Part shown: positions 1 to 57,497 of the stretch, one piece after another
Layout: the number at the start of each line of letters is the position of its first letter
Numbering within the stretch: the stretch's first letter is position 1
From: a virus
Strand: one strand, 5' to 3'
Virus record (IMG/VR): IMGVR_UViG_3300033571_007100
Span: 1-57,497 of that record
DNA: 57,497 bases
The notes under the pieces: model-generated
Told to the model about the DNA's origin: nothing
The model's database searches: none
What the model saw: only the letters and a program-made list of their open reading frames with translations
Program-made: the position numbers and the translations under genes

Positions 1-87
1 AAGGCGAGTTGGCCCCGTACATCATGATGATCGACGAGGAGAACACCGAGGTCGTCGGCCTGTACCGTAACTGGGAAGAGGGCGACG
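1..87. repeat. Terminal overlap copy 1 (circular contig)
   Basis: These 87 bases are identical to 57411-57497. Both copies lie inside the portal reading frame, which continues without a break from the right end of the window into the left end. This is the signature of a circular or circularly permuted assembly rather than a genomic repeat. A short real terminal repeat cannot be excluded from sequence alone. Confidence 0.95.
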
Positions 88-1577
88 CAACGATGGCCAA
101 GCTCGACCACCTGATCGAGTTTAAATTCATCCCTTGGCGTGGTGCTTATGCTATTGGCCTTCCTCACCTCATCGGCGGTCTTTCCGCTGCTATCACTGGC
201 GGTCTCCGCGCTCTACTTGATACTGCTCATATCAACAATGCGGCGACTATGCTCAAGCTCAAGGGCGCAAAGATCTCCGGCCAGTCGCAAAACGTAGAAG
301 TCACGCAGATCACCGAGATCGAGGGCGCACCGGGCGTGGACGACATTCGCAAGATTGCGATGCCGATGCCATTCAACGCGCCGAGCGAGACGCTGTTCAA
401 GCTGGTCGGCTTCCTGACCGACGCCGCCAAAGGTGTGATCACCACCGCCGAGGAAAAGATCGCTGACGCGGGCAACAACATGCCGGTCGGTACGGCGCAA
501 GCCCTGATCGAGCAAGGCTCGAAGGTCTTCTCCGCTATTCACGCCCGTCTGCATGACTCGCAGTCCCGCGTATTGAAGGTCCTCGGCCGCATCAACCGCT
601 GGTACTTGGACGACATGCACAAGGGTGACATGGTCCAAGAGCTGGACATCAAGCGCGAAGACTTCAACCGCAATTCGGACGTGATTCCGGTCAGCGATCC
701 CCACATTTTCTCCGAGACTCAGCGCATGGCGCAGACCCAAGCGGTCATGGCCATGATGGACAAGTACCCGGATCTCTTCGACCGTCGTGCCGTGGTGCAG
801 CGGGCACTCAAGCAAATGAAGGTGCCAAATGTCACGGAACTCATGCCCGCAACAGCTGAACCCATGGAAATCAACGCGGCGGAAGAGAATGCGGCAATGG
901 CTATCGGTCGGGCTGCGTTTGCCTACCCGCATCAGAATCAGCTGGCGCACATTCAGGCGCATTTGGACTTCGCTCTGAATCCGATGCTGGGTTCGAACCC
1001 GATCATTGCCCCGCAATTCCTGCCCAACGCGCTGGAGCACCTCAAGCAGCACTTGATGCTCTGGTACTTGGGCCACATGAACGGCTACGTCGAGGAGTCG
1101 CTGGGCAAGCCCGTGACGCACTACGACATCGCAGGGATCACCGGCGATATCGACAAGCTCTACGCGTTGGCTTCACAGCACACGATGATGGACGTGAAAG
1201 AAGGCTTCACCAAGGTCATGCCCGCGATCCAGCAGCTGCAGCAGGTCTTGCAGTCGCTCAAGCCCCAGCCGCAGATGGACGGAGCGGATCAGGTCATTCT
1301 GCAGACCTCGATGGCCGAGACCGAGCGTCGCAAGCTCAAGGACCAAGCCGACACGATCCTCGCCGAGAAGAAGCTCGCGGCCGAGACACTGGACAAGAAC
1401 CGTCAGCAGCAGATCGACATTGCGCTGAACGCCTCGGACAACCTCACCGAGGAACGAATCAAGACCGCCGAATTGTCGCACGACGCGTCGGTGTTGAAGC
1501 ACGAGCAGGAAAAGACTGCTCTTTCCGCGCTGCAAGGCGCACAAGAAACCTTAGGGGGCCAAAATGGCAACTTCTGA
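1..1577 (+). CDS. Portal protein, C-terminal part (continues from 56480)
   Basis: This is the C-terminal 525 codons of a gene starting at 56480 and crossing the contig join; the joined protein is about 835 residues. The portal is the dodecameric ring at the capsid vertex through which DNA is packaged and ejected. The product is recognised by its size, by its place after terminase and before scaffold and capsid genes, and by its helical sequence ending in a long charged coiled coil (residues rich in K, E, Q and A near the C-terminus). It is in the size class of large podovirus portals such as P22. The next small gene overlaps its stop (ATG at 1564). The apparent TTG start at 9 is an artefact of where the contig was cut. 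Confidence 0.8.
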   Translation, partial: GELAPYIMMIDEENTEVVGLYRNWEEGDATMAKLDHLIEFKFIPWRGAYAIGLPHLIGGLSAAITGGLRALLDTAHINNAATMLKLKGAKISGQSQNVEVTQITEIEGAPGVDDIRKIAMPMPFNAPSETLFKLVGFLTDAAKGVITTAEEKIADAGNNMPVGTAQALIEQGSKVFSAIHARLHDSQSRVLKVLGRINRWYLDDMHKGDMVQELDIKREDFNRNSDVIPVSDPHIFSETQRMAQTQAVMAMMDKYPDLFDRRAVVQRALKQMKVPNVTELMPATAEPMEINAAEENAAMAIGRAAFAYPHQNQLAHIQAHLDFALNPMLGSNPIIAPQFLPNALEHLKQHLMLWYLGHMNGYVEESLGKPVTHYDIAGITGDIDKLYALASQHTMMDVKEGFTKVMPAIQQLQQVLQSLKPQPQMDGADQVILQTSMAETERRKLKDQADTILAEKKLAAETLDKNRQQQIDIALNASDNLTEERIKTAELSHDASVLKHEQEKTALSALQGAQETLGGQNGNF

Positions 1578-1731
1578 TCAATCACAAATGGGCCAAGACG
1601 TACCATACCACAAGCGAATCGCCATGGGCGCGAAGCTCGACGGTTCCTCGCTGGGTGCAAAAGAACCCGCGAAGACACCGAGCACACCCAAGCGTGGTGG
1701 CGGTGCGTTGTCTCAGGCCAAGAAGAAATAA
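1564..1731 (+). CDS. Small basic protein (55 aa), unknown
   Basis: A 55-codon frame starts with ATG at 1564 inside the end of the portal gene, behind AGGGGG. It stops at 1731, directly against the next ATG at 1732. The product is strongly basic in its second half (KRGGG followed by a KKK end), so it could contact DNA or capsid. No family recognised. The tight spacing to both neighbours is the main reason to call it a gene. Confidence 0.55.
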   Translation: MATSDQSQMGQDVPYHKRIAMGAKLDGSSLGAKEPAKTPSTPKRGGGALSQAKKK

Positions 1732-1917
1732 ATGCGGTACGTCAGCGACCTAGTCGGTGCTATTGAGTCGCGTCAAAAGACGATCGCAGAGTCGTTAGTT
1801 AATGGTAATGCCATTAACTTCGAAACCTACCAGCGATTGGTAGGACAGCACCAAGGGCTTGCAGAAGCTCTGGTAATTTTAAATGACCTTTTAAAGGAAC
1901 CTGAAGATAATGAGTGA
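1732..1917 (+). CDS. Hypothetical protein (61 aa)
   Basis: A short, mostly helical protein with an acidic end. It starts directly after the previous stop and overlaps the next gene by eight bases, so it is likely translated by coupling. It lies between portal and the GroES-like gene, where podoviruses often carry small head proteins. No function can be assigned. Confidence 0.6.
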   Translation: MRYVSDLVGAIESRQKTIAESLVNGNAINFETYQRLVGQHQGLAEALVILNDLLKEPEDNE

Positions 1918-2347
1918 TACTACTCAACCGGTAGCTTCGTATGAAGCAGCGTTGCAGGAAGCATTTCCAGCAGTCGATCCCGGTGCTTTGCCAGTGGGTG
2001 GTCGTATTCTCGTGCAGTGGAGAGCTGCCAAGAAGACCGTCACATCGTCTGGAATCGTACTCGTAGAGGAGACGAAGGAAACCGAGAAGTGGAACAATCA
2101 GGTGGCGAAAGTCGTCGCGATTGGACCGCTAGCTTTCAAGAAACGCGACACACTCGAACCGTGGCCCGAGGGCAACTGGATCGAAGTCGGCGACTATGTT
2201 CGCATGCCAAAATGGGGCGGCGACCGCTGGGAGGTGCCTTACGGCGATTCCTCACTGGGCGAAACCGCGCTGTTTTCCGTGTTTAACGACCATGAAGTGA
2301 TCGCGAAGGTCACCATGGACCCCTTGAAAGTGAAGGCATTCCTATGA
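1910..2347 (+). CDS. GroES-like co-chaperonin
   Basis: The 145-residue product has the Cpn10 pattern: GGRILVQW near residue 25, a segment reading SGIVLVEE where GroES has its mobile loop, then VVAIGP and VGDYVRMP-type beta strands, and a closing strand with DHEVIAKV. Phage Cpn10 proteins such as T4 gp31 replace or modify host GroES so that GroEL can fold the major capsid protein. The position immediately before the scaffold and capsid genes fits that role. It is longer than the usual 95-110 residues, with extra residues at both ends. Assignment is by motif and context. Confidence 0.6.
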   Translation: MSDTTQPVASYEAALQEAFPAVDPGALPVGGRILVQWRAAKKTVTSSGIVLVEETKETEKWNNQVAKVVAIGPLAFKKRDTLEPWPEGNWIEVGDYVRMPKWGGDRWEVPYGDSSLGETALFSVFNDHEVIAKVTMDPLKVKAFL

Positions 2348-3342
2348 ACCCGCAAGACAAAATGGATCTGCAGGTAGCGGAGGAAGCGGACGGCTCAGCT
2401 GTCGCCCTCCTGACCCCCGAGGAGGTACCCGGAGGTACCCAAGGAGCCGCTTCGGACGATGGCGAAGGCCACAGTACCGGCGGCAGTGTTGACGACGACC
2501 ACGACGATCCCCGGGACAACATCCCGGACGCCGATCCGGAGCGCGAAGCTATCCGTTTGGCCCGTCGCGAGGAGCGTCAGCTCAAGAAGAAGCTGCAGAA
2601 GGCGAAAGCATCAGAGTCGAACCACCTGATCAACTCGCTGAAGCGGCAAAACGAGCAGATGGCCGAACGTCTCGCCGTCCTCGAAAAGCGTACAGCGGGT
2701 TCCGACCTCGCACGACTCGACAAGGCGATCGAAGACGGCCAGCTGCGACTGCAGTACGCCAAGATGAAAATCAAAGAGGCGACTGAGATGGCCGACGGCG
2801 CAGCCTCTGTTGAGGCTCAAGAGGCTTGGTACGAGGCGCGACGTCAAGTCGAGGCACTCGAAGCCCTGCGCAAGAAGGCTGTCGAAAACGACTCCCCCCG
2901 CCACAATGTGCCGAAGGCACCAGACCCGTTGCTGAAACGCCACGCGGGTGACTGGATGGCTCGGAACGACTGGTACGACCCCAACGGCGACGACATGGAT
3001 TCGCAAGTTGCGACCAAGATCGACGAGAAGTTGATGTCCGAAGGCTGGGACCCCAAGACTGCCGAGTACTGGGAGGAGTTGGACAATAGATTGACAAAGT
3101 ATTTGCCTCACCGTTATAATAGCGGCAATGGCGAAACAACTAGTCGATCGTCAGAACGGAGACCCCGCACCGTGGTAACATCTTCAGGACGTGAACAAAC
3201 ATCGAACGCTCGCCCCGGCGAGTTCCGTTTGTCGCCTGAACGTGTCAAAGCGATCAAGGAAGCCGGTCGATGGGACAACATCACCGAGCGTAACAAAATG
3301 ATTCGTAAGTATGCGGAATACGACCGCATGTCAACCAAATAA
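2344..3342 (+). CDS. Putative capsid scaffolding protein
   Basis: A 332-residue acidic, highly charged protein. Residues 1-65 are low complexity and rich in D, E and G; residues 75-180 form a predicted coiled coil; a conserved-looking block around residues 200-260 contains ARNDWYDPNG and EGWDPKTAEYWEELDNR. This architecture and the place upstream of the major capsid gene are typical of podovirus scaffolds, which guide procapsid assembly and leave before maturation. The start overlaps the previous stop by four bases (ATGA). A promoter-like sequence lies inside the 3' part of the gene at 3091-3120. Confidence 0.7.
   Translation: MNPQDKMDLQVAEEADGSAVALLTPEEVPGGTQGAASDDGEGHSTGGSVDDDHDDPRDNIPDADPEREAIRLARREERQLKKKLQKAKASESNHLINSLKRQNEQMAERLAVLEKRTAGSDLARLDKAIEDGQLRLQYAKMKIKEATEMADGAASVEAQEAWYEARRQVEALEALRKKAVENDSPRHNVPKAPDPLLKRHAGDWMARNDWYDPNGDDMDSQVATKIDEKLMSEGWDPKTAEYWEELDNRLTKYLPHRYNSGNGETTSRSSERRPRTVVTSSGREQTSNARPGEFRLSPERVKAIKEAGRWDNITERNKMIRKYAEYDRMSTK
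2421..2440 (+). repeat. Tandem 10-bp repeat
   Basis: GGAGGTACCC occurs twice in direct tandem within the acidic N-terminal region of the scaffold gene. Together the copies span 20 bases, so loss of one copy would shift the frame. Probably a local slippage product with no regulatory role. Confidence 0.5.
3091..3120 (+). promoter_or_regulatory. Internal sigma70-like promoter upstream of capsid genes
   Basis: TTGACA at 3091-3096 and TATAAT at 3115-3120 are both perfect consensus hexamers separated by 18 bases. The site lies within the scaffold gene and would drive the capsid-associated, decoration-like and major capsid genes from 3355 onward. Host RNA polymerase should recognise it. The match is seen directly; activity is inferred. 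Confidence 0.6.
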
Positions 3343-3354
3343 AGGGGTATTCAA

Positions 3355-3894
3355 ATGAGAGACGATCGATTGAAAAAGAATCTTTCCGCAGGTGGTCGCG
3401 AGTCCCGCGCAGAGCAGGACAGCCAACGCGGCGCAGCTACGGAAGAACTGGCGAGTGCGCAGGAACGTCGTAGGATGTTCAGATCGGAATGGATTCAAGA
3501 GTCCCTTCCAAAACCTCCGGATATTCCGGGATTCCACGTATGTTGGCTTTCAACTACCAATGGGTACGACCCTATCCACAAGCGCTTGCGCATGGGTTAC
3601 GAACCAGTCAAGATTGAAGAGGTTCCGGGCTTTGAGAACTATAAAGTTAAAGCCGGTGAACACACTGGATTCGTTGCTTGCAATGAAATGCTTCTGTACA
3701 AGCTTCCTGAAGAGATCTATCAGGAAATCATGGCAGAGCTGCACCACCACGCGCCTCAGGATGAAGCGGACAAAATCCGTGTTCAGGCTGAACAGCAAGT
3801 GGGGCGTGATAGTAATGGCAAGCGTCTTGGTCAGATTGAAGGCGATGGCATCGCGGAATTGGATAAACCCATGCCCGTCCCGCTTTTCTCGTGA
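3355..3894 (+). CDS. Hypothetical head-region protein (179 aa)
   Basis: The start follows AAAGGGG. The N-terminal 50 residues are charged and helical; the middle holds a compact segment around PPDIPGFHVCWLS and RLRMGYEPVKIEEVPGF; the end is acidic with KPMPVPLF. Genes of this shape sit between scaffold and capsid in many uncultured podoviruses, so a minor capsid or assembly role is likely. I recognise no catalytic motif. Confidence 0.6.
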   Translation: MRDDRLKKNLSAGGRESRAEQDSQRGAATEELASAQERRRMFRSEWIQESLPKPPDIPGFHVCWLSTTNGYDPIHKRLRMGYEPVKIEEVPGFENYKVKAGEHTGFVACNEMLLYKLPEEIYQEIMAELHHHAPQDEADKIRVQAEQQVGRDSNGKRLGQIEGDGIAELDKPMPVPLFS

Positions 3895-3927
3895 CGGGAA
3901 AATCGAACTTAATTTTGGAGTAAGACA

Positions 3928-4497
3928 ATGTCTGCAACAAATGCACCGTTCGGCCTGCGCCCCGCGTTCCATCCTTCCGGCTTGGATCGTGCTCAAGCAT
4001 TGGCTAACGGTATCACTTCCGGCTATGCCGCGAACATCCTCAAGGGCCAGCCCGTTAAATACGTGACTGGTGGTGTTATTAACGTCGCTGCAGCTGGTGA
4101 CGCGTTCGTTGGCGCTTTCGATGGCGTCGAGTGGACCGACACTACTGGCCGTCGTCGTATTTCTAACTACTGGCCCACTGGTACCTCCGGTACTAACATC
4201 GTTGCTTATTTCTACGCTGATCAACAGATCGTGTACGAAATCCAAGCTGACGGCTCGTTGGCTCAAACCAGCATCGGCGACGAAGCTGACCTGAGCAACA
4301 CTACCGCTGGTTCTACGACCACCGGCTTGTCGCAGTGCACACTGTCCACCACCCTCGTCGGTGCTGGTAACAGCGCGCAAATGCGCATTTTGGACATCGC
4401 ACCCTACCCAGATAATGCCTGGGGCGATGATTATGTTATTGTTCGCGCCAACATCAGTGAGTACCAGTTTGCTCCTGCTGCTGGTACAGCCATCTAA
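3928..4497 (+). CDS. Putative capsid decoration-like protein
   Basis: A 189-residue beta-rich protein opening with an NAPFGLRPAFHPSG segment and continuing with many short G/T/A strands. Its position directly upstream of the major capsid gene and its composition suggest a head decoration or minor capsid protein. GGAG precedes the ATG. There are no membrane segments or enzyme motifs. Function is inferred from context only. Confidence 0.55.
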   Translation: MSATNAPFGLRPAFHPSGLDRAQALANGITSGYAANILKGQPVKYVTGGVINVAAAGDAFVGAFDGVEWTDTTGRRRISNYWPTGTSGTNIVAYFYADQQIVYEIQADGSLAQTSIGDEADLSNTTAGSTTTGLSQCTLSTTLVGAGNSAQMRILDIAPYPDNAWGDDYVIVRANISEYQFAPAAGTAI

Positions 4498-4512
4498 AGG
4501 AGGGAGTGAACC

Positions 4513-5427
4513 ATGGCAGCTCCAATGCGCAGTACCGACTTTCGTAGCATTGTCGAACCTATTCTGAACGAATGCTTCGACGGTATCTACGAACAGCGTA
4601 AAGACGAGTGGTCACGCGTGTTCCGCGAGGAACAAGGCATTCCACGTAACTACCACGAAGAACCCGTCCTGTACGGATTTGGCGCGGCTCCTCAGTTGCC
4701 TGACGGTACTCCTGTCAGCTACCAACAGGGCGGCGTGCTGTTCCTCAAGCGCTATGTTTACAACGTGTATGGCTTGGCCTTCGCGTTGACCAAAGTGCTC
4801 GTGGAAGACGGCGACCACATCCGCATCGGTCAAGTTTACGCCAAGCATTTGGCTCAGTCCCTGATTGAGACCAAAGAGACGCTGGCTGCAAACGTGTTGA
4901 ACCGCGCTTTCAACTCCAGCTATGCTGGCGGCGACGGCGTACAGTTGAACAGCGCTTCGCACCCAATCGTGAACGGCACATTCTCCAACTTGCTGTCGAC
5001 AGCGGCCAACTTGTCCCAGACTTCTCTGGAACAGATGTTGATCCAAATCCGTCAAGCAGTGGACAACAACGGCAAGAAAATCCGCTTGGTCCCACGTCAA
5101 CTCGTCGTGGCTCCCGGCAACGTTTTCCAAGCCGAAGTGTTGCTCAAGTCCGTGCTGCGTGCCGGTACAACCAACAACGATATCAACCCTGTTAAGTCTA
5201 TCGGCCTCTTGGACGAAGGCGCTGCAGTGTTGAGCCGTTTGACCAACGCTAACGCTTGGTGGGTTGAGACCGATGCACCTGAAGGCATGAAGTTGATGAT
5301 GCGTCGCGGCCTCGAGAAGACCATGGAAGGCGATTTCGAAACTGACTCTATGCGCTACAAGGCGACAGAGCGTTACGACATCGGCTGGACTGATCCTCGC
5401 GCGATGTACGGTACACCCGGCGTCTAA
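4513..5427 (+). CDS. Major capsid protein
   Basis: 304 residues, behind the strongest ribosome-binding site in the head block (AAAGGAGGG). The sequence has an N-terminal helical region, a central segment with KRYVYNVYGLAFALTKVLVEDG and a C-terminal part ending in RYDIGWTDPRAMYGTPGV. Length and pattern fit an HK97-fold coat protein. Gene order (portal, scaffold, decoration-like, this gene) supports the call. Scaffold and the GroES-like protein encoded just upstream are its probable assembly partners. A UUCG-loop hairpin follows the stop, as expected for a highly expressed gene. Confidence 0.8.
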   Translation: MAAPMRSTDFRSIVEPILNECFDGIYEQRKDEWSRVFREEQGIPRNYHEEPVLYGFGAAPQLPDGTPVSYQQGGVLFLKRYVYNVYGLAFALTKVLVEDGDHIRIGQVYAKHLAQSLIETKETLAANVLNRAFNSSYAGGDGVQLNSASHPIVNGTFSNLLSTAANLSQTSLEQMLIQIRQAVDNNGKKIRLVPRQLVVAPGNVFQAEVLLKSVLRAGTTNNDINPVKSIGLLDEGAAVLSRLTNANAWWVETDAPEGMKLMMRRGLEKTMEGDFETDSMRYKATERYDIGWTDPRAMYGTPGV

Positions 5428-5434
5428 ACCCTGT

Positions 5435-5449
5435 GGGGGCTTCGGCCCC
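5435..5449 (+). terminator. UUCG hairpin after major capsid gene
   Basis: GGGGC-TTCG-GCCCC lies eight bases after the capsid stop and is followed by a pyrimidine-rich but weak T tract. It could act as a partial terminator or an mRNA-stabilising hairpin. The same GGGGGCTTCGGC core recurs at 6753 and 36426. Confidence 0.55.
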
Positions 5450-5472
5450 TGCTCTATTAAGGAGAAAAGACA

Positions 5473-5922
5473 ATGGCACAAACCTATATCGGTTCAGCCG
5501 TACGCATGGGTTCCGGCTCATTGACTGATGCTACAGACGGCGGTTACGCAGTCTTGGCTCAGACAACGACCGTTACTACTGCAGCCGACGGCTCCGCTAC
5601 TAGCTCATACGTGACACTGCCCACTTATTCGCAGATCATCAATATCTTTATTGATCAGACGCAGAATGAGACTGTGGGTGGTGGCACTGCAACTGCAATC
5701 AACGCAACCGTTGGTACCGCTGCTGCTGGCACGCAATACGTGTCGTCTACAGACGTTATCGGTGGCGGTCGCGCTGCTTTGACATTTACTGCCGCTCAGT
5801 TGGCAGCGATGGCAGACATTGGCACCAGCCAATCCGTCTACATCACTGTGGACCCCAACGGCACAATCGCTACAACTCAGGGCATCTACCGCTTGACAGT
5901 GGTTTACGCTCAAAAAGTGTAA
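5473..5922 (+). CDS. Putative head decoration or minor virion protein (149 aa)
   Basis: The start follows AAGGAGAAAAGACA, a good ribosome-binding site. The product is low in charge and rich in T, A, V and G, with alternating strands ending in GIYRLTVVYAQKV, as in beta-sandwich decoration proteins. It follows the capsid gene. No specific family recognised. Confidence 0.55.
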   Translation: MAQTYIGSAVRMGSGSLTDATDGGYAVLAQTTTVTTAADGSATSSYVTLPTYSQIINIFIDQTQNETVGGGTATAINATVGTAAAGTQYVSSTDVIGGGRAALTFTAAQLAAMADIGTSQSVYITVDPNGTIATTQGIYRLTVVYAQKV

Positions 5923-5932
5923 GGAGTAGATC

Positions 5933-6748
5933 ATGGGTGAATTCAAGCCAATGGTTAAAATGTACACGACTGAGCCAAGCGTAGAGCTGAAGCTCAAGAA
6001 GGGTGGCTCCGCCACTCACAAGCGTATGCACGCTGAAGGCGCTAAAGAAGGCTTCAAACCCGTAAAAAAGATGGACGGGGGAGTGATGGGCGCTTTGTCC
6101 CGCACGCCCGCCCCAACTACACCTATGGGTAACCCAGCCGCTGCACGCGCGATGGCCGCTAAGCGTCCTCCGATGCGTGCCCCAGCTGCTCCAGCACGCG
6201 GTATCCCCGCTGTTGGTCGTCCCGCCGCTCCTGCTGCTCCCATGGGTCGCCCCATGATGAAGAAGGGTGGCGAGGTCGAGACCGCAGCTCAGCACAAAGC
6301 TGAGATGAAAGCGATCAAAGGCGTCGACAAGAAGCTAACGAAGCACGCAGCGAAGCCCGCGTCTGCTGCTCACAAAGGCCTGAAGACTGGCGGTATCGCC
6401 AAGTCCACCAAGCCCGGTGAGTACAAGACTGGTGGCGTCGTTGATGGCCAAGGTGGTTTCAAAAAAGGCGGCTCCGTTGCAATGGCTAACGGTATCATCA
6501 AGTCTAAAGTAGGTCAAACCACGAAAGTGGTCGGTGCTACACCCGATCGTAACAGCGCTCCCACGGGCGATGTGAAGATGGGCAACGCCGGTGGCTACAA
6601 GAAGGGTGGTACAGCAAAAAAAGCTTTTGCTACGGGGGGCGTAGTTGATACTGGCCGCGCCGTAGCAATGCCGAAGAAAGCTCCTTCCAAACCAGTGGCG
6701 ATCTCGCAACTTGCGGGAACGTTCAAAAAGGGTGGTCGGGTCTGTTAA
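5933..6748 (+). CDS. Lys/Gly-rich KKGG-repeat protein
   Basis: A 271-residue, very basic, low-complexity protein. Short KKGG or KTGG units recur about ten times (for example LKKGGSAT, MKKGGEVE, FKKGGSVA, YKKGGTAK, FKKGGRVC), with an Ala/Pro-rich linker near residues 55-105. The composition suggests a DNA- or capsid-binding virion component. Related KGG/ATGG motifs occur in four other proteins of this genome (7076, 21576, 44874 and 55183 genes). It is followed by a clear hairpin terminator. No enzymatic function visible. Confidence 0.55.
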   Translation: MGEFKPMVKMYTTEPSVELKLKKGGSATHKRMHAEGAKEGFKPVKKMDGGVMGALSRTPAPTTPMGNPAAARAMAAKRPPMRAPAAPARGIPAVGRPAAPAAPMGRPMMKKGGEVETAAQHKAEMKAIKGVDKKLTKHAAKPASAAHKGLKTGGIAKSTKPGEYKTGGVVDGQGGFKKGGSVAMANGIIKSKVGQTTKVVGATPDRNSAPTGDVKMGNAGGYKKGGTAKKAFATGGVVDTGRAVAMPKKAPSKPVAISQLAGTFKKGGRVC

Positions 6749-6752
6749 GTAA

Positions 6753-6779
6753 GGCGGGGGCTTCGGCTCCCGTCCTTTT
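6753..6779 (+). terminator. Rho-independent terminator
   Basis: GGCGGGGGC-TTCG-GCTCCCGTCC forms a stem of nine to ten pairs with two G-T wobbles and a UUCG loop, followed by TTTT. It lies directly after the KKGG-repeat gene. Confidence 0.7.
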
Positions 6780-6791
6780 ACTGGAATTATC

Positions 6792-7073
6792 ATGAGCACT
6801 TTAACGAATGTATTTAACGCGCACGCAGACGCTACGGGGACGATTTATTCCGGCCCCACAAACATCGGTGGCTACCAATTAGCTTCCGGCGGTACTGCTG
6901 GCGAAATCGTTTTCCGTGACGGCGGTGCTACAGGCACGGTGCGCTTGCGAGTAAATATCACGACCAACACTGCTGTGATCGCGACATTATTGCCCGGTAA
7001 CGGCATCCGATTCAACACAGACATTCACGTAACACTGCCGACTAACGCAGCTGTTTCGATTTTCTGCGGCTAA
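6792..7073 (+). CDS. Small beta-rich virion protein (93 aa)
   Basis: A compact protein dominated by T, G, A and V with alternating hydrophobic strands, ending in AVSIFCG. It resembles small decoration or tail beta-sandwich proteins and lies within the head-to-tail gene block. The start is two codons into the leader after the terminator at 6753. Function is a contextual guess. Confidence 0.5.
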   Translation: MSTLTNVFNAHADATGTIYSGPTNIGGYQLASGGTAGEIVFRDGGATGTVRLRVNITTNTAVIATLLPGNGIRFNTDIHVTLPTNAAVSIFCG

Positions 7074-7075
7074 TC

Positions 7076-7492
7076 ATGCCCGCCAAGTCCCAAGCCCAAT
7101 TCCGACTGATGAAGGCGGTCGAGAACGACCCCAAGGTCGCGAAAAAGGTCGGGATTTCTCGGTCCACAGCGGCCGAGTACACTCAGTCCAATACCGGCAA
7201 AAAAGCCTATTCCAAGCTCCCGCAGAAGATGGCGAAGGGCGGGGTTTCGCTCTCCGTCGGCCGTGGCGAAAAGTTGCCAGCCGATCAGGGCGCGGGGTTG
7301 ACAAAAAAGGGTCGGGCAAAGTATAATCGCGCAACTGGCAGCAATCTGAAAGCTCCGCAGCCCCAAGGTGGGCCTCGACGCGATTCATTTTGTGCTAGAA
7401 TGGAGGGCAATCCGGGGCCTCTGAAAGACGACAAAGGTCGTCCGACCCGGAAAGCCGCATCACTGAAACGTTGGAATTGTCCGGGGTGGTAA
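7076..7492 (+). CDS. DUF6321-like phage protein
   Basis: 138 residues, starting two bases after the previous stop. The C-terminal half contains GRGEKLPADQGAGLTKKGRAKY-like and RRDSFCARMEG segments followed by KRWNCPGW. I associate that pattern with the conserved phage family DUF6321, whose role is unknown. The N-terminal half is basic and includes an MAKGG unit. Conserved Cys residues (SFCARM and WNCPGW) could bind a metal. An internal promoter-like site lies at 7298-7327. Confidence 0.6.
   Translation: MPAKSQAQFRLMKAVENDPKVAKKVGISRSTAAEYTQSNTGKKAYSKLPQKMAKGGVSLSVGRGEKLPADQGAGLTKKGRAKYNRATGSNLKAPQPQGGPRRDSFCARMEGNPGPLKDDKGRPTRKAASLKRWNCPGW
7298..7327 (+). promoter_or_regulatory. Internal sigma70-like promoter upstream of tail genes
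   Basis: TTGACA (7298-7303) and TATAAT (7322-7327) are separated by 18 bases, inside the DUF6321-like gene and upstream of the tail adaptor at 7496. The site has the same hexamers and spacing as the one at 3091. It is plausible as a second late promoter for tail genes. Confidence 0.55.
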
Positions 7493-7495
7493 TAG

Positions 7496-8569
7496 ATGGC
7501 ATATTCAGGCACTGTCGGAACAACCGTAGTCAGCGTTCAAAACCTGATCGACGACAGCGCTCGCGCTTGCGGTAAGCTCGCCGAGGAGTTAACGGACGAG
7601 CAAGTTATCTCGGCCAAGCGCCAGCTGTTCTATCTCCTCTCCTCACTCATCAACAAAGGTATTCAATACTGGGCGATCGACGAGACCGTCGTGGGTCTGA
7701 AGGCCGACCAGTACACTTACGAACTCCCGCTCGGCGCGGTGGACGCTCTCAACGTGCTTTACCGCACGATGAACCGCCCCGATGGCACCTACGCCACATC
7801 CGCCGGTGGGACAGTTTACAATGCATTCGACAACGACATCGACACATGGTGCCAGCAAAGCTCGGCCAACGGCAATATTTCTATTAATTACGGCAGTAAT
7901 AATCCTGTCTACATTGGCTCAATTGGTATTTTGCCCTACGTTGCTGGTGGCGGCAGCGCTACTTGGAACCTGAGCTACGAGTACTCGGTGGACGGTTCCA
8001 CGTGGAACACGCTCACTGACCTCGGCGCAGTAGTCGTGACCGACAACGAGTGGTTGTGGACGAACATCGACCCGGGCGAGAATGTGATCGCATACCGCGT
8101 CGTGGCCTCCGGTGGTACCGTCCTTGCGCTCCGTGAATTCTACCTTGGCAATAATAGCCGAGAGATTCAGATGAGCCGTCTGAACCGCGACGACTACACC
8201 AACCTGCCCAACAAGAACTTCACGGCTAACCAGCCCTACCAGTTCTATTTCGAGCGTACGATCCCACTGCCCCGTGTTGTGCTTTGGCCTACGCCTTCGG
8301 ACCCCTTCATTCAGATGACGATTTGGTATTCGCGCCAAGTCATGGATGTGGGCGACCTCTCCGGGCAGCTCGAGATCCCCGATCGCTGGTATTTGGCCGT
8401 TACCAATATGCTGGCTCACCGGATGAGCCTGACCCTTCCCGCCGTCCCGCTGGACCGCGTAACATACTTGGAAGGTCAAGCCGACAAAACGTTTAACGAG
8501 GTCGAGCAGGAAGAGCGCGACAAGTCGCCGATCTACTGGGCACCGAATATCTCCGTTTACACGAGGTAA
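7496..8569 (+). CDS. P22 gp4-like tail adaptor with inserted discoidin-like domain
   Basis: Residues 1-95 are helical (QNLIDDSARACGKL, LFYLLSSLINKGIQYW) and residues 225-357 include NREIQ-type strands and an IPDRWYLAVTNMLAHRM helix. Together they resemble the head-tail adaptor family of P22 gp4, which joins portal to tail. Residues about 100-220 interrupt this with a beta-rich block (FDNDIDTWCQQSS, SYEYSVDGSTWN, YRVVASG) that has the look of an F5/8 type C (discoidin) carbohydrate-binding module. If so, the adaptor ring carries a surface-exposed sugar-binding decoration. Domain names are by eye. Confidence 0.6.
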   Translation: MAYSGTVGTTVVSVQNLIDDSARACGKLAEELTDEQVISAKRQLFYLLSSLINKGIQYWAIDETVVGLKADQYTYELPLGAVDALNVLYRTMNRPDGTYATSAGGTVYNAFDNDIDTWCQQSSANGNISINYGSNNPVYIGSIGILPYVAGGGSATWNLSYEYSVDGSTWNTLTDLGAVVVTDNEWLWTNIDPGENVIAYRVVASGGTVLALREFYLGNNSREIQMSRLNRDDYTNLPNKNFTANQPYQFYFERTIPLPRVVLWPTPSDPFIQMTIWYSRQVMDVGDLSGQLEIPDRWYLAVTNMLAHRMSLTLPAVPLDRVTYLEGQADKTFNEVEQEERDKSPIYWAPNISVYTR

Positions 8570-8572
8570 GCG

Positions 8573-8908
8573 ATGCCGGTCTTTCTCGACACCACCGGCC
8601 AACCCTCTCTTGCGATCGGTGTCTGCGACCGTTGCAAGATGAAGCGCTATTTCTCGGTTCTGATGCCAGATCCGAACTTCCCAGGATTGCGAGTTTGCAA
8701 CGAGGGCTGTCGCGATCAGTTCGACCCGTACCGGCTTCCCGCAAGGAAGACCGAGCGTATTAACCTGCGATTCCCACGGCCGGATGTGTCGGTGGCGGAT
8801 ACTAACCAGTATCTGGTCACTAGCCCCAACACCAGCTGGACGATCTCGACGGAGGGCAACACCCAGACGCCCGAGACCAACGGAAACGCCGATACTCTAG
8901 AACCTTAA
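8573..8908 (+). CDS. Cys-containing small tail/head-tail protein
   Basis: 111 residues. The N-terminal half has CDRCKMKRYFS and later VCNEGCRDQFDPYR, four cysteines spaced like a zinc ribbon (C-x2-C and C-x3-C). The C-terminal 45 residues are flexible (N, T, E and P rich). It starts four bases after the adaptor and just before the first fibre gene, so a structural role in the tail is likely. Confidence 0.55.
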   Translation: MPVFLDTTGQPSLAIGVCDRCKMKRYFSVLMPDPNFPGLRVCNEGCRDQFDPYRLPARKTERINLRFPRPDVSVADTNQYLVTSPNTSWTISTEGNTQTPETNGNADTLEP

Positions 8909-8909
8909 T

Positions 8910-11342
8910 ATGTCAGCACAAGTACAGATCTCGCAACTCCCCCCAGCCGGTACGATCACCGGTGCTGAACTCGTGCCGATCGTTCAGAACGGTCAAACGG
9001 TGCAGACTACGACCGGCGCGATCGCGGCGTCGCCCTCGCAGACGCAGACATTCATCACGAAGAATCAAGAACTCACGCTGCCCAACAGCCAGTACCTGTC
9101 AACGGGTACAGGCCTCGGCCTCACCAGCGGAGGCGCACTGTCCTACTACCGAATCACCCTCAATGGTACTTCCGGTAGCCTCGAAAGCGCCAGCGGCGGT
9201 ATTATTGTAAAAGACAGCGCCACCACAGTCGTATCCCGCGAAATCCAGACTACCGGTGACGGCCTCAGTGTTTCCAATGGCGACGGCACAGGCGGTAACC
9301 CTACACTCCAGCTCACTGGCGTAGCAGCTGCGGTCGCGAGCTACGGCGGTACGGGCCTTCTCGCAGTGGTCGGTGGCGCTACCGTGGCTGGTCGCCAGAT
9401 CGTGGGTTCGGTGGACCAGATTAGTGTAACGAACGGTAATGGTTCGGACAACCCAATCATTGCGATTTCGGACAACCCGGTTTTACCCGGTACTGGAGCC
9501 GTCACGCTACCAGTAGGCACAAATGCGCAGCAACCTGCGGGCCTAATGGGCCAGATGCGGTACAATTCCGACACCGAGACATTTGACGGGTTCTCGGCTG
9601 GTTCTTGGCGTCAATTCGCGCTGACTGGTGGTGTCACCACTTTTAGTGCTGGTGGTACCGGGTTCACACCTTCAACCGCTACTGGCGGTGCGGTAACACT
9701 GGCCGGTACTCTTAACGCAGCGCACGGTGGTACGGGCGCTACCTCTTTGACAGGCTACGTTTACGGCAACGGCACGTCCACGATGACGGCCAGCACAACG
9801 ATTCCCAACACCGACATCACTGGCCTCGGCACAATGTCCACGCAGAACGCCAACAATGTGGCGATTACCGGCGGGACTGCGGCTGGGGTGGCAATTACCG
9901 GTGGGACCATCAACAACACACCGATCGGCGGTACGACACCAAGCTCGGGCACATTTACGACTGTCGCGACAACATCGGGCACTGTGACCAATGCTCCCTC
10001 AGCCAGCACTGACCTTGTTAACAAGCAGTACGTGGACGAGCAGGTCGCAGCGGGTATTGACATTCACACTGCAGTACGAGTGGAGTTCCCCGAGGCTAAT
10101 GGGAACGTCAACGCGACCTACAATAACGGCACGGCCGGGGTTGGCGCTACGTTGACCAACGCCGGAACTCAAGCCGCATTGGTGGTAGATGGTGTTACGC
10201 TCAGCGTCAACGACCGCGTGTTGATTTACAACCAGACCAACGCGTACGAAAATGGTGTCTACACGGTCACAAACGTGGGTTCCGGGTCCACCAACTGGGT
10301 GCTCACTCGTGCGACGGACGCCAACAGCTACGGAGCCAATAGCCCGACGAAGCTCGGTCAAGGCAGTTACTTCTTTGTGCAAGAAGGTACGACTGGTGCT
10401 GGCGAAAGTTACGTGTGCAACACGGTCGGGACGATCACCTTCGGCACAACAGCAATTACTTTTGCGCTGTTCGCTCAGTCTGTGCTTTACAGTGCTGGCA
10501 CTGGATTAACACTGTCGAGCTATCAGTTCAGTATCACAAACACTGCAGTTACCGCTGGCAGCTACGGTTCGGCCTCCAGCGTTCCAGCGTTCTCGGTTAA
10601 CGCGCAAGGCCAGATCACCGGGGTGATCAATACCGCCATCGCGATCACTTCCGGCGCGGTTTCTGGACTGGCCCCATCGGCTACTACCGACACGACCAAT
10701 GCGTCCAACATTTCTTCCGGAACACTCGGCACTTCACGCCTGAGTGGCTCCTATACCGGCATCACCGGGGTCGGGACGCTCACGGCAGGTACTTGGAACG
10801 CTTCGACGATTGGGGTGGGCTATGGTGGTACCGGCCTGACCGCAACGCCCACGAACGGGCAGCTTCCGATTGGCAATGGCAGCGGTTACTCGCTAGCCAC
10901 GTTGACCGCCGGTACTAACGTTACGATCACGAACACGGCCGGTGGCATCCAGATCGATGCGACACCAAGCTACGGCGGTACAGTGACCAGCGTGGCGATG
11001 ACGGTTCCGTCGTTCCTGTCGGTTACTGGGTCGCCAATCACTACGAGCGGCACGCTGGCGGTCAGCCTGTCGGGCACAGCCCTTCCAGTAGCGAACGGCG
11101 GTACTGGCGCGACGACCCTTTCGGGCTATCTGTTCGGCAACGGCACAAGCGCGGTCACTGCATCGACCACTATTCCGAACACCGCGATCACCGGTCTCGG
11201 TACGATGTCTACTCAAGCGGCCAATAGCGTTGCTATCACTGGTGGTACAATCGATGGTACGGCGATCGGGTCAACAACGGCTTCCACGGGTAAATTCACA
11301 ACCGTGACTGCTACTACCGGGATCTTTGGAGGAACATTCTAA
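8910..11342 (+). CDS. Long tail fibre-like protein (810 aa)
   Basis: Very rich in G, T, S and A, with degenerate repeats of GTxxAANGGTGAT and TTIPNTxITGLGTMSTQxAN type. The STDLVNKQYVDEQV motif near residue 370 is common in phage tail fibres, where it opens a folded module. The module at about residues 380-530 contains VNDRVLIYNQTNAYENGVYTV. The short conserved N-terminus (QISQLPPAGTITGAELVPIVQNG) would attach to the virion. The protein is probably a trimeric fibre used for adsorption. The downstream gene repeats the same fibre motifs and overlaps the last base. Confidence 0.7.
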   Translation: MSAQVQISQLPPAGTITGAELVPIVQNGQTVQTTTGAIAASPSQTQTFITKNQELTLPNSQYLSTGTGLGLTSGGALSYYRITLNGTSGSLESASGGIIVKDSATTVVSREIQTTGDGLSVSNGDGTGGNPTLQLTGVAAAVASYGGTGLLAVVGGATVAGRQIVGSVDQISVTNGNGSDNPIIAISDNPVLPGTGAVTLPVGTNAQQPAGLMGQMRYNSDTETFDGFSAGSWRQFALTGGVTTFSAGGTGFTPSTATGGAVTLAGTLNAAHGGTGATSLTGYVYGNGTSTMTASTTIPNTDITGLGTMSTQNANNVAITGGTAAGVAITGGTINNTPIGGTTPSSGTFTTVATTSGTVTNAPSASTDLVNKQYVDEQVAAGIDIHTAVRVEFPEANGNVNATYNNGTAGVGATLTNAGTQAALVVDGVTLSVNDRVLIYNQTNAYENGVYTVTNVGSGSTNWVLTRATDANSYGANSPTKLGQGSYFFVQEGTTGAGESYVCNTVGTITFGTTAITFALFAQSVLYSAGTGLTLSSYQFSITNTAVTAGSYGSASSVPAFSVNAQGQITGVINTAIAITSGAVSGLAPSATTDTTNASNISSGTLGTSRLSGSYTGITGVGTLTAGTWNASTIGVGYGGTGLTATPTNGQLPIGNGSGYSLATLTAGTNVTITNTAGGIQIDATPSYGGTVTSVAMTVPSFLSVTGSPITTSGTLAVSLSGTALPVANGGTGATTLSGYLFGNGTSAVTASTTIPNTAITGLGTMSTQAANSVAITGGTIDGTAIGSTTASTGKFTTVTATTGIFGGTF

Positions 11343-11743
11343 TGGCACAAACGGGCTACACACCTATTTCGCTGTACTACAGCACAACTGCTTCTGCAAC
11401 GCCTTCGTCAGGCAACTTAGTCGCTGGCGAGCTGGCGCTCAACACTACGGACGAGAAGCTCTATTTCAAGAACGCCGGTGGTACGGTGAAGCTCCTTGCA
11501 TCGAGCGCTGCGGCAGCTGCCGGGGGTACTGTTACGAGCGTTAACGCTTCCGTTCCCTCATTCCTCAGTGTGAGTGGTGTCCCAATCACCACATCGGGAA
11601 CAATCGCAATTACCTACAGTGGCACAGCTCTACCGATTGCCAATGGCGGTACAGGAGCTACGAGCGCGGCAACCGCATTGTCGAACCTCGGCGGCATCGG
11701 CACTGGTAAATCCATCGCAATGGCGATGATCTTTGGATTCTAA
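11342..11743 (+). CDS. Short fibre-like protein (133 aa)
   Basis: Residues 1-50 contain GELALNTTDEKLYFKNAGGTV, a motif frequent at fibre N-termini. Residues 55-115 repeat the VTSVNASVPSFLSVSG and ALPIANGGTGATS units of the 810-residue fibre upstream. It may be an additional subunit or a fibre extension produced by partial duplication. It starts one base inside the previous gene. Confidence 0.55.
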   Translation: MAQTGYTPISLYYSTTASATPSSGNLVAGELALNTTDEKLYFKNAGGTVKLLASSAAAAAGGTVTSVNASVPSFLSVSGVPITTSGTIAITYSGTALPIANGGTGATSAATALSNLGGIGTGKSIAMAMIFGF

Positions 11744-11753
11744 GGAGCATTAA

Positions 11754-12125
11754 ATGGCTAACCCCAATATCGTAAACGTAACGTCGATCTACGGCAACAC
11801 GTCCTACCTCATTCCGAGCAACACCAGCGCGACCACTTGGACCGCGCTTACGCCCGCTTCCGGTACTGTGAACAAAATCGACAACATCGTCGCAGCCAAC
11901 GTTACGGCCTCGGCTGTCGCGGTTACCGTGTCGATCAACAGCGCGACTGGTGGCGGCGGTACTGCTTACCGAATCGCATACCAGATCAGCGTACCCGCGA
12001 ACGCGTCGCTAATCATCGTGGACAAGACGACCGCATTCTACTGCGGCGAGGGTCAGTCCATCGTGGTGACCGTTGGCACTGGTAGCGCAATCGAGTTGAC
12101 AGCGTCTTACGAAGCAATCACCTGA
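11754..12125 (+). CDS. Small beta-sandwich virion protein (123 aa)
   Basis: A compact protein with NVTSIYGNTSYLIPSNTS near the start and repeated V/T/A strands, preceded by AAGGAGC. This class of small proteins is common near fibre genes in environmental phages and may be a fibre or baseplate accessory. No catalytic residues seen. Confidence 0.5.
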   Translation: MANPNIVNVTSIYGNTSYLIPSNTSATTWTALTPASGTVNKIDNIVAANVTASAVAVTVSINSATGGGGTAYRIAYQISVPANASLIIVDKTTAFYCGEGQSIVVTVGTGSAIELTASYEAIT

Positions 12126-12138
12126 TAGGAGCGACTCT

Positions 12139-13260
12139 ATGTCGATGCGCTATCAAGCCGCCATAATGACGGCGTCGTATTTTCCGCTGAAAGTCCCGAA
12201 TGCACCTACGATCGGAACGGCTACGGGCGGAAACGCCTCCGCATCTGTAGCATTTACAGCGCCTGCGGATATCGGCGGCGGTGCTATCACGGGTTACACC
12301 GTGACATCTAGTCCCGGTGGATTTACAGGGACTGGAGCGTCGTCTCCGGTAACAGTGAGTGGGCTTACTAACGGCACGTCGTATACCTTTACAGTTGTGG
12401 CTACCAATGCGTATGGCACGGGTCAGCCCAGCGCGGCTAGCGGTGCCGTAACACCGGCCGCGCCTACTAATCCTTCTACGGTCGAATATTTAGTCGTCGC
12501 GGGTGGCGGTGGCGGAGCGGGTGACGATGGCGGCGGCGGCGGTGCCGGTGGACTATTAACCGCGTCGGGCTTTTCCGTCTCTGCTGGTTCCCCCATTACT
12601 GTCACAGTAGGGGCCGGTGGTACCGGAGGAGCTACCGATACGGCGACCGCTGGTAGCAATTCCGTGTTCAGTTCGGTCACTTCAACAGGTGGTGGGGCGG
12701 GTCATCGCGGCGGCTCTGCACCATCTAAATCTAACGGCGGATCAGGCGGCGGCGGCGGTTACAGTGGCGGTATTGGGGGAACGGGAACTGCTGGCCCACC
12801 GGTACAAGGATACAACGGAGGTAATGCCAGTGGTACCGAGGCCGGAGGCGGCGGTGGTGCTGGGGCAGTGGGTACAAATGGGTCTAGCGGCTCCACGTCA
12901 GGTAATGGCGGGGTGGGGGTGGCTTCATCTATCAGTGGATCTTCTGTGTACTATGCCGGTGGCGGTGGCGGTGGCGGTCGCGCCGCAGGAGGGGCCGGTG
13001 GAAATGGTGGTGGAGGCAACGGCGGTACTGCTTCTCGATCGGGCGGCACTGCTGGCACCGCAAACACTGGTGGCGGTGGCGGTGGCCAAGGGGATGCACC
13101 GCCTTTTCTCAATGGTTATAATGGTGGCTCGGGTGTTGTTATAATTAGGTACTCGGATACGTATTCGTTGGCATCATCAACGACCGGTTCGCCTACAGTA
13201 GTGACCAGTGGTGGCTATCGAATTTACACGTGGACGAGTAGCGGCTCGATTACTTTCTAA
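12139..13260 (+). CDS. FN3 plus glycine-rich adhesin 1
   Basis: 373 residues. Residues about 20-112 form a fibronectin type III domain (GYTVTSSPGGFTG, SGLTNGTSYTFTVVATN). Residues 115-340 are a glycine-rich region with many GGGGG runs and interspersed VEYLVVAGG and ITVTVGAGG strands. The protein closes with YRIYTWTSSGSITF. Such polyglycine sandwich domains occur in receptor-binding tips of phage fibres. Adhesin 2 (13269) shares its FN3 domain and adhesin 3 (14851) shares its glycine domain and ending. Confidence 0.65.
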   Translation: MSMRYQAAIMTASYFPLKVPNAPTIGTATGGNASASVAFTAPADIGGGAITGYTVTSSPGGFTGTGASSPVTVSGLTNGTSYTFTVVATNAYGTGQPSAASGAVTPAAPTNPSTVEYLVVAGGGGGAGDDGGGGGAGGLLTASGFSVSAGSPITVTVGAGGTGGATDTATAGSNSVFSSVTSTGGGAGHRGGSAPSKSNGGSGGGGGYSGGIGGTGTAGPPVQGYNGGNASGTEAGGGGGAGAVGTNGSSGSTSGNGGVGVASSISGSSVYYAGGGGGGGRAAGGAGGNGGGGNGGTASRSGGTAGTANTGGGGGGQGDAPPFLNGYNGGSGVVIIRYSDTYSLASSTTGSPTVVTSGGYRIYTWTSSGSITF

Positions 13261-13268
13261 GGATACGA

Positions 13269-14483
13269 ATGCCTAACTTTAACGGACTTTGGACATCAAG
13301 GCAGCAGCTGCAAGCGATCGCGGCCAGTCTTTGGCCATCGAAACCCGGCGCTCCGACTATCGGGACTGCCACAGGGGGAAATGCTAGCGCATCGGTTACT
13401 TTCACCGCCCCGTCTCAAACTGGGTATCCATCGACGATTACGGGTTACACTGTCACATCTAGCCCCGGCGGTTTTACTGGCACTGGGTCTTCTTCGCCGA
13501 TAACGGTGTCGGGCCTAACGAATGGTACGGCATATACTTTCACCGTAACTGCTACAAACGCTACCGGAACGGGGCCTGCAAGTGCAGCATCCAATAGCGT
13601 AACGCCAGCTGCCCCATCACGTGTTTTCACCATATCTCCGTCTGTGTCCGGCAAATCGACGTGGAACTTGGACTCCGATGGTCCTTTATCGCTATCGTCT
13701 TATGGTGATTGGCAAATCACGCCTAGTTCCACCTTCACTGCTTCTGTTAAAATGTGGGGCGGCGGCGGCGGACGCGGCAACAGCACTGGGGCCACAGGTG
13801 GTGGTGGCGGTTTCGCCGGTGCTACAGTGTCATTCACCAATGCTCAAGCGCACATCCTCTCTGTCGGGCAGGGCGGTCAATATGGTAACCCATCCGCGAG
13901 CGCGTTTAATGGCGGCGGTCCCGGTAAGGGTAGCTCCCAAAATGCTGGCGGCGGTGCTGGTTACACAGGTATTTTCAGAACGTCCGGCACCAAAACGCAA
14001 GGTAACGCCATTTTAGTCGCCGGTGGTGGAGGCGGTAATGGGTACTCCTTCGGCACGAATCAAGGCAACGGCGGTGCTGGCGGCGGCTCCAGTGGCCAGT
14101 CGGGCTACGGTGGAAACCCCGGCGGAGATGTGAATAACCAAGGCACACAGTCGGCTGGTGGACCCAGCGGTAGTGGTTCCGCTTCAAACGGCTCTGCGTT
14201 GCAAGGTGGTGACGGCACTGGCGGCAGTTACAATGGCGGTGGTGGCGGCGGTTACTATGGCGGCGGTGCCGGAGGCACATTTAGCACTCCCATCAGCACG
14301 AACTACGCTGGTGGCGGCGGTGGTTCCGGTTTTGCCGACGGAGTGTACGCTACGTCTTCCACATTGACGACTGGAAGTTACGCGACCCCCGGCAACAGTG
14401 GTGATGCGAATCGTGGAACCGCTGGCGCTGGTTCGACAACGCAAGACACTGTGGGTAACGACGGTAAAATTTATATTTCGTAA
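13269..14483 (+). CDS. FN3 plus glycine-rich adhesin 2
   Basis: 404 residues. The FN3 domain at about 25-115 is nearly identical to that of the gene upstream (GFTGTGSSSPITVSGLTNGT). The glycine-rich half has a different order: VKMWGGGGG, GGGGGFAG, LVAGGGGGNGYSFG, GGGGSGFADG. That second half resembles glycine-rich domains seen in other adhesins and receptor-like proteins. Likely an alternative or additional receptor-binding protein. Confidence 0.6.
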   Translation: MPNFNGLWTSRQQLQAIAASLWPSKPGAPTIGTATGGNASASVTFTAPSQTGYPSTITGYTVTSSPGGFTGTGSSSPITVSGLTNGTAYTFTVTATNATGTGPASAASNSVTPAAPSRVFTISPSVSGKSTWNLDSDGPLSLSSYGDWQITPSSTFTASVKMWGGGGGRGNSTGATGGGGGFAGATVSFTNAQAHILSVGQGGQYGNPSASAFNGGGPGKGSSQNAGGGAGYTGIFRTSGTKTQGNAILVAGGGGGNGYSFGTNQGNGGAGGGSSGQSGYGGNPGGDVNNQGTQSAGGPSGSGSASNGSALQGGDGTGGSYNGGGGGGYYGGGAGGTFSTPISTNYAGGGGGSGFADGVYATSSTLTTGSYATPGNSGDANRGTAGAGSTTQDTVGNDGKIYIS

Positions 14484-14491
14484 GGAATCTC

Positions 14492-14854
14492 ATGGCACAT
14501 TACGCACAACTCGACGAGAATAACATCGTGCTACAAGTCATCGTAGTGCATAACAACGATTGCATGCTTAATGGCGTGGAAGATGAAGAGCGCGGTGAAT
14601 TGTTCTGTCGATCATTATATGGGATTGATACCCGATGGAAGCAGACCAGCTACAACGCGAAGATCCGCAAGAACTACGCGGGGGTTGGTTACGCATACGA
14701 CGAGAGCAAAGATGCGTTCATACCGCCTAAGCCTTACGCGAGTTGGGTGCTGAACGAGAACACTTGCCGCTGGGATGCTCCCATAAATCTGCCCGATGAT
14801 GGTAAAAAATATGTGTGGGATGAATCTTCTCTTTCTTGGACGGAGGTGCTATGA
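14492..14854 (+). CDS. Conserved tail-associated protein (120 aa)
   Basis: The product contains YAGVGYAYDESKDAFIPPKP followed by YASWVLNENTCRWD and YVWDESSLSW. I recognise this aromatic-rich module from tail-fibre regions of many environmental phages, especially cyanophages. It may be a fibre-associated or fibre-assembly protein. It overlaps the next gene (ATG at 14851), suggesting coupled translation with adhesin 3. Confidence 0.55.
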   Translation: MAHYAQLDENNIVLQVIVVHNNDCMLNGVEDEERGELFCRSLYGIDTRWKQTSYNAKIRKNYAGVGYAYDESKDAFIPPKPYASWVLNENTCRWDAPINLPDDGKKYVWDESSLSWTEVL

Positions 14855-15807
14855 GTGAACAATGGCCCGGCGGATATGTGTCTAAAACGCCTCCGACGCC
14901 GACATCGTCGGCTGCTCCGGGATTGTGGACTCTCTCTCAACAAGCCGCTTTGCAAAAGCAAGGCGCATGGCCTCAAGTGGCAACAGTTCCGACAACCATC
15001 GAGTACTTGGTTGTAGCCGGTGGTGGTGGTGGCGGCAACTATGGTGGTGGTGGTGGTGCCGGGGGCTACAGAACTGCCACTGGGTATTCGGTTACTGCTG
15101 GATCTCCGATAACAGTAACGGTAGGTGGCGGCGGCGCTGGGGGATTCGGAAATAGTGGGCCTGTTGCTCAAAACGGGTCAAACTCCGTATTCGGGTCAAT
15201 AACTTCACTTGGCGGGGGCGGGGGCGGTTCATACGGACAGCCCAGTGGCCCCGGTTTAACTGGCGGCTCTGGGGGCGGGGGTGGGTTCCAAAACAGCGCA
15301 ATGTATGCCGCTGGTTCTGGTACGGCTGGGCAAGGGAATAACGGCGGAACGGGCGTTGGCACATATGGTGCTGGCGGCGGCGGTGCTGGTGCGGTAGGCG
15401 GCAACGGAACCGGTAGCGTGGCCGGTGCCGGAGGCAATGGGTTGCAATCTTCTATTAGCGGAACTGCGACCTACTATGCTGGCGGCGGCGGTGGCGGTAA
15501 CAATGCTGTTGTTGCTCCCCCATCAGCAGCTCTTGGCGGGGGTGGTGTTGGCGGGGCATTGACCGGATCAGGCCCCAATTACTTATTGCCTACCACGGGA
15601 TCGGTTAATACTGGCGGCGGCGGCGGCGGCGGTCACGATAATGGCCCGCCTACATCAGATGGAGCTGCCGGTGGTTCTGGTATCGTTATCATCCGTTATC
15701 CAGATACCTATACGGCCGCCACATCCACAACTGGGTCGCCCACGATCACTGTTGCGGGCGGATACCGCGTTTACAAATGGACTTCGTCAGGATCAATCAC
15801 TTTCTAA
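14851..15807 (+). CDS. Glycine-rich adhesin 3
   Basis: 318 residues; ATG at 14851 overlaps the previous TGA. A short N-terminal helix (LWTLSQQAALQKQG) leads into a glycine-rich domain of about 230 residues. The domain starts with IEYLVVAGGGGGG and ends with GGSGIVIIRYPDTY and YRVYKWTSSGSITF, closely matching adhesin 1. There is no FN3 domain here. Probably a paralogous fibre-tip protein. Confidence 0.6.
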   Translation: MSEQWPGGYVSKTPPTPTSSAAPGLWTLSQQAALQKQGAWPQVATVPTTIEYLVVAGGGGGGNYGGGGGAGGYRTATGYSVTAGSPITVTVGGGGAGGFGNSGPVAQNGSNSVFGSITSLGGGGGGSYGQPSGPGLTGGSGGGGGFQNSAMYAAGSGTAGQGNNGGTGVGTYGAGGGGAGAVGGNGTGSVAGAGGNGLQSSISGTATYYAGGGGGGNNAVVAPPSAALGGGGVGGALTGSGPNYLLPTTGSVNTGGGGGGGHDNGPPTSDGAAGGSGIVIIRYPDTYTAATSTTGSPTITVAGGYRVYKWTSSGSITF

Positions 15808-15816
15808 GGACGCACA

Positions 15817-15990
15817 ATGGGAAAAAAGAACTGGATATCAAGCGCGATCAAGCACCCCGGAGCATTACGCGAGAAGCTGCACGTGCTCGAAGGCAAGAAC
15901 ATCCCGGCCAAAAAGCTGGTGGTTAAACCCTCGGACAGCACCACAACCAAACGCCAAAAGAACTTGGCCAAGACATTGCGAGGATTCTGA
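15817..15990 (+). CDS. Small basic protein (57 aa)
   Basis: ATG at 15817 after AAGGACGCACA; the stop overlaps the next ATG by one base. The sequence is Lys-rich, begins MGKKNWISSAIKHPGALREK and ends AKTLRGF. A helix of this type (KHPGALREKL) is found in small virion or DNA-associated phage proteins. Unknown function. Confidence 0.55.
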   Translation: MGKKNWISSAIKHPGALREKLHVLEGKNIPAKKLVVKPSDSTTTKRQKNLAKTLRGF

Positions 15991-16190
15991 TGGGAGACGA
16001 ATCGGTGGACACACGTTTATCAGTGCATGAAGCGGTTTGCGCGGCACGTTACGAAAAAATCAACGAGGGTCTTGATGCGGGCAAAAAACGCATGAAAACC
16101 ATCGAGACCCTGCTCTATATTACTATTGCGGCTGTCCTCCTCGGCCCCGGTGTGGCAGCGGAATTCGTCAAAAAGCTTTTGGGGATATAA
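15990..16190 (+). CDS. Putative holin-associated one-TM protein (XhlA-like)
   Basis: 66 residues. The first 40 form a charged amphipathic helix and residues about 42-58 form one membrane segment (LLYITIAAVLLGPGVAA). The layout resembles XhlA-type lysis proteins, which work with a holin. It opens a four-gene block ending with the endolysin, with short gaps or overlaps throughout. Confidence 0.5.
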   Translation: MGDESVDTRLSVHEAVCAARYEKINEGLDAGKKRMKTIETLLYITIAAVLLGPGVAAEFVKKLLGI

Positions 16191-16193
16191 GAT

Positions 16194-16463
16194 ATGAATT
16201 GGGCAGACGTACTTAAGGCGGTGATCCCGGTCATCGTGGCTTCGTTGGCTTGGCTCCTTGGTCAAGTGACCGATTTCTCGACCCGGCTCACCAAGATCGA
16301 GGGTTCGATGCCCGCTCTGATCACCAAAGAAGGCGTTCCAACCGACTCTCCGATCTCAGCGGAGCGTCGCCATACGATGAAAGAAGAAATCTACCGCGAC
16401 ATTCACCAGCTGCAGGTTAAAGTCCAGCTGCTCGAAGAACGCGAAAGAATGGGAAAAAAATAA
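16194..16463 (+). CDS. One-TM coiled-coil lysis protein candidate
   Basis: 89 residues: an N-terminal membrane segment (residues 7-24, VLKAVIPVIVASLAWLLG) followed by a charged helix to the C-terminus. This is the layout of i-spanins or small holins. It lies inside the lysis block and ends on the first base of the next gene. Spanin or antiholin roles are possible. Confidence 0.5.
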   Translation: MNWADVLKAVIPVIVASLAWLLGQVTDFSTRLTKIEGSMPALITKEGVPTDSPISAERRHTMKEEIYRDIHQLQVKVQLLEERERMGKK

Positions 16464-16945
16464 TGCTCGAATTCTTCGGTAGCGGAATCCTTGGTTCCAT
16501 CATTGGTGGCATATTCCGATTAGCCCCGGAAGTGCTCAAATACTTCGACAAAAAGAACGAACGGTCGCACGAATTGGCCATGTTCACACTCCAGACCGAT
16601 TTGGAGAAGATGCGCGGCGAATTCCGGATGGAAGAAAAGTACGTCGACCATTCTACAGCGGCTCTCGACGCCATCCAAGCGGCGTTCGTGCAGCAAGGGG
16701 AAGCGGATGCACGGGCGTGGAAATGGGTTGCCTCGGCTTCGGCACTCGTCCGACCCGGCGTGACCTATTGGTTCATGGCTTTGTATAGTGCCGCGAAGAT
16801 CGGCGTGCTCTACGTGGCCTACAAAACGAATCAAGAAGTGGCTGAGACACTCGCCACAGTGTGGACTGAGACCGATTTTGGCCTTTTCAGTATGATTCTG
16901 ACCTTCTGGTTCGTCGGTCGATCCATCGAGAAGCGTACCAAATGA
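16463..16945 (+). CDS. Putative holin with three membrane segments
   Basis: 160 residues. A hydrophobic N-terminal segment (FGSGILGSIIGGIFRLAP) is followed by a long charged helix. Two further membrane segments come near residues 95-115 (VTYWFMALYSAAKIGVLYVA) and 138-152 (FGLFSMILTFWFVG). The arrangement matches the family often called 3TMS phage holin. The stop overlaps the endolysin start (ATGA at 16942), so the two are co-translated, as in classic lysis cassettes. Confidence 0.6.
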   Translation: MLEFFGSGILGSIIGGIFRLAPEVLKYFDKKNERSHELAMFTLQTDLEKMRGEFRMEEKYVDHSTAALDAIQAAFVQQGEADARAWKWVASASALVRPGVTYWFMALYSAAKIGVLYVAYKTNQEVAETLATVWTETDFGLFSMILTFWFVGRSIEKRTK

Positions 16946-17412
16946 TCCGAGAGGCCCTCCAATTAGCCCGGGAGGCCCTCGTCAAGCCCTTCGAAGGGTA
17001 TCACAAGCGTCTCGCGGACGGTGGGTGCAGGTCTTACCCCGATCCGGGCACCGGAGGCGCTCCTTGGACCATCGGATGGGGTACTACGGGGCCTCACGTG
17101 ACCCCCGAAACAGTATGGACTGAGGCTCAGGCCACTACAGAGCTGGATCGAGAGATCACCGGGAAGGCCATGGGGCTTTTCAAATACTCCCCGAAGCTCA
17201 TACAAGAACCCGACCGTCGTGTCGCTGCTCTGATCTCTTTCGCGTACAACTGCGGACTCGGCAACTACCGCGTCTCGACCCTCAAGACCCGTGTGAACGA
17301 GGGTGACTGGGCTGGAGCGGCGTCGGAGATCGTCAAGTGGAACAAAGCGGCGGGTCGGGTGCTACCCGGACTCACTCGTCGCCGTGCTGCGGAAGCTGCA
17401 CTACTGGATTGA
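16942..17412 (+). CDS. Endolysin, GH24 lysozyme
   Basis: 156 residues. Glycoside hydrolase family 24 muramidase, cutting the MurNAc-GlcNAc bond of peptidoglycan. Glu18 in KPFEGYH is the expected catalytic acid, followed by SYPDPG and WTIGWG (Asp34 and Thr43), as in T4/P22 lysozymes. RRRAAEAALL near the C-terminus is the usual GH24 end. There is no signal peptide or SAR segment and no wall-binding domain, so release should depend on the holin encoded directly upstream. Typical length for the family. Confidence 0.9.
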   Translation: MIREALQLAREALVKPFEGYHKRLADGGCRSYPDPGTGGAPWTIGWGTTGPHVTPETVWTEAQATTELDREITGKAMGLFKYSPKLIQEPDRRVAALISFAYNCGLGNYRVSTLKTRVNEGDWAGAASEIVKWNKAAGRVLPGLTRRRAAEAALLD

Positions 17413-17438
17413 CCGTAATGGCAAAGATCTGGTATAAT
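17409..17438 (+). promoter_or_regulatory. Promoter upstream of second tail adaptor
   Basis: TTGACC (17409-17414), an 18-base spacer and TATAAT (17433-17438) preceded by TGG, giving an extended -10. The -35 overlaps the endolysin stop. It would drive the adaptor at 17474 and the tail genes beyond. Confidence 0.6.
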
Positions 17439-17473
17439 TCGTCAACCCCTTTGCACACCCTCGGGAGAAAAAC

Positions 17474-18109
17474 ATGACTGCCGCAGCGGTAATGACATAC
17501 GATAGCTTAAGCGAAAATATTCAGAGCTATCTGGAGCGGACAGACACCGCCACGATCGAGAAGATCCCCCTTTTCATCATGCTCGCCGAGCAGGTGATTG
17601 CGGCCGAAATCAAATTCTTGGGTAACCTGACCGTCAACACTAGCGCGATGGTGCAGGGCGACAACGTGATCGCCAAACCCGCCCGCTGGCACAAGACCGT
17701 ATCGATGAACGTCACGGTGGCCGGGAAACGCTACCCGGTGCTGCTGCGCAAGTACGAATACCTTCGCAACTACTGGCCCGACGCCACGCAGGAAGACGCA
17801 CCACTGTACTACTGCGATTACGATTACACGCACTGGATGGTCGCGCCGACCCCGGCTGATGACTACGCTTTCGAGGTGCTCTACTACGAACGCGTGCAGC
17901 CGCTCAGCTCCGCGAACCAAACGAACTGGTTCACCGAGTATGCGCCTCAGGCCATGCTCTACGGCTCGCTCTTGCAGACCGCGCCATTCCTCAAAAACGA
18001 CGATCGATTGCCCATGTGGCAGCAGCAGTACAGCCAGATTATGGAAGTGCTCAAGGCCGAAGATAAACTCCGTGTGGCTGATCGTCAAGCTATTGCGGTG
18101 GATTCATGA
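17474..18109 (+). CDS. Head-tail adaptor/connector-like protein
   Basis: 211 residues beginning with a helical block (YDSLSENIQSYLERTD, IPLFIMLAEQVIAAEIKFLG). A beta-rich middle (YPVLLRKYEYLRNYWPDA) and C-terminal helices (YAPQAMLYGSLLQTAPFL) follow. This is the general layout of podovirus adaptor proteins that bind below the portal. It starts after its own promoter and overlaps the next gene by four bases. Confidence 0.6.
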   Translation: MTAAAVMTYDSLSENIQSYLERTDTATIEKIPLFIMLAEQVIAAEIKFLGNLTVNTSAMVQGDNVIAKPARWHKTVSMNVTVAGKRYPVLLRKYEYLRNYWPDATQEDAPLYYCDYDYTHWMVAPTPADDYAFEVLYYERVQPLSSANQTNWFTEYAPQAMLYGSLLQTAPFLKNDDRLPMWQQQYSQIMEVLKAEDKLRVADRQAIAVDS

Positions 18110-19338
18110 GCTACATCTCCCCCTTCACCGGCGACGTAATCCAACCCACGGATGTCAGCTACCGTGCTGTCGCACTGAGCGCGAACACTGAGCTTTCTTG
18201 GCCGATCAACGGTAACGCGACCGGTAACTACGCGGCGCGGATCATGGACGTGACGCCCTCGACCGGTGGTCTCTCGTTTACAATGCCGCCCGCGAACCAG
18301 ACCTCAGTCGGCACGGACGCGCTGATTCAGAACCTCGGCGCATCGTCTTTCACGGTGCTGGACAACGATGGCGGTACGATCCTGACCATCGCGTCGGGTG
18401 AAGCGCAGTACATCTACGTTACCAACAACAGTACCACGGCCGGAGTGTGGGGCATTATCGCTTTTGGTGCTACCACCTCCTCCGCTAACGCCTCAGCGTT
18501 GGCCGGGTATGGCTTGATGGCGATTACCACGACGCTGAACCAAAGCCACCCGGCATCAGCCGTGTCTACCGGCGGCACATTCGCCAGCACAGACCGTGCG
18601 CAGACCAAGATCTGGTCGGGCGGTGCAGGAACGTACACGTTGCCCGCAGCCGCGACCCTCGGTAACAATTGGTTCACTCTGTTCAAAAACAACGGTTCCG
18701 GCTCTTTCGTAATCTCCTGTACCGGTGTCGAGAATATCGACGGCAACAGTACGAAGACCTTCGGCCCGACCGAGTCCGCGTTTATTGTGTGCGACGGCAC
18801 TCAGTACGTCACGGTGGGGTATGGTGTCAGCTCTCAATTCGTGTTCACCTCGTTCATCAAGAACGTGGTATCGGGAGCCTATACGCTTAGTGCCTCCGAG
18901 GCCTCGAACACCATTCAGGAATATGTAGGTAGCTTGACCGGTAACGTGACCGTCACGTACCCGCCCGTCGTTAACCTCTACGTGATCTCGAACCAGACTA
19001 CCGACAATGGGTACTCACTGACGATCACCACCGGTCTCGGTTACTCGGCTATCGTACCTCCCGGCTCGCAGGCGACGCTAGTGTGCGATGGTACGAACTT
19101 CTTCAATGCCAATACCACGCAAGCCGGTGCCACGACTGTGAGCTTGGTGGACGGTACTGTCGGCACACCTTCTATGAACTTTGCGGCTGAATCCAGCACG
19201 GGCATCTACCGTCCCGGCACTGGTCAGCTTGGCATTTCGGTGCTTGGCACTGAGGTGGTCAACGTCAACGCAACTGGCGTCGAGGTGGCCGGTGTTGGCA
19301 CCTTCACCGACGGTATTTCCGGGGGTACATTCACGTGA
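18106..19338 (+). CDS. Tail fibre/spike-like protein (410 aa)
   Basis: Beta-rich and low in charge. The first third contains SWPINGNATGNYAARIMDV and QYIYVTNNSTTAGVWGIIAFG, motifs common in phage tail proteins with stacked beta repeats. The C-terminal 60 residues (GIYRPGTGQLGISVLGTEVV) match the endings of other fibre proteins. It lies between an adaptor and the gp10-like protein, so it is probably part of the tail hub or a fibre. Exact role unknown. Confidence 0.55.
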   Translation: MSYISPFTGDVIQPTDVSYRAVALSANTELSWPINGNATGNYAARIMDVTPSTGGLSFTMPPANQTSVGTDALIQNLGASSFTVLDNDGGTILTIASGEAQYIYVTNNSTTAGVWGIIAFGATTSSANASALAGYGLMAITTTLNQSHPASAVSTGGTFASTDRAQTKIWSGGAGTYTLPAAATLGNNWFTLFKNNGSGSFVISCTGVENIDGNSTKTFGPTESAFIVCDGTQYVTVGYGVSSQFVFTSFIKNVVSGAYTLSASEASNTIQEYVGSLTGNVTVTYPPVVNLYVISNQTTDNGYSLTITTGLGYSAIVPPGSQATLVCDGTNFFNANTTQAGATTVSLVDGTVGTPSMNFAAESSTGIYRPGTGQLGISVLGTEVVNVNATGVEVAGVGTFTDGISGGTFT

Positions 19339-21332
19339 CCAAAAAGGTATTCTCCCTCGACACTAAGCCGGGAGTGCAGCGCGACGGCACGTTCTTCGAC
19401 AAGCAATACTACACTGACGGCCGCTGGGTGCGATTCCAACGTGGACGTCCCCGCAAGATGGGGGGCTACAAGCAGATCACGGCGTCGCTGCCCGGACCCT
19501 CTCGTGGCATCTACGTCAACCCGCAGCAGAATTTCAACAACGTATTCAGCGGCTACGCCGATGGTCTGACCGTCATCCCGATTGACAACAACGGGGTTGG
19601 TTCCGGTGTCACAGCGCTAACGCTCTCCGATTTCACTCCGAACGCCAACAATCTGTGGCAGTTCGACACGTTCACCGACACTGCGTCCACGACGTCGTAC
19701 CTACTGGCGCACCCCGGGCAGAATCTAACGCTGATTGACAACAACGTCAATACCCCAGTGCTCTACGGCGATATCACCGGCACTACGATGTCGGCGGTCG
19801 GCGTATTCACCGATAGCGTCACGCTCACTACCGGGTCACCTACTGGGACACTTGCCGCAGCTGATCTGCTCATAGGGTACGGCCAGACTGTGGGGGATGG
19901 CGTTCATTTCCCGCTGGGCACCACAGTGGTATCGGTAGTCGGCACTACAGTCACCTTTTCGCAAAACGCGCTGACCACGGGTGTGGCAACGCTCTCTTTT
20001 AGCAACAACGTTGACGTCTCCGGCGGTGTGGTCGTGCTCCACCCCTACGTGTTCGTGTACGGCAACGCCGGGTTGATTCGCAACTGCTCAGCGGGTAACA
20101 TCAACGACTGGGTCACGACTGACGCCAACACGGTGAACGTGGCGACCGGCAAGATCGTGCAAGGTCTGCCAGTGCGCGGCGGTTCCAACTCCCCGTCCGG
20201 ACTGTTCTGGTCACTCGACTCACTAATCCGTGTGAGCTACGCCCCCACCACTGTGACTGTCGGTACCACGCTCGTTACTCAATACTGGCGCTACGACTTG
20301 ATCAGCAGCCAATCCTCCATTCTTTCCTCTCAATGCGTTATCGAATACGACGGCATTTACTACTGGGTTGGCGTTGATCGATTCCTGCTCTACAACGGTG
20401 TGGTGAAAGAGATCCCGAATTCGATGAACCAGAACTATTTCTTCGATAACCTCAACTACGACCAACGCGAGAAGGTCTGGGTGTCGAAGGTGCCGCGTTT
20501 CGGCGAGATCTGGTGGTTCTACCCTAAGGGCGATGCTACGGAATGCACCGACGCGATCGTCTACAACATCCGCGAGAACTGCTGGTACGACGCCGGTGAA
20601 GCGCTTGGCGCACGCCGCTCGGCCGGTTATTTCTCGCAAGTGTTCCACTATCCGATCGCTGCGGGCTGGGACGTCAACGCCACAGGCGGTATTGACGGAA
20701 CCACACTCACCGATGCGGGCAGTGGTTACACCAACGGGACCTACAACAGCACTGCACTAACTGGCGGTACCGGCACTGGGGCTACGGCCAACATCACTGT
20801 GGCTGGTGGCGTAGTTACCGTGTGCACGATTTTTGACCAAGGCCAGGATTATACGGTGGGCGATGTGCTCACTGCGAGCATTCCCGGCGGTGCAGGATTC
20901 GAGATCACCGTGGACACGACTGAGAGCTTCGTCTCGCTTTGGCAGCACGAGGTAGGCACGGATGCGGTCCAAGGCACGTCCTACAATGCGATTGAGTCGT
21001 ACTTCGAGACCAACGACCTCGGCTGGGTCTCCGGCGGTCCCTCGCAACCCACGGCCGAAGGCGAGAACCGTTGGCTGCACTTGGAACGCGTGGAACCGGA
21101 CTTCATCCAGTCGGGCGACATGGAACTGTACGTCGTGGGCCGACCCTACGCGCAGCAGGACGATGTGACGACAGGACCCTATACATTTGCGCCCGGGACT
21201 GGTAAAATAGATATGCGCGAACAACGTCGCGAGGCTCGATTGCGCTTTGTCAGTAACGTGGCGGGCGGTAATTACCAGACTGGCCGAATCATCGTCAGTG
21301 CTGACTTTGGCGACGTCCGGGGGTATAGCTAA
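19335..21332 (+). CDS. P22 gp10-like tail hub protein
   Basis: 665 residues starting with a KPGVQRDGTFFDKQYYTDGRW-type motif (ten or so conserved residues around DGRWVRFQRGRPRKMGGY). Repeated beta strands of propeller type follow, such as GLFWSLDSLIRVSY, EYDGIYYWVGVDRFLLYNG and FGEIWWFYP. These resemble the packaged-DNA stabilisation protein gp10 of P22-like phages, which plugs the tail. Residues about 440-520 contain an inserted repeat region (GTTLTDAGSGYTNGTYN). It overlaps the previous and next genes, consistent with one tail operon. Confidence 0.6.
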   Translation: MTKKVFSLDTKPGVQRDGTFFDKQYYTDGRWVRFQRGRPRKMGGYKQITASLPGPSRGIYVNPQQNFNNVFSGYADGLTVIPIDNNGVGSGVTALTLSDFTPNANNLWQFDTFTDTASTTSYLLAHPGQNLTLIDNNVNTPVLYGDITGTTMSAVGVFTDSVTLTTGSPTGTLAAADLLIGYGQTVGDGVHFPLGTTVVSVVGTTVTFSQNALTTGVATLSFSNNVDVSGGVVVLHPYVFVYGNAGLIRNCSAGNINDWVTTDANTVNVATGKIVQGLPVRGGSNSPSGLFWSLDSLIRVSYAPTTVTVGTTLVTQYWRYDLISSQSSILSSQCVIEYDGIYYWVGVDRFLLYNGVVKEIPNSMNQNYFFDNLNYDQREKVWVSKVPRFGEIWWFYPKGDATECTDAIVYNIRENCWYDAGEALGARRSAGYFSQVFHYPIAAGWDVNATGGIDGTTLTDAGSGYTNGTYNSTALTGGTGTGATANITVAGGVVTVCTIFDQGQDYTVGDVLTASIPGGAGFEITVDTTESFVSLWQHEVGTDAVQGTSYNAIESYFETNDLGWVSGGPSQPTAEGENRWLHLERVEPDFIQSGDMELYVVGRPYAQQDDVTTGPYTFAPGTGKIDMREQRREARLRFVSNVAGGNYQTGRIIVSADFGDVRGYS

Positions 21333-21574
21333 TGGCCCTCTCGGTAGTCTACGACCCACGCTACATGACTTGGGACCACTGGGCCTCCCTCATGGTCGAA
21401 GCCTACGGTGCGCAGAACCTCGAGATCCCCGGACCCGAAGACGAATGGAAGGGCTGGGCGGTCGGCTTCCGTGGCATCGACCTGTTCTCCAAAGACGGTG
21501 TGCCCGATCCCTACCAATTCGACACTTGGCAGGACTGGGCCAATGCTGTTATCAACGTCGTGACGGTGGAATAA
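21332..21574 (+). CDS. Small Trp-rich tail protein (80 aa)
   Basis: The product contains seven Trp residues (for example MTWDHWASLMVEAY, DEWKGWAVGFRG and WQDWANAVINVV). It starts on the last base of the gp10-like gene and ends one base before the next ATG. Small conserved proteins of this kind sit between tail hub and ejection genes in related environmental phages. No function assigned. Confidence 0.55.
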   Translation: MALSVVYDPRYMTWDHWASLMVEAYGAQNLEIPGPEDEWKGWAVGFRGIDLFSKDGVPDPYQFDTWQDWANAVINVVTVE

Positions 21575-21575
21575 C

Positions 21576-24500
21576 ATGGCAATCACGCAAGATCAAGCGA
21601 ACACACTGGCGCAGCAGTACGGTGCTTCCACTCTGACACAAGAGGACATCAACGCGGCGGGTTTGACTGAGGCCGACCTCAAGCAGTTCTTTCCCAATTT
21701 CGATATCGCGGCCTCCGGCTTCACTGTAGCGCCTCCACCCTACGTTGGAGCGTTGAGCACCGCAGCTGCTGCAGCGAATAACAATGTGCTGACGCCCGAG
21801 ATCGCGACGAGCCTGATGCAGCGCTCGATGACCTCCGGGGTGCCGACCACCGAATTCGACAAGTACGGTGGCTACGATGCCGTGATGGAACTGTACAACG
21901 CGAACAACGGTTCGTACAACATCAAGGATATTCCCACCAGTGCGCTGCAAGAGTACGCGCAGACGATCACCGACACTGGCGTTGGCAACAAGACTGCGGC
22001 CGAGTGGGTGAACAACCCCGCTTATGTAGCGCCAACCATTCAAGGTTCCTACGAGACCCCAGCCGGGTGGTTCAATCCGAACACGAACCAGACGTACTCG
22101 GACTCGTTCGATGCTTGGGCAGCGAGTCAGAAATTAGAAGACGACGCTAAAAAGACGGCGATCGCTGACGCATGGAGCACAGCCAAAAAGACCGGCGATT
22201 ACGGTCGCTTGGACATGGCGTTGGCTCAGACCGGAGTTAATGGATACGATCTCAATGGCCTGTTCGGCAGCACTCTCACTCCCGAGATGCGTGCGGACCT
22301 GGAAAAGAACACGTCGTTCAAGTTCATGGCTCCGACCATGACGGATTATCAAGGTAACAAGTACGACACTGAGACGCTGGTAAAACTTGCGAACCAACTG
22401 GCACTGGTAACGAACCCTAAAGACTTGTCCGGCGGCGTGTACGGCGAGAATCGCGGAAACATCGGCTTCGCGTACGATGAAGCTGCCCGTGCCGTGGGTC
22501 ACGACATCAGCTCGTTGGACCAAGTCTTCCTCGACGCCGCCCGTGGTCTTGTTAAACAGGGTGTCACTGATTTGTCGCAGCTCAAGCAGGGCGATATTAA
22601 GGGCGAAGTCACTGTAACGCAGGAAATAAATCAAGAGACAGGACTGCCGACTGGAAACTACTTGGCCCATATTCCCACGGGGGACTATGAAGGTGGTACG
22701 ACCACGCGCGTCTTGACTCCCGAGGAAGCAGCACGCATTACTCGCACGCAAGTATCCGGTGATTGGGAGACCACGCCCTATGAGCAACTGTCTCTAAAAG
22801 ACATGGTTACGGGTAAAGGACTGATGTACGGCGACAAGCTGGTCTCTGGAGATCCTAATAGCTTGTACGCTGGTATCACCTACACCGGCCCGGGCAACAC
22901 CAGCTACCAGATCGTGTACGACGATAAAGGTCAGCCGCATTTCAAGACCATCGGTGGCTCATCGAGCGATCTAGGTGCGGTCAGTATGATGCTCTCGGTT
23001 GCATCATTCATCCCCGGTGTGGCTCCATTCGCGATGGCGGCAAACGCTGCGATTCAAGCAAAGCAAGGCAATACACTGGGTGCGCTAGCCTCGTTGGCCG
23101 GTGCTGGCGGGTACACGGATGCAGCCACTGCGCTGAACGCCGCAAATGCAGTTAAGACTGGAAACGCAAGCGCACTGGTCAGCACACTGCTCGCGAACCC
23201 CACAGTCAACGCGGCTGCAGCCAACACGATGCTCACCGACACGATCTCGTTTGCTGACGTGGGTAACGCCACTAACCTCGCGTTGAACGTCGAGAGCAAG
23301 AATCTCGGTGGTATTCTCAGTTCAGCCGGTGCTTTGACTAAGAGTCCCGACCTTAAAGTGGCCGGTGCTGCGGCGACGATCATGCAAGAGATGGGCAAGG
23401 ACAATCCCAATTTCAGCATCATTATTGGTGCCGCAAAGACGATTGAGGGCGCGACTAGCGCGGCGAAGGTGGACGACAAGGCGGTGACGAAGCTGACCGA
23501 CAACATCACTTCGACGCTCAATAAAACGGCCACCGGATCTAACGATACCGGCGCTTCGGTCTTCGTGACAGCCAAGAATGCTGGTGCAACGGATGACGAA
23601 GCTGCAGCCGCAGCTAACGCAGTGACCGGCAAGACCGCAACAACTGACCTCACCAAGGCGGCGGACACCACCACCGGCACGCACGACATGGGCGAGATGG
23701 CCGGAGTGGACAAAGCCGTAGATCAGCAAGCTCGCAACACCGAAGTCGACCGACTGGTGACAGCGTACGAAAAGCAGACGGGCAAGACGTTGGACAAGCT
23801 CACCGATCAGGAGATCGGGGCGCTGGCTTACGCGACCAACTCAATGTCCACGGATCAGCTCAAGAACGCGTCGATTCAAGACATCCTGAACAAGACGCCT
23901 GCGATTGTGGGCAAGGATGATCAGGGTCGGTGGGTTGACGACAAGGGCTACGCATACGACGAAAAGGGATTCAAATACGCGCCCGGCAGCACGGCTCCGA
24001 TGGTGGAAGTCACCGGCGTCGGCAACACTGGCGCACCTACGGTAGCGCAGAACCTCGACGCTGCTGGCACGAACCTCGTCAACTGGGCCAACGGCCTCGA
24101 AGGCACATCGGGCGACGTGGTGCGCCAGACGCTCTCGACGCTGATCGGTGCTGGTGGTGAACAGGTGGCCGACCTTGGTACAGCGCTGGCTAACATGGGC
24201 GTGGCCGATCGTTACAATCTGCTCGTGCAGTTGGGCCAATCGCTGGAGCGCACAGGAACTAATCTCGAGATCCCCGGCGTTACCGAGGCTACTCAGAATT
24301 TCTGGAAAGACATTCAAGGCGCGGACACCTACACCGGAAAGACGGCGGCAGCGATCAAGTCAGTGATCAACAACCCATTAGTGCTTACCCAAGTGGCCAA
24401 AGAGGGCTTCCAGGAAGTGCTCCCGATCATGGCCGGTGGCGCGGTGTTCAAACTGGCTGGCACTGCCGCAGCTATCGGCACCGACATGCTGCTCAACGCC

Positions 24501-26360
24501 GCTGAATCGATGGGTTCGACCTCTCGCAGCACTTACAACGAGGAGATCGCCAAGGGTAAGACCCCCGAAGAGGCTCAAGCGCTTGCCAACAGCAACGGTT
24601 GGAAGGCATTCGCGATCACTGCGGGTACTGCCGGTCTAGCCGACGCGTCACTCGTCAAGAGCTACGAGAAGGCGATGGACAAGTTCGTCGGCAAGTCCGC
24701 TACGTCGTTCGGCAAAGAATGGGGCGAGGAAGGTCTCGAGGAATTCGCGATCGCAGTGGCTACGGGCGACGATTTGGCAACAGCCCTCTCCAAGTCCGTT
24801 GTGGGCAGCATGATCGGTGCGAAGACCTCCGGGTCCCTGACTGCTGGCTCCAATGTCTCGTCCAGTCTGCAGCAAGCATTCGAGTCCGAAGGCCTCACTT
24901 CGACTGACGGTTCTTTCCGACCCAGTACGATCGTGAAGGCGACCGATGCCAACACGACAGCAGCGGTGCACGATACGGCCGGTGTAATCACTGACGCGGC
25001 GAATGCAAATGGCGACACAGCGGCGGCGGTCAATATAACCGTGACCAACGGCATCGAATCCGGAGCTGATGCCAAGAGCGTGGTGAACGCTGCGGTGACT
25101 ACTAGCCTCGACAACGGAGTGAATGCCAGCTTGGCGGTGGGTAATACGGTCTCTTCCGCTATCGATGCGGGTGCTAACGCCAACACTACTATTTCGAGCG
25201 CGGTGAATACTGCGATCAACTCGGGCACCAACAACACGGTGGCGGTGGCCACGGCGGTCAATTCCGCGACCAATACTGGTGTGGACTCAAATACCGCAGT
25301 GAATGCGGCAACGAATACCAATACGAATACCAATACGAACACCAACGCCAACACGAATACGAATACCAATACGAATACGAACACGAATTCGAATGTGGAC
25401 GTCAACACCAACGTCAATACTAACACTAACACCAATACGACGGTCGCCACAGACACAAACACGAACACCACGACCACGGTGGTGACCGACAACAACACTA
25501 ACACCACGACGACCACGACGACCAATACGGACACGGGCGAAGAGAAGACGACCGTGGTGAACACGGACACGGGCGACGTGCTGGAGCCGATCGACGGCGC
25601 GACGATCGTGGATGGTCAGTACGTGGACGATGTTACCGGACTTCCGCTCACACGCGAAGAAGTGCTCAAGCGCAAAACACCAGTGTCCAAGACTCCGGTG
25701 ACAAAAACGCCGACTGTTCCGACCACCCAAACACCCAAGACCCCCTCGCTGCTCTCCGGTGCACCGATGGGTAGTCAGAATTATCCTTATAAACCCACCG
25801 ATATCAAGGAGACTTGGCTCGGTGGCCAATTCCGCAACACGGCTGTACCATTTGCCGGACTCGCTGCTCTACTGGGAGCTACACCTATGCAACAAGAAAC
25901 AGAAGCTCTCTCGGCCTTGCGCCGTGCCTCCGGGTTAACGGACACGAAAGAAGCACCCGACACCGACTACTTCTCCTACGGCAAAGAGGTCACACCGGCC
26001 GACACGCTGGGGGCCTTCCGCGAGGGTGGTACTGTACAAAACCTAGCCACCGGTGGTAAAATAATGGCTTCTCCACTGATGGCGGCGGCGGGCGGCGATG
26101 TCGAACACAAGGGTTCACACTATGTGCAGGGTGCAGGAGGGGGTCAAGACGACCTCATCCCGGCGAAGCTTGCCGACGGTGAATACGTATTCGACGCCGA
26201 GATTGTCGCAGCACTCGGCGACGGCTCGAACAAAGAAGGTGCCAAGAAGCTCGATGCGATGCGCGAAGCAATTCGCCGTCACAAGCGGTCAGGCTCCACT
26301 AAGACTATACCACCCAAGGCAAAATCTCCCCTTGCCTACTTGAAAGAGAGCATGAAATGA
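21576..26360 (+). CDS. Giant internal/ejection virion protein (1594 aa)
   Basis: The largest gene. Residues about 465-525 contain a hydrophobic stretch (VASFIPGVAPFAMAANAAIQ) that could insert in membranes. Residues 850-1100 are helical. Residues about 1245-1330 are a striking Asn-Thr repeat. The C-terminus (after about 1480) has EGGTVQNLATGGK, then DLIPAKLADGEYVFDAEIVAALGDG and EAIRRHKR, a tail I have seen at the ends of large ejection-type phage proteins. Place and size suggest a T7 gp16/P22 gp20-like protein injected with the DNA. No lysozyme or protease motif recognised. Confidence 0.55.
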   Translation: MAITQDQANTLAQQYGASTLTQEDINAAGLTEADLKQFFPNFDIAASGFTVAPPPYVGALSTAAAAANNNVLTPEIATSLMQRSMTSGVPTTEFDKYGGYDAVMELYNANNGSYNIKDIPTSALQEYAQTITDTGVGNKTAAEWVNNPAYVAPTIQGSYETPAGWFNPNTNQTYSDSFDAWAASQKLEDDAKKTAIADAWSTAKKTGDYGRLDMALAQTGVNGYDLNGLFGSTLTPEMRADLEKNTSFKFMAPTMTDYQGNKYDTETLVKLANQLALVTNPKDLSGGVYGENRGNIGFAYDEAARAVGHDISSLDQVFLDAARGLVKQGVTDLSQLKQGDIKGEVTVTQEINQETGLPTGNYLAHIPTGDYEGGTTTRVLTPEEAARITRTQVSGDWETTPYEQLSLKDMVTGKGLMYGDKLVSGDPNSLYAGITYTGPGNTSYQIVYDDKGQPHFKTIGGSSSDLGAVSMMLSVASFIPGVAPFAMAANAAIQAKQGNTLGALASLAGAGGYTDAATALNAANAVKTGNASALVSTLLANPTVNAAAANTMLTDTISFADVGNATNLALNVESKNLGGILSSAGALTKSPDLKVAGAAATIMQEMGKDNPNFSIIIGAAKTIEGATSAAKVDDKAVTKLTDNITSTLNKTATGSNDTGASVFVTAKNAGATDDEAAAAANAVTGKTATTDLTKAADTTTGTHDMGEMAGVDKAVDQQARNTEVDRLVTAYEKQTGKTLDKLTDQEIGALAYATNSMSTDQLKNASIQDILNKTPAIVGKDDQGRWVDDKGYAYDEKGFKYAPGSTAPMVEVTGVGNTGAPTVAQNLDAAGTNLVNWANGLEGTSGDVVRQTLSTLIGAGGEQVADLGTALANMGVADRYNLLVQLGQSLERTGTNLEIPGVTEATQNFWKDIQGADTYTGKTAAAIKSVINNPLVLTQVAKEGFQEVLPIMAGGAVFKLAGTAAAIGTDMLLNAAESMGSTSRSTYNEEIAKGKTPEEAQALANSNGWKAFAITAGTAGLADASLVKSYEKAMDKFVGKSATSFGKEWGEEGLEEFAIAVATGDDLATALSKSVVGSMIGAKTSGSLTAGSNVSSSLQQAFESEGLTSTDGSFRPSTIVKATDANTTAAVHDTAGVITDAANANGDTAAAVNITVTNGIESGADAKSVVNAAVTTSLDNGVNASLAVGNTVSSAIDAGANANTTISSAVNTAINSGTNNTVAVATAVNSATNTGVDSNTAVNAATNTNTNTNTNTNANTNTNTNTNTNTNSNVDVNTNVNTNTNTNTTVATDTNTNTTTTVVTDNNTNTTTTTTTNTDTGEEKTTVVNTDTGDVLEPIDGATIVDGQYVDDVTGLPLTREEVLKRKTPVSKTPVTKTPTVPTTQTPKTPSLLSGAPMGSQNYPYKPTDIKETWLGGQFRNTAVPFAGLAALLGATPMQQETEALSALRRASGLTDTKEAPDTDYFSYGKEVTPADTLGAFREGGTVQNLATGGKIMASPLMAAAGGDVEHKGSHYVQGAGGGQDDLIPAKLADGEYVFDAEIVAALGDGSNKEGAKKLDAMREAIRRHKRSGSTKTIPPKAKSPLAYLKESMK
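25310..25560 (+). repeat. Asn-Thr coding tandem hexanucleotide repeat
   Basis: Degenerate AATACG/AACACC units repeat through this stretch and encode runs of NTNTNT, then TTT and TDT. The array is imperfect, with third-base variation. This suggests selection on the protein as well as slippage. It forms a low-complexity linker between the globular body and the conserved C-terminal tail of the 1594-residue protein. Confidence 0.75.
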
Positions 26361-27418
26361 GCTTGACCCAAGGTGATCCACTACCGAATATCACGACCAC
26401 CAAAGAGACCGCGACGCAAGGTCCCGATTGGTACAACACGTACCTTGAGGATCTAGCCAAGCCCGGTACTGGCCTGATGCAAAAGACCGGCACTGAGCTG
26501 GTCGCGCCGATGGACCTGTTGCAGACGGGAGCGATTACTGCCGCGCCTACGGATCTGACTCGCTACGAGGATATGCTGACCAACGCGGGTTCTACCGCCG
26601 AGTTGGCAGCGAAGGGCATTACGCCCGAGATGATTCAGCAGTACCTCAACCCCTACACCAGCGGTTTCACTACCACAGGCGGTGTTAAGGTCCCCGGTGT
26701 CGTGGACGAGATGGAGCGACTGAGCCAGCAGAACCTGCAGCGCAATCTGCTCCCCTCGCTCAAAGGCGCTTTTGTCGGAACCGGCGGTACCGGCTCGCAG
26801 CGCATGATGGGCGCACTGGGCCAGATGGGCGCAGATGTTCAAGCGAACCTGACCGGGGCGCAGACGAAAGCGCTGGAGACCGCGTACAATAAAGCGATCG
26901 ATACCGCTGGTACTCAGTCGGGCCTTTACCGTCAAGCGGCTGAGACCGAACGCGGAGTGGCACAGACTGATCTGGAGGCCGCTATCAAGTCGCTCGAGGA
27001 GCAGTACGGTCTCGGTTCGAAACAGCAACAGTTCGAGCAGTCCAAGATTCTCGCACCAGTGGCCGCAGCCAAGAGCGCAGCCGATGTCTACGCAAACGTT
27101 AAAGTGCCGAGCACAGTGTCGGAGACTGCAAATGCACCGATCCCCGGTGCTTACAGCACATCGCCACTGGCTCAAATCGCGGGCCTCGGTTCCCTGTTCG
27201 CCTCAGGTGCCGGTGGCACTAGTGCTGCATCCGGTGTCGGCAGCTCGTTGGCCAACGTTGGTAAATACATCTCCGGTCTGCTGACGCCCACGGGTGGTAC
27301 AACATCCTACGCTGGTGTTAACGCCGAAGGTACAAATGTTTACTACAATTCGTCGACTGGCAACTACACGGATTCCAGTGGCAACGTAGTCCCAATCGCC
27401 GGTGGCGAAGGAGAGTAA
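26357..27418 (+). CDS. Putative ejection/internal virion protein (353 aa)
   Basis: Starts by four-base overlap with the 1594-residue gene. Residues 1-110 contain GPDWYNTYLEDLAKPG and MIQQYLNPYTSGF. Residues 120-230 are helical with repeated Q/A/E (LGQMGADVQANLTGAQTKAL), and the end is Gly/Ala rich. The QYLNPYTSG motif is familiar from tail-tip or ejection-associated proteins of environmental podoviruses. Its function probably concerns DNA delivery. Confidence 0.55.
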   Translation: MSLTQGDPLPNITTTKETATQGPDWYNTYLEDLAKPGTGLMQKTGTELVAPMDLLQTGAITAAPTDLTRYEDMLTNAGSTAELAAKGITPEMIQQYLNPYTSGFTTTGGVKVPGVVDEMERLSQQNLQRNLLPSLKGAFVGTGGTGSQRMMGALGQMGADVQANLTGAQTKALETAYNKAIDTAGTQSGLYRQAAETERGVAQTDLEAAIKSLEEQYGLGSKQQQFEQSKILAPVAAAKSAADVYANVKVPSTVSETANAPIPGAYSTSPLAQIAGLGSLFASGAGGTSAASGVGSSLANVGKYISGLLTPTGGTTSYAGVNAEGTNVYYNSSTGNYTDSSGNVVPIAGGEGE

Positions 27419-27419
27419 T

Positions 27420-28922
27420 ATGTCAGACGAAACCGCAGACAGCTACAGCCCACTGCTGGCGCAGATGCTAAATGTCGATCCGGAAAAGATCGGCTCGGTG
27501 TCGCTCTCGGCTCTCGGTCGTCAAGCAATGGGAGCGGACACGGAGTCGTACAAGGCCGCGAAGGCTGAAGTGGACGCAGCACGCCAGTACATGAAGGACG
27601 CGCTGGCCGACCGCAAGGGTCGTATCGACCCCTCTATGCTGGCACTGGCGCAGGGCTTTCTCGCACCGACCAAGACCGGCTCTTTCGGTGAATCACTCGG
27701 CACTGCAGCTGGTAGCTACTCCAAAGCACAAGAAGCGGAAGCCGACCGCAATGCGAGATTGGCGCAAATGCGCTACGAGCTGGCTAATGCAGCACTGAAG
27801 GACGAGACCGAAGCGGCGAAGTTGGGCCTCAACGTGGTGTCCAAACTTACTCCCAAGCAGACCGCTTACCAGCAGCAGGTGCGCTCCGAGGGTATCAACC
27901 CTAACTCGCCCGAAGGTATCGCCCGCATCAAGGAGCTGCTGGCCGTCGATAAGGCCACGCCCGAGATGAAAGCGTTCGCAGCCAGTGAGGGTGTGTCGCT
28001 TACCGACCCGGCATTCTCGGCCAAGTTCAAACTGTTCGAGGACACCAAGGGTATTCGCGATATCGCTGCCAAGTTCGGCTTCGACCTCTCTACTCCTGAG
28101 GGCCGTGCCAAGGCTCAGCGTCAAGCGCAGATCGACGTGGGGTTGGAGCGATCTTCGAAGCAAACCGCAATCGCGCAGCAGCAAGCGCAGACTCTGCGTA
28201 CTAAGCAGGAGATCGACGAGCATATTCGTCAAGGCGACTTTAACGCGATCGCTGGTAAGGCGAACGAAGTGGGTGTGCCAATCGATCCTAAAGCGGCATA
28301 CGTTGGTCTTAACAAGATCGAGATTGCCAAGAAGCGCGAGCATGATACGGCCGAGGCGAATAAGTATATTAACGAGAAGGTCGCACCGGCACTGAGCACA
28401 GTGGACGACGACATTACCGACCTTAAGCGCGCCTTGAAGCTCAATTCCGAGATCAGCACCGGGTACACCTACGGGATGGGTCTCGGCGTGGGTGATGCTG
28501 CGAAGCTGTTCTCAGGCGATCGTGCCAAGATCAACGAATTCGACTCGCTGGCCGCTAAGGCTGCGAAGATGAACCGTATCCCCGGCGACTCTAACGTCTC
28601 CAACGCTGACCTCAAGTGGATGCAACTGGGTACATTCAGCGCAGACAAAGAGCCAAGTACGAACAAGAACATCATCGAGTTTAACCTTGCGCAACGCCAG
28701 CGCGACAAGGACTACAACAACTACCTGCAGAACTACGCGGCGGTGAACGGTGCTATCACACCCTACGCACAGGCTCAGTGGCGCAAGTATTTGGAAGCGA
28801 ACCCGATCACGACACGTGACGAGAAGGGTGCGGTCAAGCTTAATCCCGGCCGCATCTCCTACCAGCAGTATTTCTCAATGCCCCGCGTTAAAGTCGACGC
28901 CCAAGGAAGGGAACAGCAATGA
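27420..28922 (+). CDS. Putative ejection/internal virion protein (500 aa)
   Basis: ATG at 27420 follows AAGGAGAGTAAT; an upstream TTG at 27402 in the same frame is less likely. The protein is almost entirely helical, rich in A, K, Q and E, with heptad-like stretches (residues 40-110 and 230-320). There are no membrane segments. It lies in the four-gene block of large helical proteins, consistent with an internal core or ejectosome subunit. Confidence 0.55.
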   Translation: MSDETADSYSPLLAQMLNVDPEKIGSVSLSALGRQAMGADTESYKAAKAEVDAARQYMKDALADRKGRIDPSMLALAQGFLAPTKTGSFGESLGTAAGSYSKAQEAEADRNARLAQMRYELANAALKDETEAAKLGLNVVSKLTPKQTAYQQQVRSEGINPNSPEGIARIKELLAVDKATPEMKAFAASEGVSLTDPAFSAKFKLFEDTKGIRDIAAKFGFDLSTPEGRAKAQRQAQIDVGLERSSKQTAIAQQQAQTLRTKQEIDEHIRQGDFNAIAGKANEVGVPIDPKAAYVGLNKIEIAKKREHDTAEANKYINEKVAPALSTVDDDITDLKRALKLNSEISTGYTYGMGLGVGDAAKLFSGDRAKINEFDSLAAKAAKMNRIPGDSNVSNADLKWMQLGTFSADKEPSTNKNIIEFNLAQRQRDKDYNNYLQNYAAVNGAITPYAQAQWRKYLEANPITTRDEKGAVKLNPGRISYQQYFSMPRVKVDAQGREQQ

Positions 28923-30982
28923 CAATCGAGCGAGTTATTAACGGCGCGATCTACGAATTCCCCGACAACACGCCGGAGGCAGTGATTAGCCGCTTCACGG
29001 CGCAAAAAATGGGGAACGCAGCTCCCGCTGCCGCGCCCGCGACTTCTCGCCCAGCCGCTCCTCGCCCCGCCCCTTTCTCCACTGGTGCGGGTAGTCAAGC
29101 GCTACAAGGTCTGACCTTCGGGTTCGGTGACGAATTGGTGGCCGGGATGCGATCCGCAATGGGCCACGGTAAGTACGAAGACCTCGTAAAGTCCGAGCGT
29201 GAAGCACTGCGCAAGTACGGCGAGGAGCACCCGGTGGCCGCTACTACAGCCGAGATCGCTGGCGGTATCGCGCCCGCTGTTCTCACCGGCGGTGCATCGC
29301 TGATCCCCGGCGCTGCTCGTGGCGTAGCCAAGACGCTCGGTCCTAAAGCTGCGGCGCTCCTGTTCGGCAAGGCCCCTACTGTTGGCCGTATGGCCGGTAC
29401 CGGGGCGGTCGCTGGTGGCGCAACAGCACTGGGTACGACCGAAAAGCCCGCTTCCGAGTGGGGCGGCGAGGTAGCCAAGGGTACGGTCGCCGGTGGTGCT
29501 ACCGCTGGCGCACTCGGCCTAGTCGGCAAGTACGTGGCGATGCCCGCATTTCAAAAGATTAAGCAATCGATGGGTTTCGGCGACGCGAACAAAGCCGCCG
29601 ACATCGCAATCGTGAAGGCACTGGAGAAGGACGGGCTAACCCCTGACCAAGCCGTGGCCAAGATTCAGGCGATGGCACGTGGCGAGGCCACACTGGCCGA
29701 CATCGGCGAGAACACCGCCGCGCTGCTGCGCCGCTCAACCGCTGCGCCCGGTGCTGCACGCCGCGAGACCAAGGCCGCGCTGGCTGGCCGCGAGGTGGAA
29801 CGTATCCCCCGTGTCTCGGAAGACCTGCGCACTCTAATGTCCGGGTCCAAGGATTTCTACACGGACGTGACCGACCTGATCAAGAAGCGTTCAACCGACG
29901 CCGAGGCGCTCTACCAAGCCGCGTGGGATGCCGCTCCGTCGTTCAGCCCTGCAACCGCACCCGACATTGCCCGGCTGCGTAACCTGCCGTCTTTCCAGCA
30001 AGCCATGAAGGCGGGCGCTCGCCGCATGGAGGATCAAGGTATCGATATTACCGATCCCAAGAACACACTCCGCGCCCTGCACGAGACCAAGCTGGCACTG
30101 GACGACATGATCGAAAGCGCAATGACCAGCGATCGGACGGCGAACCAAGCCAAGATTCTGATTGGCATGAAGGAACGACTGCTCAAGGACATGGAGAAGG
30201 CAGCGCCCGAGTACAAGATCGCTCGCGAGGCGTTCGCTGGTGACTCCGAGATGCTGACCGCGATGAAGGAAGGCCAGCGGATCTACCAACTCCCCGAGAT
30301 GGAGATGCGCAAGCTCGTGGATCGATTCAAGGACTCGCCGAGCGAGTACGACGCATTCCGCGCCGGTATCTCTCAGGCCATGCTCGAGAAGCTCCGTGCC
30401 GCCGGACCAACCGCCGACCCCGCCAAGACTATCCTGTCTCGTGACATGGAGGCCAAGCTGCGCCGTGCGTTCCGCGACGATGATGCGTTCGACCTGTTCA
30501 AGCAACGCCTCGACGAGGAGCGAATGATGCTCGGCACTGAGAAAGCCGGGTTCCGTAAGACACCCCTGGATACAGATCTCGAGGCTCAAGGCGCAGGGGC
30601 CGTGGGTGCTGGTACCGCTCTGCTGCAAGGTCGCCCCGTGGCCGCAGCGATGGAGGCCGCACGCAACCGCTTCCCGAACCTCCTCGGTGTCCCCGAGCGA
30701 ATCGGTGCCCCGACAGCGCAGAAGCTCCTCACCCCCGCCGCCAAGACCGACGCAGTGCTCGACAGCATTATGCAAAGTCTGAAGCAGCAGGAAGCCGACC
30801 TGACCCGTGCAGTCGGCGTCACCGGCACCGGCGCTGCCCTGACCGGCGGTCTCGCTGCCGCTCGCTCCCCCAAGGATCAGTACCCCGAGGAGAGCATGGC
30901 CCCGGCGGCTAGGATCGAGCTATCCGGAATGGCCCAGCCGGACCGTCCCGCACCCTCTCCCTTGCAGTCGCTCGGGCAGTAA
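28919..30982 (+). CDS. Putative ejection/internal virion protein (687 aa)
   Basis: The start overlaps the previous stop (ATGA). An N-terminal folded region of about 30 residues leads to an Ala/Pro linker (residues 34-52). Gly/Ala-rich amphipathic stretches at about 105-190 (AEIAGGIAPAVLTGGASLIP, GTGAVAGGATALG) could associate with membranes. A long helical body follows at 200-530 and a flexible end. This resembles pore-forming ejection proteins. It is the last structural gene before the early region. Confidence 0.55.
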   Translation: MTIERVINGAIYEFPDNTPEAVISRFTAQKMGNAAPAAAPATSRPAAPRPAPFSTGAGSQALQGLTFGFGDELVAGMRSAMGHGKYEDLVKSEREALRKYGEEHPVAATTAEIAGGIAPAVLTGGASLIPGAARGVAKTLGPKAAALLFGKAPTVGRMAGTGAVAGGATALGTTEKPASEWGGEVAKGTVAGGATAGALGLVGKYVAMPAFQKIKQSMGFGDANKAADIAIVKALEKDGLTPDQAVAKIQAMARGEATLADIGENTAALLRRSTAAPGAARRETKAALAGREVERIPRVSEDLRTLMSGSKDFYTDVTDLIKKRSTDAEALYQAAWDAAPSFSPATAPDIARLRNLPSFQQAMKAGARRMEDQGIDITDPKNTLRALHETKLALDDMIESAMTSDRTANQAKILIGMKERLLKDMEKAAPEYKIAREAFAGDSEMLTAMKEGQRIYQLPEMEMRKLVDRFKDSPSEYDAFRAGISQAMLEKLRAAGPTADPAKTILSRDMEAKLRRAFRDDDAFDLFKQRLDEERMMLGTEKAGFRKTPLDTDLEAQGAGAVGAGTALLQGRPVAAAMEAARNRFPNLLGVPERIGAPTAQKLLTPAAKTDAVLDSIMQSLKQQEADLTRAVGVTGTGAALTGGLAAARSPKDQYPEESMAPAARIELSGMAQPDRPAPSPLQSLGQ

Positions 30983-31005
30983 GGTACTGATATAGCCCCA
31001 CACCC

Positions 31006-31020
31006 CCGGAGACCCTCCGG
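31006..31020 (+). terminator. Hairpin after the last structural gene
   Basis: CCGGAG-ACC-CTCCGG forms a perfect six-pair stem 23 bases after the stop at 30982, followed by AGGGCTTCTCTT. An outer GCCC/GGGC pairing could extend it. It is a probable end of late transcription, although the T tract is poor. Confidence 0.5.
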
Positions 31021-31035
31021 AGGGCTTCTCTTCAC

Positions 31036-31350
31036 CCGTGCGCGTACGCGAGAATACTCCGGAATACCCCGAGTGGTGGTGAGAGGGGGCTGGGCGTCTG
31101 GAGACCCCGCCGTGTTCCACAGTGATGGTACAGACGATGGAACGGCCGACAGCCTCGGAAGCCGCGTCCTTCGGTGCTCCGATGCCCCGTGTTCCGCTGT
31201 TCCACCGTTCCATTATATATAGGGGGGATATGTCGCAAGTCTGCGACAGAACATTCCCCGCGTACGCGTGGAACAATGGTACAGCGATGCCGTTCTTCGA
31301 ATGGGGAAGGGTGTTCCATCATGTGTTCCATTGCTATGGAACGGTGGAAC
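31036..31350. repeat. Long inverted repeat copy A with GTTCCA/TGGAAC hexamers
   Basis: This gene-free stretch aligns along its whole length with the reverse complement of 52726-53053. Exact shared blocks include GGGCGTCTGGA (31092), CCGCGTCCTTCGG (31162), GGGGGGATATGTCGCA (31222), TGGAACAATGGTACA (31269) and TTCGAATGGGGA (31296). Nine exact hexamers occur: GTTCCA at 31114, 31199, 31207, 31313 and 31325; TGGAAC at 31138, 31269, 31337 and 31345. An AT-rich patch (ATTATATATA, 31212-31221) lies in the middle. It sits between the late genes and the first early promoter. A replication origin, partition-like locus or regulator-binding array is possible. Confidence 0.85.
31231..31248. repeat. Perfect 7-bp palindrome TGTCGCA/TGCGACA
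   Basis: TGTCGCA-AGTC-TGCGACA lies directly beside the AT-rich patch of repeat copy A. In copy B only one arm is exact (TGCGACA at 52837-52843), and the other arm is degraded to TGTC. Suitable as a dimeric protein-binding site. Confidence 0.65.
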
Positions 31351-31362
31351 AAACGGTGAGTA

Positions 31363-31391
31363 TTGATGTTCCGATGGCTGAGTGTTATAAT
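31363..31391 (+). promoter_or_regulatory. Early promoter for the replication operon
   Basis: TTGATG (31363-31368), a 17-base spacer and TATAAT (31386-31391) with TGT directly before it, making an extended -10. It lies 13 bases beyond repeat copy A and about 50 bases upstream of the primase gene. It is the first strong promoter of the early module. Confidence 0.75.
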
Positions 31392-31400
31392 TCTACCAGC

Positions 31401-31412
31401 CCACCGAGGTGG
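31401..31412. promoter_or_regulatory. Operator-like inverted repeat
   Basis: CCACC-GA-GGTGG lies just past the expected transcription start of the early promoter. A protein bound here would block early transcription. The binding protein is not known; it could also be a small hairpin in the leader. Confidence 0.4.
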
Positions 31413-31441
31413 TGTCAATAGTCTGAATAGAGGAATTGAAA

Positions 31442-33004
31442 ATGACAAGTCTAGCAGAAGACTTCGCCAATCTGTTCTCCGGTAATCTGCGTTCTTTTGG
31501 TCAGTGGGATCCCAAGAACGGGCAGATGGTGACGGAGAAGGAGGAAGTCACACTCGCGCATTACGAGGCGCACCTGAACGGCACGATGGGTCTAGGGGTC
31601 GTTCCGATCACCGACGGCGGCACAGTGATGTTCGGGTGTATCGACGTGGACAACCACGGCAAAGGGTCGGACGGCTCCGACGTGGACATCGCAGCGCTGG
31701 CCGAGAAGATCGAGCACTACCGGCTCCCGCTGGTGCCGACCCGCTCCAAGTCCGGGGGCGCACACCTGTACCTGTTCGGCAGTGAGTATCTCCCGGCCAA
31801 GCTGGTGATTCGACTGCTCAACAGCTGGCGCGACATGCTCCAGATCAAGAATCACGTGGATATTTTCCCCAAGCAGGATTCGCTGGTGACGTCCGGCGGC
31901 GAGAAGTCGCTCGGTAACTGGATCAACCTGTGCTACTTCAACATCGACGACACCGTCCGCTACGCCGTGGATGAAAAGGGCAACCGGATGTCGTTCGAGC
32001 TGTTCATTTCCTACGCGCAGTCCAAGCGCGTGACAGTGGACGAGCTGCAATCGATGGCGATGCGCGAGCACTTGGAAGCGCCACCCTGTATCCAAAAGAT
32101 GATTCACACCGGGATCGAGTCCGGCTCCCGCAACGACGCAATGTACAACGTGGTCGTGTACCTCAAGCGTGCCCGCCCCGATTCGTTCTTCGACGACGCG
32201 ATGGAGTTGAACAAGACAATGTTCGACAAGCCGCTGGGTCCAGCCGAGGCCAAGAAGGTGATCCGCTCGGCCTCCCGGCGTGACTACCTGTACAAATGTG
32301 GCGACGACCCCTGCAAGTCCCTGTGCGACCGCAAGGTCTGCGTTACCCGCGAGTTCGGTATCTCGATGGACGAGGCGAAAGATCTGGACAATCAGGACTC
32401 GCTGCCGCAGTTCACCGAGCTGATCGAGTACCAGTCGGACCCTCCGCGCTGGGGCATCCACGTTAACGGCATTCTAATCGCGAACATCCCCACGATCATC
32501 CTGCGCGATCCGGCCGCGATGGGTAACCTCATTTTCGAGAAGCTCAAGGTCAACATACCGAAGATCTCGCAGGAGGTGTGGCGTCGCCGCGTGCTGGACC
32601 CACTGGTGCCGACACTGCGAGTGGTGGAAGTGCCGAAAGAGGCGTCCGCATCAGGTATTATCGCGGCCAAGTTCAACGAGTTCATTCAAAAGGCCGATCT
32701 CACTTCGGACGGTATGAACACCGAGGACCGTAAGGCACTGACCCGGAACATCCCAGTGGTGCAGGTGATCAATGGCGTGCGCTGCGTCGTATTCCGTGGC
32801 ACTGCATTCTCCGAGTTCCTAAAGCGCAACAAGGCCGAGGTGATGACGGGAATGGACCTGTGGATCGCGCTACGTCGCGACTGTGGAGCCGACCACGACA
32901 AGCTCCGAATCCCGGGCGGCAAGCCCATTAACGTTTGGTACGCTCCTATAACTGAAGAACATGAGGTGAAAATAGATGATCCCGTCTTCCGCTCCGAATT
33001 CTAA
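31442..33004 (+). CDS. PrimPol-type archaeo-eukaryotic primase (AEP)
   Basis: 520 residues from ATG 31442, well spaced from AGAGGA; an in-frame TTG at 31436 would add two residues. AEP motifs are visible: I, CIDVDN (Asp68, Asp70); II, SKSGGAHLYLF (His about 108); III, VDIFPKQ (about 139-145). A cysteine cluster follows near 285-300 (CGDDPCKSLCDRKVC), probably zinc-binding. The closest named relatives by motif are TOTE-type primases. The enzyme should make primers and perhaps extend DNA. PrimPols are known in Z-genome phages such as S-2L. The gene overlaps the helicase downstream by 29 bases. Confidence 0.75.
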   Translation: MTSLAEDFANLFSGNLRSFGQWDPKNGQMVTEKEEVTLAHYEAHLNGTMGLGVVPITDGGTVMFGCIDVDNHGKGSDGSDVDIAALAEKIEHYRLPLVPTRSKSGGAHLYLFGSEYLPAKLVIRLLNSWRDMLQIKNHVDIFPKQDSLVTSGGEKSLGNWINLCYFNIDDTVRYAVDEKGNRMSFELFISYAQSKRVTVDELQSMAMREHLEAPPCIQKMIHTGIESGSRNDAMYNVVVYLKRARPDSFFDDAMELNKTMFDKPLGPAEAKKVIRSASRRDYLYKCGDDPCKSLCDRKVCVTREFGISMDEAKDLDNQDSLPQFTELIEYQSDPPRWGIHVNGILIANIPTIILRDPAAMGNLIFEKLKVNIPKISQEVWRRRVLDPLVPTLRVVEVPKEASASGIIAAKFNEFIQKADLTSDGMNTEDRKALTRNIPVVQVINGVRCVVFRGTAFSEFLKRNKAEVMTGMDLWIALRRDCGADHDKLRIPGGKPINVWYAPITEEHEVKIDDPVFRSEF

Positions 33005-34715
33005 TGTACAGATTGACTATGATGCAAAAACTAGCCGCTTCGTTATCCACACTCCTGCATGGATGGTGGACAAAGTTCGTGCGATCCCTAATCGTCGTTG
33101 GGATGCTCGTCGCCGCGTTTGGACAGCTCCTGCTCTACGGGCTAACAGCGAGTTCTTGCTTGCTAATTTTGGGCATGACCTTTTTACAGTCGATGCTCGC
33201 GAAGTGGCAGTGCGCACTATCGAGCGCGTACAGCGAAAGGTAGATCCCTTCCCGGTAATGTACCCGTTCAAGACCACCCCGCGTGCCTACCAGCGACAGG
33301 GGCTGGACCACGCGTGGGGCAAGAACACCTTCGCGTTCTACATGGACATGGGTACCGGCAAGACCAAGACGTCGCTCGACCTCGTGTCGGCCTACTACAT
33401 TAATGGGGACGTGGAGCGGCTGATCGTCGTGACCAAGTTCTCGACGCGTCGCAACTGGCAGGACGAGGTGGGGATACACTGCCCGCTGGACGCCGATGTG
33501 ATGATCCTCGACACCACCAAGGCCAAGGCGTTCGACACGTGGAACACCACCACCGACGGTCGCTTGAAGGTGCTGATCGTGGGGACCGAATCGCTGGCCG
33601 CTGGCAACGCGATTAACCTTGCGATGAAGTTCGTGAGCGTCAGCCTCCGGGTCGCGATGATCGTGGACGAGGCACACATGATCAAAACGCACAACGCGGT
33701 GCGATCCAAGAACTGCGTAAAGCTCGGGCGCGAGTGCAAGTACCGAATCGCTATGACCGGCACGCCGGTGGCCAATGGCCCCATGGACGTGTTCATGCAG
33801 TTCGAGTTCCTCGACCCCAACATCATCGGGATCGGTGACTTCTACTCGTTCCGCAACCGGTACGCGATCATGGGCGGGTACGAGAGCAAGCAGGTCGTGG
33901 GGTATCAAAACCTCGCGGAGCTGATCGAGCTGATCTCGCCCTTTATTTACCAAGTACGCAAGTCCGAGGTGCTCACCGAGCTGCCGCCGAAGATCTTCGA
34001 GACCCGCACAGTAGAGATGACAGATGAACAGAAAAGACTATATAAAGACATTGCTAAGCGTGACAAGACGGTATCTGGGGATCGCGGAATCACCGTCAAA
34101 ACCGTACTCGAGCGAATGCTCAGGCTCCAAGAGATCGCCGGTGGTATCATCACCTACGAGCGCAACCCGGATCTGTACAACCCCGAGAAATTCGACCACT
34201 GCCGAATCCCCGGACGCAATCCCAAGGTAGCGGAGCTGCTCGCGATCGCTGAGGAGAACGGGGTGTCCACGATCGTGTGGTGCCGTTACTTGGAAGAGAT
34301 CGCGATGGTCTGCGAGGCACTGCGCGACAAGTACGGGCGCGACGCAGTAGTCGAGATTCACGGTGGCATCTCCGAGGACGATCGGCACCACAACGTGCGC
34401 GAGCTGTTCCAGACCAAAAAGGCGCGATTCCTCGTGGGCAACGCGGCCACCGGTGGCGTGGGTCTCAATATGACCGCTGCAGAGCTGGTCGTATACTTCT
34501 CCAATTCGTTCTCGTTCACCGATCGTGAGCAGTCCGAGGACCGTGCGCACCGCATCGGGCAGACGCGCTCTGTCACCTACATCGACCTGATCGCCGAAGG
34601 CACTGTGGACGAGACTGTGGTGAAAGCGCTGCGCGAGAAGAAAGACGTGTCGGAGTTCGTGCGCACAAGCATCGATAACCGAAACGAGAATAACTTCCTC
34701 GGTGCGCTGGCGTAA
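32976..34715 (+). CDS. SNF2-family helicase with HARP-like N-terminus
   Basis: 579 residues. Residues about 12-60 (RFVIHTPAWMVDKVRAIPNRR, RRVWTAP) resemble the HARP/annealing domain of SMARCAL1-like proteins. The SF2 core follows: Walker A MGTGKTK (125-131), DEAH (231-234), a TGTP motif near residue 265, and motif VI QSEDRAHRIGQ near 525. Such enzymes translocate on duplex DNA and anneal or remodel forks. The start lies within the primase gene, so production is coupled. Its partnership with the PrimPol is suggested by this overlap. No DnaB-type hexameric helicase is present in the genome. Confidence 0.85.
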   Translation: MIPSSAPNSNVQIDYDAKTSRFVIHTPAWMVDKVRAIPNRRWDARRRVWTAPALRANSEFLLANFGHDLFTVDAREVAVRTIERVQRKVDPFPVMYPFKTTPRAYQRQGLDHAWGKNTFAFYMDMGTGKTKTSLDLVSAYYINGDVERLIVVTKFSTRRNWQDEVGIHCPLDADVMILDTTKAKAFDTWNTTTDGRLKVLIVGTESLAAGNAINLAMKFVSVSLRVAMIVDEAHMIKTHNAVRSKNCVKLGRECKYRIAMTGTPVANGPMDVFMQFEFLDPNIIGIGDFYSFRNRYAIMGGYESKQVVGYQNLAELIELISPFIYQVRKSEVLTELPPKIFETRTVEMTDEQKRLYKDIAKRDKTVSGDRGITVKTVLERMLRLQEIAGGIITYERNPDLYNPEKFDHCRIPGRNPKVAELLAIAEENGVSTIVWCRYLEEIAMVCEALRDKYGRDAVVEIHGGISEDDRHHNVRELFQTKKARFLVGNAATGGVGLNMTAAELVVYFSNSFSFTDREQSEDRAHRIGQTRSVTYIDLIAEGTVDETVVKALREKKDVSEFVRTSIDNRNENNFLGALA

Positions 34716-34723
34716 TGTATAAT
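34695..34723 (+). promoter_or_regulatory. Promoter-like sequence before 34753 gene
   Basis: TATAAT at 34718-34723 has a weak -35 (TTCCTC, 34695-34700) at 17 bases. It lies immediately after the helicase stop, with AGGATAGAGGA as ribosome-binding region downstream. The arrangement matches the other early promoters. Confidence 0.5.
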
Positions 34724-34752
34724 AGAGCACATAGACCACGAAGGATAGAGGA

Positions 34753-35097
34753 ATGAATCAACTGCCAAAAGTGTTCATCACGCAAGAAGTGATGACCGCC
34801 AATTACCAAGACGTCGAACGTTTCGGCGAACCCGTGTTCTTGTCCACCAGTGAGGTAAGCAATGTACCCGACTCCCTCCATAATCGAAAGCTCATCGCGT
34901 TTATCCGAAGCCGATTCGCTGAGTATGATCCGGGAGTTGACTTCATTGCCCCAAGTGGATCGCCAATTCTTGCTGGCTTGGTGTTCGCTCTTGCTCGAGA
35001 GAAGGGAAGCACCTTCAACATTCTCAAGTGGAACAACCGAGACCGCCAGTACACCCCCATCAGAATCTCTATAGAGGAAACCCGCAATGTCTACTGA
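34753..35097 (+). CDS. Hypothetical protein (114 aa), PRTase-like appearance
   Basis: Start after ATAGAGGA. The central part (VDFIAPSGSPILAGLVFALARE) alternates hydrophobic strands with a glycine-rich turn, reminiscent of a nucleotide-binding Rossmann or PRTase-like core, but no definite motif is present. It overlaps the next gene by eleven bases. Unknown function in the replication module. Confidence 0.55.
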   Translation: MNQLPKVFITQEVMTANYQDVERFGEPVFLSTSEVSNVPDSLHNRKLIAFIRSRFAEYDPGVDFIAPSGSPILAGLVFALAREKGSTFNILKWNNRDRQYTPIRISIEETRNVY

Positions 35098-35524
35098 ACA
35101 ACAAAACGAATACGCGCACTACGACACGATGGTGCTCAACGAGCTAATCCACGCGATGTCCACGCTGCAGAATCGCAAGGAAGCGCTCGAGGCGCAACTC
35201 AAGCTGATTAACAAGGAATACGACTTCCTGCGCATCACCAAGGTGCCAGCGAAGATGGAAGAGGACGGCGTGGACCGCATCACGATCGCGGGTATCGGCC
35301 GAGTGTCGCTCACCGCCGACATGCACGTGTCGATTAAGGCCGACCAAAAAGAGCAGTTCTTCGAGTGGCTGCGCGACAATGGCCGTGGCGATCTGCTGCA
35401 AGAAAATGTTAACCCCTCCACGCTCAAGGCAGCGGTGAAGGGCATGTTCAAGGCGGGCGAGGAAGTACCGGAAGCGCTCCTCAACGTCTCCCCATTCACA
35501 CGCGCCGCGATCACGCGTACATAA
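35087..35524 (+). CDS. Conserved phage coiled-coil protein (145 aa)
   Basis: Residues 15-50 form a coiled coil (NELIHAMSTLQNRKEALEAQ). A compact domain follows with DRITIAGIGRVSLTADMHVS and FFEWLRDNGRGDLLQENVNP, then KGMFKAGEEVPEALLNVSPF. I recognise the shape from small proteins encoded near replication genes of siphoviruses and podoviruses; the layout resembles Gp157-type proteins loosely. The role, perhaps recombination or DNA binding, is unproved. Confidence 0.55.
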   Translation: MSTEQQNEYAHYDTMVLNELIHAMSTLQNRKEALEAQLKLINKEYDFLRITKVPAKMEEDGVDRITIAGIGRVSLTADMHVSIKADQKEQFFEWLRDNGRGDLLQENVNPSTLKAAVKGMFKAGEEVPEALLNVSPFTRAAITRT

Positions 35525-35529
35525 GTTAT

Positions 35530-35603
35530 GGGGGACGGCGTGGCCAGCGGCGGATAAAGGAAACCTGCTCGGTACCGAGCCCCGCGTCGCAGTAACGTCC
35601 CCC
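35530..35603 (+). ncRNA. Candidate structured RNA element 1
   Basis: GGGGGACG (35530-35537) pairs exactly with CGTCCCCC (35596-35603). Inside, GCGGCG (35547-35552) can pair with CGTCGC (35585-35590), and GCTCGGTACCGAGC (35567-35580) is a perfect palindrome forming its own hairpin; AGG-AAA-CCT may form another small stem. The gene-free stretch between two early genes has no ribosome-binding site of its own. It resembles a riboswitch or trans-acting RNA, but I cannot match a known class. Confidence 0.55.
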
Positions 35604-35612
35604 ACCCCAATT

Positions 35613-35650
35613 CGGCAATCCTGCCGGGTAACCCCGCACACAATGTGTGC
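35613..35650 (+). promoter_or_regulatory. Two leader hairpins upstream of SSB candidate
   Basis: CGGCA-ATCC-TGCCG (35613-35626) and GCACAC-AAT-GTGTGC (35636-35650) are perfect short hairpins between element 1 and the AGGAG ribosome-binding site at 35659. Together with element 1 they make a highly structured 146-base leader for the gene at 35671, so translation or transcript stability is likely controlled here. Confidence 0.5.
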
Positions 35651-35670
35651 ATGTAACTAGGAGTCCAGAA

Positions 35671-36420
35671 ATGGCAAAGAACCAAGTAGCAGTGCAAGAG
35701 CAATCGTTCGAAGTAGTAACTAACGACGTACCTGAATGGCTCAAGACCGGTCAAGCGCGAGGCGCTGAGAATGTCACGACCGATGACATGATCATCCCCC
35801 GCATTGAGCTGATCCAAGCCCTGTCCCCAGCACGTAAAAAGACTGATGCGGCCTACATCGAGGGCGCAGACGAAGGGATGTTGTACAACAACGTCACCCG
35901 CGTACTTTACGGCGAGTCAGTCACAGTGGTGCCGGTGTACTACACCAAGCAATTCCTCGTGTGGAAAGATCGCAAAGCCGGTGGTGGCGGCAGCAACGGT
36001 TTCCGTGGCGCATTCGCCAGTGAGGCCTTGGCACGCGACGCAATCGCGCAGCTCGGCGAAGAGGGTCTGGAGGTCTCCGACACCGCCCAACACTTCGTGC
36101 TGGTGCGTTTTGGCGACGAGTGGCAAGAAGCGGTGATCTCGATGGCCAAGTCCAAGATGAAGGTATCCAAGCGTTGGAATTCCCTGATTCGCATGACCAA
36201 CACCGATTCGTTCGCCCGCGCCTACAAGTTGTCGGCGACGACCGAGACCAACGCTCGCAACGAGTCGTACTTCAACTTCAACATCGCCCCGCTGGGTTTT
36301 GTACAAAAAGAAGTCTACGAGCGTGCCGAGAAGTTGTACGAGACAATCCGCGCCGGTGGCGTGAAGGTCTCTAACGACTACGACGGTGAAGTGGCCGAGG
36401 CGGCTGAAACCGAGTATTGA
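35671..36420 (+). CDS. Putative single-stranded DNA-binding protein (249 aa)
   Basis: The ATG at 35671 is chosen because AGGAG lies nine bases upstream. Residues 65-200 are beta-rich with aromatics (YGESVTVVPVYYTKQFLVWKD, FVLVRFGDEWQEAVISMAKS) and a Gly-rich loop (KAGGGGSNGF). The C-terminal tail is acidic and flexible (NDYDGEVAEAAETEY), as in phage SSBs. The location between primase-helicase and polymerase genes fits, but no diagnostic motif proves it. An unusually structured leader precedes it. Confidence 0.45.
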   Translation: MAKNQVAVQEQSFEVVTNDVPEWLKTGQARGAENVTTDDMIIPRIELIQALSPARKKTDAAYIEGADEGMLYNNVTRVLYGESVTVVPVYYTKQFLVWKDRKAGGGGSNGFRGAFASEALARDAIAQLGEEGLEVSDTAQHFVLVRFGDEWQEAVISMAKSKMKVSKRWNSLIRMTNTDSFARAYKLSATTETNARNESYFNFNIAPLGFVQKEVYERAEKLYETIRAGGVKVSNDYDGEVAEAAETEY

Positions 36421-36425
36421 TTAAC

Positions 36426-36446
36426 GGGGGCTTCGGCCCCCATTTC
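36426..36446 (+). terminator. Rho-independent terminator (UUCG loop)
   Basis: GGGGGC-TTCG-GCCCCC forms a perfect six-pair stem with a UUCG tetraloop, followed by ATTTCAT. It follows the SSB candidate by five bases and shares its core with the hairpins at 5435 and 6753. Confidence 0.65.
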
Positions 36447-36459
36447 ATAGGAGGAACAC

Positions 36460-36798
36460 ATGGCAGTCACGAACGGAACCCTCACCGGTACGACCATCGC
36501 CGGTGGCACGATCGGGATGGTGAATACCAACACCAGCGGCCCGATGTATAACCACGGCTACAACATAGCCAGCGATACGGTGTTCGGTGTCCCCTCGTAC
36601 GAGTGGTCACGGATGTCGTCCATGGAGCAGAGATATTACGCCGAGCGCTGGCATGAGCAGGAGCGTCAACGCGTACAACACGAGCAAGATCGTCGTTATC
36701 GTAATGAGATGAATCGACTGATCCCGGAAGCCCCGAAAACGAGCAAGGCCCCCGAGCCAAGCTTCACAAGCAACAAACTTTTACTACTGGAGAATTGA
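36460..36798 (+). CDS. Hypothetical protein (112 aa)
   Basis: Strong ribosome-binding site (AGGAGGAACAC). The N-terminal 35 residues are T/G rich (TLTGTTIAGGTIGMVNTNTS). Residues 45-90 form a charged helix with WSRMSSMEQRYYAERWHEQE. Unknown role in the early operon. Confidence 0.55.
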   Translation: MAVTNGTLTGTTIAGGTIGMVNTNTSGPMYNHGYNIASDTVFGVPSYEWSRMSSMEQRYYAERWHEQERQRVQHEQDRRYRNEMNRLIPEAPKTSKAPEPSFTSNKLLLLEN

Positions 36799-36799
36799 A

Positions 36800-37087
36800 A
36801 TGAAATTGAAACCATTCGCAGAGATCATCGCGATGTCGAAAGAAAAGCTCGCCGAGTCGCTCGCCCCGATCCGCGCACGCAAGGTACGCAGCCAAGCAGA
36901 GCTGGAAATGGCCAAGCTGGACGACGAGTTGATTCGCCTCGAAGCCGAAGTGCAGGAGTCGTGCGCCAAAGAGGAGATCAGCTTCCCCGCGCTGCTGGAC
37001 AAGCTCGACAAGGTCGCGCTGCTCGAGCGTCGCAAAGCTCAGTACGAGCGAGTGCTGGCCGAACTGTTCCCCGCAACTAAGGAGTAA
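36800..37087 (+). CDS. Coiled-coil protein (95 aa)
   Basis: Almost entirely helical with heptad character (LEMAKLDDELIRLEAEVQES, LLDKLDKVALLERRKAQYE). Starts one base after the preceding stop with GGAG just upstream. Possibly an oligomerising accessory factor; no family recognised. Confidence 0.6.
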   Translation: MKLKPFAEIIAMSKEKLAESLAPIRARKVRSQAELEMAKLDDELIRLEAEVQESCAKEEISFPALLDKLDKVALLERRKAQYERVLAELFPATKE

Positions 37088-37090
37088 ACC

Positions 37091-37429
37091 ATGGCGACTA
37101 AACCAAAAACCACCGATGTGCCTGAGGGCTTCGTAGACACCACCAAGACCGAGCCGATCACCGAGACAGTATTGGAGACCCCTGCGGTTCCAGCGGGTCA
37201 AGAACCCGCGAAAGCTCCTGAGCAAGTCATCGGTTATCAGCCCCTGAGTCCCGACGAAGTTCGCCGCGTGAATTCTGTGAAGACTGCATTCGACGGCACG
37301 ATCGCAATGCTCAAGATTCTGCGCGATTCCTACCACGACGCGGAGGTTCAACGCATGATGTCGGTGGCGATCACCAACGCCGAGACCGCCAGTATGTGGG
37401 CGGTCCGTGGTATCACCTACCGGGGTTAA
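37091..37429 (+). CDS. Acb2/Tad1 hairpin-like protein, candidate anti-CBASS sponge
   Basis: Residues 1-45 are a flexible acidic, P/T-rich tail. Residues 47-110 form a helical hairpin: GYQPLSPDEVRRVNSVKT, then a break, then MMSVAITNAETASMWAVRGIT. The GY-x-LS-x-E-x3-N-x-K start and the A-x-T-x2-E-x-A-x-M-x2-VR-x-IT end match the pattern I know from T4 Vs.4 and phage Acb2 proteins, which bind cyclic dinucleotides and trinucleotides to block CBASS defence. The call is by pattern recognition; binding residues cannot be verified here. It lies in a small-gene operon before the UvrD-like helicase. Confidence 0.55.
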   Translation: MATKPKTTDVPEGFVDTTKTEPITETVLETPAVPAGQEPAKAPEQVIGYQPLSPDEVRRVNSVKTAFDGTIAMLKILRDSYHDAEVQRMMSVAITNAETASMWAVRGITYRG

Positions 37430-37431
37430 CC

Positions 37432-37635
37432 ATGGATCCATGGAAACACCGCTCCGCCAACATGTCCTGCGCCACGTGTATGTGGTTCGTACCCAAGAAG
37501 ACTGAGAGCATGAAAGAAGGCGATCTGTACAAGCTGGGCCGATGTCGCCGTCACGCCCCGACGATGAATGGCTACCCGGTAGTCTACATCAATGACTGGT
37601 GCGGCGATCACAAACTGGACGAGAATAAGGCGTAA
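37432..37635 (+). CDS. Small Cys/His zinc-ribbon protein (67 aa)
   Basis: ATG at 37432, two bases after the preceding stop. CATCMWF, then CRRHAP and DWCGDHK provide four Cys and two His candidates for zinc binding. Such mini-proteins are frequent in phage early operons. The last base overlaps the UvrD-like helicase start. Function unknown. Confidence 0.6.
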   Translation: MDPWKHRSANMSCATCMWFVPKKTESMKEGDLYKLGRCRRHAPTMNGYPVVYINDWCGDHKLDENKA

Positions 37636-39050
37636 TGCAAGTCCATGCACTCTACGGACCCCCGGGCACGGGCAAGACCACGGAGCTGCTGCGTCGAGTG
37701 AAACACGTGCGCGATTCGGGCGTTCAAGCCGAACGAGTCGCTTTCGTCTCCTTCACCCGTGCTGCGGCCTCCGAGGCCCTGTCCAGGCTCGGACTCAAGC
37801 GGTCCGACAACGTGTCCACTATCCACGCGATGGCATTCCGTTCAATGGGAATGCGACAAACGCAGGTAGTGGACAGCATGAAGCTGCGGGAATTCTCCAC
37901 TGTGATGGGGATTCCGATCATTGGCAAGTCCCCCGAGGACGACGAGGAGCGAGCAGATGGAGACTTTTACCTTGACATACTCAACTATGCCCGGAACACC
38001 TTTTCCAACCCGGCGGAGGTTTACGACATCTCGGATCGGCCGGGCAACCGTGCCGAATTCAATGCATTCGTACGGGCATACGCTGACTGGAAATCTACGT
38101 ATGGCTATTACGACTTTACCGACATGCTTGAACGAGCCTCCCGTGGCGCGATTAAGTCAGATGCCGCAGTCGTATTTGTCGACGAAGCTCAAGACCTATC
38201 ACCTCTTCAGTGGAGTGTCATCGAGAAGCTCGTTCGACGTGCTGATGAAGTGCACATCGCAGGGGACGATGATCAGGCGATTTATACGTGGGCCGGTGCA
38301 GATGCGCACGGTATGGCACGATTCACGCAAAAGCATAAGGGTGATAGCCATGTTCTCTCGCTCTCGCATCGACTTCCTGCTGCAGTCCACGCACGATCTC
38401 AAGCCCTCATCCGTCGCGTGGGTCTCCGAGTGGATAAGGAATTCAGTCCCCGAGCGGATTTGGGACTGGTCCGAGTTCACGGGTCGATCAACTCCGTGGA
38501 CATCACGCATGGAGAAGATATACTTCTGCTGGGACGGACGCATTCGGTCCTTCGCGAAGTTGAGCAATCGCTCATCGAGCAACGCATACCGTACACACGC
38601 GAAACGGGTCGCCCCGGAATGTATCAAAATCGATTCGCCGCTGCAATTCGGGCCTTCCGCAAGCTCGGCCGTGGGGAGAAGCTCAGCGATGGGGAACGCA
38701 ATAGTATCCACACGATTGCCACAGGAAGTACTCGAGCAGCTCTTGAGCGAAACGACTATGCAGCGATTACGAAGCTTCCCTTCTGGGTTGCACTTCAAGT
38801 CCCCGGACGGGTCGTTGACTTCTACACCGACGCGGACCTCGACACCCCACCAACAGTACGACTCTCAACTATCCATGCTGCAAAAGGGCATGAAGCTGAT
38901 CGCGTCATACTTCTCACGGACATGACCACCCGGGTGGGGCAGAGCGCGGAGAAAAACCCGGACGACGAACTGCGAGTGTGGTACGTCGGCATGACCCGCT
39001 CCAAGCGAGTGCTAGACATTGTGGAGGGCTACAACGGATACAAATTATGA
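37635..39050 (+). CDS. UvrD/Rep-like SF1A helicase
   Basis: 471 residues, shorter than cellular UvrD (about 720). Motif I GPPGTGKTT (residues 8-16); Ia SFTRAAASEA; motif II VDEAQDLSPLQW (Walker B, near 180); motif III GDDDQAIYTWAGA; motif V/VI in the C-terminal part STIHAAKGHEAD and WYVGMTRSK. A 3'-5' ssDNA translocase for replication or recombination. The reduced size suggests loss of accessory subdomains, as in T4 Dda-type phage helicases. Confidence 0.85.
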   Translation: MQVHALYGPPGTGKTTELLRRVKHVRDSGVQAERVAFVSFTRAAASEALSRLGLKRSDNVSTIHAMAFRSMGMRQTQVVDSMKLREFSTVMGIPIIGKSPEDDEERADGDFYLDILNYARNTFSNPAEVYDISDRPGNRAEFNAFVRAYADWKSTYGYYDFTDMLERASRGAIKSDAAVVFVDEAQDLSPLQWSVIEKLVRRADEVHIAGDDDQAIYTWAGADAHGMARFTQKHKGDSHVLSLSHRLPAAVHARSQALIRRVGLRVDKEFSPRADLGLVRVHGSINSVDITHGEDILLLGRTHSVLREVEQSLIEQRIPYTRETGRPGMYQNRFAAAIRAFRKLGRGEKLSDGERNSIHTIATGSTRAALERNDYAAITKLPFWVALQVPGRVVDFYTDADLDTPPTVRLSTIHAAKGHEADRVILLTDMTTRVGQSAEKNPDDELRVWYVGMTRSKRVLDIVEGYNGYKL

Positions 39051-39053
39051 GCG

Positions 39054-39082
39054 TTGCGGGGGCATTCCACCCGTGTTATAAT
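39054..39082 (+). promoter_or_regulatory. Early promoter before SSB-tail protein and polymerase
   Basis: TTGCGG (39054-39059), a 17-base spacer and TATAAT (39077-39082) preceded by TGT. The block CCACCCGTGTTATAATA matches those at 46364 and 48774 almost exactly. ATAGAGGA follows before the start codon at 39113. It should drive the polymerase and PurZ operon. Confidence 0.75.
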
Positions 39083-39112
39083 AGAGACTTCAACAACCGA
39101 TAGAGGACCAAA

Positions 39113-39388
39113 ATGGCAACATACGACAACACCAACTCCGGGATGATGGCGCGGAACGAGAACCGCAAGACCGACAAGCACCCCGAGTTCTCCGGCTCGA
39201 TCAACGTCGAGGGAACGGATTACTGGCTTTCCGCGTGGGTGAACGAGGGTCGCCCCGGTGGTAAGATGGAAGGCAAAAAATACTTCTCCATCAAGATTAA
39301 TCGCAAAGACGGGTACAGCACGACCCCCGGTCGATCGTCGAACCCGAAGGACTACGACGACACTTACTCCGACGACATCCCTTTCTAA
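39113..39388 (+). CDS. Small SSB-like protein with DDIPF tail
   Basis: 91 residues. The body contains HPEFSGSINVEGTDYWLSAWVN and KYFSIKINRKDG, which look like OB-fold strands. The C-terminus is DDTYSDDIPF, matching the acidic DDIPF tip by which bacterial SSB recruits replication proteins. This is the only protein in the window with a canonical SSB tip. It lies one base before the DNA polymerase start, suggesting a functional pair. The ssDNA-binding role is inferred. Confidence 0.55.
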   Translation: MATYDNTNSGMMARNENRKTDKHPEFSGSINVEGTDYWLSAWVNEGRPGGKMEGKKYFSIKINRKDGYSTTPGRSSNPKDYDDTYSDDIPF

Positions 39389-39389
39389 G

Positions 39390-41228
39390 ATGTCGACCTT
39401 CCCACGCATTGATTCGGTCCCCTATATGGTGATCGACACCGAGACCACGGGGCTGAAGTGGTGGTCGGACAAGCTGTTCGGCATTTCCATCGCACTCCCC
39501 GAGGGTCCCGGCTACTACTGGGATGTCCGCACCGACCCGAAAGTCATCGACTGGCTCTGCAGCCTGATCGACGAGGACCGGGTAGGGATGTGGATCGGCC
39601 ACAATCTCAAGTTCGACTACCACTTTCTGCGCGAAGCCGGGTTCGCCATGCCCACCGACCGGATCGACTGCACGATGACCCGTGCCGCCCTGATCTCGGA
39701 GCACGAACCCACCTACGCGCTGGACTTCCTCGGGCGCAAATACGCCGGAGCGAAGAAGGACGAGGAGATCTACGAGGAGATGGCCAAGCTGTTCGGTGGC
39801 CGAGCAACGCGCAACGCGCAGATGCCCAACATCTCCCGCGCCCCCGTGCAAATGGTGGCCAAGTACGCGATTCAGGACGCGATCGTCACCCGGGCGCTCT
39901 ACGAGTGGCAGTGCGGGGAGATGGAGCGGCAGAATCTGCACCAAGTTCACCAGCTCGAGCGCGATCTGTTCCCCGTGATCATCGACATGGAAGAGCAGGG
40001 AGTGCGAGTGGACGTGGAACAGGCCGAGAAGGCCATCCGTGGCCTCACCGTTCGCATCGACGACACCCAGCGGGACCTTAATAGGATGGCGGGCTTCGAG
40101 GTCAACCCGAACCCTTCCGGAAGCATCGCGCAGCTGTTCGAACCCAAGATCGGGGAAGACAACGAGTGGTACCTGAACGACGGCACGAAAGCCGACAAGA
40201 CCGACGGGGGCAAGGCGTCCATCAACGCCGACTGCTTGCGTCGCATGAAGCACCCCGCCGCGAAGATGATCCTGGACTTGCGCAAAATGCTCAAGACCCG
40301 CGACACCTTCCTGAGCGGACACATCTTGGGGCACGAGCATGATGGCATCATTCATTGCAATTACAACCAGACTAAGAATGACGCCGAAGCTGGTACGGGT
40401 ACCGGACGGCTATCGATTACAAATCCCGCTTTGCAGCAGATTCCAAGTCGAGACCATGCCATTAAGTCACTTGTTCGTCCAATATTCAAGGCCGATGTGG
40501 GCGCACAGTGGTTGGGTCTGGATTGGTCCCAATTTGAATTCCGAGTGGCTAACCATTACGGTCAGGTCCCCGCGATTTTGGAGGCTTACCGACAAAATCC
40601 GCAGCTGGACTTCCACCAACTCGTGAGCGACATGACCGGGATCCCACGAAACGCGCAGTACGCCGGTGGCCCGTCTTCCAAGGCGATCAACCTCGGTCTC
40701 GCGTTCAACATGGGGTCCGGGCGGCTGGCGCAGGAGTGCGGATTGCCGTACACTGAGGAGGTGGGGCCGGGCGGCAACGTCTACCTCAAGGCCGGACCGG
40801 AGGCAATGGAGCTGTTCGACAAGTACCACACGGCCAACCCGGGGATGCGGAACACACAAATCAAGGCCTCCTCGATCGCGAAGGAGCGGGGATATGTACA
40901 TTCTATCATGGGACGGCGTATCCACTTCCCCGGCGGCCAATTCGTGCACAAAGCCTCGGGGCTGATCTACCAAGCCACCAGTGCGGACTGCATGAAGGTC
41001 AAGCTCATCGAGCTGCACAAGTACCTCAAAGCGAAAGAGTGCGGACGGCTTCTGCTGACCGTGCACGACGAGGTCGGTATCTCGCTCGATAACGACGCTA
41101 AAGCGGAGGCCGACGAGGTCGCCCGTATATACACAACATTCGACGGTGTCGAGTGTCCGATTAAACTCCGTGTCCCTATTACCTGCGATTGGGGCATTGG
41201 TGAAGACTGGTTCGCAGCAAAAGGATGA
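39390..41228 (+). CDS. dpoZ: Family A DNA polymerase with 3'-5' exonuclease (DpoZ-like)
   Basis: 612 residues from ATG 39390. Exonuclease motifs: DTET (16-19), NLKFD (72-76) and YAIQDA (159-164). Polymerase motifs: A, LDWSQFEFR (Asp378); B, SSKAINLGLAFN (Lys431); C, VHDE (558-561). There is no 5'-3' exonuclease domain. Next to purZ, mazZ and datZ, it is expected to be the DpoZ enzyme that copies with dZTP. In motif B the usual Arg four residues before Lys is Gly427, and the usual Tyr eight residues after is Phe439; Leu435 replaces the common Phe. Family assignment is firm; Z preference is inferred. Confidence 0.85.
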   Translation: MSTFPRIDSVPYMVIDTETTGLKWWSDKLFGISIALPEGPGYYWDVRTDPKVIDWLCSLIDEDRVGMWIGHNLKFDYHFLREAGFAMPTDRIDCTMTRAALISEHEPTYALDFLGRKYAGAKKDEEIYEEMAKLFGGRATRNAQMPNISRAPVQMVAKYAIQDAIVTRALYEWQCGEMERQNLHQVHQLERDLFPVIIDMEEQGVRVDVEQAEKAIRGLTVRIDDTQRDLNRMAGFEVNPNPSGSIAQLFEPKIGEDNEWYLNDGTKADKTDGGKASINADCLRRMKHPAAKMILDLRKMLKTRDTFLSGHILGHEHDGIIHCNYNQTKNDAEAGTGTGRLSITNPALQQIPSRDHAIKSLVRPIFKADVGAQWLGLDWSQFEFRVANHYGQVPAILEAYRQNPQLDFHQLVSDMTGIPRNAQYAGGPSSKAINLGLAFNMGSGRLAQECGLPYTEEVGPGGNVYLKAGPEAMELFDKYHTANPGMRNTQIKASSIAKERGYVHSIMGRRIHFPGGQFVHKASGLIYQATSADCMKVKLIELHKYLKAKECGRLLLTVHDEVGISLDNDAKAEADEVARIYTTFDGVECPIKLRVPITCDWGIGEDWFAAKG

Positions 41229-41234
41229 GTAACC

Positions 41235-42347
41235 ATGGATAAAGTAGACGTAATCGTAGACCTGCAATACGGCAGCACCGGTAAGGGCCTCCTCGTGGGC
41301 TACCTCGCCGAGAACGGCCCGTACGACGCAGTGGTCACCGGGTGGGCACCGAATGCGGGCCACACCTACATCGCCAAGGATGGCCGCAAGTTCATCCACA
41401 CGCACCTCGCCAACGGCATCGTCGGACCCGCCGTGCGCAAAGTGTTCCTCGGCCCCGGCTCGCTGATTAACCCCGCGCAGCTGCTGGAGGAGATCGAGCA
41501 GTGCCGCGACATCATCGAGAAGAAGGACATCCAAATCTACATTCACCCGCACGCCGCAATCGTGACCGAGCGTCACATCGAGGAAGAGGCCGGGCCAATG
41601 ACCAAGATCGGTTCGACCAAAAAAGGCGTGGGTGCAGCAATGATCCAGCGCATTCGCCGCAACCCGGACGACCAAAACGTGGCAGCGGGATGTAAAGAGC
41701 TGAAAGACTACGTCTGCACAGTGGATGAATACCGCAAAGAGCTGAAAGACTCCGAGTACGTGCTGGTCGAGGGGGCGCAGGGCTACGGGCTGTCGATGTA
41801 CCACGGATTCTATCCATTCACCACTTCCCGCGACGTGTCGATTTGGCAGATCCTCGCCGACTCCGGTATCCAAGCCGCTGATGTGCTGGACAAGTACAAG
41901 ATCACCAAGATTCGAGCGCTCGGCACGTGCCGTACCTACCCGATCCGCGTGGCCAATCGATTCGACGACCAAGGCACACAGGTGGGCTACTCCGGCCCCT
42001 GCTACGACGACCAAGAGGAGATCACGTTCGAGTCGATCGGGCAAAAGACGGAGCTGACTACAGTGACCAAGCTGCCACGCCGAATCTTCACATTCTCGGG
42101 TCAGCAGATCAAAGAGGCGATCGACCACAACGGCGTGTACGAGGTGTTCCTCAACTTCGTGAACTACGTGCGCACCGAGGTCGAGCTGATCGACATTATT
42201 CAGCGTATTGAGCGCAAAGACACACAAGTGCGCTGGATCGGGACTGGCCCGACGTACCAAGATGTGCACGAGATCCAAGGGGACCGTGCTCAGCGTATGC
42301 AAAAAATCGTAACTATCTGGAAGGAAATCAAAAATGCTGCAAGTTGA
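41235..42347 (+). CDS. purZ: PurZ, 2-aminodeoxyadenylosuccinate synthetase
   Basis: 370 residues, PurA fold. It joins dGMP and aspartate, using ATP or dATP energy, to make the precursor of dZMP; host PurB completes the step. The P-loop reads QYGSTGKG (11-18), where PurA has GDEGKG: the catalytic Asp is Ser14, the substitution reported for PurZ. NAGHT keeps the catalytic His, and STKKGVG replaces the IMP-loop region. The C-terminus extends past the usual phage length with VRWIGTGPTYQDV. Position after the polymerase and before mazZ supports the assignment. Overlaps mazZ by 14 bases. Confidence 0.9.
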   Translation: MDKVDVIVDLQYGSTGKGLLVGYLAENGPYDAVVTGWAPNAGHTYIAKDGRKFIHTHLANGIVGPAVRKVFLGPGSLINPAQLLEEIEQCRDIIEKKDIQIYIHPHAAIVTERHIEEEAGPMTKIGSTKKGVGAAMIQRIRRNPDDQNVAAGCKELKDYVCTVDEYRKELKDSEYVLVEGAQGYGLSMYHGFYPFTTSRDVSIWQILADSGIQAADVLDKYKITKIRALGTCRTYPIRVANRFDDQGTQVGYSGPCYDDQEEITFESIGQKTELTTVTKLPRRIFTFSGQQIKEAIDHNGVYEVFLNFVNYVRTEVELIDIIQRIERKDTQVRWIGTGPTYQDVHEIQGDRAQRMQKIVTIWKEIKNAAS

Positions 42348-42837
42348 ATCAACCGTACACACCGATGAAATCAATGAACTCCCGTGGTCAACCGACCCAA
42401 TCAATGGCGCTCAGATCGTCGACGCGAAAGGCGCTACCATCGCGTCTTTCGAAGTACGTCATCATCTGCGAGGAATTCTCAGTAATTGTGACAAGAACGC
42501 GGATCTTGCAGTACGTGCAGTCAATGCGTACAAAAAGCGAGGCGGTGCCGATATCCGCCAGCTCCAAGATCGTATTACTCGCTGGGCAGACACGAATTTT
42601 CCGAACCGTACGACGGCCGATATCCTCCTTAAGCTCTACGAAGAAGTGGGGGAGTACGCCCGTAACCCGAAAGCTGCGCTCGAAATGGGCGACATCATGA
42701 TCTTGTTACTCGACGTCGCGCACAAGAACGGTATCGACGTGCACAAGGCGATCGAGGACAAGATGGACATCAACGAAAAACGCGGCTGGAAGGTCGATGA
42801 GAACACGAGGATCATGCGCCATGTCGACACGAAATGA
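42334..42837 (+). CDS. mazZ: MazZ, MazG-like (d)GTP pyrophosphohydrolase
   Basis: 167 residues. The MazG metal site is clear: E103-E104-x2-E107 (YEEVGEYA) and E117-x2-D120 (LEMGDI), followed by KMDINEKRGW (143-152). In the Z pathway MazZ converts dGTP to dGMP, supplying PurZ. Residues 1-60 form an N-terminal extension not seen in the smallest MazG proteins. It is translated from inside the end of purZ and ends within the start of the next small gene, tying it to the same operon. Confidence 0.85.
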   Translation: MLQVESTVHTDEINELPWSTDPINGAQIVDAKGATIASFEVRHHLRGILSNCDKNADLAVRAVNAYKKRGGADIRQLQDRITRWADTNFPNRTTADILLKLYEEVGEYARNPKAALEMGDIMILLLDVAHKNGIDVHKAIEDKMDINEKRGWKVDENTRIMRHVDTK

Positions 42838-43036
42838 TGCATTCAACGGCTGGTACGACACATTCTTCGGCAGCGTGCTGGGGGCCGAGGACACCGAGAA
42901 CCGCGAAGCCGTGCGCAAGATCTGGAATTCGATTCTCGAGCACGTGGCCAAAGAGTACGAGTTCCAGCTCTTCGACGAGATGACCGGGGATCAATTCGCG
43001 GACCAAATCCGCAGACTACAGGCAGTAAAACAATGA
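42821..43036 (+). CDS. Hypothetical protein in Z cluster (71 aa)
   Basis: ATG at 42821 lies inside the mazZ end. A helical protein with two halves: NAFNGWYDTFFGSVLGAED and a KEYEFQLFDEMTGDQFADQI segment. No motif recognised. Its presence between mazZ and datZ suggests a role in the pathway or simply co-regulation. Confidence 0.55.
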   Translation: MSTRNDAFNGWYDTFFGSVLGAEDTENREAVRKIWNSILEHVAKEYEFQLFDEMTGDQFADQIRRLQAVKQ

Positions 43037-43239
43037 ACGACTTTTCGCAGAAAATGATAAACAGCTTAGACTTGACGACCGAGCATGGGTTCGCCGAAGC
43101 ATTATTGATCGCCATTGCAAGCTTGAAGAACAAAGATGGACTTCTAGTTAATGTGAAGTTGGGCGAGGACATCGGAGAGCATATGAGCTATGTTGAACAG
43201 ATCGCACGTATGATGCTCAACAAGGGGAATAACAAATGA
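43033..43239 (+). CDS. Hypothetical protein in Z cluster (68 aa)
   Basis: Four-base overlap with both neighbours. Mostly helical, containing LTTEHGFAEALLIAIASLKN and GEHMSYVEQIARMMLN. Codon use looks less GC-rich than nearby genes. No recognised family. Confidence 0.55.
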   Translation: MNDFSQKMINSLDLTTEHGFAEALLIAIASLKNKDGLLVNVKLGEDIGEHMSYVEQIARMMLNKGNNK

Positions 43240-43799
43240 GCTTAACTACAGCTGAACAATTAAGAGCGTGCCACGTCCGTCGCTGGCACATCGTGCAGAC
43301 CTCCCGCGAGCAGACGCTGGCGGAGCACTCATTCGCCGTGGCCGTGCTGGCCGGGTCGCTCGCTGCTGCGATGCGCTACTCCGGACTGATGCACCACGGG
43401 CTACAGCTCAAGCTCTTGCAGCACGCGCTGTCGCACGACCTGATCGAGGTACGTACGGGCGATATGCCCACACCGTTCAAGCGCTTCCTCGAAGAGGCCG
43501 GTGGCAAAGGCATCGTGGAGAAGGCCGAAGACCTCGTGGATCGTGACCACTCCGGTGCGATGCGCACGGTGGCCGGGACCGAGATCGAGACGATCGTGAA
43601 GCTCGCGGACCTAATCGAGGCGATCTACTTCTTGCAGGACAACGGAGTCGGGGCACACGCCAAGACCGTGCTCGATGGGCTGCGCTTCAATCTCACCAAT
43701 GCGGTGAACGATGCAGTGAAAGAGTGGCCAGCACTGGATGTGCGCGAAGGCGTGCGCAAGGTCTGTAACGACATCGGCATCATGGGGGGGTGGTTATGA
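43236..43799 (+). CDS. datZ: DatZ, HD-domain dATP triphosphohydrolase
   Basis: 187 residues. The HD phosphohydrolase site is visible as His31 (LAEHSF), His67-Asp68 (LSHDLIE) and Asp125 (KLADLIEA), with helix spacing as in DatZ of S-2L. DatZ removes dATP, so that polymerase meets dZTP instead of dATP. Length is close to known DatZ proteins (about 175-190). Starts by ATGA overlap with the 68-residue gene; its own TGA overlaps the NrdR-like gene start. YfbR-type nucleotidase is the alternative, made less likely by the purZ/mazZ neighbours. Confidence 0.85.
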   Translation: MSLTTAEQLRACHVRRWHIVQTSREQTLAEHSFAVAVLAGSLAAAMRYSGLMHHGLQLKLLQHALSHDLIEVRTGDMPTPFKRFLEEAGGKGIVEKAEDLVDRDHSGAMRTVAGTEIETIVKLADLIEAIYFLQDNGVGAHAKTVLDGLRFNLTNAVNDAVKEWPALDVREGVRKVCNDIGIMGGWL

Positions 43800-43996
43800 A
43801 ATGCGTGAAATGCGGGTACGCCACGCGAGTGACGACTACGTACCAAAATGCGGACCAGACCACCAAGCGCCGCCGCGAGTGCATCGACTGCGGGTTCCGA
43901 TTCACGACCCGGGAGCACCCACAGGTGGACACGGTGGAGGTGTTCGATGTGGAAGAGACCGCAAAAGCGATCGAAGAGCGTCGGTCCGAGGATTGA
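43796..43996 (+). CDS. NrdR-like zinc-ribbon protein (66 aa)
   Basis: MKCVKCG at the start and RRRECIDCGFRFTTRE at 28-43 copy the zinc ribbon of NrdR, the repressor of ribonucleotide reductase genes. The ATP-cone that senses dNTPs in NrdR is missing, so only the DNA-binding part remains. The ATG at 43796 overlaps the DatZ stop by four bases. A role in changing host dNTP synthesis during Z-DNA production would make sense, but is inferred. Confidence 0.65.
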   Translation: MKCVKCGYATRVTTTYQNADQTTKRRRECIDCGFRFTTREHPQVDTVEVFDVEETAKAIEERRSED

Positions 43997-44022
43997 CACA
44001 GGTATGGCACGGATGGTATAAT
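43993..44022 (+). promoter_or_regulatory. Promoter for HDAC-like gene
   Basis: A perfect TTGACA (43993-43998), 18-base spacer and a perfect TATAAT (44017-44022) preceded by TGG. The -35 overlaps the NrdR-like stop codon. ATAGAGGG and the start at 44054 follow. Confidence 0.75.
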
Positions 44023-44053
44023 GGGGATTAACACGATAGAGGGCAGTACAAAC

Positions 44054-44887
44054 ATGGCAACACCGATTTTCTACCATCCGGACCAAGCGGTCGAACACGA
44101 CTTCATCTCGACGAACAAGATCCCCGAGTTCGTCCGGCAGTCAGGCCGCTTCCCGGTTCAACCCCCGGACCTTGCGGCTGCAGCCCTGTACGTAGCGCAC
44201 GATCGCGGTTACGTGGCCGGGGTGATGGACGGCACGACACCGAACGGATTCGGCACTACCGATCCCGCGCTGGCGCGTTACGCGCTCGCCTCGGTCGCCT
44301 CCTTCACCGGAGCCGTGGAACACGTGCTGCAGGGTCGCGATCCAGTGGCGTGCTCCGCGAGTCAAGGCTTCCACCATGCACATTGGTCCGACGGGTTCGG
44401 GTACTGCACGTTCAACGGCCTGATGGTCGCGGCGGCGCAGCAGCTGCAAAAAGGCGCGGTCGATCGAGTGCTGATCATCGATGGCGATGGCCACTACGGG
44501 GACGGCACGGCCGACATCATCGAGCTGCTGGGCTACGAGGACCGCGTGGTGAACGTGGGCAGCGAGACCATGCACGGACTGGTGGACGAGTTCAACCGCT
44601 CGCAATGGTACGAGTACTTCCGGGGCTTGATCGAGCAGCACAGGCCGGGTATAATTATGTACCAAGCCGGTGCCGACGCGTGGAAAAAAGATCCCTACGA
44701 GGTCGGATACCTGTCGATACTGGGGCTAATGAAACGGGATCGGGCACTGTTCCGAGCAGCAGAAGAAGCGGGGATCCCACTGGCTTGGAATCTTGCAGGG
44801 GGCTACAGCGAGCCGATGCAAACAGTGATCGAGTTACACATGAACACGCTGACAGCCAGCGACGAGGTATATTATGGCGGACCCTAA
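44054..44887 (+). CDS. HDAC-superfamily deacetylase
   Basis: 277 residues from ATG 44054. All catalytic positions of the arginase/deacetylase superfamily are present: QGFHHAHW (His107-His108), IDGDGHYGDGT (Asp145, His147), QAGADAW (Asp208) and LAGGYSEP (Tyr251). The metal site and Tyr suggest an active zinc amidohydrolase removing acyl groups from lysine or a small polyamine. It has its own strong promoter. Phage members of this family are known but their substrates are mostly unclear; acetylated host proteins or acetylpolyamines are candidates. It ends inside the start of the next gene. Confidence 0.8.
   Translation: MATPIFYHPDQAVEHDFISTNKIPEFVRQSGRFPVQPPDLAAAALYVAHDRGYVAGVMDGTTPNGFGTTDPALARYALASVASFTGAVEHVLQGRDPVACSASQGFHHAHWSDGFGYCTFNGLMVAAAQQLQKGAVDRVLIIDGDGHYGDGTADIIELLGYEDRVVNVGSETMHGLVDEFNRSQWYEYFRGLIEQHRPGIIMYQAGADAWKKDPYEVGYLSILGLMKRDRALFRAAEEAGIPLAWNLAGGYSEPMQTVIELHMNTLTASDEVYYGGP
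44627..44655 (+). promoter_or_regulatory. Internal promoter candidate in HDAC-like gene
   Basis: TTGATC (44627-44632), 17 bases, TATAAT (44650-44655). It would increase transcription of the 44874 gene. The match is good but intragenic. Confidence 0.45.
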
Positions 44888-46079
44888 AACAATCGGAATG
44901 TCCTTCCACGAACTCATGGAGGGTGTGGGTCGAGGCCACAAAATGCTGGCCGCAGTCCCCGGCGCACAACGCGTACCCAGTGCGCTGCGCCAGCTGCGAC
45001 CCAACGAATTGCCGCTGGAAGTGCTGGAGCGAATGAATCGCGAAGGCGCGTTCAAGACGATCACCGGCAACCCGCTGGAAGGCAAGATTCGAGTGAATCC
45101 TCACCCGCTGCAAAACACCGAGCGAGGGAAGGCGGCGATGGACCGGGGCGAGATGCCGATGGCCGGTGAGATCCAGTTCACCGAACCGGGCAAGCACGAG
45201 TACAAAGGCGGGATTTCCTTCCGCGCCAAGCCTGTCGCAGATCTGGACAGCCCTGGGCAGATCGATATGTTGCATCGCATGGAGGCCGAATCGCTGAAGC
45301 CCGTGCGTGCTTTCGGACTCGACACGTCGCTGATGCCCGAGGGCATGGGCCGTCCCGGCTACAACGCGATTTGGGACATGATTCGCGCCGGTGGCGACAT
45401 GAATTCGATCGACAATCTGACCGGTGCCAACCAGCTGCGCCGTCCGGGCAACGTGATGTCCTACGGTCTCGGCCATGGTGATTACCGAGGCTTGCCGCTC
45501 TTCCCCGGCTCGCACAAAATTGATCCGCTGCCTTTCGAATCCACCGGCGTGGGTGGTGTGGACCGTTTCAACGCGGAGGACGAGGTGTTGCGCCGAATCC
45601 TACTCGAGCGTTTCGGGTATCCTACCGCGAAAGGGCTGGACGCACGCACGGCCGAGCGCTACAGCGACGATGCCAAGACCGGACTGCTGGCGCTGAAAGA
45701 GCTGCAGATGGCCAAGGCTCACGGGTCGATGGATCCGGCCGACCTCGGCGCGGAATTCGGTCGCCACTACGTATTTCCACAGGCTCACCCCATGGACCCC
45801 GGCGAGCTGGCTGATTACACGCTCAAAATGCGCGAGCGAGGTACTGGTTCGCTCAAGCCCGGAGCACCGGGAGTCGGCGACCGCTACAGCCCCCACCGTG
45901 GTATGGGCACCGGGCTGATTGGTCGTGTTGGTACGACCGAGGCGCTGATGGGCGGGATTCAAAAGGGCGCGACGACCGAAGAGATCGTGCAAGAGTTACT
46001 CAGGTACCCGGGCGCTGAGGAAGCGCTTAAGGGCCGATACGCAAAAGGAGGGCTAGCCAGTGCAGCCATCGACAGTTAA
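44874..46079 (+). CDS. Unknown protein with KGG end (401 aa)
   Basis: Overlaps the HDAC-like gene by 14 bases. The protein has an N-terminal helical region, a PHPLQNTERG section, a RPGYNAIWDMIRAGG region (about 160) and ends RYAKGGLASAAIDS. The KGG end resembles virion-type proteins elsewhere in this genome, yet the gene lies in the early block. It may be an internal protein carried in the capsid, or an enzyme of unknown class. I recognise no catalytic motif. Confidence 0.5.
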   Translation: MADPKTIGMSFHELMEGVGRGHKMLAAVPGAQRVPSALRQLRPNELPLEVLERMNREGAFKTITGNPLEGKIRVNPHPLQNTERGKAAMDRGEMPMAGEIQFTEPGKHEYKGGISFRAKPVADLDSPGQIDMLHRMEAESLKPVRAFGLDTSLMPEGMGRPGYNAIWDMIRAGGDMNSIDNLTGANQLRRPGNVMSYGLGHGDYRGLPLFPGSHKIDPLPFESTGVGGVDRFNAEDEVLRRILLERFGYPTAKGLDARTAERYSDDAKTGLLALKELQMAKAHGSMDPADLGAEFGRHYVFPQAHPMDPGELADYTLKMRERGTGSLKPGAPGVGDRYSPHRGMGTGLIGRVGTTEALMGGIQKGATTEEIVQELLRYPGAEEALKGRYAKGGLASAAIDS

Positions 46080-46335
46080 CATCGAAGCCATCACCGACGA
46101 GCGCGGTGAGCAGTACGGGGATTTCGCGACTCAAGGCGAGATCGCGCAGAGCCTGAAAGACTACATGCGCTCGCAACACGGCTGGGACCGGCTGGCCCCT
46201 CACCAGCGCGAATCGCTCGACATGATCCAGCACAAGATCTCCCGGATTCTGAACGGCGACCCGAACGTCGTGGACAGCTGGGCCGACATTGCCGGGTACG
46301 CCCACATCGTGGCGATCCGGATACCCCCGAAATAG
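46060..46335 (+). CDS. DUF6378-like phage protein
   Basis: GTG start at 46060 with a strong AAGGAGGG just upstream. The 91-residue product contains RGEQYGDFATQGEIAQSLK, then LDMIQHKISRILNGDPN and DSWADIAGYAHIV. I associate this pattern with DUF6378, a common phage family of unknown function. The start lies inside the previous gene. Confidence 0.7.
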   Translation: MQPSTVNIEAITDERGEQYGDFATQGEIAQSLKDYMRSQHGWDRLAPHQRESLDMIQHKISRILNGDPNVVDSWADIAGYAHIVAIRIPPK

Positions 46336-46340
46336 GGGGA

Positions 46341-46369
46341 TTGCAAACCTATCCCACCTGTGTTATAAT
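46341..46369 (+). promoter_or_regulatory. Early promoter before 46412 gene
   Basis: TTGCAA (46341-46346), 17 bases, TATAAT (46364-46369) with TGT directly before. CCCACCTGTGTTATAATA is identical to the block at 48774. ATAGAGGACATC follows at the ribosome-binding site. Confidence 0.75.
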
Positions 46370-46411
46370 ACAGTTGTCGGGATCTTCCGGCGATAACCAA
46401 TAGAGGACATC

Positions 46412-46717
46412 ATGGCAAAAGTTACTACACCCGCAATCGTAATCACTGCAGCAGTAATTGACGAGTTGGCCGCGCTGCGCGAGCAGATCGCGACGCTCGA
46501 GAAGCGAGCCAACGAGCTGAAAAAAGCGCTCCGCGCTGACTGCGACGGCGTGGATACCATCTACCGTGGCGACCACTACGTGCTCAAGACCAAGTTCATC
46601 ACCTCCGAGCGTTTGGACACAGCCGCCGCCCGTGCTGCACTGGGCGACGAGTGGTGCGAGGCGAACATGAAGGCAGTGGTTTCGATGAACATCGACGCAA
46701 CGGAGATCGTAGCATGA
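46412..46717 (+). CDS. Hypothetical coiled-coil protein (101 aa)
   Basis: An N-terminal coiled coil (ELAALREQIATLEKRANELK) is followed by a small domain with YRGDHYVLKTKF and LGDEWCEANMKAVVSMNIDA. Its own early promoter and ATAGAGGA site precede it. The stop overlaps the next start. Similar two-part proteins occur in phage early operons; role unknown. Confidence 0.6.
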   Translation: MAKVTTPAIVITAAVIDELAALREQIATLEKRANELKKALRADCDGVDTIYRGDHYVLKTKFITSERLDTAAARAALGDEWCEANMKAVVSMNIDATEIVA

Positions 46718-46974
46718 TTGAACGCGCAAACGACGACTTGTGCGCCACCCCTAGCCGGGTGACGCCCTACACAACGAGCACTGGCATCCGTATTGGGTGC
46801 CGGTACGAGCCGCCCCGGGACTACCCGATGTCGGCCGATATGGAGCGATTGCAGACCTCGCTGATTGAGCCACGCCGCGAAAGCGAATTGCTCAGCTGCA
46901 TCTTGTGGGTAGCCTCCCTTGCACTGGCCGTGGCCGTGATCAACGCACCCAAGATCTGGAGCTGGTTCGCATAA
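46714..46974 (+). CDS. Single-TM membrane protein (86 aa)
   Basis: ATGA overlap at 46714. The N-terminal 60 residues are polar. A C-terminal membrane segment (SCILWVASLALAVAVINAPK) predicts a tail-anchored inner-membrane protein. Superinfection exclusion or host takeover are possible, but nothing specific is visible. Confidence 0.55.
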   Translation: MIERANDDLCATPSRVTPYTTSTGIRIGCRYEPPRDYPMSADMERLQTSLIEPRRESELLSCILWVASLALAVAVINAPKIWSWFA

Positions 46975-47435
46975 TGGCTGGTAACAAACGTCCCCGCAAA
47001 AAATACCGGCCCAAGCACGTAGGCGGCAACCAGCTGCCGGTGACGATCCGGTACTCGGCCAAGTCCGAATTCGACCTGCAGTTCATCCCGCACACCGAGC
47101 TGGACAACATCATGGCCGGGACCGGTAACGAATTCTCCCTCGGTGCGATCAACTTCCGGATCAACTGGGGGTACGTCATGTCGGGGGAGACGTTCGACAA
47201 CCCGGAGGTGCGGGAAAGCATGGAACGGGCGACCGACGCAATGCGCTCGGTGCTCAACCGCTACGAACGACTGCAAAAGGTCGGGTGCACGGGCGAGGAA
47301 TACCGACTGATCGGCGAAGGGTTGAAGCTCACCGACCAGATGCAAGCGGCCAGCACCCGGCGCGAGCAGCTCGAGGCGGTGCGAATCGTGGACGCCATAG
47401 TCGAATGGAAATTGAAGGGACCCGAAAATGCATGA
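46974..47435 (+). CDS. Hypothetical protein (153 aa)
   Basis: Starts on the last base of the previous gene. A basic N-terminus (GNKRPRKKYRPKHVGG) leads to a beta region (VTIRYSAKSEFDLQFIPH, INFRINWGYVMSG) and a C-terminal helical half. Basic ends often bind nucleic acid. No family recognised. Confidence 0.55.
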   Translation: MAGNKRPRKKYRPKHVGGNQLPVTIRYSAKSEFDLQFIPHTELDNIMAGTGNEFSLGAINFRINWGYVMSGETFDNPEVRESMERATDAMRSVLNRYERLQKVGCTGEEYRLIGEGLKLTDQMQAASTRREQLEAVRIVDAIVEWKLKGPENA

Positions 47436-47592
47436 AGACGACGAAGACGATGAGGGTACGTACTGCCGCTACTGCAACGGTACGGGCGAGGGCCAGTACG
47501 ACGGCGCGAGCTGCAGCCATTGCCGGGGGACCGGATTCGAGCGAGCCGATCCGGACCCGGACGACTTCGATATTCCCGACGACTGGGATTGA
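47428..47592 (+). CDS. DnaJ-type zinc-finger mini-protein (54 aa)
   Basis: ATG at 47428 inside the previous gene. The product has CRYCNGTGEG and CSHCRGTGFE, two CxxCxGxG units exactly like the DnaJ cysteine-rich repeats, flanked by acidic stretches (HEDDEDDEG and DPDPDDFDIPDD). Two units can bind one zinc ion. It may act as a chaperone-associated or protein-binding factor. The short size explains why it is easily missed. Confidence 0.6.
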   Translation: MHEDDEDDEGTYCRYCNGTGEGQYDGASCSHCRGTGFERADPDPDDFDIPDDWD

Positions 47593-47596
47593 GTGG

Positions 47597-47642
47597 TAGA
47601 ATCGGGGCGACCGTGAGAGCGGTTGCCATGCAAAGAAGCTTC
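47597..47642 (+). promoter_or_regulatory. Extended -10 and leader upstream of terminator
   Basis: TGG-TAGAAT (TAGAAT 47597-47602) is an extended -10 without a recognisable -35. The next bases contain ACCG-TGAGAG-CGGT (47609-47622), a small hairpin. With the terminator at 47643, a short transcript of about 65 bases would be made, either an attenuated leader or a small RNA. Confidence 0.4.
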
Positions 47643-47673
47643 GCCGGGGGTAGCAATGCTCCCGGCATTTTTT
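47643..47673 (+). terminator. Strong Rho-independent terminator
   Basis: GCCGGGGGTAGC-AAT-GCTCCCGGC folds into a GC-rich stem of about nine pairs, followed by A and six T. It lies upstream of the ribosome-binding site of the 47694 gene, so it either ends the preceding operon or attenuates this gene. Confidence 0.8.
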
Positions 47674-47693
47674 AGACGAATAGAGGAAACAAT

Positions 47694-48449
47694 ATGTCAC
47701 GAATCGTATGGACTGCAGAAGAGAAAGAGGCCGTATTCAAGCGCTTGGAGCTGATCTTCGCCGACGCCCCGAGCAAAGGTCGCAAAGACGCATTCAGGTC
47801 GGCGCAAAGTCACACACTGGACCCCAGCCGTTGGGCCAAGATTACCGACCAGCGGGTGTTCAATTACAAGGGTCAGATCGAGGCGGCGCACCGCAACGGG
47901 ATGGCGATCCGCAAGAAGCGAGACGAGACACGGAAGACGCTCGCCGAGATGGTCGCTATACCAGCCCCACCCCCAGCGCCCGAGCGCAAGGAAGGTACCA
48001 CGGAGCGCCTCGCCGGTATATTCGAGCAACTGCTGGACGTGCTGGCCGACAAGATCGCGGAGCGACTCAAGGCTCCAATGCCCCGGGAGGAGCTGACCGA
48101 GCACATCGAGCGGCAGTTCGACGCCGAGTACGCTAAGCGACCAAAGCACAACCCCGAACCGGTGTCGCAGCCGCGACAGGGTCGCCCGGGCGTCCTGATC
48201 CTCGGACTGCTGAACCAGACCGGGGAGCAGATGACCCGGGAGTTCAAAGACCGGCTGGACATCGCGTGGATGGACGTGGACGACGCGTCGAAACGGTCGC
48301 CACACCCGATGGCGCACATAATCCTTATGACCAAATTCATTAACCACTCGGTGCAGGAGCGGTGGAGGAAGCGAGCCGGGGTGTTGCATTTCTGCAACGG
48401 TGGCGTGAGCGAGCTGCGACAAATACTTGACAAATTATCGCACGGGTAG
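47694..48449 (+). CDS. Putative DNA-binding regulator (251 aa)
   Basis: ATAGAGGA lies upstream of ATG 47694. Residues 5-65 begin IVWTAEEKEAVFKRLELIF with a SANT/Myb-like pattern of spaced aromatics. The middle is a proline-rich linker and coiled coil. Residues 165-250 (GVLILGLLNQTGEQMTREF, HIILMTKFINHSVQER, GVLHFCNGGVSELRQIL) resemble a small Rossmann-like DUF2325-type domain. A two-domain regulator or partition-like protein is possible. Its own terminator-leader suggests regulation. Confidence 0.5.
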   Translation: MSRIVWTAEEKEAVFKRLELIFADAPSKGRKDAFRSAQSHTLDPSRWAKITDQRVFNYKGQIEAAHRNGMAIRKKRDETRKTLAEMVAIPAPPPAPERKEGTTERLAGIFEQLLDVLADKIAERLKAPMPREELTEHIERQFDAEYAKRPKHNPEPVSQPRQGRPGVLILGLLNQTGEQMTREFKDRLDIAWMDVDDASKRSPHPMAHIILMTKFINHSVQERWRKRAGVLHFCNGGVSELRQILDKLSHG

Positions 48450-48455
48450 TATAAT
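48427..48455 (+). promoter_or_regulatory. Early promoter before 48490 gene
   Basis: Perfect TTGACA (48427-48432), 17-base spacer, perfect TATAAT (48450-48455), with the -35 inside the end of the previous gene. ATAGAGGACAC follows at the ribosome-binding site. One of the strongest promoters in the window by consensus. Confidence 0.8.
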
Positions 48456-48489
48456 AGAGGCTCAATCAACTTCATAGAGGACACACAAA

Positions 48490-48747
48490 ATGAGCACTAT
48501 CAACACACTCGACCTGATCGACGCAATCGCCAACCGCGAGCTGACCCCCGTACGCCACGGTGGCCACGGCGGGGTAGCTTGCCGAATCGGACGCGGCAGC
48601 AATATGGAGGGCCTCCCAGCGGCTCACCGCCAAGTGGAGCAAAGCGGCGACGGCTTTATGGTCAGCTGGCCCAAGCACCCTTGGAACCACATCGTCCAGC
48701 AGTACGTGGACCTCGTGTTCGACGAGTCCGGTGCCGGTGCTGCGTAA
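48490..48747 (+). CDS. Hypothetical protein (85 aa)
   Basis: A short protein with RHGGHGGVACRIGRGSNMEG and SWPKHPWNHIVQQYVDLVFD segments. It has its own strong promoter and no near neighbour on the 3' side until the next promoter, so it is a monocistronic early gene. A host-takeover or anti-defence role is possible, but unknown. Confidence 0.55.
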   Translation: MSTINTLDLIDAIANRELTPVRHGGHGGVACRIGRGSNMEGLPAAHRQVEQSGDGFMVSWPKHPWNHIVQQYVDLVFDESGAGAA

Positions 48748-48750
48748 TAA

Positions 48751-48779
48751 TTACAAGACTATCCCACCTGTGTTATAAT
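48751..48779 (+). promoter_or_regulatory. Early promoter before 48815 gene
   Basis: TTACAA (48751-48756), 17 bases, TATAAT (48774-48779) with TGT before it. It shares ATCCCACCTGTGTTATAATA (20 bases) with the promoter at 46364. ATAGAGGACATCATC precedes the start. Confidence 0.75.
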
Positions 48780-48814
48780 AGAATCTTTTCAACCACTTAA
48801 TAGAGGACATCATC

Positions 48815-49324
48815 ATGCAAGTAGCAATCAACATCGAGACCGGTAACCAAGTTGAAGTGATCGCCGTCAAGGGCGGTTGGTCCACGGTGCGCGACATCGG
48901 TACGGGCAAAGAGTATAAAGTGCGCAACGGCTACCTCAAGGACCACACGACAGTGGAGCCCGAGATCGTGCGTGAGTACACGATCGCTAAGGAAGCCAAG
49001 GCAGCGAAAGAGCCAGCAGCGCCCAAGGCCCCACGCGAGAAGATGGACATCAACGAGCGCAAAAACGGCAAGGTCGATCCGCTCTACCTGCCCCAGTACG
49101 AGACCTACAGCGTGGTGCGCCAAGACGGAACCAAGATCCGCTCGATCGACAAGGGCGACCCCATCGCCGTGATGCTGCGTGGTCAACCGCTCGAGACGAC
49201 CTACAAGGACGTGGCTGCAGCCACCGGCCAGTCCATCGCTGACCTGCGCGACCGCTTCTGCCATCTTAACCCCGGGATGCAACGCATGAATCTCGGTAAC
49301 ATGCTGCGCCGTGCAACACGATAA
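48815..49324 (+). CDS. Hypothetical protein (169 aa)
   Basis: Residues 1-45 form a beta-rich domain with GGWSTVRDIGTGKEYKVRNG. An A/K/P-rich linker (60-75) leads to a C-terminal helical region (TTYKDVAAATGQSIADLRDR). The N-terminal domain resembles small SH3-like nucleic acid-binding modules. It is the first gene of the long series of overlapping small genes. Confidence 0.55.
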   Translation: MQVAINIETGNQVEVIAVKGGWSTVRDIGTGKEYKVRNGYLKDHTTVEPEIVREYTIAKEAKAAKEPAAPKAPREKMDINERKNGKVDPLYLPQYETYSVVRQDGTKIRSIDKGDPIAVMLRGQPLETTYKDVAAATGQSIADLRDRFCHLNPGMQRMNLGNMLRRATR

Positions 49325-49325
49325 A

Positions 49326-49427
49326 ATGAACAACTGGCCATTTCCCCCGTGGCCAAACCCGCTCGATCGGAAAGACGGGCGGGTGCCACGATTCAACCCT
49401 GAGAACTACGAGGACGCACCACTATGA
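49326..49427 (+). CDS. Possible mini-protein (33 aa), Pro/Trp-rich
   Basis: ATG at 49326, one base after the preceding stop; the TGA overlaps the next ATG (49424). The product is MNNWPFPPWPNPLDRKDG followed by a short acidic end. It fills the only gap in this overlap series, which supports it being real, but size alone leaves doubt. Confidence 0.4.
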   Translation: MNNWPFPPWPNPLDRKDGRVPRFNPENYEDAPL

Positions 49428-49630
49428 TTGAAAGACGAATCCGAATCGACCACGCCATAATGCGCGGCGAGCTGCTGACCCAAGGGGCGCGAGTGCGCTT
49501 CGAGGTGAAGGTCGATGGCCCCAAGGTCGAGGCCTTCTTCGAGCCGCACGAGAAATCCGAGCGCCCGATCGACGACTGGAACGCATTTAAGGCGTTGGAA
49601 GGCTTCATCGACGAGCATCTCCGGGGGTGA
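49424..49630 (+). CDS. Hypothetical protein (68 aa)
   Basis: A beta-alpha mini-protein: RIRIDHAIMRGELLTQGARV and RFEVKVDGPKVEAFFEPHEK followed by a helix. Starts by ATGA overlap. No known family. Confidence 0.5.
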   Translation: MIERRIRIDHAIMRGELLTQGARVRFEVKVDGPKVEAFFEPHEKSERPIDDWNAFKALEGFIDEHLRG

Positions 49631-49635
49631 GCGGC

Positions 49636-49782
49636 ATGGGGAGCGAGAACAAATTCAAACTATGCGCAAAATGCGAGACCAAGAAGCCGCCCGAGGGTGG
49701 TGTGGACCTGCGCCCCGGCCGTTGGGTCTGCTGGGCGTGCTGGAATTCCCGGCAGCAAAGCCGGAAGGCGGGTGCGAAATGA
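49636..49782 (+). CDS. Zinc-ribbon mini-protein (48 aa)
   Basis: ATG at 49636 after GGGGGTGAGCGGC. It contains CAKCETKKPPEGG and WVCWACWNSRQQ, two CxxC pairs spaced for a zinc ribbon. TGA overlaps the next ATG at 49779. It is one of several zinc mini-proteins in this phage. Confidence 0.5.
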   Translation: MGSENKFKLCAKCETKKPPEGGVDLRPGRWVCWACWNSRQQSRKAGAK

Positions 49783-49907
49783 CCGACTTCCTCGAGAACG
49801 TTGCGCTACTCATTGCGTTGCTGCTGACCGGGGCCGGGGTCTTCACGATCGTAATGGTGATGTTCCTGAAATTCATCGACACGCTGGAGGATCGACGCAA
49901 TGACTGA
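49779..49907 (+). CDS. Single-TM mini-protein (42 aa)
   Basis: Nearly all of the protein is one membrane helix (NVALLIALLLTGAGVFTIVM) with a short charged tail (KFIDTLEDRRND). ATGA overlaps on both sides. Could act in membrane remodelling, superinfection exclusion or lysis timing. Confidence 0.5.
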   Translation: MTDFLENVALLIALLLTGAGVFTIVMVMFLKFIDTLEDRRND

Positions 49908-50307
49908 ATTCGCACCGCTACTGGAGCACGCCCCCCGACCAGCTGGGGACCCCGAGTACGTCCCGTGGTGGGCCAAGGGTGAGTACGCAAAAAAGAATGG
50001 GACCAAGTACACGACCGAGTCGGGCGTCGTGATTGCTGCCGGGGAGGTCATCGGAAGGGCCTCGAGTACCCCACGGGTACATCAGCCCCAACCCACTGTC
50101 TCGAGCGCAACGGAGACCCCACGGAAGCCCGAGCGGATACCTCGGGAACCGGATAAGGCACAGCTGCTCGTGGCCGAGTGCAATGGCGGGGTCGAGAAGA
50201 TCGCATTGTGCAAAAGGTACGGCCTGGACCCCACGATTCTCGACGCCCCGAATGCCGGAGTGGCAACCATGCGACTGCTGAACGCACTCAGGAAGGTACT
50301 GGGATGA
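49900..50307 (+). CDS. Hypothetical protein (135 aa)
   Basis: The N-terminal part is short and aromatic (DPEYVPWWAKGEYAKKNG); the middle is P/T/R-rich and flexible. The C-terminal 50 residues form a helix-turn-helix-like unit (DKAQLLVAECNGGVEKIALC, RYGLDPTILDAPNAG). A regulator is possible. Overlaps the next gene by four bases. Confidence 0.5.
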   Translation: MTEFAPLLEHAPRPAGDPEYVPWWAKGEYAKKNGTKYTTESGVVIAAGEVIGRASSTPRVHQPQPTVSSATETPRKPERIPREPDKAQLLVAECNGGVEKIALCKRYGLDPTILDAPNAGVATMRLLNALRKVLG

Positions 50308-50534
50308 CCGAATTAACAGAGGAAAGCCTGATCGCCATACTGCAGCGACTAGCGCAAGAGCTGGATGGAACCGCAGCCCGAATCTCGCTGCGCCCCTCGC
50401 ACCTGATCGTGCCGCCCGCAGTCCTGAACCGACTGCTACACCGTCCACCGATTGCGATACGCCGGGGGCCACGCGGAAGACGACTGGCGATGAAGCTCCG
50501 GGCACGACCCAGCTTGTGGAGGATGGGGCTATGA
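50304..50534 (+). CDS. Basic hypothetical protein (76 aa)
   Basis: A short N-terminal helix (TELTEESLIAILQRLAQELD) is followed by an Arg-rich C-terminal part (RRGPRGRRLAMKLRARPSL). The charge suggests nucleic acid or membrane contact. Start by ATGA overlap at 50304. Confidence 0.45.
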   Translation: MTELTEESLIAILQRLAQELDGTAARISLRPSHLIVPPAVLNRLLHRPPIAIRRGPRGRRLAMKLRARPSLWRMGL

Positions 50535-50809
50535 AGCCGGTCAAATTCAAAATCTACAAGCCTGCGACGCCTGACCACGATATACGAGACGTGAATCACG
50601 CCGCGTTGCCATGGGTGTACGATCAGGACCGCGCATCTGGGTTCACGGCTACCATGTGGGTGACTCCGGTTGAAACGCTGCCCGAATTCATTAAAGCGGG
50701 TAAACGGGCACGATTCCCCACGATGCTGCGAAAGATGTGGAGCGGATCGGAAGTGCAGGAATGGCTCGACGCCAACGTGAACGGAGGGATCGAGGATGAC
50801 CAAAAATGA
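50531..50809 (+). CDS. Hypothetical protein (92 aa)
   Basis: ATG 50531 overlaps the previous stop. Contains VNHAALPWVYDQDRASGFTA and ARFPTMLRKMWSGSEVQEWL. No motif recognised. Confidence 0.5.
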   Translation: MKPVKFKIYKPATPDHDIRDVNHAALPWVYDQDRASGFTATMWVTPVETLPEFIKAGKRARFPTMLRKMWSGSEVQEWLDANVNGGIEDDQK

Positions 50810-50999
50810 AATACTGCGCATCGCCGATGGAGTGGTACCGCCCGGGTGGCTGGACGACCGTTCCCGGTTCCTCGTGCACTTCGCGCAGCTGGTTATAGCG
50901 GCGGATCGACAGCGCATTTGCAAGCAGATCGCGGTGCTGCACGACTCACTATCGCTCGCCGCCGACCCCACGACAATGCGTGCAAGGAGTGCAGAATGA
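50796..50999 (+). CDS. Hypothetical protein (67 aa)
   Basis: Overlaps the preceding gene by 14 bases. Helical, beginning MTKNEILRIADGVVPPGWLD with an HFAQLVIAADRQRICKQIAV helix. Similar small helical proteins are common in phage accessory regions. Confidence 0.5.
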   Translation: MTKNEILRIADGVVPPGWLDDRSRFLVHFAQLVIAADRQRICKQIAVLHDSLSLAADPTTMRARSAE

Positions 51000-51274
51000 A
51001 ATGGACACTGGTGGACCGCAAAGAATACGCCGAGCTACGGGACGAGGTTGCCCAGCTGCGCCGATTAGTCGATGCCCTGTGTGTCGGGTCTGCGGACCAC
51101 AATATGGACGAAGAGGAGCAGCGCGTGTACCTGAGCGCAAAAGGCGCAGCAAGGACGCACGGCTACCGCACACTGCGCAAATTGCAAGCTCGTGCAAAAA
51201 TGCGAGAATTAAAAGACCTGCAGCAGACCCTGTTGGAGGATTACCCCGGATTAACTGAGGAGGACTTGCGATGA
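50996..51274 (+). CDS. Coiled-coil hypothetical protein (92 aa)
   Basis: ATG 50996 by overlap. Residues 8-35 form a coiled coil (YAELRDEVAQLRRLVDALCV); the second half is basic and helical (KLQARAKMRELKDLQQTLLE). Unknown function. Confidence 0.5.
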   Translation: MKWTLVDRKEYAELRDEVAQLRRLVDALCVGSADHNMDEEEQRVYLSAKGAARTHGYRTLRKLQARAKMRELKDLQQTLLEDYPGLTEEDLR

Positions 51275-51501
51275 ACGACCAAGAACGAGAAATGGACCTG
51301 CAACTGGCCGAGCTGGAGACCGAGAACCGGATGCTGCGGGCACGCAACGAGCGACTCGAACGCGAGGCGGACGAGATCTACAACTCCGGGTGGAATTCGG
51401 CACTCGAGATGGCCGCGTTCAAAATGTGCAACGAGCTGCAGCGCTCAATGGGCGACACCGCCGCGAGCTTCGCCGCCTACGTGCGCGGGTGCAAAAAATG
51501 A
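51271..51501 (+). CDS. Coiled-coil hypothetical protein (76 aa)
   Basis: Residues 8-36 are a strong coiled coil (LAELETENRMLRARNERLER), followed by a helix with YNSGWNSALEMAAFKMCNEL. ATGA overlap on both sides. Perhaps an oligomerisation partner of the preceding protein. Confidence 0.5.
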   Translation: MNDQEREMDLQLAELETENRMLRARNERLEREADEIYNSGWNSALEMAAFKMCNELQRSMGDTAASFAAYVRGCKK

Positions 51502-51698
51502 CAAAAGACGAAGCGGACCAAGTGTTCGACGAGGCGTATACCAACGCGCTGATCTACGGCATCGGGATGATCCGGATTGTGAACACCGCCAAGGGTCCGA
51601 TCATGGCCGCAGTCAGCCGCTCCGAGTACGAGGCCACCGCCGAGCACCTGCGCTGGGTGAGCGAGCGTACAATGCACATTAAGGACCTACCACAATGA
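51498..51698 (+). CDS. Hypothetical protein (66 aa)
   Basis: Starts by ATGA overlap at 51498. Contains DEADQVFDEAYTNALIYGIG and a strand reading PIMAAVSRSEYEATAE. No known family. Confidence 0.5.
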   Translation: MTKDEADQVFDEAYTNALIYGIGMIRIVNTAKGPIMAAVSRSEYEATAEHLRWVSERTMHIKDLPQ

Positions 51699-51892
51699 AC
51701 AACGCGCAACTGCAGGAAGCGATCGACAAGGCCCGGGCGTGGATCAGCCCGCAGCTGGACTACAAAAGCACGCCGTCGAGCGACCTGAAAGACCAGACGA
51801 TCCGGCACATCATCGAGCTGCAAAAGATTCAAGCCGTACGGGCAGGGATGCAGACACGGCCAATGCTACAACTGAGGGAGAAGCAGCAATGA
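51695..51892 (+). CDS. Hypothetical protein (65 aa)
   Basis: A helical mini-protein (NAQLQEAIDKARAWISPQLD; IRHIIELQKIQAVRAG). Overlaps both neighbours by four bases. No known family. Confidence 0.5.
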   Translation: MNNAQLQEAIDKARAWISPQLDYKSTPSSDLKDQTIRHIIELQKIQAVRAGMQTRPMLQLREKQQ

Positions 51893-52101
51893 ACGAATTC
51901 GAGCAAGCGCCAGTAAAAGGCGAAGGCCAACCGGTGAGCTTCGGGATCGACGCGATGAGCGCAGTGCTGCCCAATACCGGGAAGGTGGGCGTACTGACCG
52001 TGTACGTCGAACGCCGGGTGCCGGTCTTCTTGGAAGAGGCAGCGCACGCGTTGATCGACAATTTCTTGGCCGACCACGGCTACGACCCCGAGGAGATCTG
52101 A
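51889..52101 (+). CDS. Hypothetical protein (70 aa)
   Basis: A beta-rich centre (GKVGVLTVYVERRVPVFLEE) is followed by a helix (AAHALIDNFLADHGYDPEEI). It precedes the nuclease-like gene by one base. No known family. Confidence 0.5.
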   Translation: MNEFEQAPVKGEGQPVSFGIDAMSAVLPNTGKVGVLTVYVERRVPVFLEEAAHALIDNFLADHGYDPEEI

Positions 52102-52102
52102 G

Positions 52103-52555
52103 ATGCGATTACCCGAACAGAAGCTCTACGACTGGATGCAGCGCAAAATCGGGCACGTGGCGATGCTCGAGCGCGTCGAGAACCGAGTGAAAAAGGACAC
52201 GCCGGACCTGTACGTGGCCACCACCTACGGCCAGTCGCTGCGGCCCCAACCGATCCGGGGATGGATGGAGCTGAAGGTGCTCGAGCGGTTCCCGGTGCGG
52301 CACAACACGCCCGTGAAGATCCCGCACTGGACCTCCGGCCAACGCTACTGGGCGATCCGGCACCGAGCACAGGGCGGGCACACGTGGTTGGTCGTGCGAG
52401 TCGAGGACACCGTCTACGTGTTCAACGCAGCCGACGCCGCCGGAGGAATCGACAGCTGGGACCGGGCCGACTTCGAGGCCAACTCGGTGCAGCTCGATGC
52501 GCGAAATGCGAAGACGCTGGATGTACTTGACGCACTGGCCGAGGTTGTGATGTAA
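52103..52555 (+). CDS. PD-(D/E)xK-like nuclease (VRR-NUC/resolvase type)
   Basis: 150 residues. TPDLYVAT (about 33-40) supplies the active-site Asp and GWMELKVLER (about 53-62) the ELK part, in the order and spacing expected for PD-(D/E)xK nucleases. QRYW and HTWLVVRVED follow, as in VRR-NUC or Holliday-junction resolvase-like phage proteins. It could process branched DNA before packaging or cut host DNA. It is the last early gene before the second inverted repeat. Assigned by motif only. Confidence 0.6.
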   Translation: MRLPEQKLYDWMQRKIGHVAMLERVENRVKKDTPDLYVATTYGQSLRPQPIRGWMELKVLERFPVRHNTPVKIPHWTSGQRYWAIRHRAQGGHTWLVVRVEDTVYVFNAADAAGGIDSWDRADFEANSVQLDARNAKTLDVLDALAEVVM

Positions 52556-52562
52556 TAGGACC

Positions 52563-52654
52563 CTGTCGGTGGAGTAAGGCCACCCGGTGTAACGGGGAAC
52601 TACGAAGGTGCGGGACTCGCGTCGTAAGCCTGAAACCCAAACCGCCGCCGACAG
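52563..52654 (+). ncRNA. Candidate structured RNA element 2
   Basis: CTGTCGG (52563-52569) pairs with CCGACAG (52648-52654) and can extend to ten pairs through a wobble. Inside, GGTGG-AGTAAGG-CCACC, CCG-GTGTAA-CGG and TACGA-AGGTGCGGGACTCGCG-TCGTA form further hairpins. It lies eight bases after the nuclease stop and holds no gene. It is not a tRNA, since a T-arm is missing. Could be a processed 3' UTR or regulatory RNA. Confidence 0.5.
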
Positions 52655-52725
52655 ACCCCGCCCGTGCAAAGCGGTCGGCCGGAGTCATCGCACTCCCGGA
52701 ACCAGTTAGTGACCACTAACCCCGT

Positions 52726-53053
52726 GTTCCACCGTTCCACAATAATGGAACGCCCGATGGAACGCTCTCCCCATTCGAAAAGAGACCCTCTGTACCATTG
52801 TTCCATGCGCATATATGTATATTTCTGTCAACGAGCTGCGACATATCCCCCCCATCTGAGATGGAACAATGGTACAAGGATATGCGATATAGCGAGAAGC
52901 CCCGAAGGACGCGGGCTGCGAGCCAGTCGGTGCGTTCCATCAGCCGTTCCATCACTCCGGAACGGTGGAACAGACCCGAGGAGGATTCCAGACGCCCGGA
53001 ATATTACCACCACCAAATAGGGCTTCACGGGATTCTCTCGTGTATGTGCACGA
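52726..53053. repeat. Long inverted repeat copy B with GTTCCA/TGGAAC hexamers
   Basis: Reverse-complement partner of 31036-31350, diverged but collinear. Nine exact hexamers: GTTCCA at 52726, 52734, 52800, 52934 and 52946; TGGAAC at 52746, 52758, 52862 and 52966. Shared blocks are TCCCCATTCGAA (52768), TGTACCATTGTTCCA (52791), TGCGACATATCCCCCC (52837), CCGAAGGACGCGG (52902) and TCCAGACGCCC (52987). An AT-rich patch (ATATATGTATAT, 52811-52822) sits inside. It separates the end of the early module from terS. Confidence 0.85.
52791..52876. repeat. Internal inverted 15-mers flanking an AT-rich core
   Basis: TGTACCATTGTTCCA (52791-52805) and its exact reverse complement TGGAACAATGGTACA (52862-52876) bracket a 56-base core. 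The core holds the AT-rich patch and the TGCGACA half-site. The layout is that of an origin or a looped regulatory complex. Copy A has only one of these 15-mers in full, with ATGGTACAG at 31125 as a possible remnant. Confidence 0.7.
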
Positions 53054-53106
53054 TTCTCCAATCGCTCGCCCTCCCTCCTCCTTTTGACCCTCAAACACGC
53101 GAGAAA

Positions 53107-53136
53107 TTGCGTGGGGTATGGCAGCTGTGGTCTAAT
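53107..53136 (+). promoter_or_regulatory. Late promoter candidate before terS
   Basis: TTGCGT (53107-53112), 18 bases, TCTAAT (53131-53136) preceded by TGG. The likely start of transcription is within a base or two of the ATG at 53144, so the mRNA could be leaderless. The -35 resembles those at 39054 and 46341. Confidence 0.4.
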
Positions 53137-53143
53137 TCGCACC

Positions 53144-53803
53144 ATGGCCTTAATTGACAAACCCATCACCTTGGACCAGATTGGTGCCGAAACTCTCGCC
53201 GAGTTTGAGCGTCGTGCTATGGTGCCAGTGACCGTCCTCCTCGACGCAATCCGCCGTGATCGCGTACGTCATCCACCCAGTGATTCGGCGCACATGTCGC
53301 ACTCACTAGCGTGCAACGACCCGACGCTCGAAGCGACCGGGCAGTTGAAAGCGAATGAGGAGACCAAAGCCTACAAAATGCTGGTGATCATCGCCGAATT
53401 CCGGGATGGTCCCCCCGAGGCGAAATTCTCGCTGCGCCACGCCTACACCACGGCGGGCGTCTACCGTGACACAATGCAAGACTGGCGCTCCGTGCACAAG
53501 CTGTTCGATAGCATCATGACCTCGATCCAAGAGGAGATGGTTGACACGATGCGTGCCGAGGCCTACCGTCGTGCCGTGGTGGGCGTGGAAGAACCCGTGT
53601 TTTACCAAGGCATCAGGACCGACACCGTGCGCAAATTCAGTGATGGACTGCTGCAGTTCACGCTGATGGGGTACGACGCGAAATTCCGTGCAAAAGATGT
53701 CAACATGAATGTGTCGGGCCAGCTCGACTCGAACGTCAATATCGAGGGTCTCCGTGATCGCCTTGCCCAACGCCTCCAGCAAAAATCAAAAGCGGAAGAG
53801 TAA
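53144..53803 (+). CDS. terS: Terminase small subunit
   Basis: 219 residues. ATG at 53144 lacks a clear ribosome-binding site. The central region is helical (FSLRHAYTTAGVYRDTMQDW), with a helix-turn-helix-like unit for DNA recognition. A conserved block MRAEAYRRAVVGVEEPVFYQ (about 145-165) is one I know from phage small terminases. The C-terminal region (NVNIEGLRDRLAQRLQQK) is helical, suitable for contact with the large subunit. It overlaps terL by 50 bases. Confidence 0.7.
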   Translation: MALIDKPITLDQIGAETLAEFERRAMVPVTVLLDAIRRDRVRHPPSDSAHMSHSLACNDPTLEATGQLKANEETKAYKMLVIIAEFRDGPPEAKFSLRHAYTTAGVYRDTMQDWRSVHKLFDSIMTSIQEEMVDTMRAEAYRRAVVGVEEPVFYQGIRTDTVRKFSDGLLQFTLMGYDAKFRAKDVNMNVSGQLDSNVNIEGLRDRLAQRLQQKSKAEE

Positions 53804-55193
53804 GCGCGGTCTAGGACTGGACCCGCACAACTTCAACGAGTTTGTGGCCGAGCTGTCGGATCGCGAGGCCGTCGAACTTTTCTACGATTGGCCCACATGG
53901 GCACGGCCCAACCAGCTGCCGCCAGTGGACGAGCAGTTCTGGACCACGTGGCTCATCCTCGCTGGCCGGGGCTGGGGCAAAACCCGGTGCGGTGCCGAAT
54001 TCGTGCGTTACCACGTCGAAAACAAGCTGGCCGGTCGCATCGCGCTGATCGCCGAGGATGCGGGTGACGCCCGCGACGTTATGATCGAAGGTGAGTCCGG
54101 AATCCTGGCCATCTCGCACCCGGCGTGCAAGCCGGTATTTGTGCCGTCCAAGCGGCGACTGGAGTGGCCCAATGGAGCGATCGCAACCATCTACTCCGAC
54201 AACGACCCTGAGACTCTGCGCGGCCCACAGCATGACCTTGCTTGGGTTGACGAACTTGCCAAATTCCGTAACGCTGAAGACATGTGGTCCAACCTTATGT
54301 TCGGCTTGCGCTTGGGTCAGCGACCCCGGGTGTGCGTCACGACTACGCCAAAGCCCATTCCGATTGTACGTCGGCTTATTGCGGACGAACGAGTCTTCGT
54401 GACCACCGGCACGACGCACGAGAATTTCAACAACCTCGCGCCGTCCTTCCGCGACGAGATCGTGTCGCAGTACGAGGGCACACGCATCGGGCGGCAGGAG
54501 CTTTACGCCGAGGTGATCGACCCCGAGGACTACGGCATCGTCAAACGTGGCTGGTTCCGCCTGTGGGATGCGAGCAAGCCCTTCCCCGACTTCATGTACG
54601 TGGTCCAGTCCTACGACTGCGCGTACACCGACAAGACCAGCAACGACCCCACGGCGTGCTCCGTGTGGGGCATCTTCCGTCCCAACGACGACGCGCCCCT
54701 GTGCGTCATGCTCATCGATGCGTGGGAGGACTACCTCACGTACCCGGACCTGCGCCCCAAGATCGTCGAGGAGTACGGCAGCATCTACGGCGAGCCGGGC
54801 AAAAAAGTCGACATGGTGCTGGTCGAGGACAAAGCCTCGGGCATCTCGATCATTCAGGATCTGCAGCGTGCCGGTATTCCGGTCCGCGCCTACAACCCAG
54901 GCCGTGCCGACAAAACCCAGCGCTTGCACCTCGTCGCCAACATCATCGCCCACGGCCGTGTCTACATTCCCGAGTCCGTGGTGCACAAAGGCCAGCCACG
55001 CGATTGGGCCGAACCGCTGGTCAGCCAAGTCTGCTCCTTCCCCGAGGCCGAACACGACGACCTGACCGACACGCTCTCCCAAGCCCTGCGCCTGCTCAAG
55101 GACATGGGCTTCCTCAACATTGACCCCGTTGCCCCGGACACCGAGTACGTGGACGACGAATACCGCCAGCGAGGTAACCCTTATGCCCAGTAA
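53754..55193 (+). CDS. terL: Terminase large subunit
   Basis: GTG at 53754 is preferred because GAGGG lies five bases upstream; an in-frame ATG at 53709 is the alternative. ATPase: Walker A AGRGWGKT (about 70-77) and Walker B AWVDELA (about 163-169). Nuclease: Asp in SYDCAYTDKTSNDPTA, VEDKASG and EAEHDDLTDTLSQA. The enzyme cuts and pumps DNA into the procapsid through the portal. Length (479 aa) is normal for podovirus terminases. The downstream gene overlaps its end by 11 bases. Confidence 0.95.
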   Translation: MIALPNASSKNQKRKSKRGLGLDPHNFNEFVAELSDREAVELFYDWPTWARPNQLPPVDEQFWTTWLILAGRGWGKTRCGAEFVRYHVENKLAGRIALIAEDAGDARDVMIEGESGILAISHPACKPVFVPSKRRLEWPNGAIATIYSDNDPETLRGPQHDLAWVDELAKFRNAEDMWSNLMFGLRLGQRPRVCVTTTPKPIPIVRRLIADERVFVTTGTTHENFNNLAPSFRDEIVSQYEGTRIGRQELYAEVIDPEDYGIVKRGWFRLWDASKPFPDFMYVVQSYDCAYTDKTSNDPTACSVWGIFRPNDDAPLCVMLIDAWEDYLTYPDLRPKIVEEYGSIYGEPGKKVDMVLVEDKASGISIIQDLQRAGIPVRAYNPGRADKTQRLHLVANIIAHGRVYIPESVVHKGQPRDWAEPLVSQVCSFPEAEHDDLTDTLSQALRLLKDMGFLNIDPVAPDTEYVDDEYRQRGNPYAQ

Positions 55194-56442
55194 CCCAATC
55201 GAAGACGCCCTGTCGGGCATGGACCCGATCGACGCCGCCACGCTCTTTGCTGGCCTCAAGCCCTCAGTGCCGCTGGGCATGCTGTTTCGCTCCGGGGAGC
55301 TGAACGCCAACGAGGACGCAGAGCTGGCCCGCCGTCGCCCGATGGCCCCGACTGTGACTGAGCCACGCCCCCGCACCTACGAGGACGAGCAGCGTGACTT
55401 CGAGGCGATGTTCCCCGATCCCACGATCCGTCGTGCCGTGCTCACCGAGCTGATCGCACAGCGCACGCAGCCGTACCACCCGGCCACGGCCACACGTCGC
55501 AAGGACTTCGAGCAAGCCCCCGAGGGCACACGGCACGAAGCGCGTCCACTCATGAAGAAGGCCGTGGGCGGTGCGGTGGACTTCACCCAGCCCGACATGA
55601 GCGACGGTGGCCAGATCCTGCAGGACCCGCATTTGTACGCCACCGGCGGCACGGTGCAGCGCTTCGACAAAGGCGGTCGTGCAGCCAAGACGCTGGACGA
55701 GATGGTGGCCGAGATGGCGAAAAAGGGTGTGCGGATGGCCGACAAGCCGGACCTTTCGCGTCGCTCGCTGTTCGGTCTCGGATCGCAGCCCACATTCCCA
55801 CTGGCGAACCTCGACACCAAGGCGTTGCAGAAAATGCAGGCCGAGATGAAGGGCGCACCGGCAGTCACCGAGAAATCCGTGACGATCGACCCCGGCAAAG
55901 GCGGCGTGAGCGAGACGATCCGGTCGGTGGCCGAGACCCCAATGACTCGACGCTCGGTGCTGAAATCGATGGCGGGCCAAGCCGCGCAACACGTGCTGCC
56001 CAAAGGCGCGTTGCCCTCCGTGCTGGACGCAGCCGAGGAAGTGGCACAGAAGGCCGTGACCTCCGCGCCAGCCTACACCGTCGTGACCGAGGCGATGATT
56101 CCGGGCATCGTGGCCGAGGGCCTCAAGATGGGCTACAGCTTCCCACGCATTATGAAGATGATTGAAGGCGAGCTGGGCACGGGTCTCAAGAACGTCGGAC
56201 CCGAGGACATCGAGCGCACGTACCAGAACCTGCTGGATCCCCGCAGTGTGGCCACCGAGTTCGAGCACAAGGTCTCGCCGGGCGAAGCGTGGCAGTCACT
56301 CACCGGTGTGGAGAGTGCATTTGGCACCCCCACCAGCCGATTGCGCCAATCCATGCGATCAGTGAAAGAGGCGGATCCGGAGCTATACAACACGCTGCGC
56401 GACGTTTCGCGTGACATTAGCCAATATGGTCACGAAAACTGA
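55183..56442 (+). CDS. Virion-associated protein candidate (419 aa)
   Basis: ATG at 55183 follows GAGGTAACCC. The N-terminal 50 residues (ATLFAGLKPSVPLGMLFRSG) are amphipathic. Residues about 125-170 contain KKAVGGAVDFTQPDMSDGGQ and ATGGTVQRFDKGGRAAKTLD. The C-terminal half is helical with a RRSVLKSMAGQAAQHVLP segment. Its place between terminase and portal and its KGG motif suggest a packaged virion protein. No enzymatic motif recognised. Confidence 0.5.
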   Translation: MPSNPIEDALSGMDPIDAATLFAGLKPSVPLGMLFRSGELNANEDAELARRRPMAPTVTEPRPRTYEDEQRDFEAMFPDPTIRRAVLTELIAQRTQPYHPATATRRKDFEQAPEGTRHEARPLMKKAVGGAVDFTQPDMSDGGQILQDPHLYATGGTVQRFDKGGRAAKTLDEMVAEMAKKGVRMADKPDLSRRSLFGLGSQPTFPLANLDTKALQKMQAEMKGAPAVTEKSVTIDPGKGGVSETIRSVAETPMTRRSVLKSMAGQAAQHVLPKGALPSVLDAAEEVAQKAVTSAPAYTVVTEAMIPGIVAEGLKMGYSFPRIMKMIEGELGTGLKNVGPEDIERTYQNLLDPRSVATEFEHKVSPGEAWQSLTGVESAFGTPTSRLRQSMRSVKEADPELYNTLRDVSRDISQYGHEN

Positions 56443-56446
56443 TCTG

Positions 56447-56455
56447 TGTTACAAT
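56447..56455 (+). promoter_or_regulatory. Extended -10 before portal
   Basis: TGT-TACAAT matches the extended -10 of the early promoters with one change. No clear -35. It lies 25 bases upstream of the portal ATG, with AAAAGGA as ribosome-binding site. Confidence 0.5.
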
Positions 56456-56479
56456 ACGGCACCAAAAGGATAACTACCC

Positions 56480-57497
56480 ATGGCAACAGAATTCCCGATC
56501 CCGCAAATGGAGGCAGCACCCGGTCCCGAGGACGAGGAGGGTCTGATTGTCGATCTGGACGACGAATTTGCTGAGGTCGAGGAACAGCCCGATGGCTCCG
56601 CCATTGTGCGCATGGACGAGTTCAAAGGCCCCGCTGAAGACCAGGATTTCTACGCCAACATGGCCGAAGAGCTGCCCGAGTGGGAGCTGTCGAAGGTAGC
56701 ACTCAAGTACATCGAGCTGATCGAGAACGACCGCGAAGCACGCAAGGAGCGCGACAAGCAATATGAAGAGGGCTTGAAGCGTACCGGCATGGGCAACGAC
56801 GCCCCCGGCGGTGCGATGTTCCAAGGCGCGTCACGCGTCGTGCACCCAGTGATGGCCGAGGCCTGCATCGATTTCGAATCGCGTGCCATTAAGGAGCTGT
56901 TCCCACCGGACGGCCCTGTGCGCACCAACATCGTGGGCGACGTCGACGACGAAGAGGAGAAGCGGGCCGAGCGCAAACGCGACTTCATGAATTGGCAGCT
57001 CACCGAGCAGATCGAGGAATTCCGCGACGAGCAAGAGCAAATGCTGACGCAGCTGCCGCTGGGCGGCTCGCAGTTTCTGAAGCTTTGGTACGACGAGCGC
57101 AAGAAGCGCCCCTGTGCCGAGTTCGTGTCGATCGACAACATCATTCTGCCATTCTCCGCAGCCAACTTCTACACTGCGCAGCGCGTGACCGAGGTGCAGG
57201 ACATCACGCAGCAGGAATTCGAATCGCGCATGAATTCGGGCCTGTACCGTGACATTTCGATCGTGCGGGCTTCGATGGAGCCTACGCCCACCGGACCCGA
57301 GAAGGCGAACGACAAGATCGAGGGCAAGCAGTGGCAGGAAAACATCGACGGGACGCGCCGCGTCTACGTGGTGTACACATTCATGGAGTGGGAAGACGAT
57401 TCGCACTCAAAAGGCGAGTTGGCCCCGTACATCATGATGATCGACGAGGAGAACACCGAGGTCGTCGGCCTGTACCGTAACTGGGAAGAGGGCGACG
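56480..57497 (+). CDS. Portal protein, N-terminal part (continues at 1)
   Basis: Starts at ATG 56480 after AAAAGGATAACTACCC and stays open to the end of the window, then joins base 1 after removing the 87-base overlap. The N-terminal 65 residues are acidic (EDEEGLIVDLDDEFAEVEE). A conserved-looking region follows: GASRVVHPVMAEACIDFESR and LPLGGSQFLKLWYDERKKRP. That segment is typical of large podovirus portal proteins. See the entry at 1-1577 for the other half. Confidence 0.8.
   Translation, partial: MATEFPIPQMEAAPGPEDEEGLIVDLDDEFAEVEEQPDGSAIVRMDEFKGPAEDQDFYANMAEELPEWELSKVALKYIELIENDREARKERDKQYEEGLKRTGMGNDAPGGAMFQGASRVVHPVMAEACIDFESRAIKELFPPDGPVRTNIVGDVDDEEEKRAERKRDFMNWQLTEQIEEFRDEQEQMLTQLPLGGSQFLKLWYDERKKRPCAEFVSIDNIILPFSAANFYTAQRVTEVQDITQQEFESRMNSGLYRDISIVRASMEPTPTGPEKANDKIEGKQWQENIDGTRRVYVVYTFMEWEDDSHSKGELAPYIMMIDEENTEVVGLYRNWEEGD
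57411..57497. repeat. Terminal overlap copy 2 (circular contig)
   Basis: Identical to bases 1-87; see that entry. The duplicated bases should be counted once. Confidence 0.95.

Follow-up and report, generated by a model that had tools for sequence, protein, structure and literature searches.

Does a podovirus-like phage replace the adenine of its DNA with 2-aminoadenine (Z)? The isolates known to have Z-DNA are limited in number and fall into at least seven gene-sharing groups (PMC12884076). The question is raised here by a locus in IMG/VR virus record IMGVR_UViG_3300033571_007100, a stretch of 57,497 nucleotides that was analysed whole and is called the window below.

Results

The Z-synthesis cluster

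The original prediction placed a complete Z-synthesis cluster at 39,390–43,799. This cluster is real and its coordinates are exact, running from the DpoZ ATG at 39,390 to the DatZ stop at 43,799. The predicted polymerase, PurZ, MazG-like and HD-domain dATPase genes were all present, together with two small genes:

39,390–41,228 (+): DpoZ, phiVC8/SH-Ab-type DNA polymerase of family A, including a 3'-5' exonuclease (NF038380, 779.5 bits; 7PBK, 3e-133)
41,235–42,347 (+): PurZ, 2-amino-adenylosuccinate synthetase, predicted to use dGMP and Asp (NF038379, 333.7 bits)
42,334–42,837 (+): MazZ, MazZ-1/DUF550 type, with an additional N-terminal ~70 aa (PF04447, 33.7 bits; 7ODY, 3e-12)
42,821–43,036 (+): 71-aa gene without a family match, found in about two-thirds of relatives (tblastn)
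43,033–43,239 (+): 68-aa gene without a family match, in the window only (0 relatives match at 1e-4)
43,236–43,799 (+): DatZ, HD-domain predicted dATP triphosphohydrolase (phrog_7076, 2e-32; 6ZPA, 8e-19)

All four Z enzymes either exceeded curated cut-offs (300 bits for NF038379, 23 bits for PF04447) or had solved Z enzymes as their best match; 7ODY is the MazZ of cyanophage S-2L, and DatZ matched S-2L DatZ (6ZPA) at 8e-19 vs 3e-8 for YfbR. The order dpoZ-purZ-mazZ-datZ was kept in every relative whose contig reaches far enough. Judged from sequence, DpoZ, PurZ, MazZ and DatZ together are the full known gene set for 2-aminoadenine DNA.

Residues known from the structures of S-2L DatZ, MazZ and PurZ and of phiVC8 DpoZ were kept in the window and in nearly all relatives. 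In PurZ, Ser14 replaces Asp13 of PurA, both in the window and in 57/57 relatives, and G126, S127, R142, R238, V239, T275 and R282 are conserved. DatZ keeps R16, W17, I19, H31, H67, D68, E71, P80, K82, K122 and D125; it carries Ile where S-2L has I22, the position that excludes the 2-amino group, and its metal and phosphate residues also match those of S-2L DatZ. The MazG-HisE metal residues of MazZ are present (E103, E104, E107, E117, D120), its guanine-contacting I123 and D127 match the known I56 and D60, and R150 is also present. DpoZ has the exonuclease residues D16, E18 and D76, the HD dyad, and L435, F439 and G524 matching reference L455, F459 and G548; all three phiVC8-like extra loops were found, insertion 3 being shorter than in phiVC8.

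Phylogenies agreed with these assignments. PurZ grouped with phage PurZ, with a 100* branch splitting off PurA; DatZ grouped with phage DatZ and not with YfbR, for which the outgroup was one sequence on a long branch; and the window polymerase grouped with DpoZ. The two groupings that the original prediction had set against itself, PurZ with PurA and DatZ with YfbR, were both examined and neither was found. We considered whether subclade B (L034, L035, L038, L051, L057 and L061) had replaced its PurZ, an idea that arose from PurZ identities of 42–44% beside DpoZ identities of 73–74% and from a first tree. This was rejected because, with the longest branches removed, PurZ of the window clade formed one side of a 99* branch. 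The idea that the window PurZ came from archaea or from cells was also rejected. A search of genome contigs gave 7 loci: five were on 12–47 kb contigs, a sixth on a 1-Mb contig, and the seventh was an ordinary PurA; they pointed to no host.

Neighbouring replication genes

The genes around the cluster include:

31,442–33,004 (+): PrimPol-like primase, AEP plus PriCT (PHROG primase, 1.6e-121; PF22548/PF08708; Pfam AEP-TOTE)
32,976–34,715 (+): SNF2-family helicase (PF00176, 2e-31)
35,671–36,420 (+): Pam3 gp34-like replication-module protein (PF23977, 9e-66)
37,635–39,050 (+): UvrD/PcrA-type helicase (PF00580, 1e-27)
39,113–39,388 (+): single-strand DNA-binding protein, SSB (PHROG SSB, 6e-15)
44,054–44,887 (+): histone-deacetylase/acetylpolyamine-amidohydrolase-like enzyme (PF00850, 1.5e-30)

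The PrimPol expected upstream of the cluster was thus confirmed. Of the helicase described as a HARP-like SNF2 protein, the SNF2 assignment held; for the HARP part, Pfam gave no domain. The suggestion that this setting is a new version of the system was dropped because Acinetobacter phage SH-Ab 15497 and Salmonella phage PMBT28 share the gene order: both are colinear with the window over PrimPol, SNF2, small genes, gp34-like, UvrD, DpoZ, PurZ, MazZ and DatZ. Identities to homologues were 41% for the primase (SH-Ab 15497 and PMBT28), ~40% for the SNF2 helicase (SH-Ab 15497, PMBT28 and phiVC8), 39–45% for the gp34-like protein (phiVC8, SH-Ab and PMBT28) and 38–40% for the UvrD/PcrA-type helicase (SH-Ab and PMBT28). 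The PF00850 enzyme occurs in subclade A and is missing from subclade B and L058.

Comparison with known systems

PurZ and DpoZ of SH-Ab 15497 and PMBT28 are 44–48% identical to those of the window. These phages differ from the window in that their MazZ is a longer fusion (290–385 aa, against 167 aa), their SSB gene follows dpoZ and precedes purZ rather than being upstream of dpoZ, and a datZ-coupled NrdR-like zinc ribbon was not found in them; SH-Ab 15497 has a siphovirus-type virion with an annotated tape measure. The podoviruses Vibrio phage phiVC8 and Alteromonas ZP6 (Enhodamvirus and Mareflavirus; genomes of 38–40 kb) share DpoZ, PurZ and DatZ with the window, but carry the second MazZ type, MazZ-2 (PMC8342488), and the window structural proteins gave 0 matches to phiVC8 at 1e-4. 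Cyanophage S-2L shares the order purZ-mazZ(-1)-datZ, with enzymes 42/38/33% identical to those of the window, but replicates with PrimPol and without DpoZ (PMC8065100). PurZ0 phages (Wayne, Ghobes) reach the same Z-DNA outcome with DutZ/DmtZ/DUF5664 and another DpoZ class (PMC12884076), unlike the DatZ/MazZ set of the window.

Z and non-Z phages with nearly the same capsid protein

The record is complete and circular, its ends overlapping by 87 bp, and no tRNAs were found in the window. Features at its ends and among its virion and packaging genes were:

1–87 (no strand): terminal direct overlap, equal to 57,411–57,497
56,480–57,497 (+): portal, first part (phrog_1216), running on at 88–1,577 across the join
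88–1,577 (+): portal, second part; the joined ORF has 836 codons and 0 internal stops
4,513–5,427 (+): major capsid protein (PF25209), common to non-Z sister phages
17,474–18,109 (+): SU10-type adaptor, podovirus neck (PF24175, 1.5e-22)
53,754–55,193 (+): terminase large subunit, TerL (PF03237/PF17289), which goes with the Z arm

The adaptor and the portal match, and the lack of a tape-measure or tail-tube match among the window proteins scanned, lend support to the podovirus-like virion predicted from the genes.

The shared capsid protein was mostly 91–96% identical, and at least 91% identical in 80 kept IMG/VR contigs. Z and non-Z forms with this protein differed in the whole ~25-kb early arm, which in the non-Z form lacks a family A polymerase. 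Among 20 long records that encode this capsid protein, the 5 with PurZ were exactly the 5 with a family A polymerase. Exchange between the forms had affected several genes for decoration and tail proteins, while packaging genes stayed with the Z arm: TerL identity to the window was 72–88% in Z relatives and 44–54% in non-Z phages, and a single starred branch of the portal tree separated Z from non-Z. Manatee Spring phage MW202545 (ctpbd312) shares the virion arm (MCP 87%, portal ~60% and TerL 48% identical) but is without PurZ, family A polymerase and NrdR zinc ribbon, all three of which the window has. As far as we could find from sequences, the presence of a near-identical capsid protein in both Z and non-Z phages is new. 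It suggests that virion and DNA chemistry are separable, and this widespread, uncultured lineage offers natural matched pairs for the costs and gains of Z, packaging-motor adaptation and restriction as a selective force.

Palindrome avoidance

A/T-containing 6-bp palindromes were avoided less in Z members than in their non-Z sisters (0.82 vs 0.62, P = 8e-6), a comparison that is not phylogenetically independent, as Z members cluster in packaging-gene trees. GC-only palindromes were still avoided in Z members (0.36 vs 0.43 in non-Z, P = 0.62), and non-palindrome controls were near 1. The relaxed A/T pattern persisted in virion genes alone and also appeared in SH-Ab, phiVC8 and PMBT28, but it was not seen in S-2L. 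The contrast between A/T and GC-only palindromes was significant in its additive version (P = 0.009) but not as a log-ratio (P = 0.24), because non-Z genomes vary widely. With that log-ratio result, and with a similar Z-like pattern in the canonical non-Z control phage L083, we dropped the idea that GC-only palindromes could serve as a strict internal control. Weaker A/T-palindrome avoidance thus points indirectly, and not diagnostically, to Z-substituted DNA. The contrast between Z and non-Z sisters appears to be new, as far as could be found, and as a sequence-only hint of base substitution it could be applied to further lineages. DNA methylation as a replacement for Z in the non-Z sisters was also considered, with too few cases to conclude: among 33 records, N6/N4 methylases occurred in none and C5 methylases in three non-Z and no Z records.

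Discussion

We put at roughly 93% the probability that the window encodes a functional Z-DNA replication module of the PurZ/DpoZ (phiVC8/SH-Ab 15497) class, giving a genome with Z for A. Gene set and order are read directly; from them we infer the enzyme activities and the Z in the DNA, which would very probably be made by the known phiVC8/SH-Ab-15497 route. MazZ would convert dGTP to dGMP, PurZ would join dGMP and aspartate, and host enzymes would complete dZTP; DatZ would destroy dATP, and DpoZ would prefer dZTP, placing Z instead of A in the genome. The module belongs to the ~25-kb early arm that replaces a different one in a podovirus-like lineage, and the expected gain is resistance to host restriction at A/T-containing sites.

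Substitution might instead be partial, with dZTP raised, dATP lowered and virion DNA an A/Z mixture through a leaky polymerase or host supply. DpoZ selectivity is quantitative, with dATP incorporated at higher concentration (PMC8599892), the S-2L triad expressed in E. coli converted a significant share of adenine and not all of it (PMC8342488), and 9 of 57 relatives have Glu at DatZ K116. However, the presence of the full set with every specificity residue, and the largely relaxed A/T-palindrome avoidance, make this very improbable. Least probable is nucleotide scavenging, in which PurZ-, MazG- and YfbR-like enzymes rebalance host purine pools and the DNA keeps ordinary adenine: the fold families are those of cellular PurA, MazG and YfbR, and DpoZ alone proves nothing because phiJL001 has a phiVC8-like polymerase without Z genes (PMC8599892), but the Ser of PurZ and the Ile of DatZ, the strict co-occurrence of purZ with the polymerase among capsid sisters and the palindrome signature all stand against it.

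The Z-DNA module may have a further component, directly overlapping datZ:

43,796–43,996 (+): NrdR-like zinc-ribbon mini-protein, 66 aa, without ATP-cone (PF22811, 8e-9)

Of the NrdR architecture, zinc ribbon plus ATP-cone, only the zinc-ribbon part is encoded (PF22811 1–42). Among the 57 relatives in which the overlap with datZ could be scored, it measured exactly 4 bp in 54. A zinc-ribbon search of the phage collection gave 3 weak matches only, 0 of them in named Z phages; from these sequences the datZ-overlapping mini-gene seems new, as far as could be found. NrdR binds DNA only with dATP plus ATP, and its zinc ribbons mediate dimerisation (PMC12051234), so the mini-protein might pair with host NrdR. 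We tentatively suggest, as an idea that is more probably wrong than right, that the zinc ribbon is an extra Z-module part translated with DatZ, that destruction of dATP by DatZ keeps the genes for ribonucleotide reductase expressed and so supplies Z synthesis with dGMP, and that TerL, portal and scaffold are adapted to packaging Z-DNA. Such adaptation would account for the way these three track the Z arm, in contrast to several decoration and tail genes, which swap; physical linkage is a simpler alternative for the packaging genes that follow the Z arm.

Z-DNA gene cluster and its class

The 57,497-bp virus record has an 87-bp overlap between its two ends, and the portal ORF is open across the join, so the window is circular or complete at about 57.4 kb. 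The Z-DNA (2-aminoadenine in place of adenine) synthesis genes lie together:

39390-43799, + strand: dpoZ, purZ, mazZ, a pair of small unknown genes, then datZ; neighbouring genes overlap or have short junctions

Against their NCBIfam models, DpoZ scored 779.5 bits (cut-off 500) and PurZ 333.7 bits (cut-off 300). The best solved structures were those of phiVC8 DpoZ (7PBK), phiVC8 and S-2L PurZ, S-2L MazZ (7ODY) and S-2L DatZ (6ZPA). As sequence evidence these scores and matches are far beyond chance, and they bear out the predicted cluster with all four enzymes.

Residues were compared with published structures (PMC8065100, PMC8342488, PMC8599892). PurZ has Ser14 at the position of E. coli PurA Asp13. 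DatZ retains R16, W17, I19, H31, H67, D68, E71, P80, K82, K122 and D125, with I19 equivalent to S-2L I22, which excludes the 2-amino group. MazZ retains E103, E104, E107, E117, D120, I123, D127 and R150, while DpoZ retains exonuclease D16/E18/D76, the HD dyad, L435, F439 and G524, and has extra loops, of which the third is shorter than its phiVC8 counterpart. Nearly all of these residues are invariant across relatives; exceptions include DatZ K116, which is Glu in 9 of 57. PurZ of 14 relatives (L033-L039, L045, L047, L050, L051, L057, L060 and L061, identities inferred from the 42-44% PurZ group) has a PurA-like Trp at the S-2L Y21 position and Asp at the Q308 position, and keeps Ser at the Asp13 position. 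MazZ carries an N-terminal extension of ~70 aa (42334-42540), which S-2L MazZ lacks.

A starred branch (100) divides PurZ from PurA. DatZ clusters with phage DatZ; the YfbR outgroup was a single, long-branched sequence, so this placement rests also on the 6ZPA versus YfbR scores. Thus neither grouping named as counting against the original prediction, PurZ with cellular PurA or DatZ with YfbR, was found. The DpoZ proteins of the window and its relatives form one clade (also starred, 100), next to which stand the SH-Ab and phiVC8 groups. The gene set (DatZ, MazZ and phiVC8-like DpoZ) is that of the PurZ type and not the PurZ0 type (PMC12884076). Judged by its genes, the phage is an additional member of the known PurZ/DpoZ class, and its DNA very likely contains Z. 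Of greater value are the Z and non-Z phages that can be matched through a common capsid protein, the zinc ribbon coupled to datZ, and the palindrome signature.

The module runs PrimPol, SNF2, 114 aa, 145 aa, Pam3 gp34-like, UvrD, DpoZ, PurZ, MazZ, DatZ, and from PrimPol to DatZ is colinear with those of SH-Ab 15497 and PMBT28. The SNF2 helicase is therefore a component of a known module, and the suggestion that the arrangement with this helicase may be a new version of the system is not supported. Unlike those phages, the window has its SSB ahead of dpoZ and a short MazZ whose N-terminal extension is different. Scanning IMG/VR with DpoZ returned 61 loci, 54-87% identical, and with PurZ 534 confirmed stretches; PurZ phages are therefore common in uncultured viromes. 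All four genes occur together in every window-like contig of sufficient length. The mazZ-datZ gap is an insertion hot spot: the two genes overlap by 4 bp at one extreme and lie about 2.2 kb apart at the other.

One capsid protein in Z and non-Z genomes

In its capsid protein the window is 87% identical to Manatee Spring phage ctpbd312 (MW202545), which lacks Z genes, and at least 91% identical to the 80 IMG/VR contigs kept by the scan. Of 20 long records carrying this capsid protein, 5 had PurZ; some of the records fall short of full genome length, so that a single absence is weak and the evidence is the agreement across 15. Exactly the same five have the family A polymerase and an NrdR ribbon that scores above the cut-off; one non-Z record gave a sub-threshold ribbon match. 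Compared gene by gene, window positions 24-28922 are shared more or less strongly with the non-Z records. Between 28919 and about 53 kb practically nothing matches them, the exception being one 32% MazG-like hit. In the non-Z sister G009, genes for a primosomal protein, DnaB-like helicase and C5 DNA methylase occur instead.

One starred branch divides Z from non-Z in the TerL, portal, scaffold and cpn10-like trees; the trees of four other virion genes (g189, g357, g410 and nozzle) require a minimum of 2-3 exchanges, placed at starred branches. These patterns fit a history in which one arm would have been replaced en bloc and surface and tail genes repeatedly exchanged across the Z/non-Z divide. 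The packaging genes may be Z-adapted or may simply be linked to the arm.

A zinc ribbon coupled to datZ

Directly 3' of datZ lies a gene for a 66-aa protein, an NrdR zinc ribbon (PF22811) without the ATP-cone. The two genes overlap by exactly 4 bp in 54 of the 57 relatives having both; the overlap is 14 bp in L041, possibly a start-site call, and gaps of 202 and 187 bp separate them in L055 and L058. Two loci (L011, L021) stop short of the zinc-ribbon gene. The protein had only three weak matches in 50,697 phage records and none in the named Z phages, and at 1e-3 none outside the window's clade among the other PurZ contigs fetched. NrdR requires dATP and ATP for DNA binding and dimerises through its zinc ribbons (PMC12051234), and for that reason we raise the idea that the datZ-coupled ribbon might act as an antirepressor.

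Two Z relatives have a second NrdR-like ribbon (G005, near 950-1105; G006, near 26295-26450). Just 3' of the zinc-ribbon gene, 44054-44887 is a histone-deacetylase/acetylpolyamine-amidohydrolase-like gene found in most relatives, absent from subclade B (L033-L039, L051, L057, L061) and L058, and matched by only 6 records in the phage collection. In the canonical control Vibrio phage VPs20 (L083, Chaseviridae), a DatZ-like HD protein (8001-8528) adjoins a DNA ligase; a PurZ annotation was absent within the stretch seen.

Palindrome signature

Palindrome frequencies were compared with fourth-order expectations in 17 Z genomes, which are related to each other, and 14 non-Z sisters. Six-bp palindromes with A/T stood at 0.82 of expectation in Z against 0.62 in non-Z genomes (P = 8e-6), and GC-only ones were avoided in both (0.36 and 0.43, P = 0.62). 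By number of A/T letters, Z/non-Z values were 0.78/0.52 (two), 0.85/0.67 (four) and 1.06/0.72 (six), with non-palindromes near 1. In Z genomes 51 of 56 A/T palindromes were commoner, versus 3 of 8 GC-only. The pattern recurred in virion genes alone and in SH-Ab, phiVC8 and PMBT28, and was not found in S-2L; other Z lineages pooled gave 0.85 and 0.52. This would fit protection of A/T-containing sites by Z. The contrast was significant in its additive version (P = 0.009) and not as a log-ratio (P = 0.24), 4-bp palindromes were relaxed in Z genomes both with and without A/T, and the canonical phage L083 showed a pattern similar to Z genomes.

In the Z genomes of this lineage (the window, G001, G003, G005 and others), GAGCTC, though containing A/T, stood at 0.06 of expectation and CCGCGG at 0.01. 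Their rarity may indicate host enzymes still able to cut Z-DNA.
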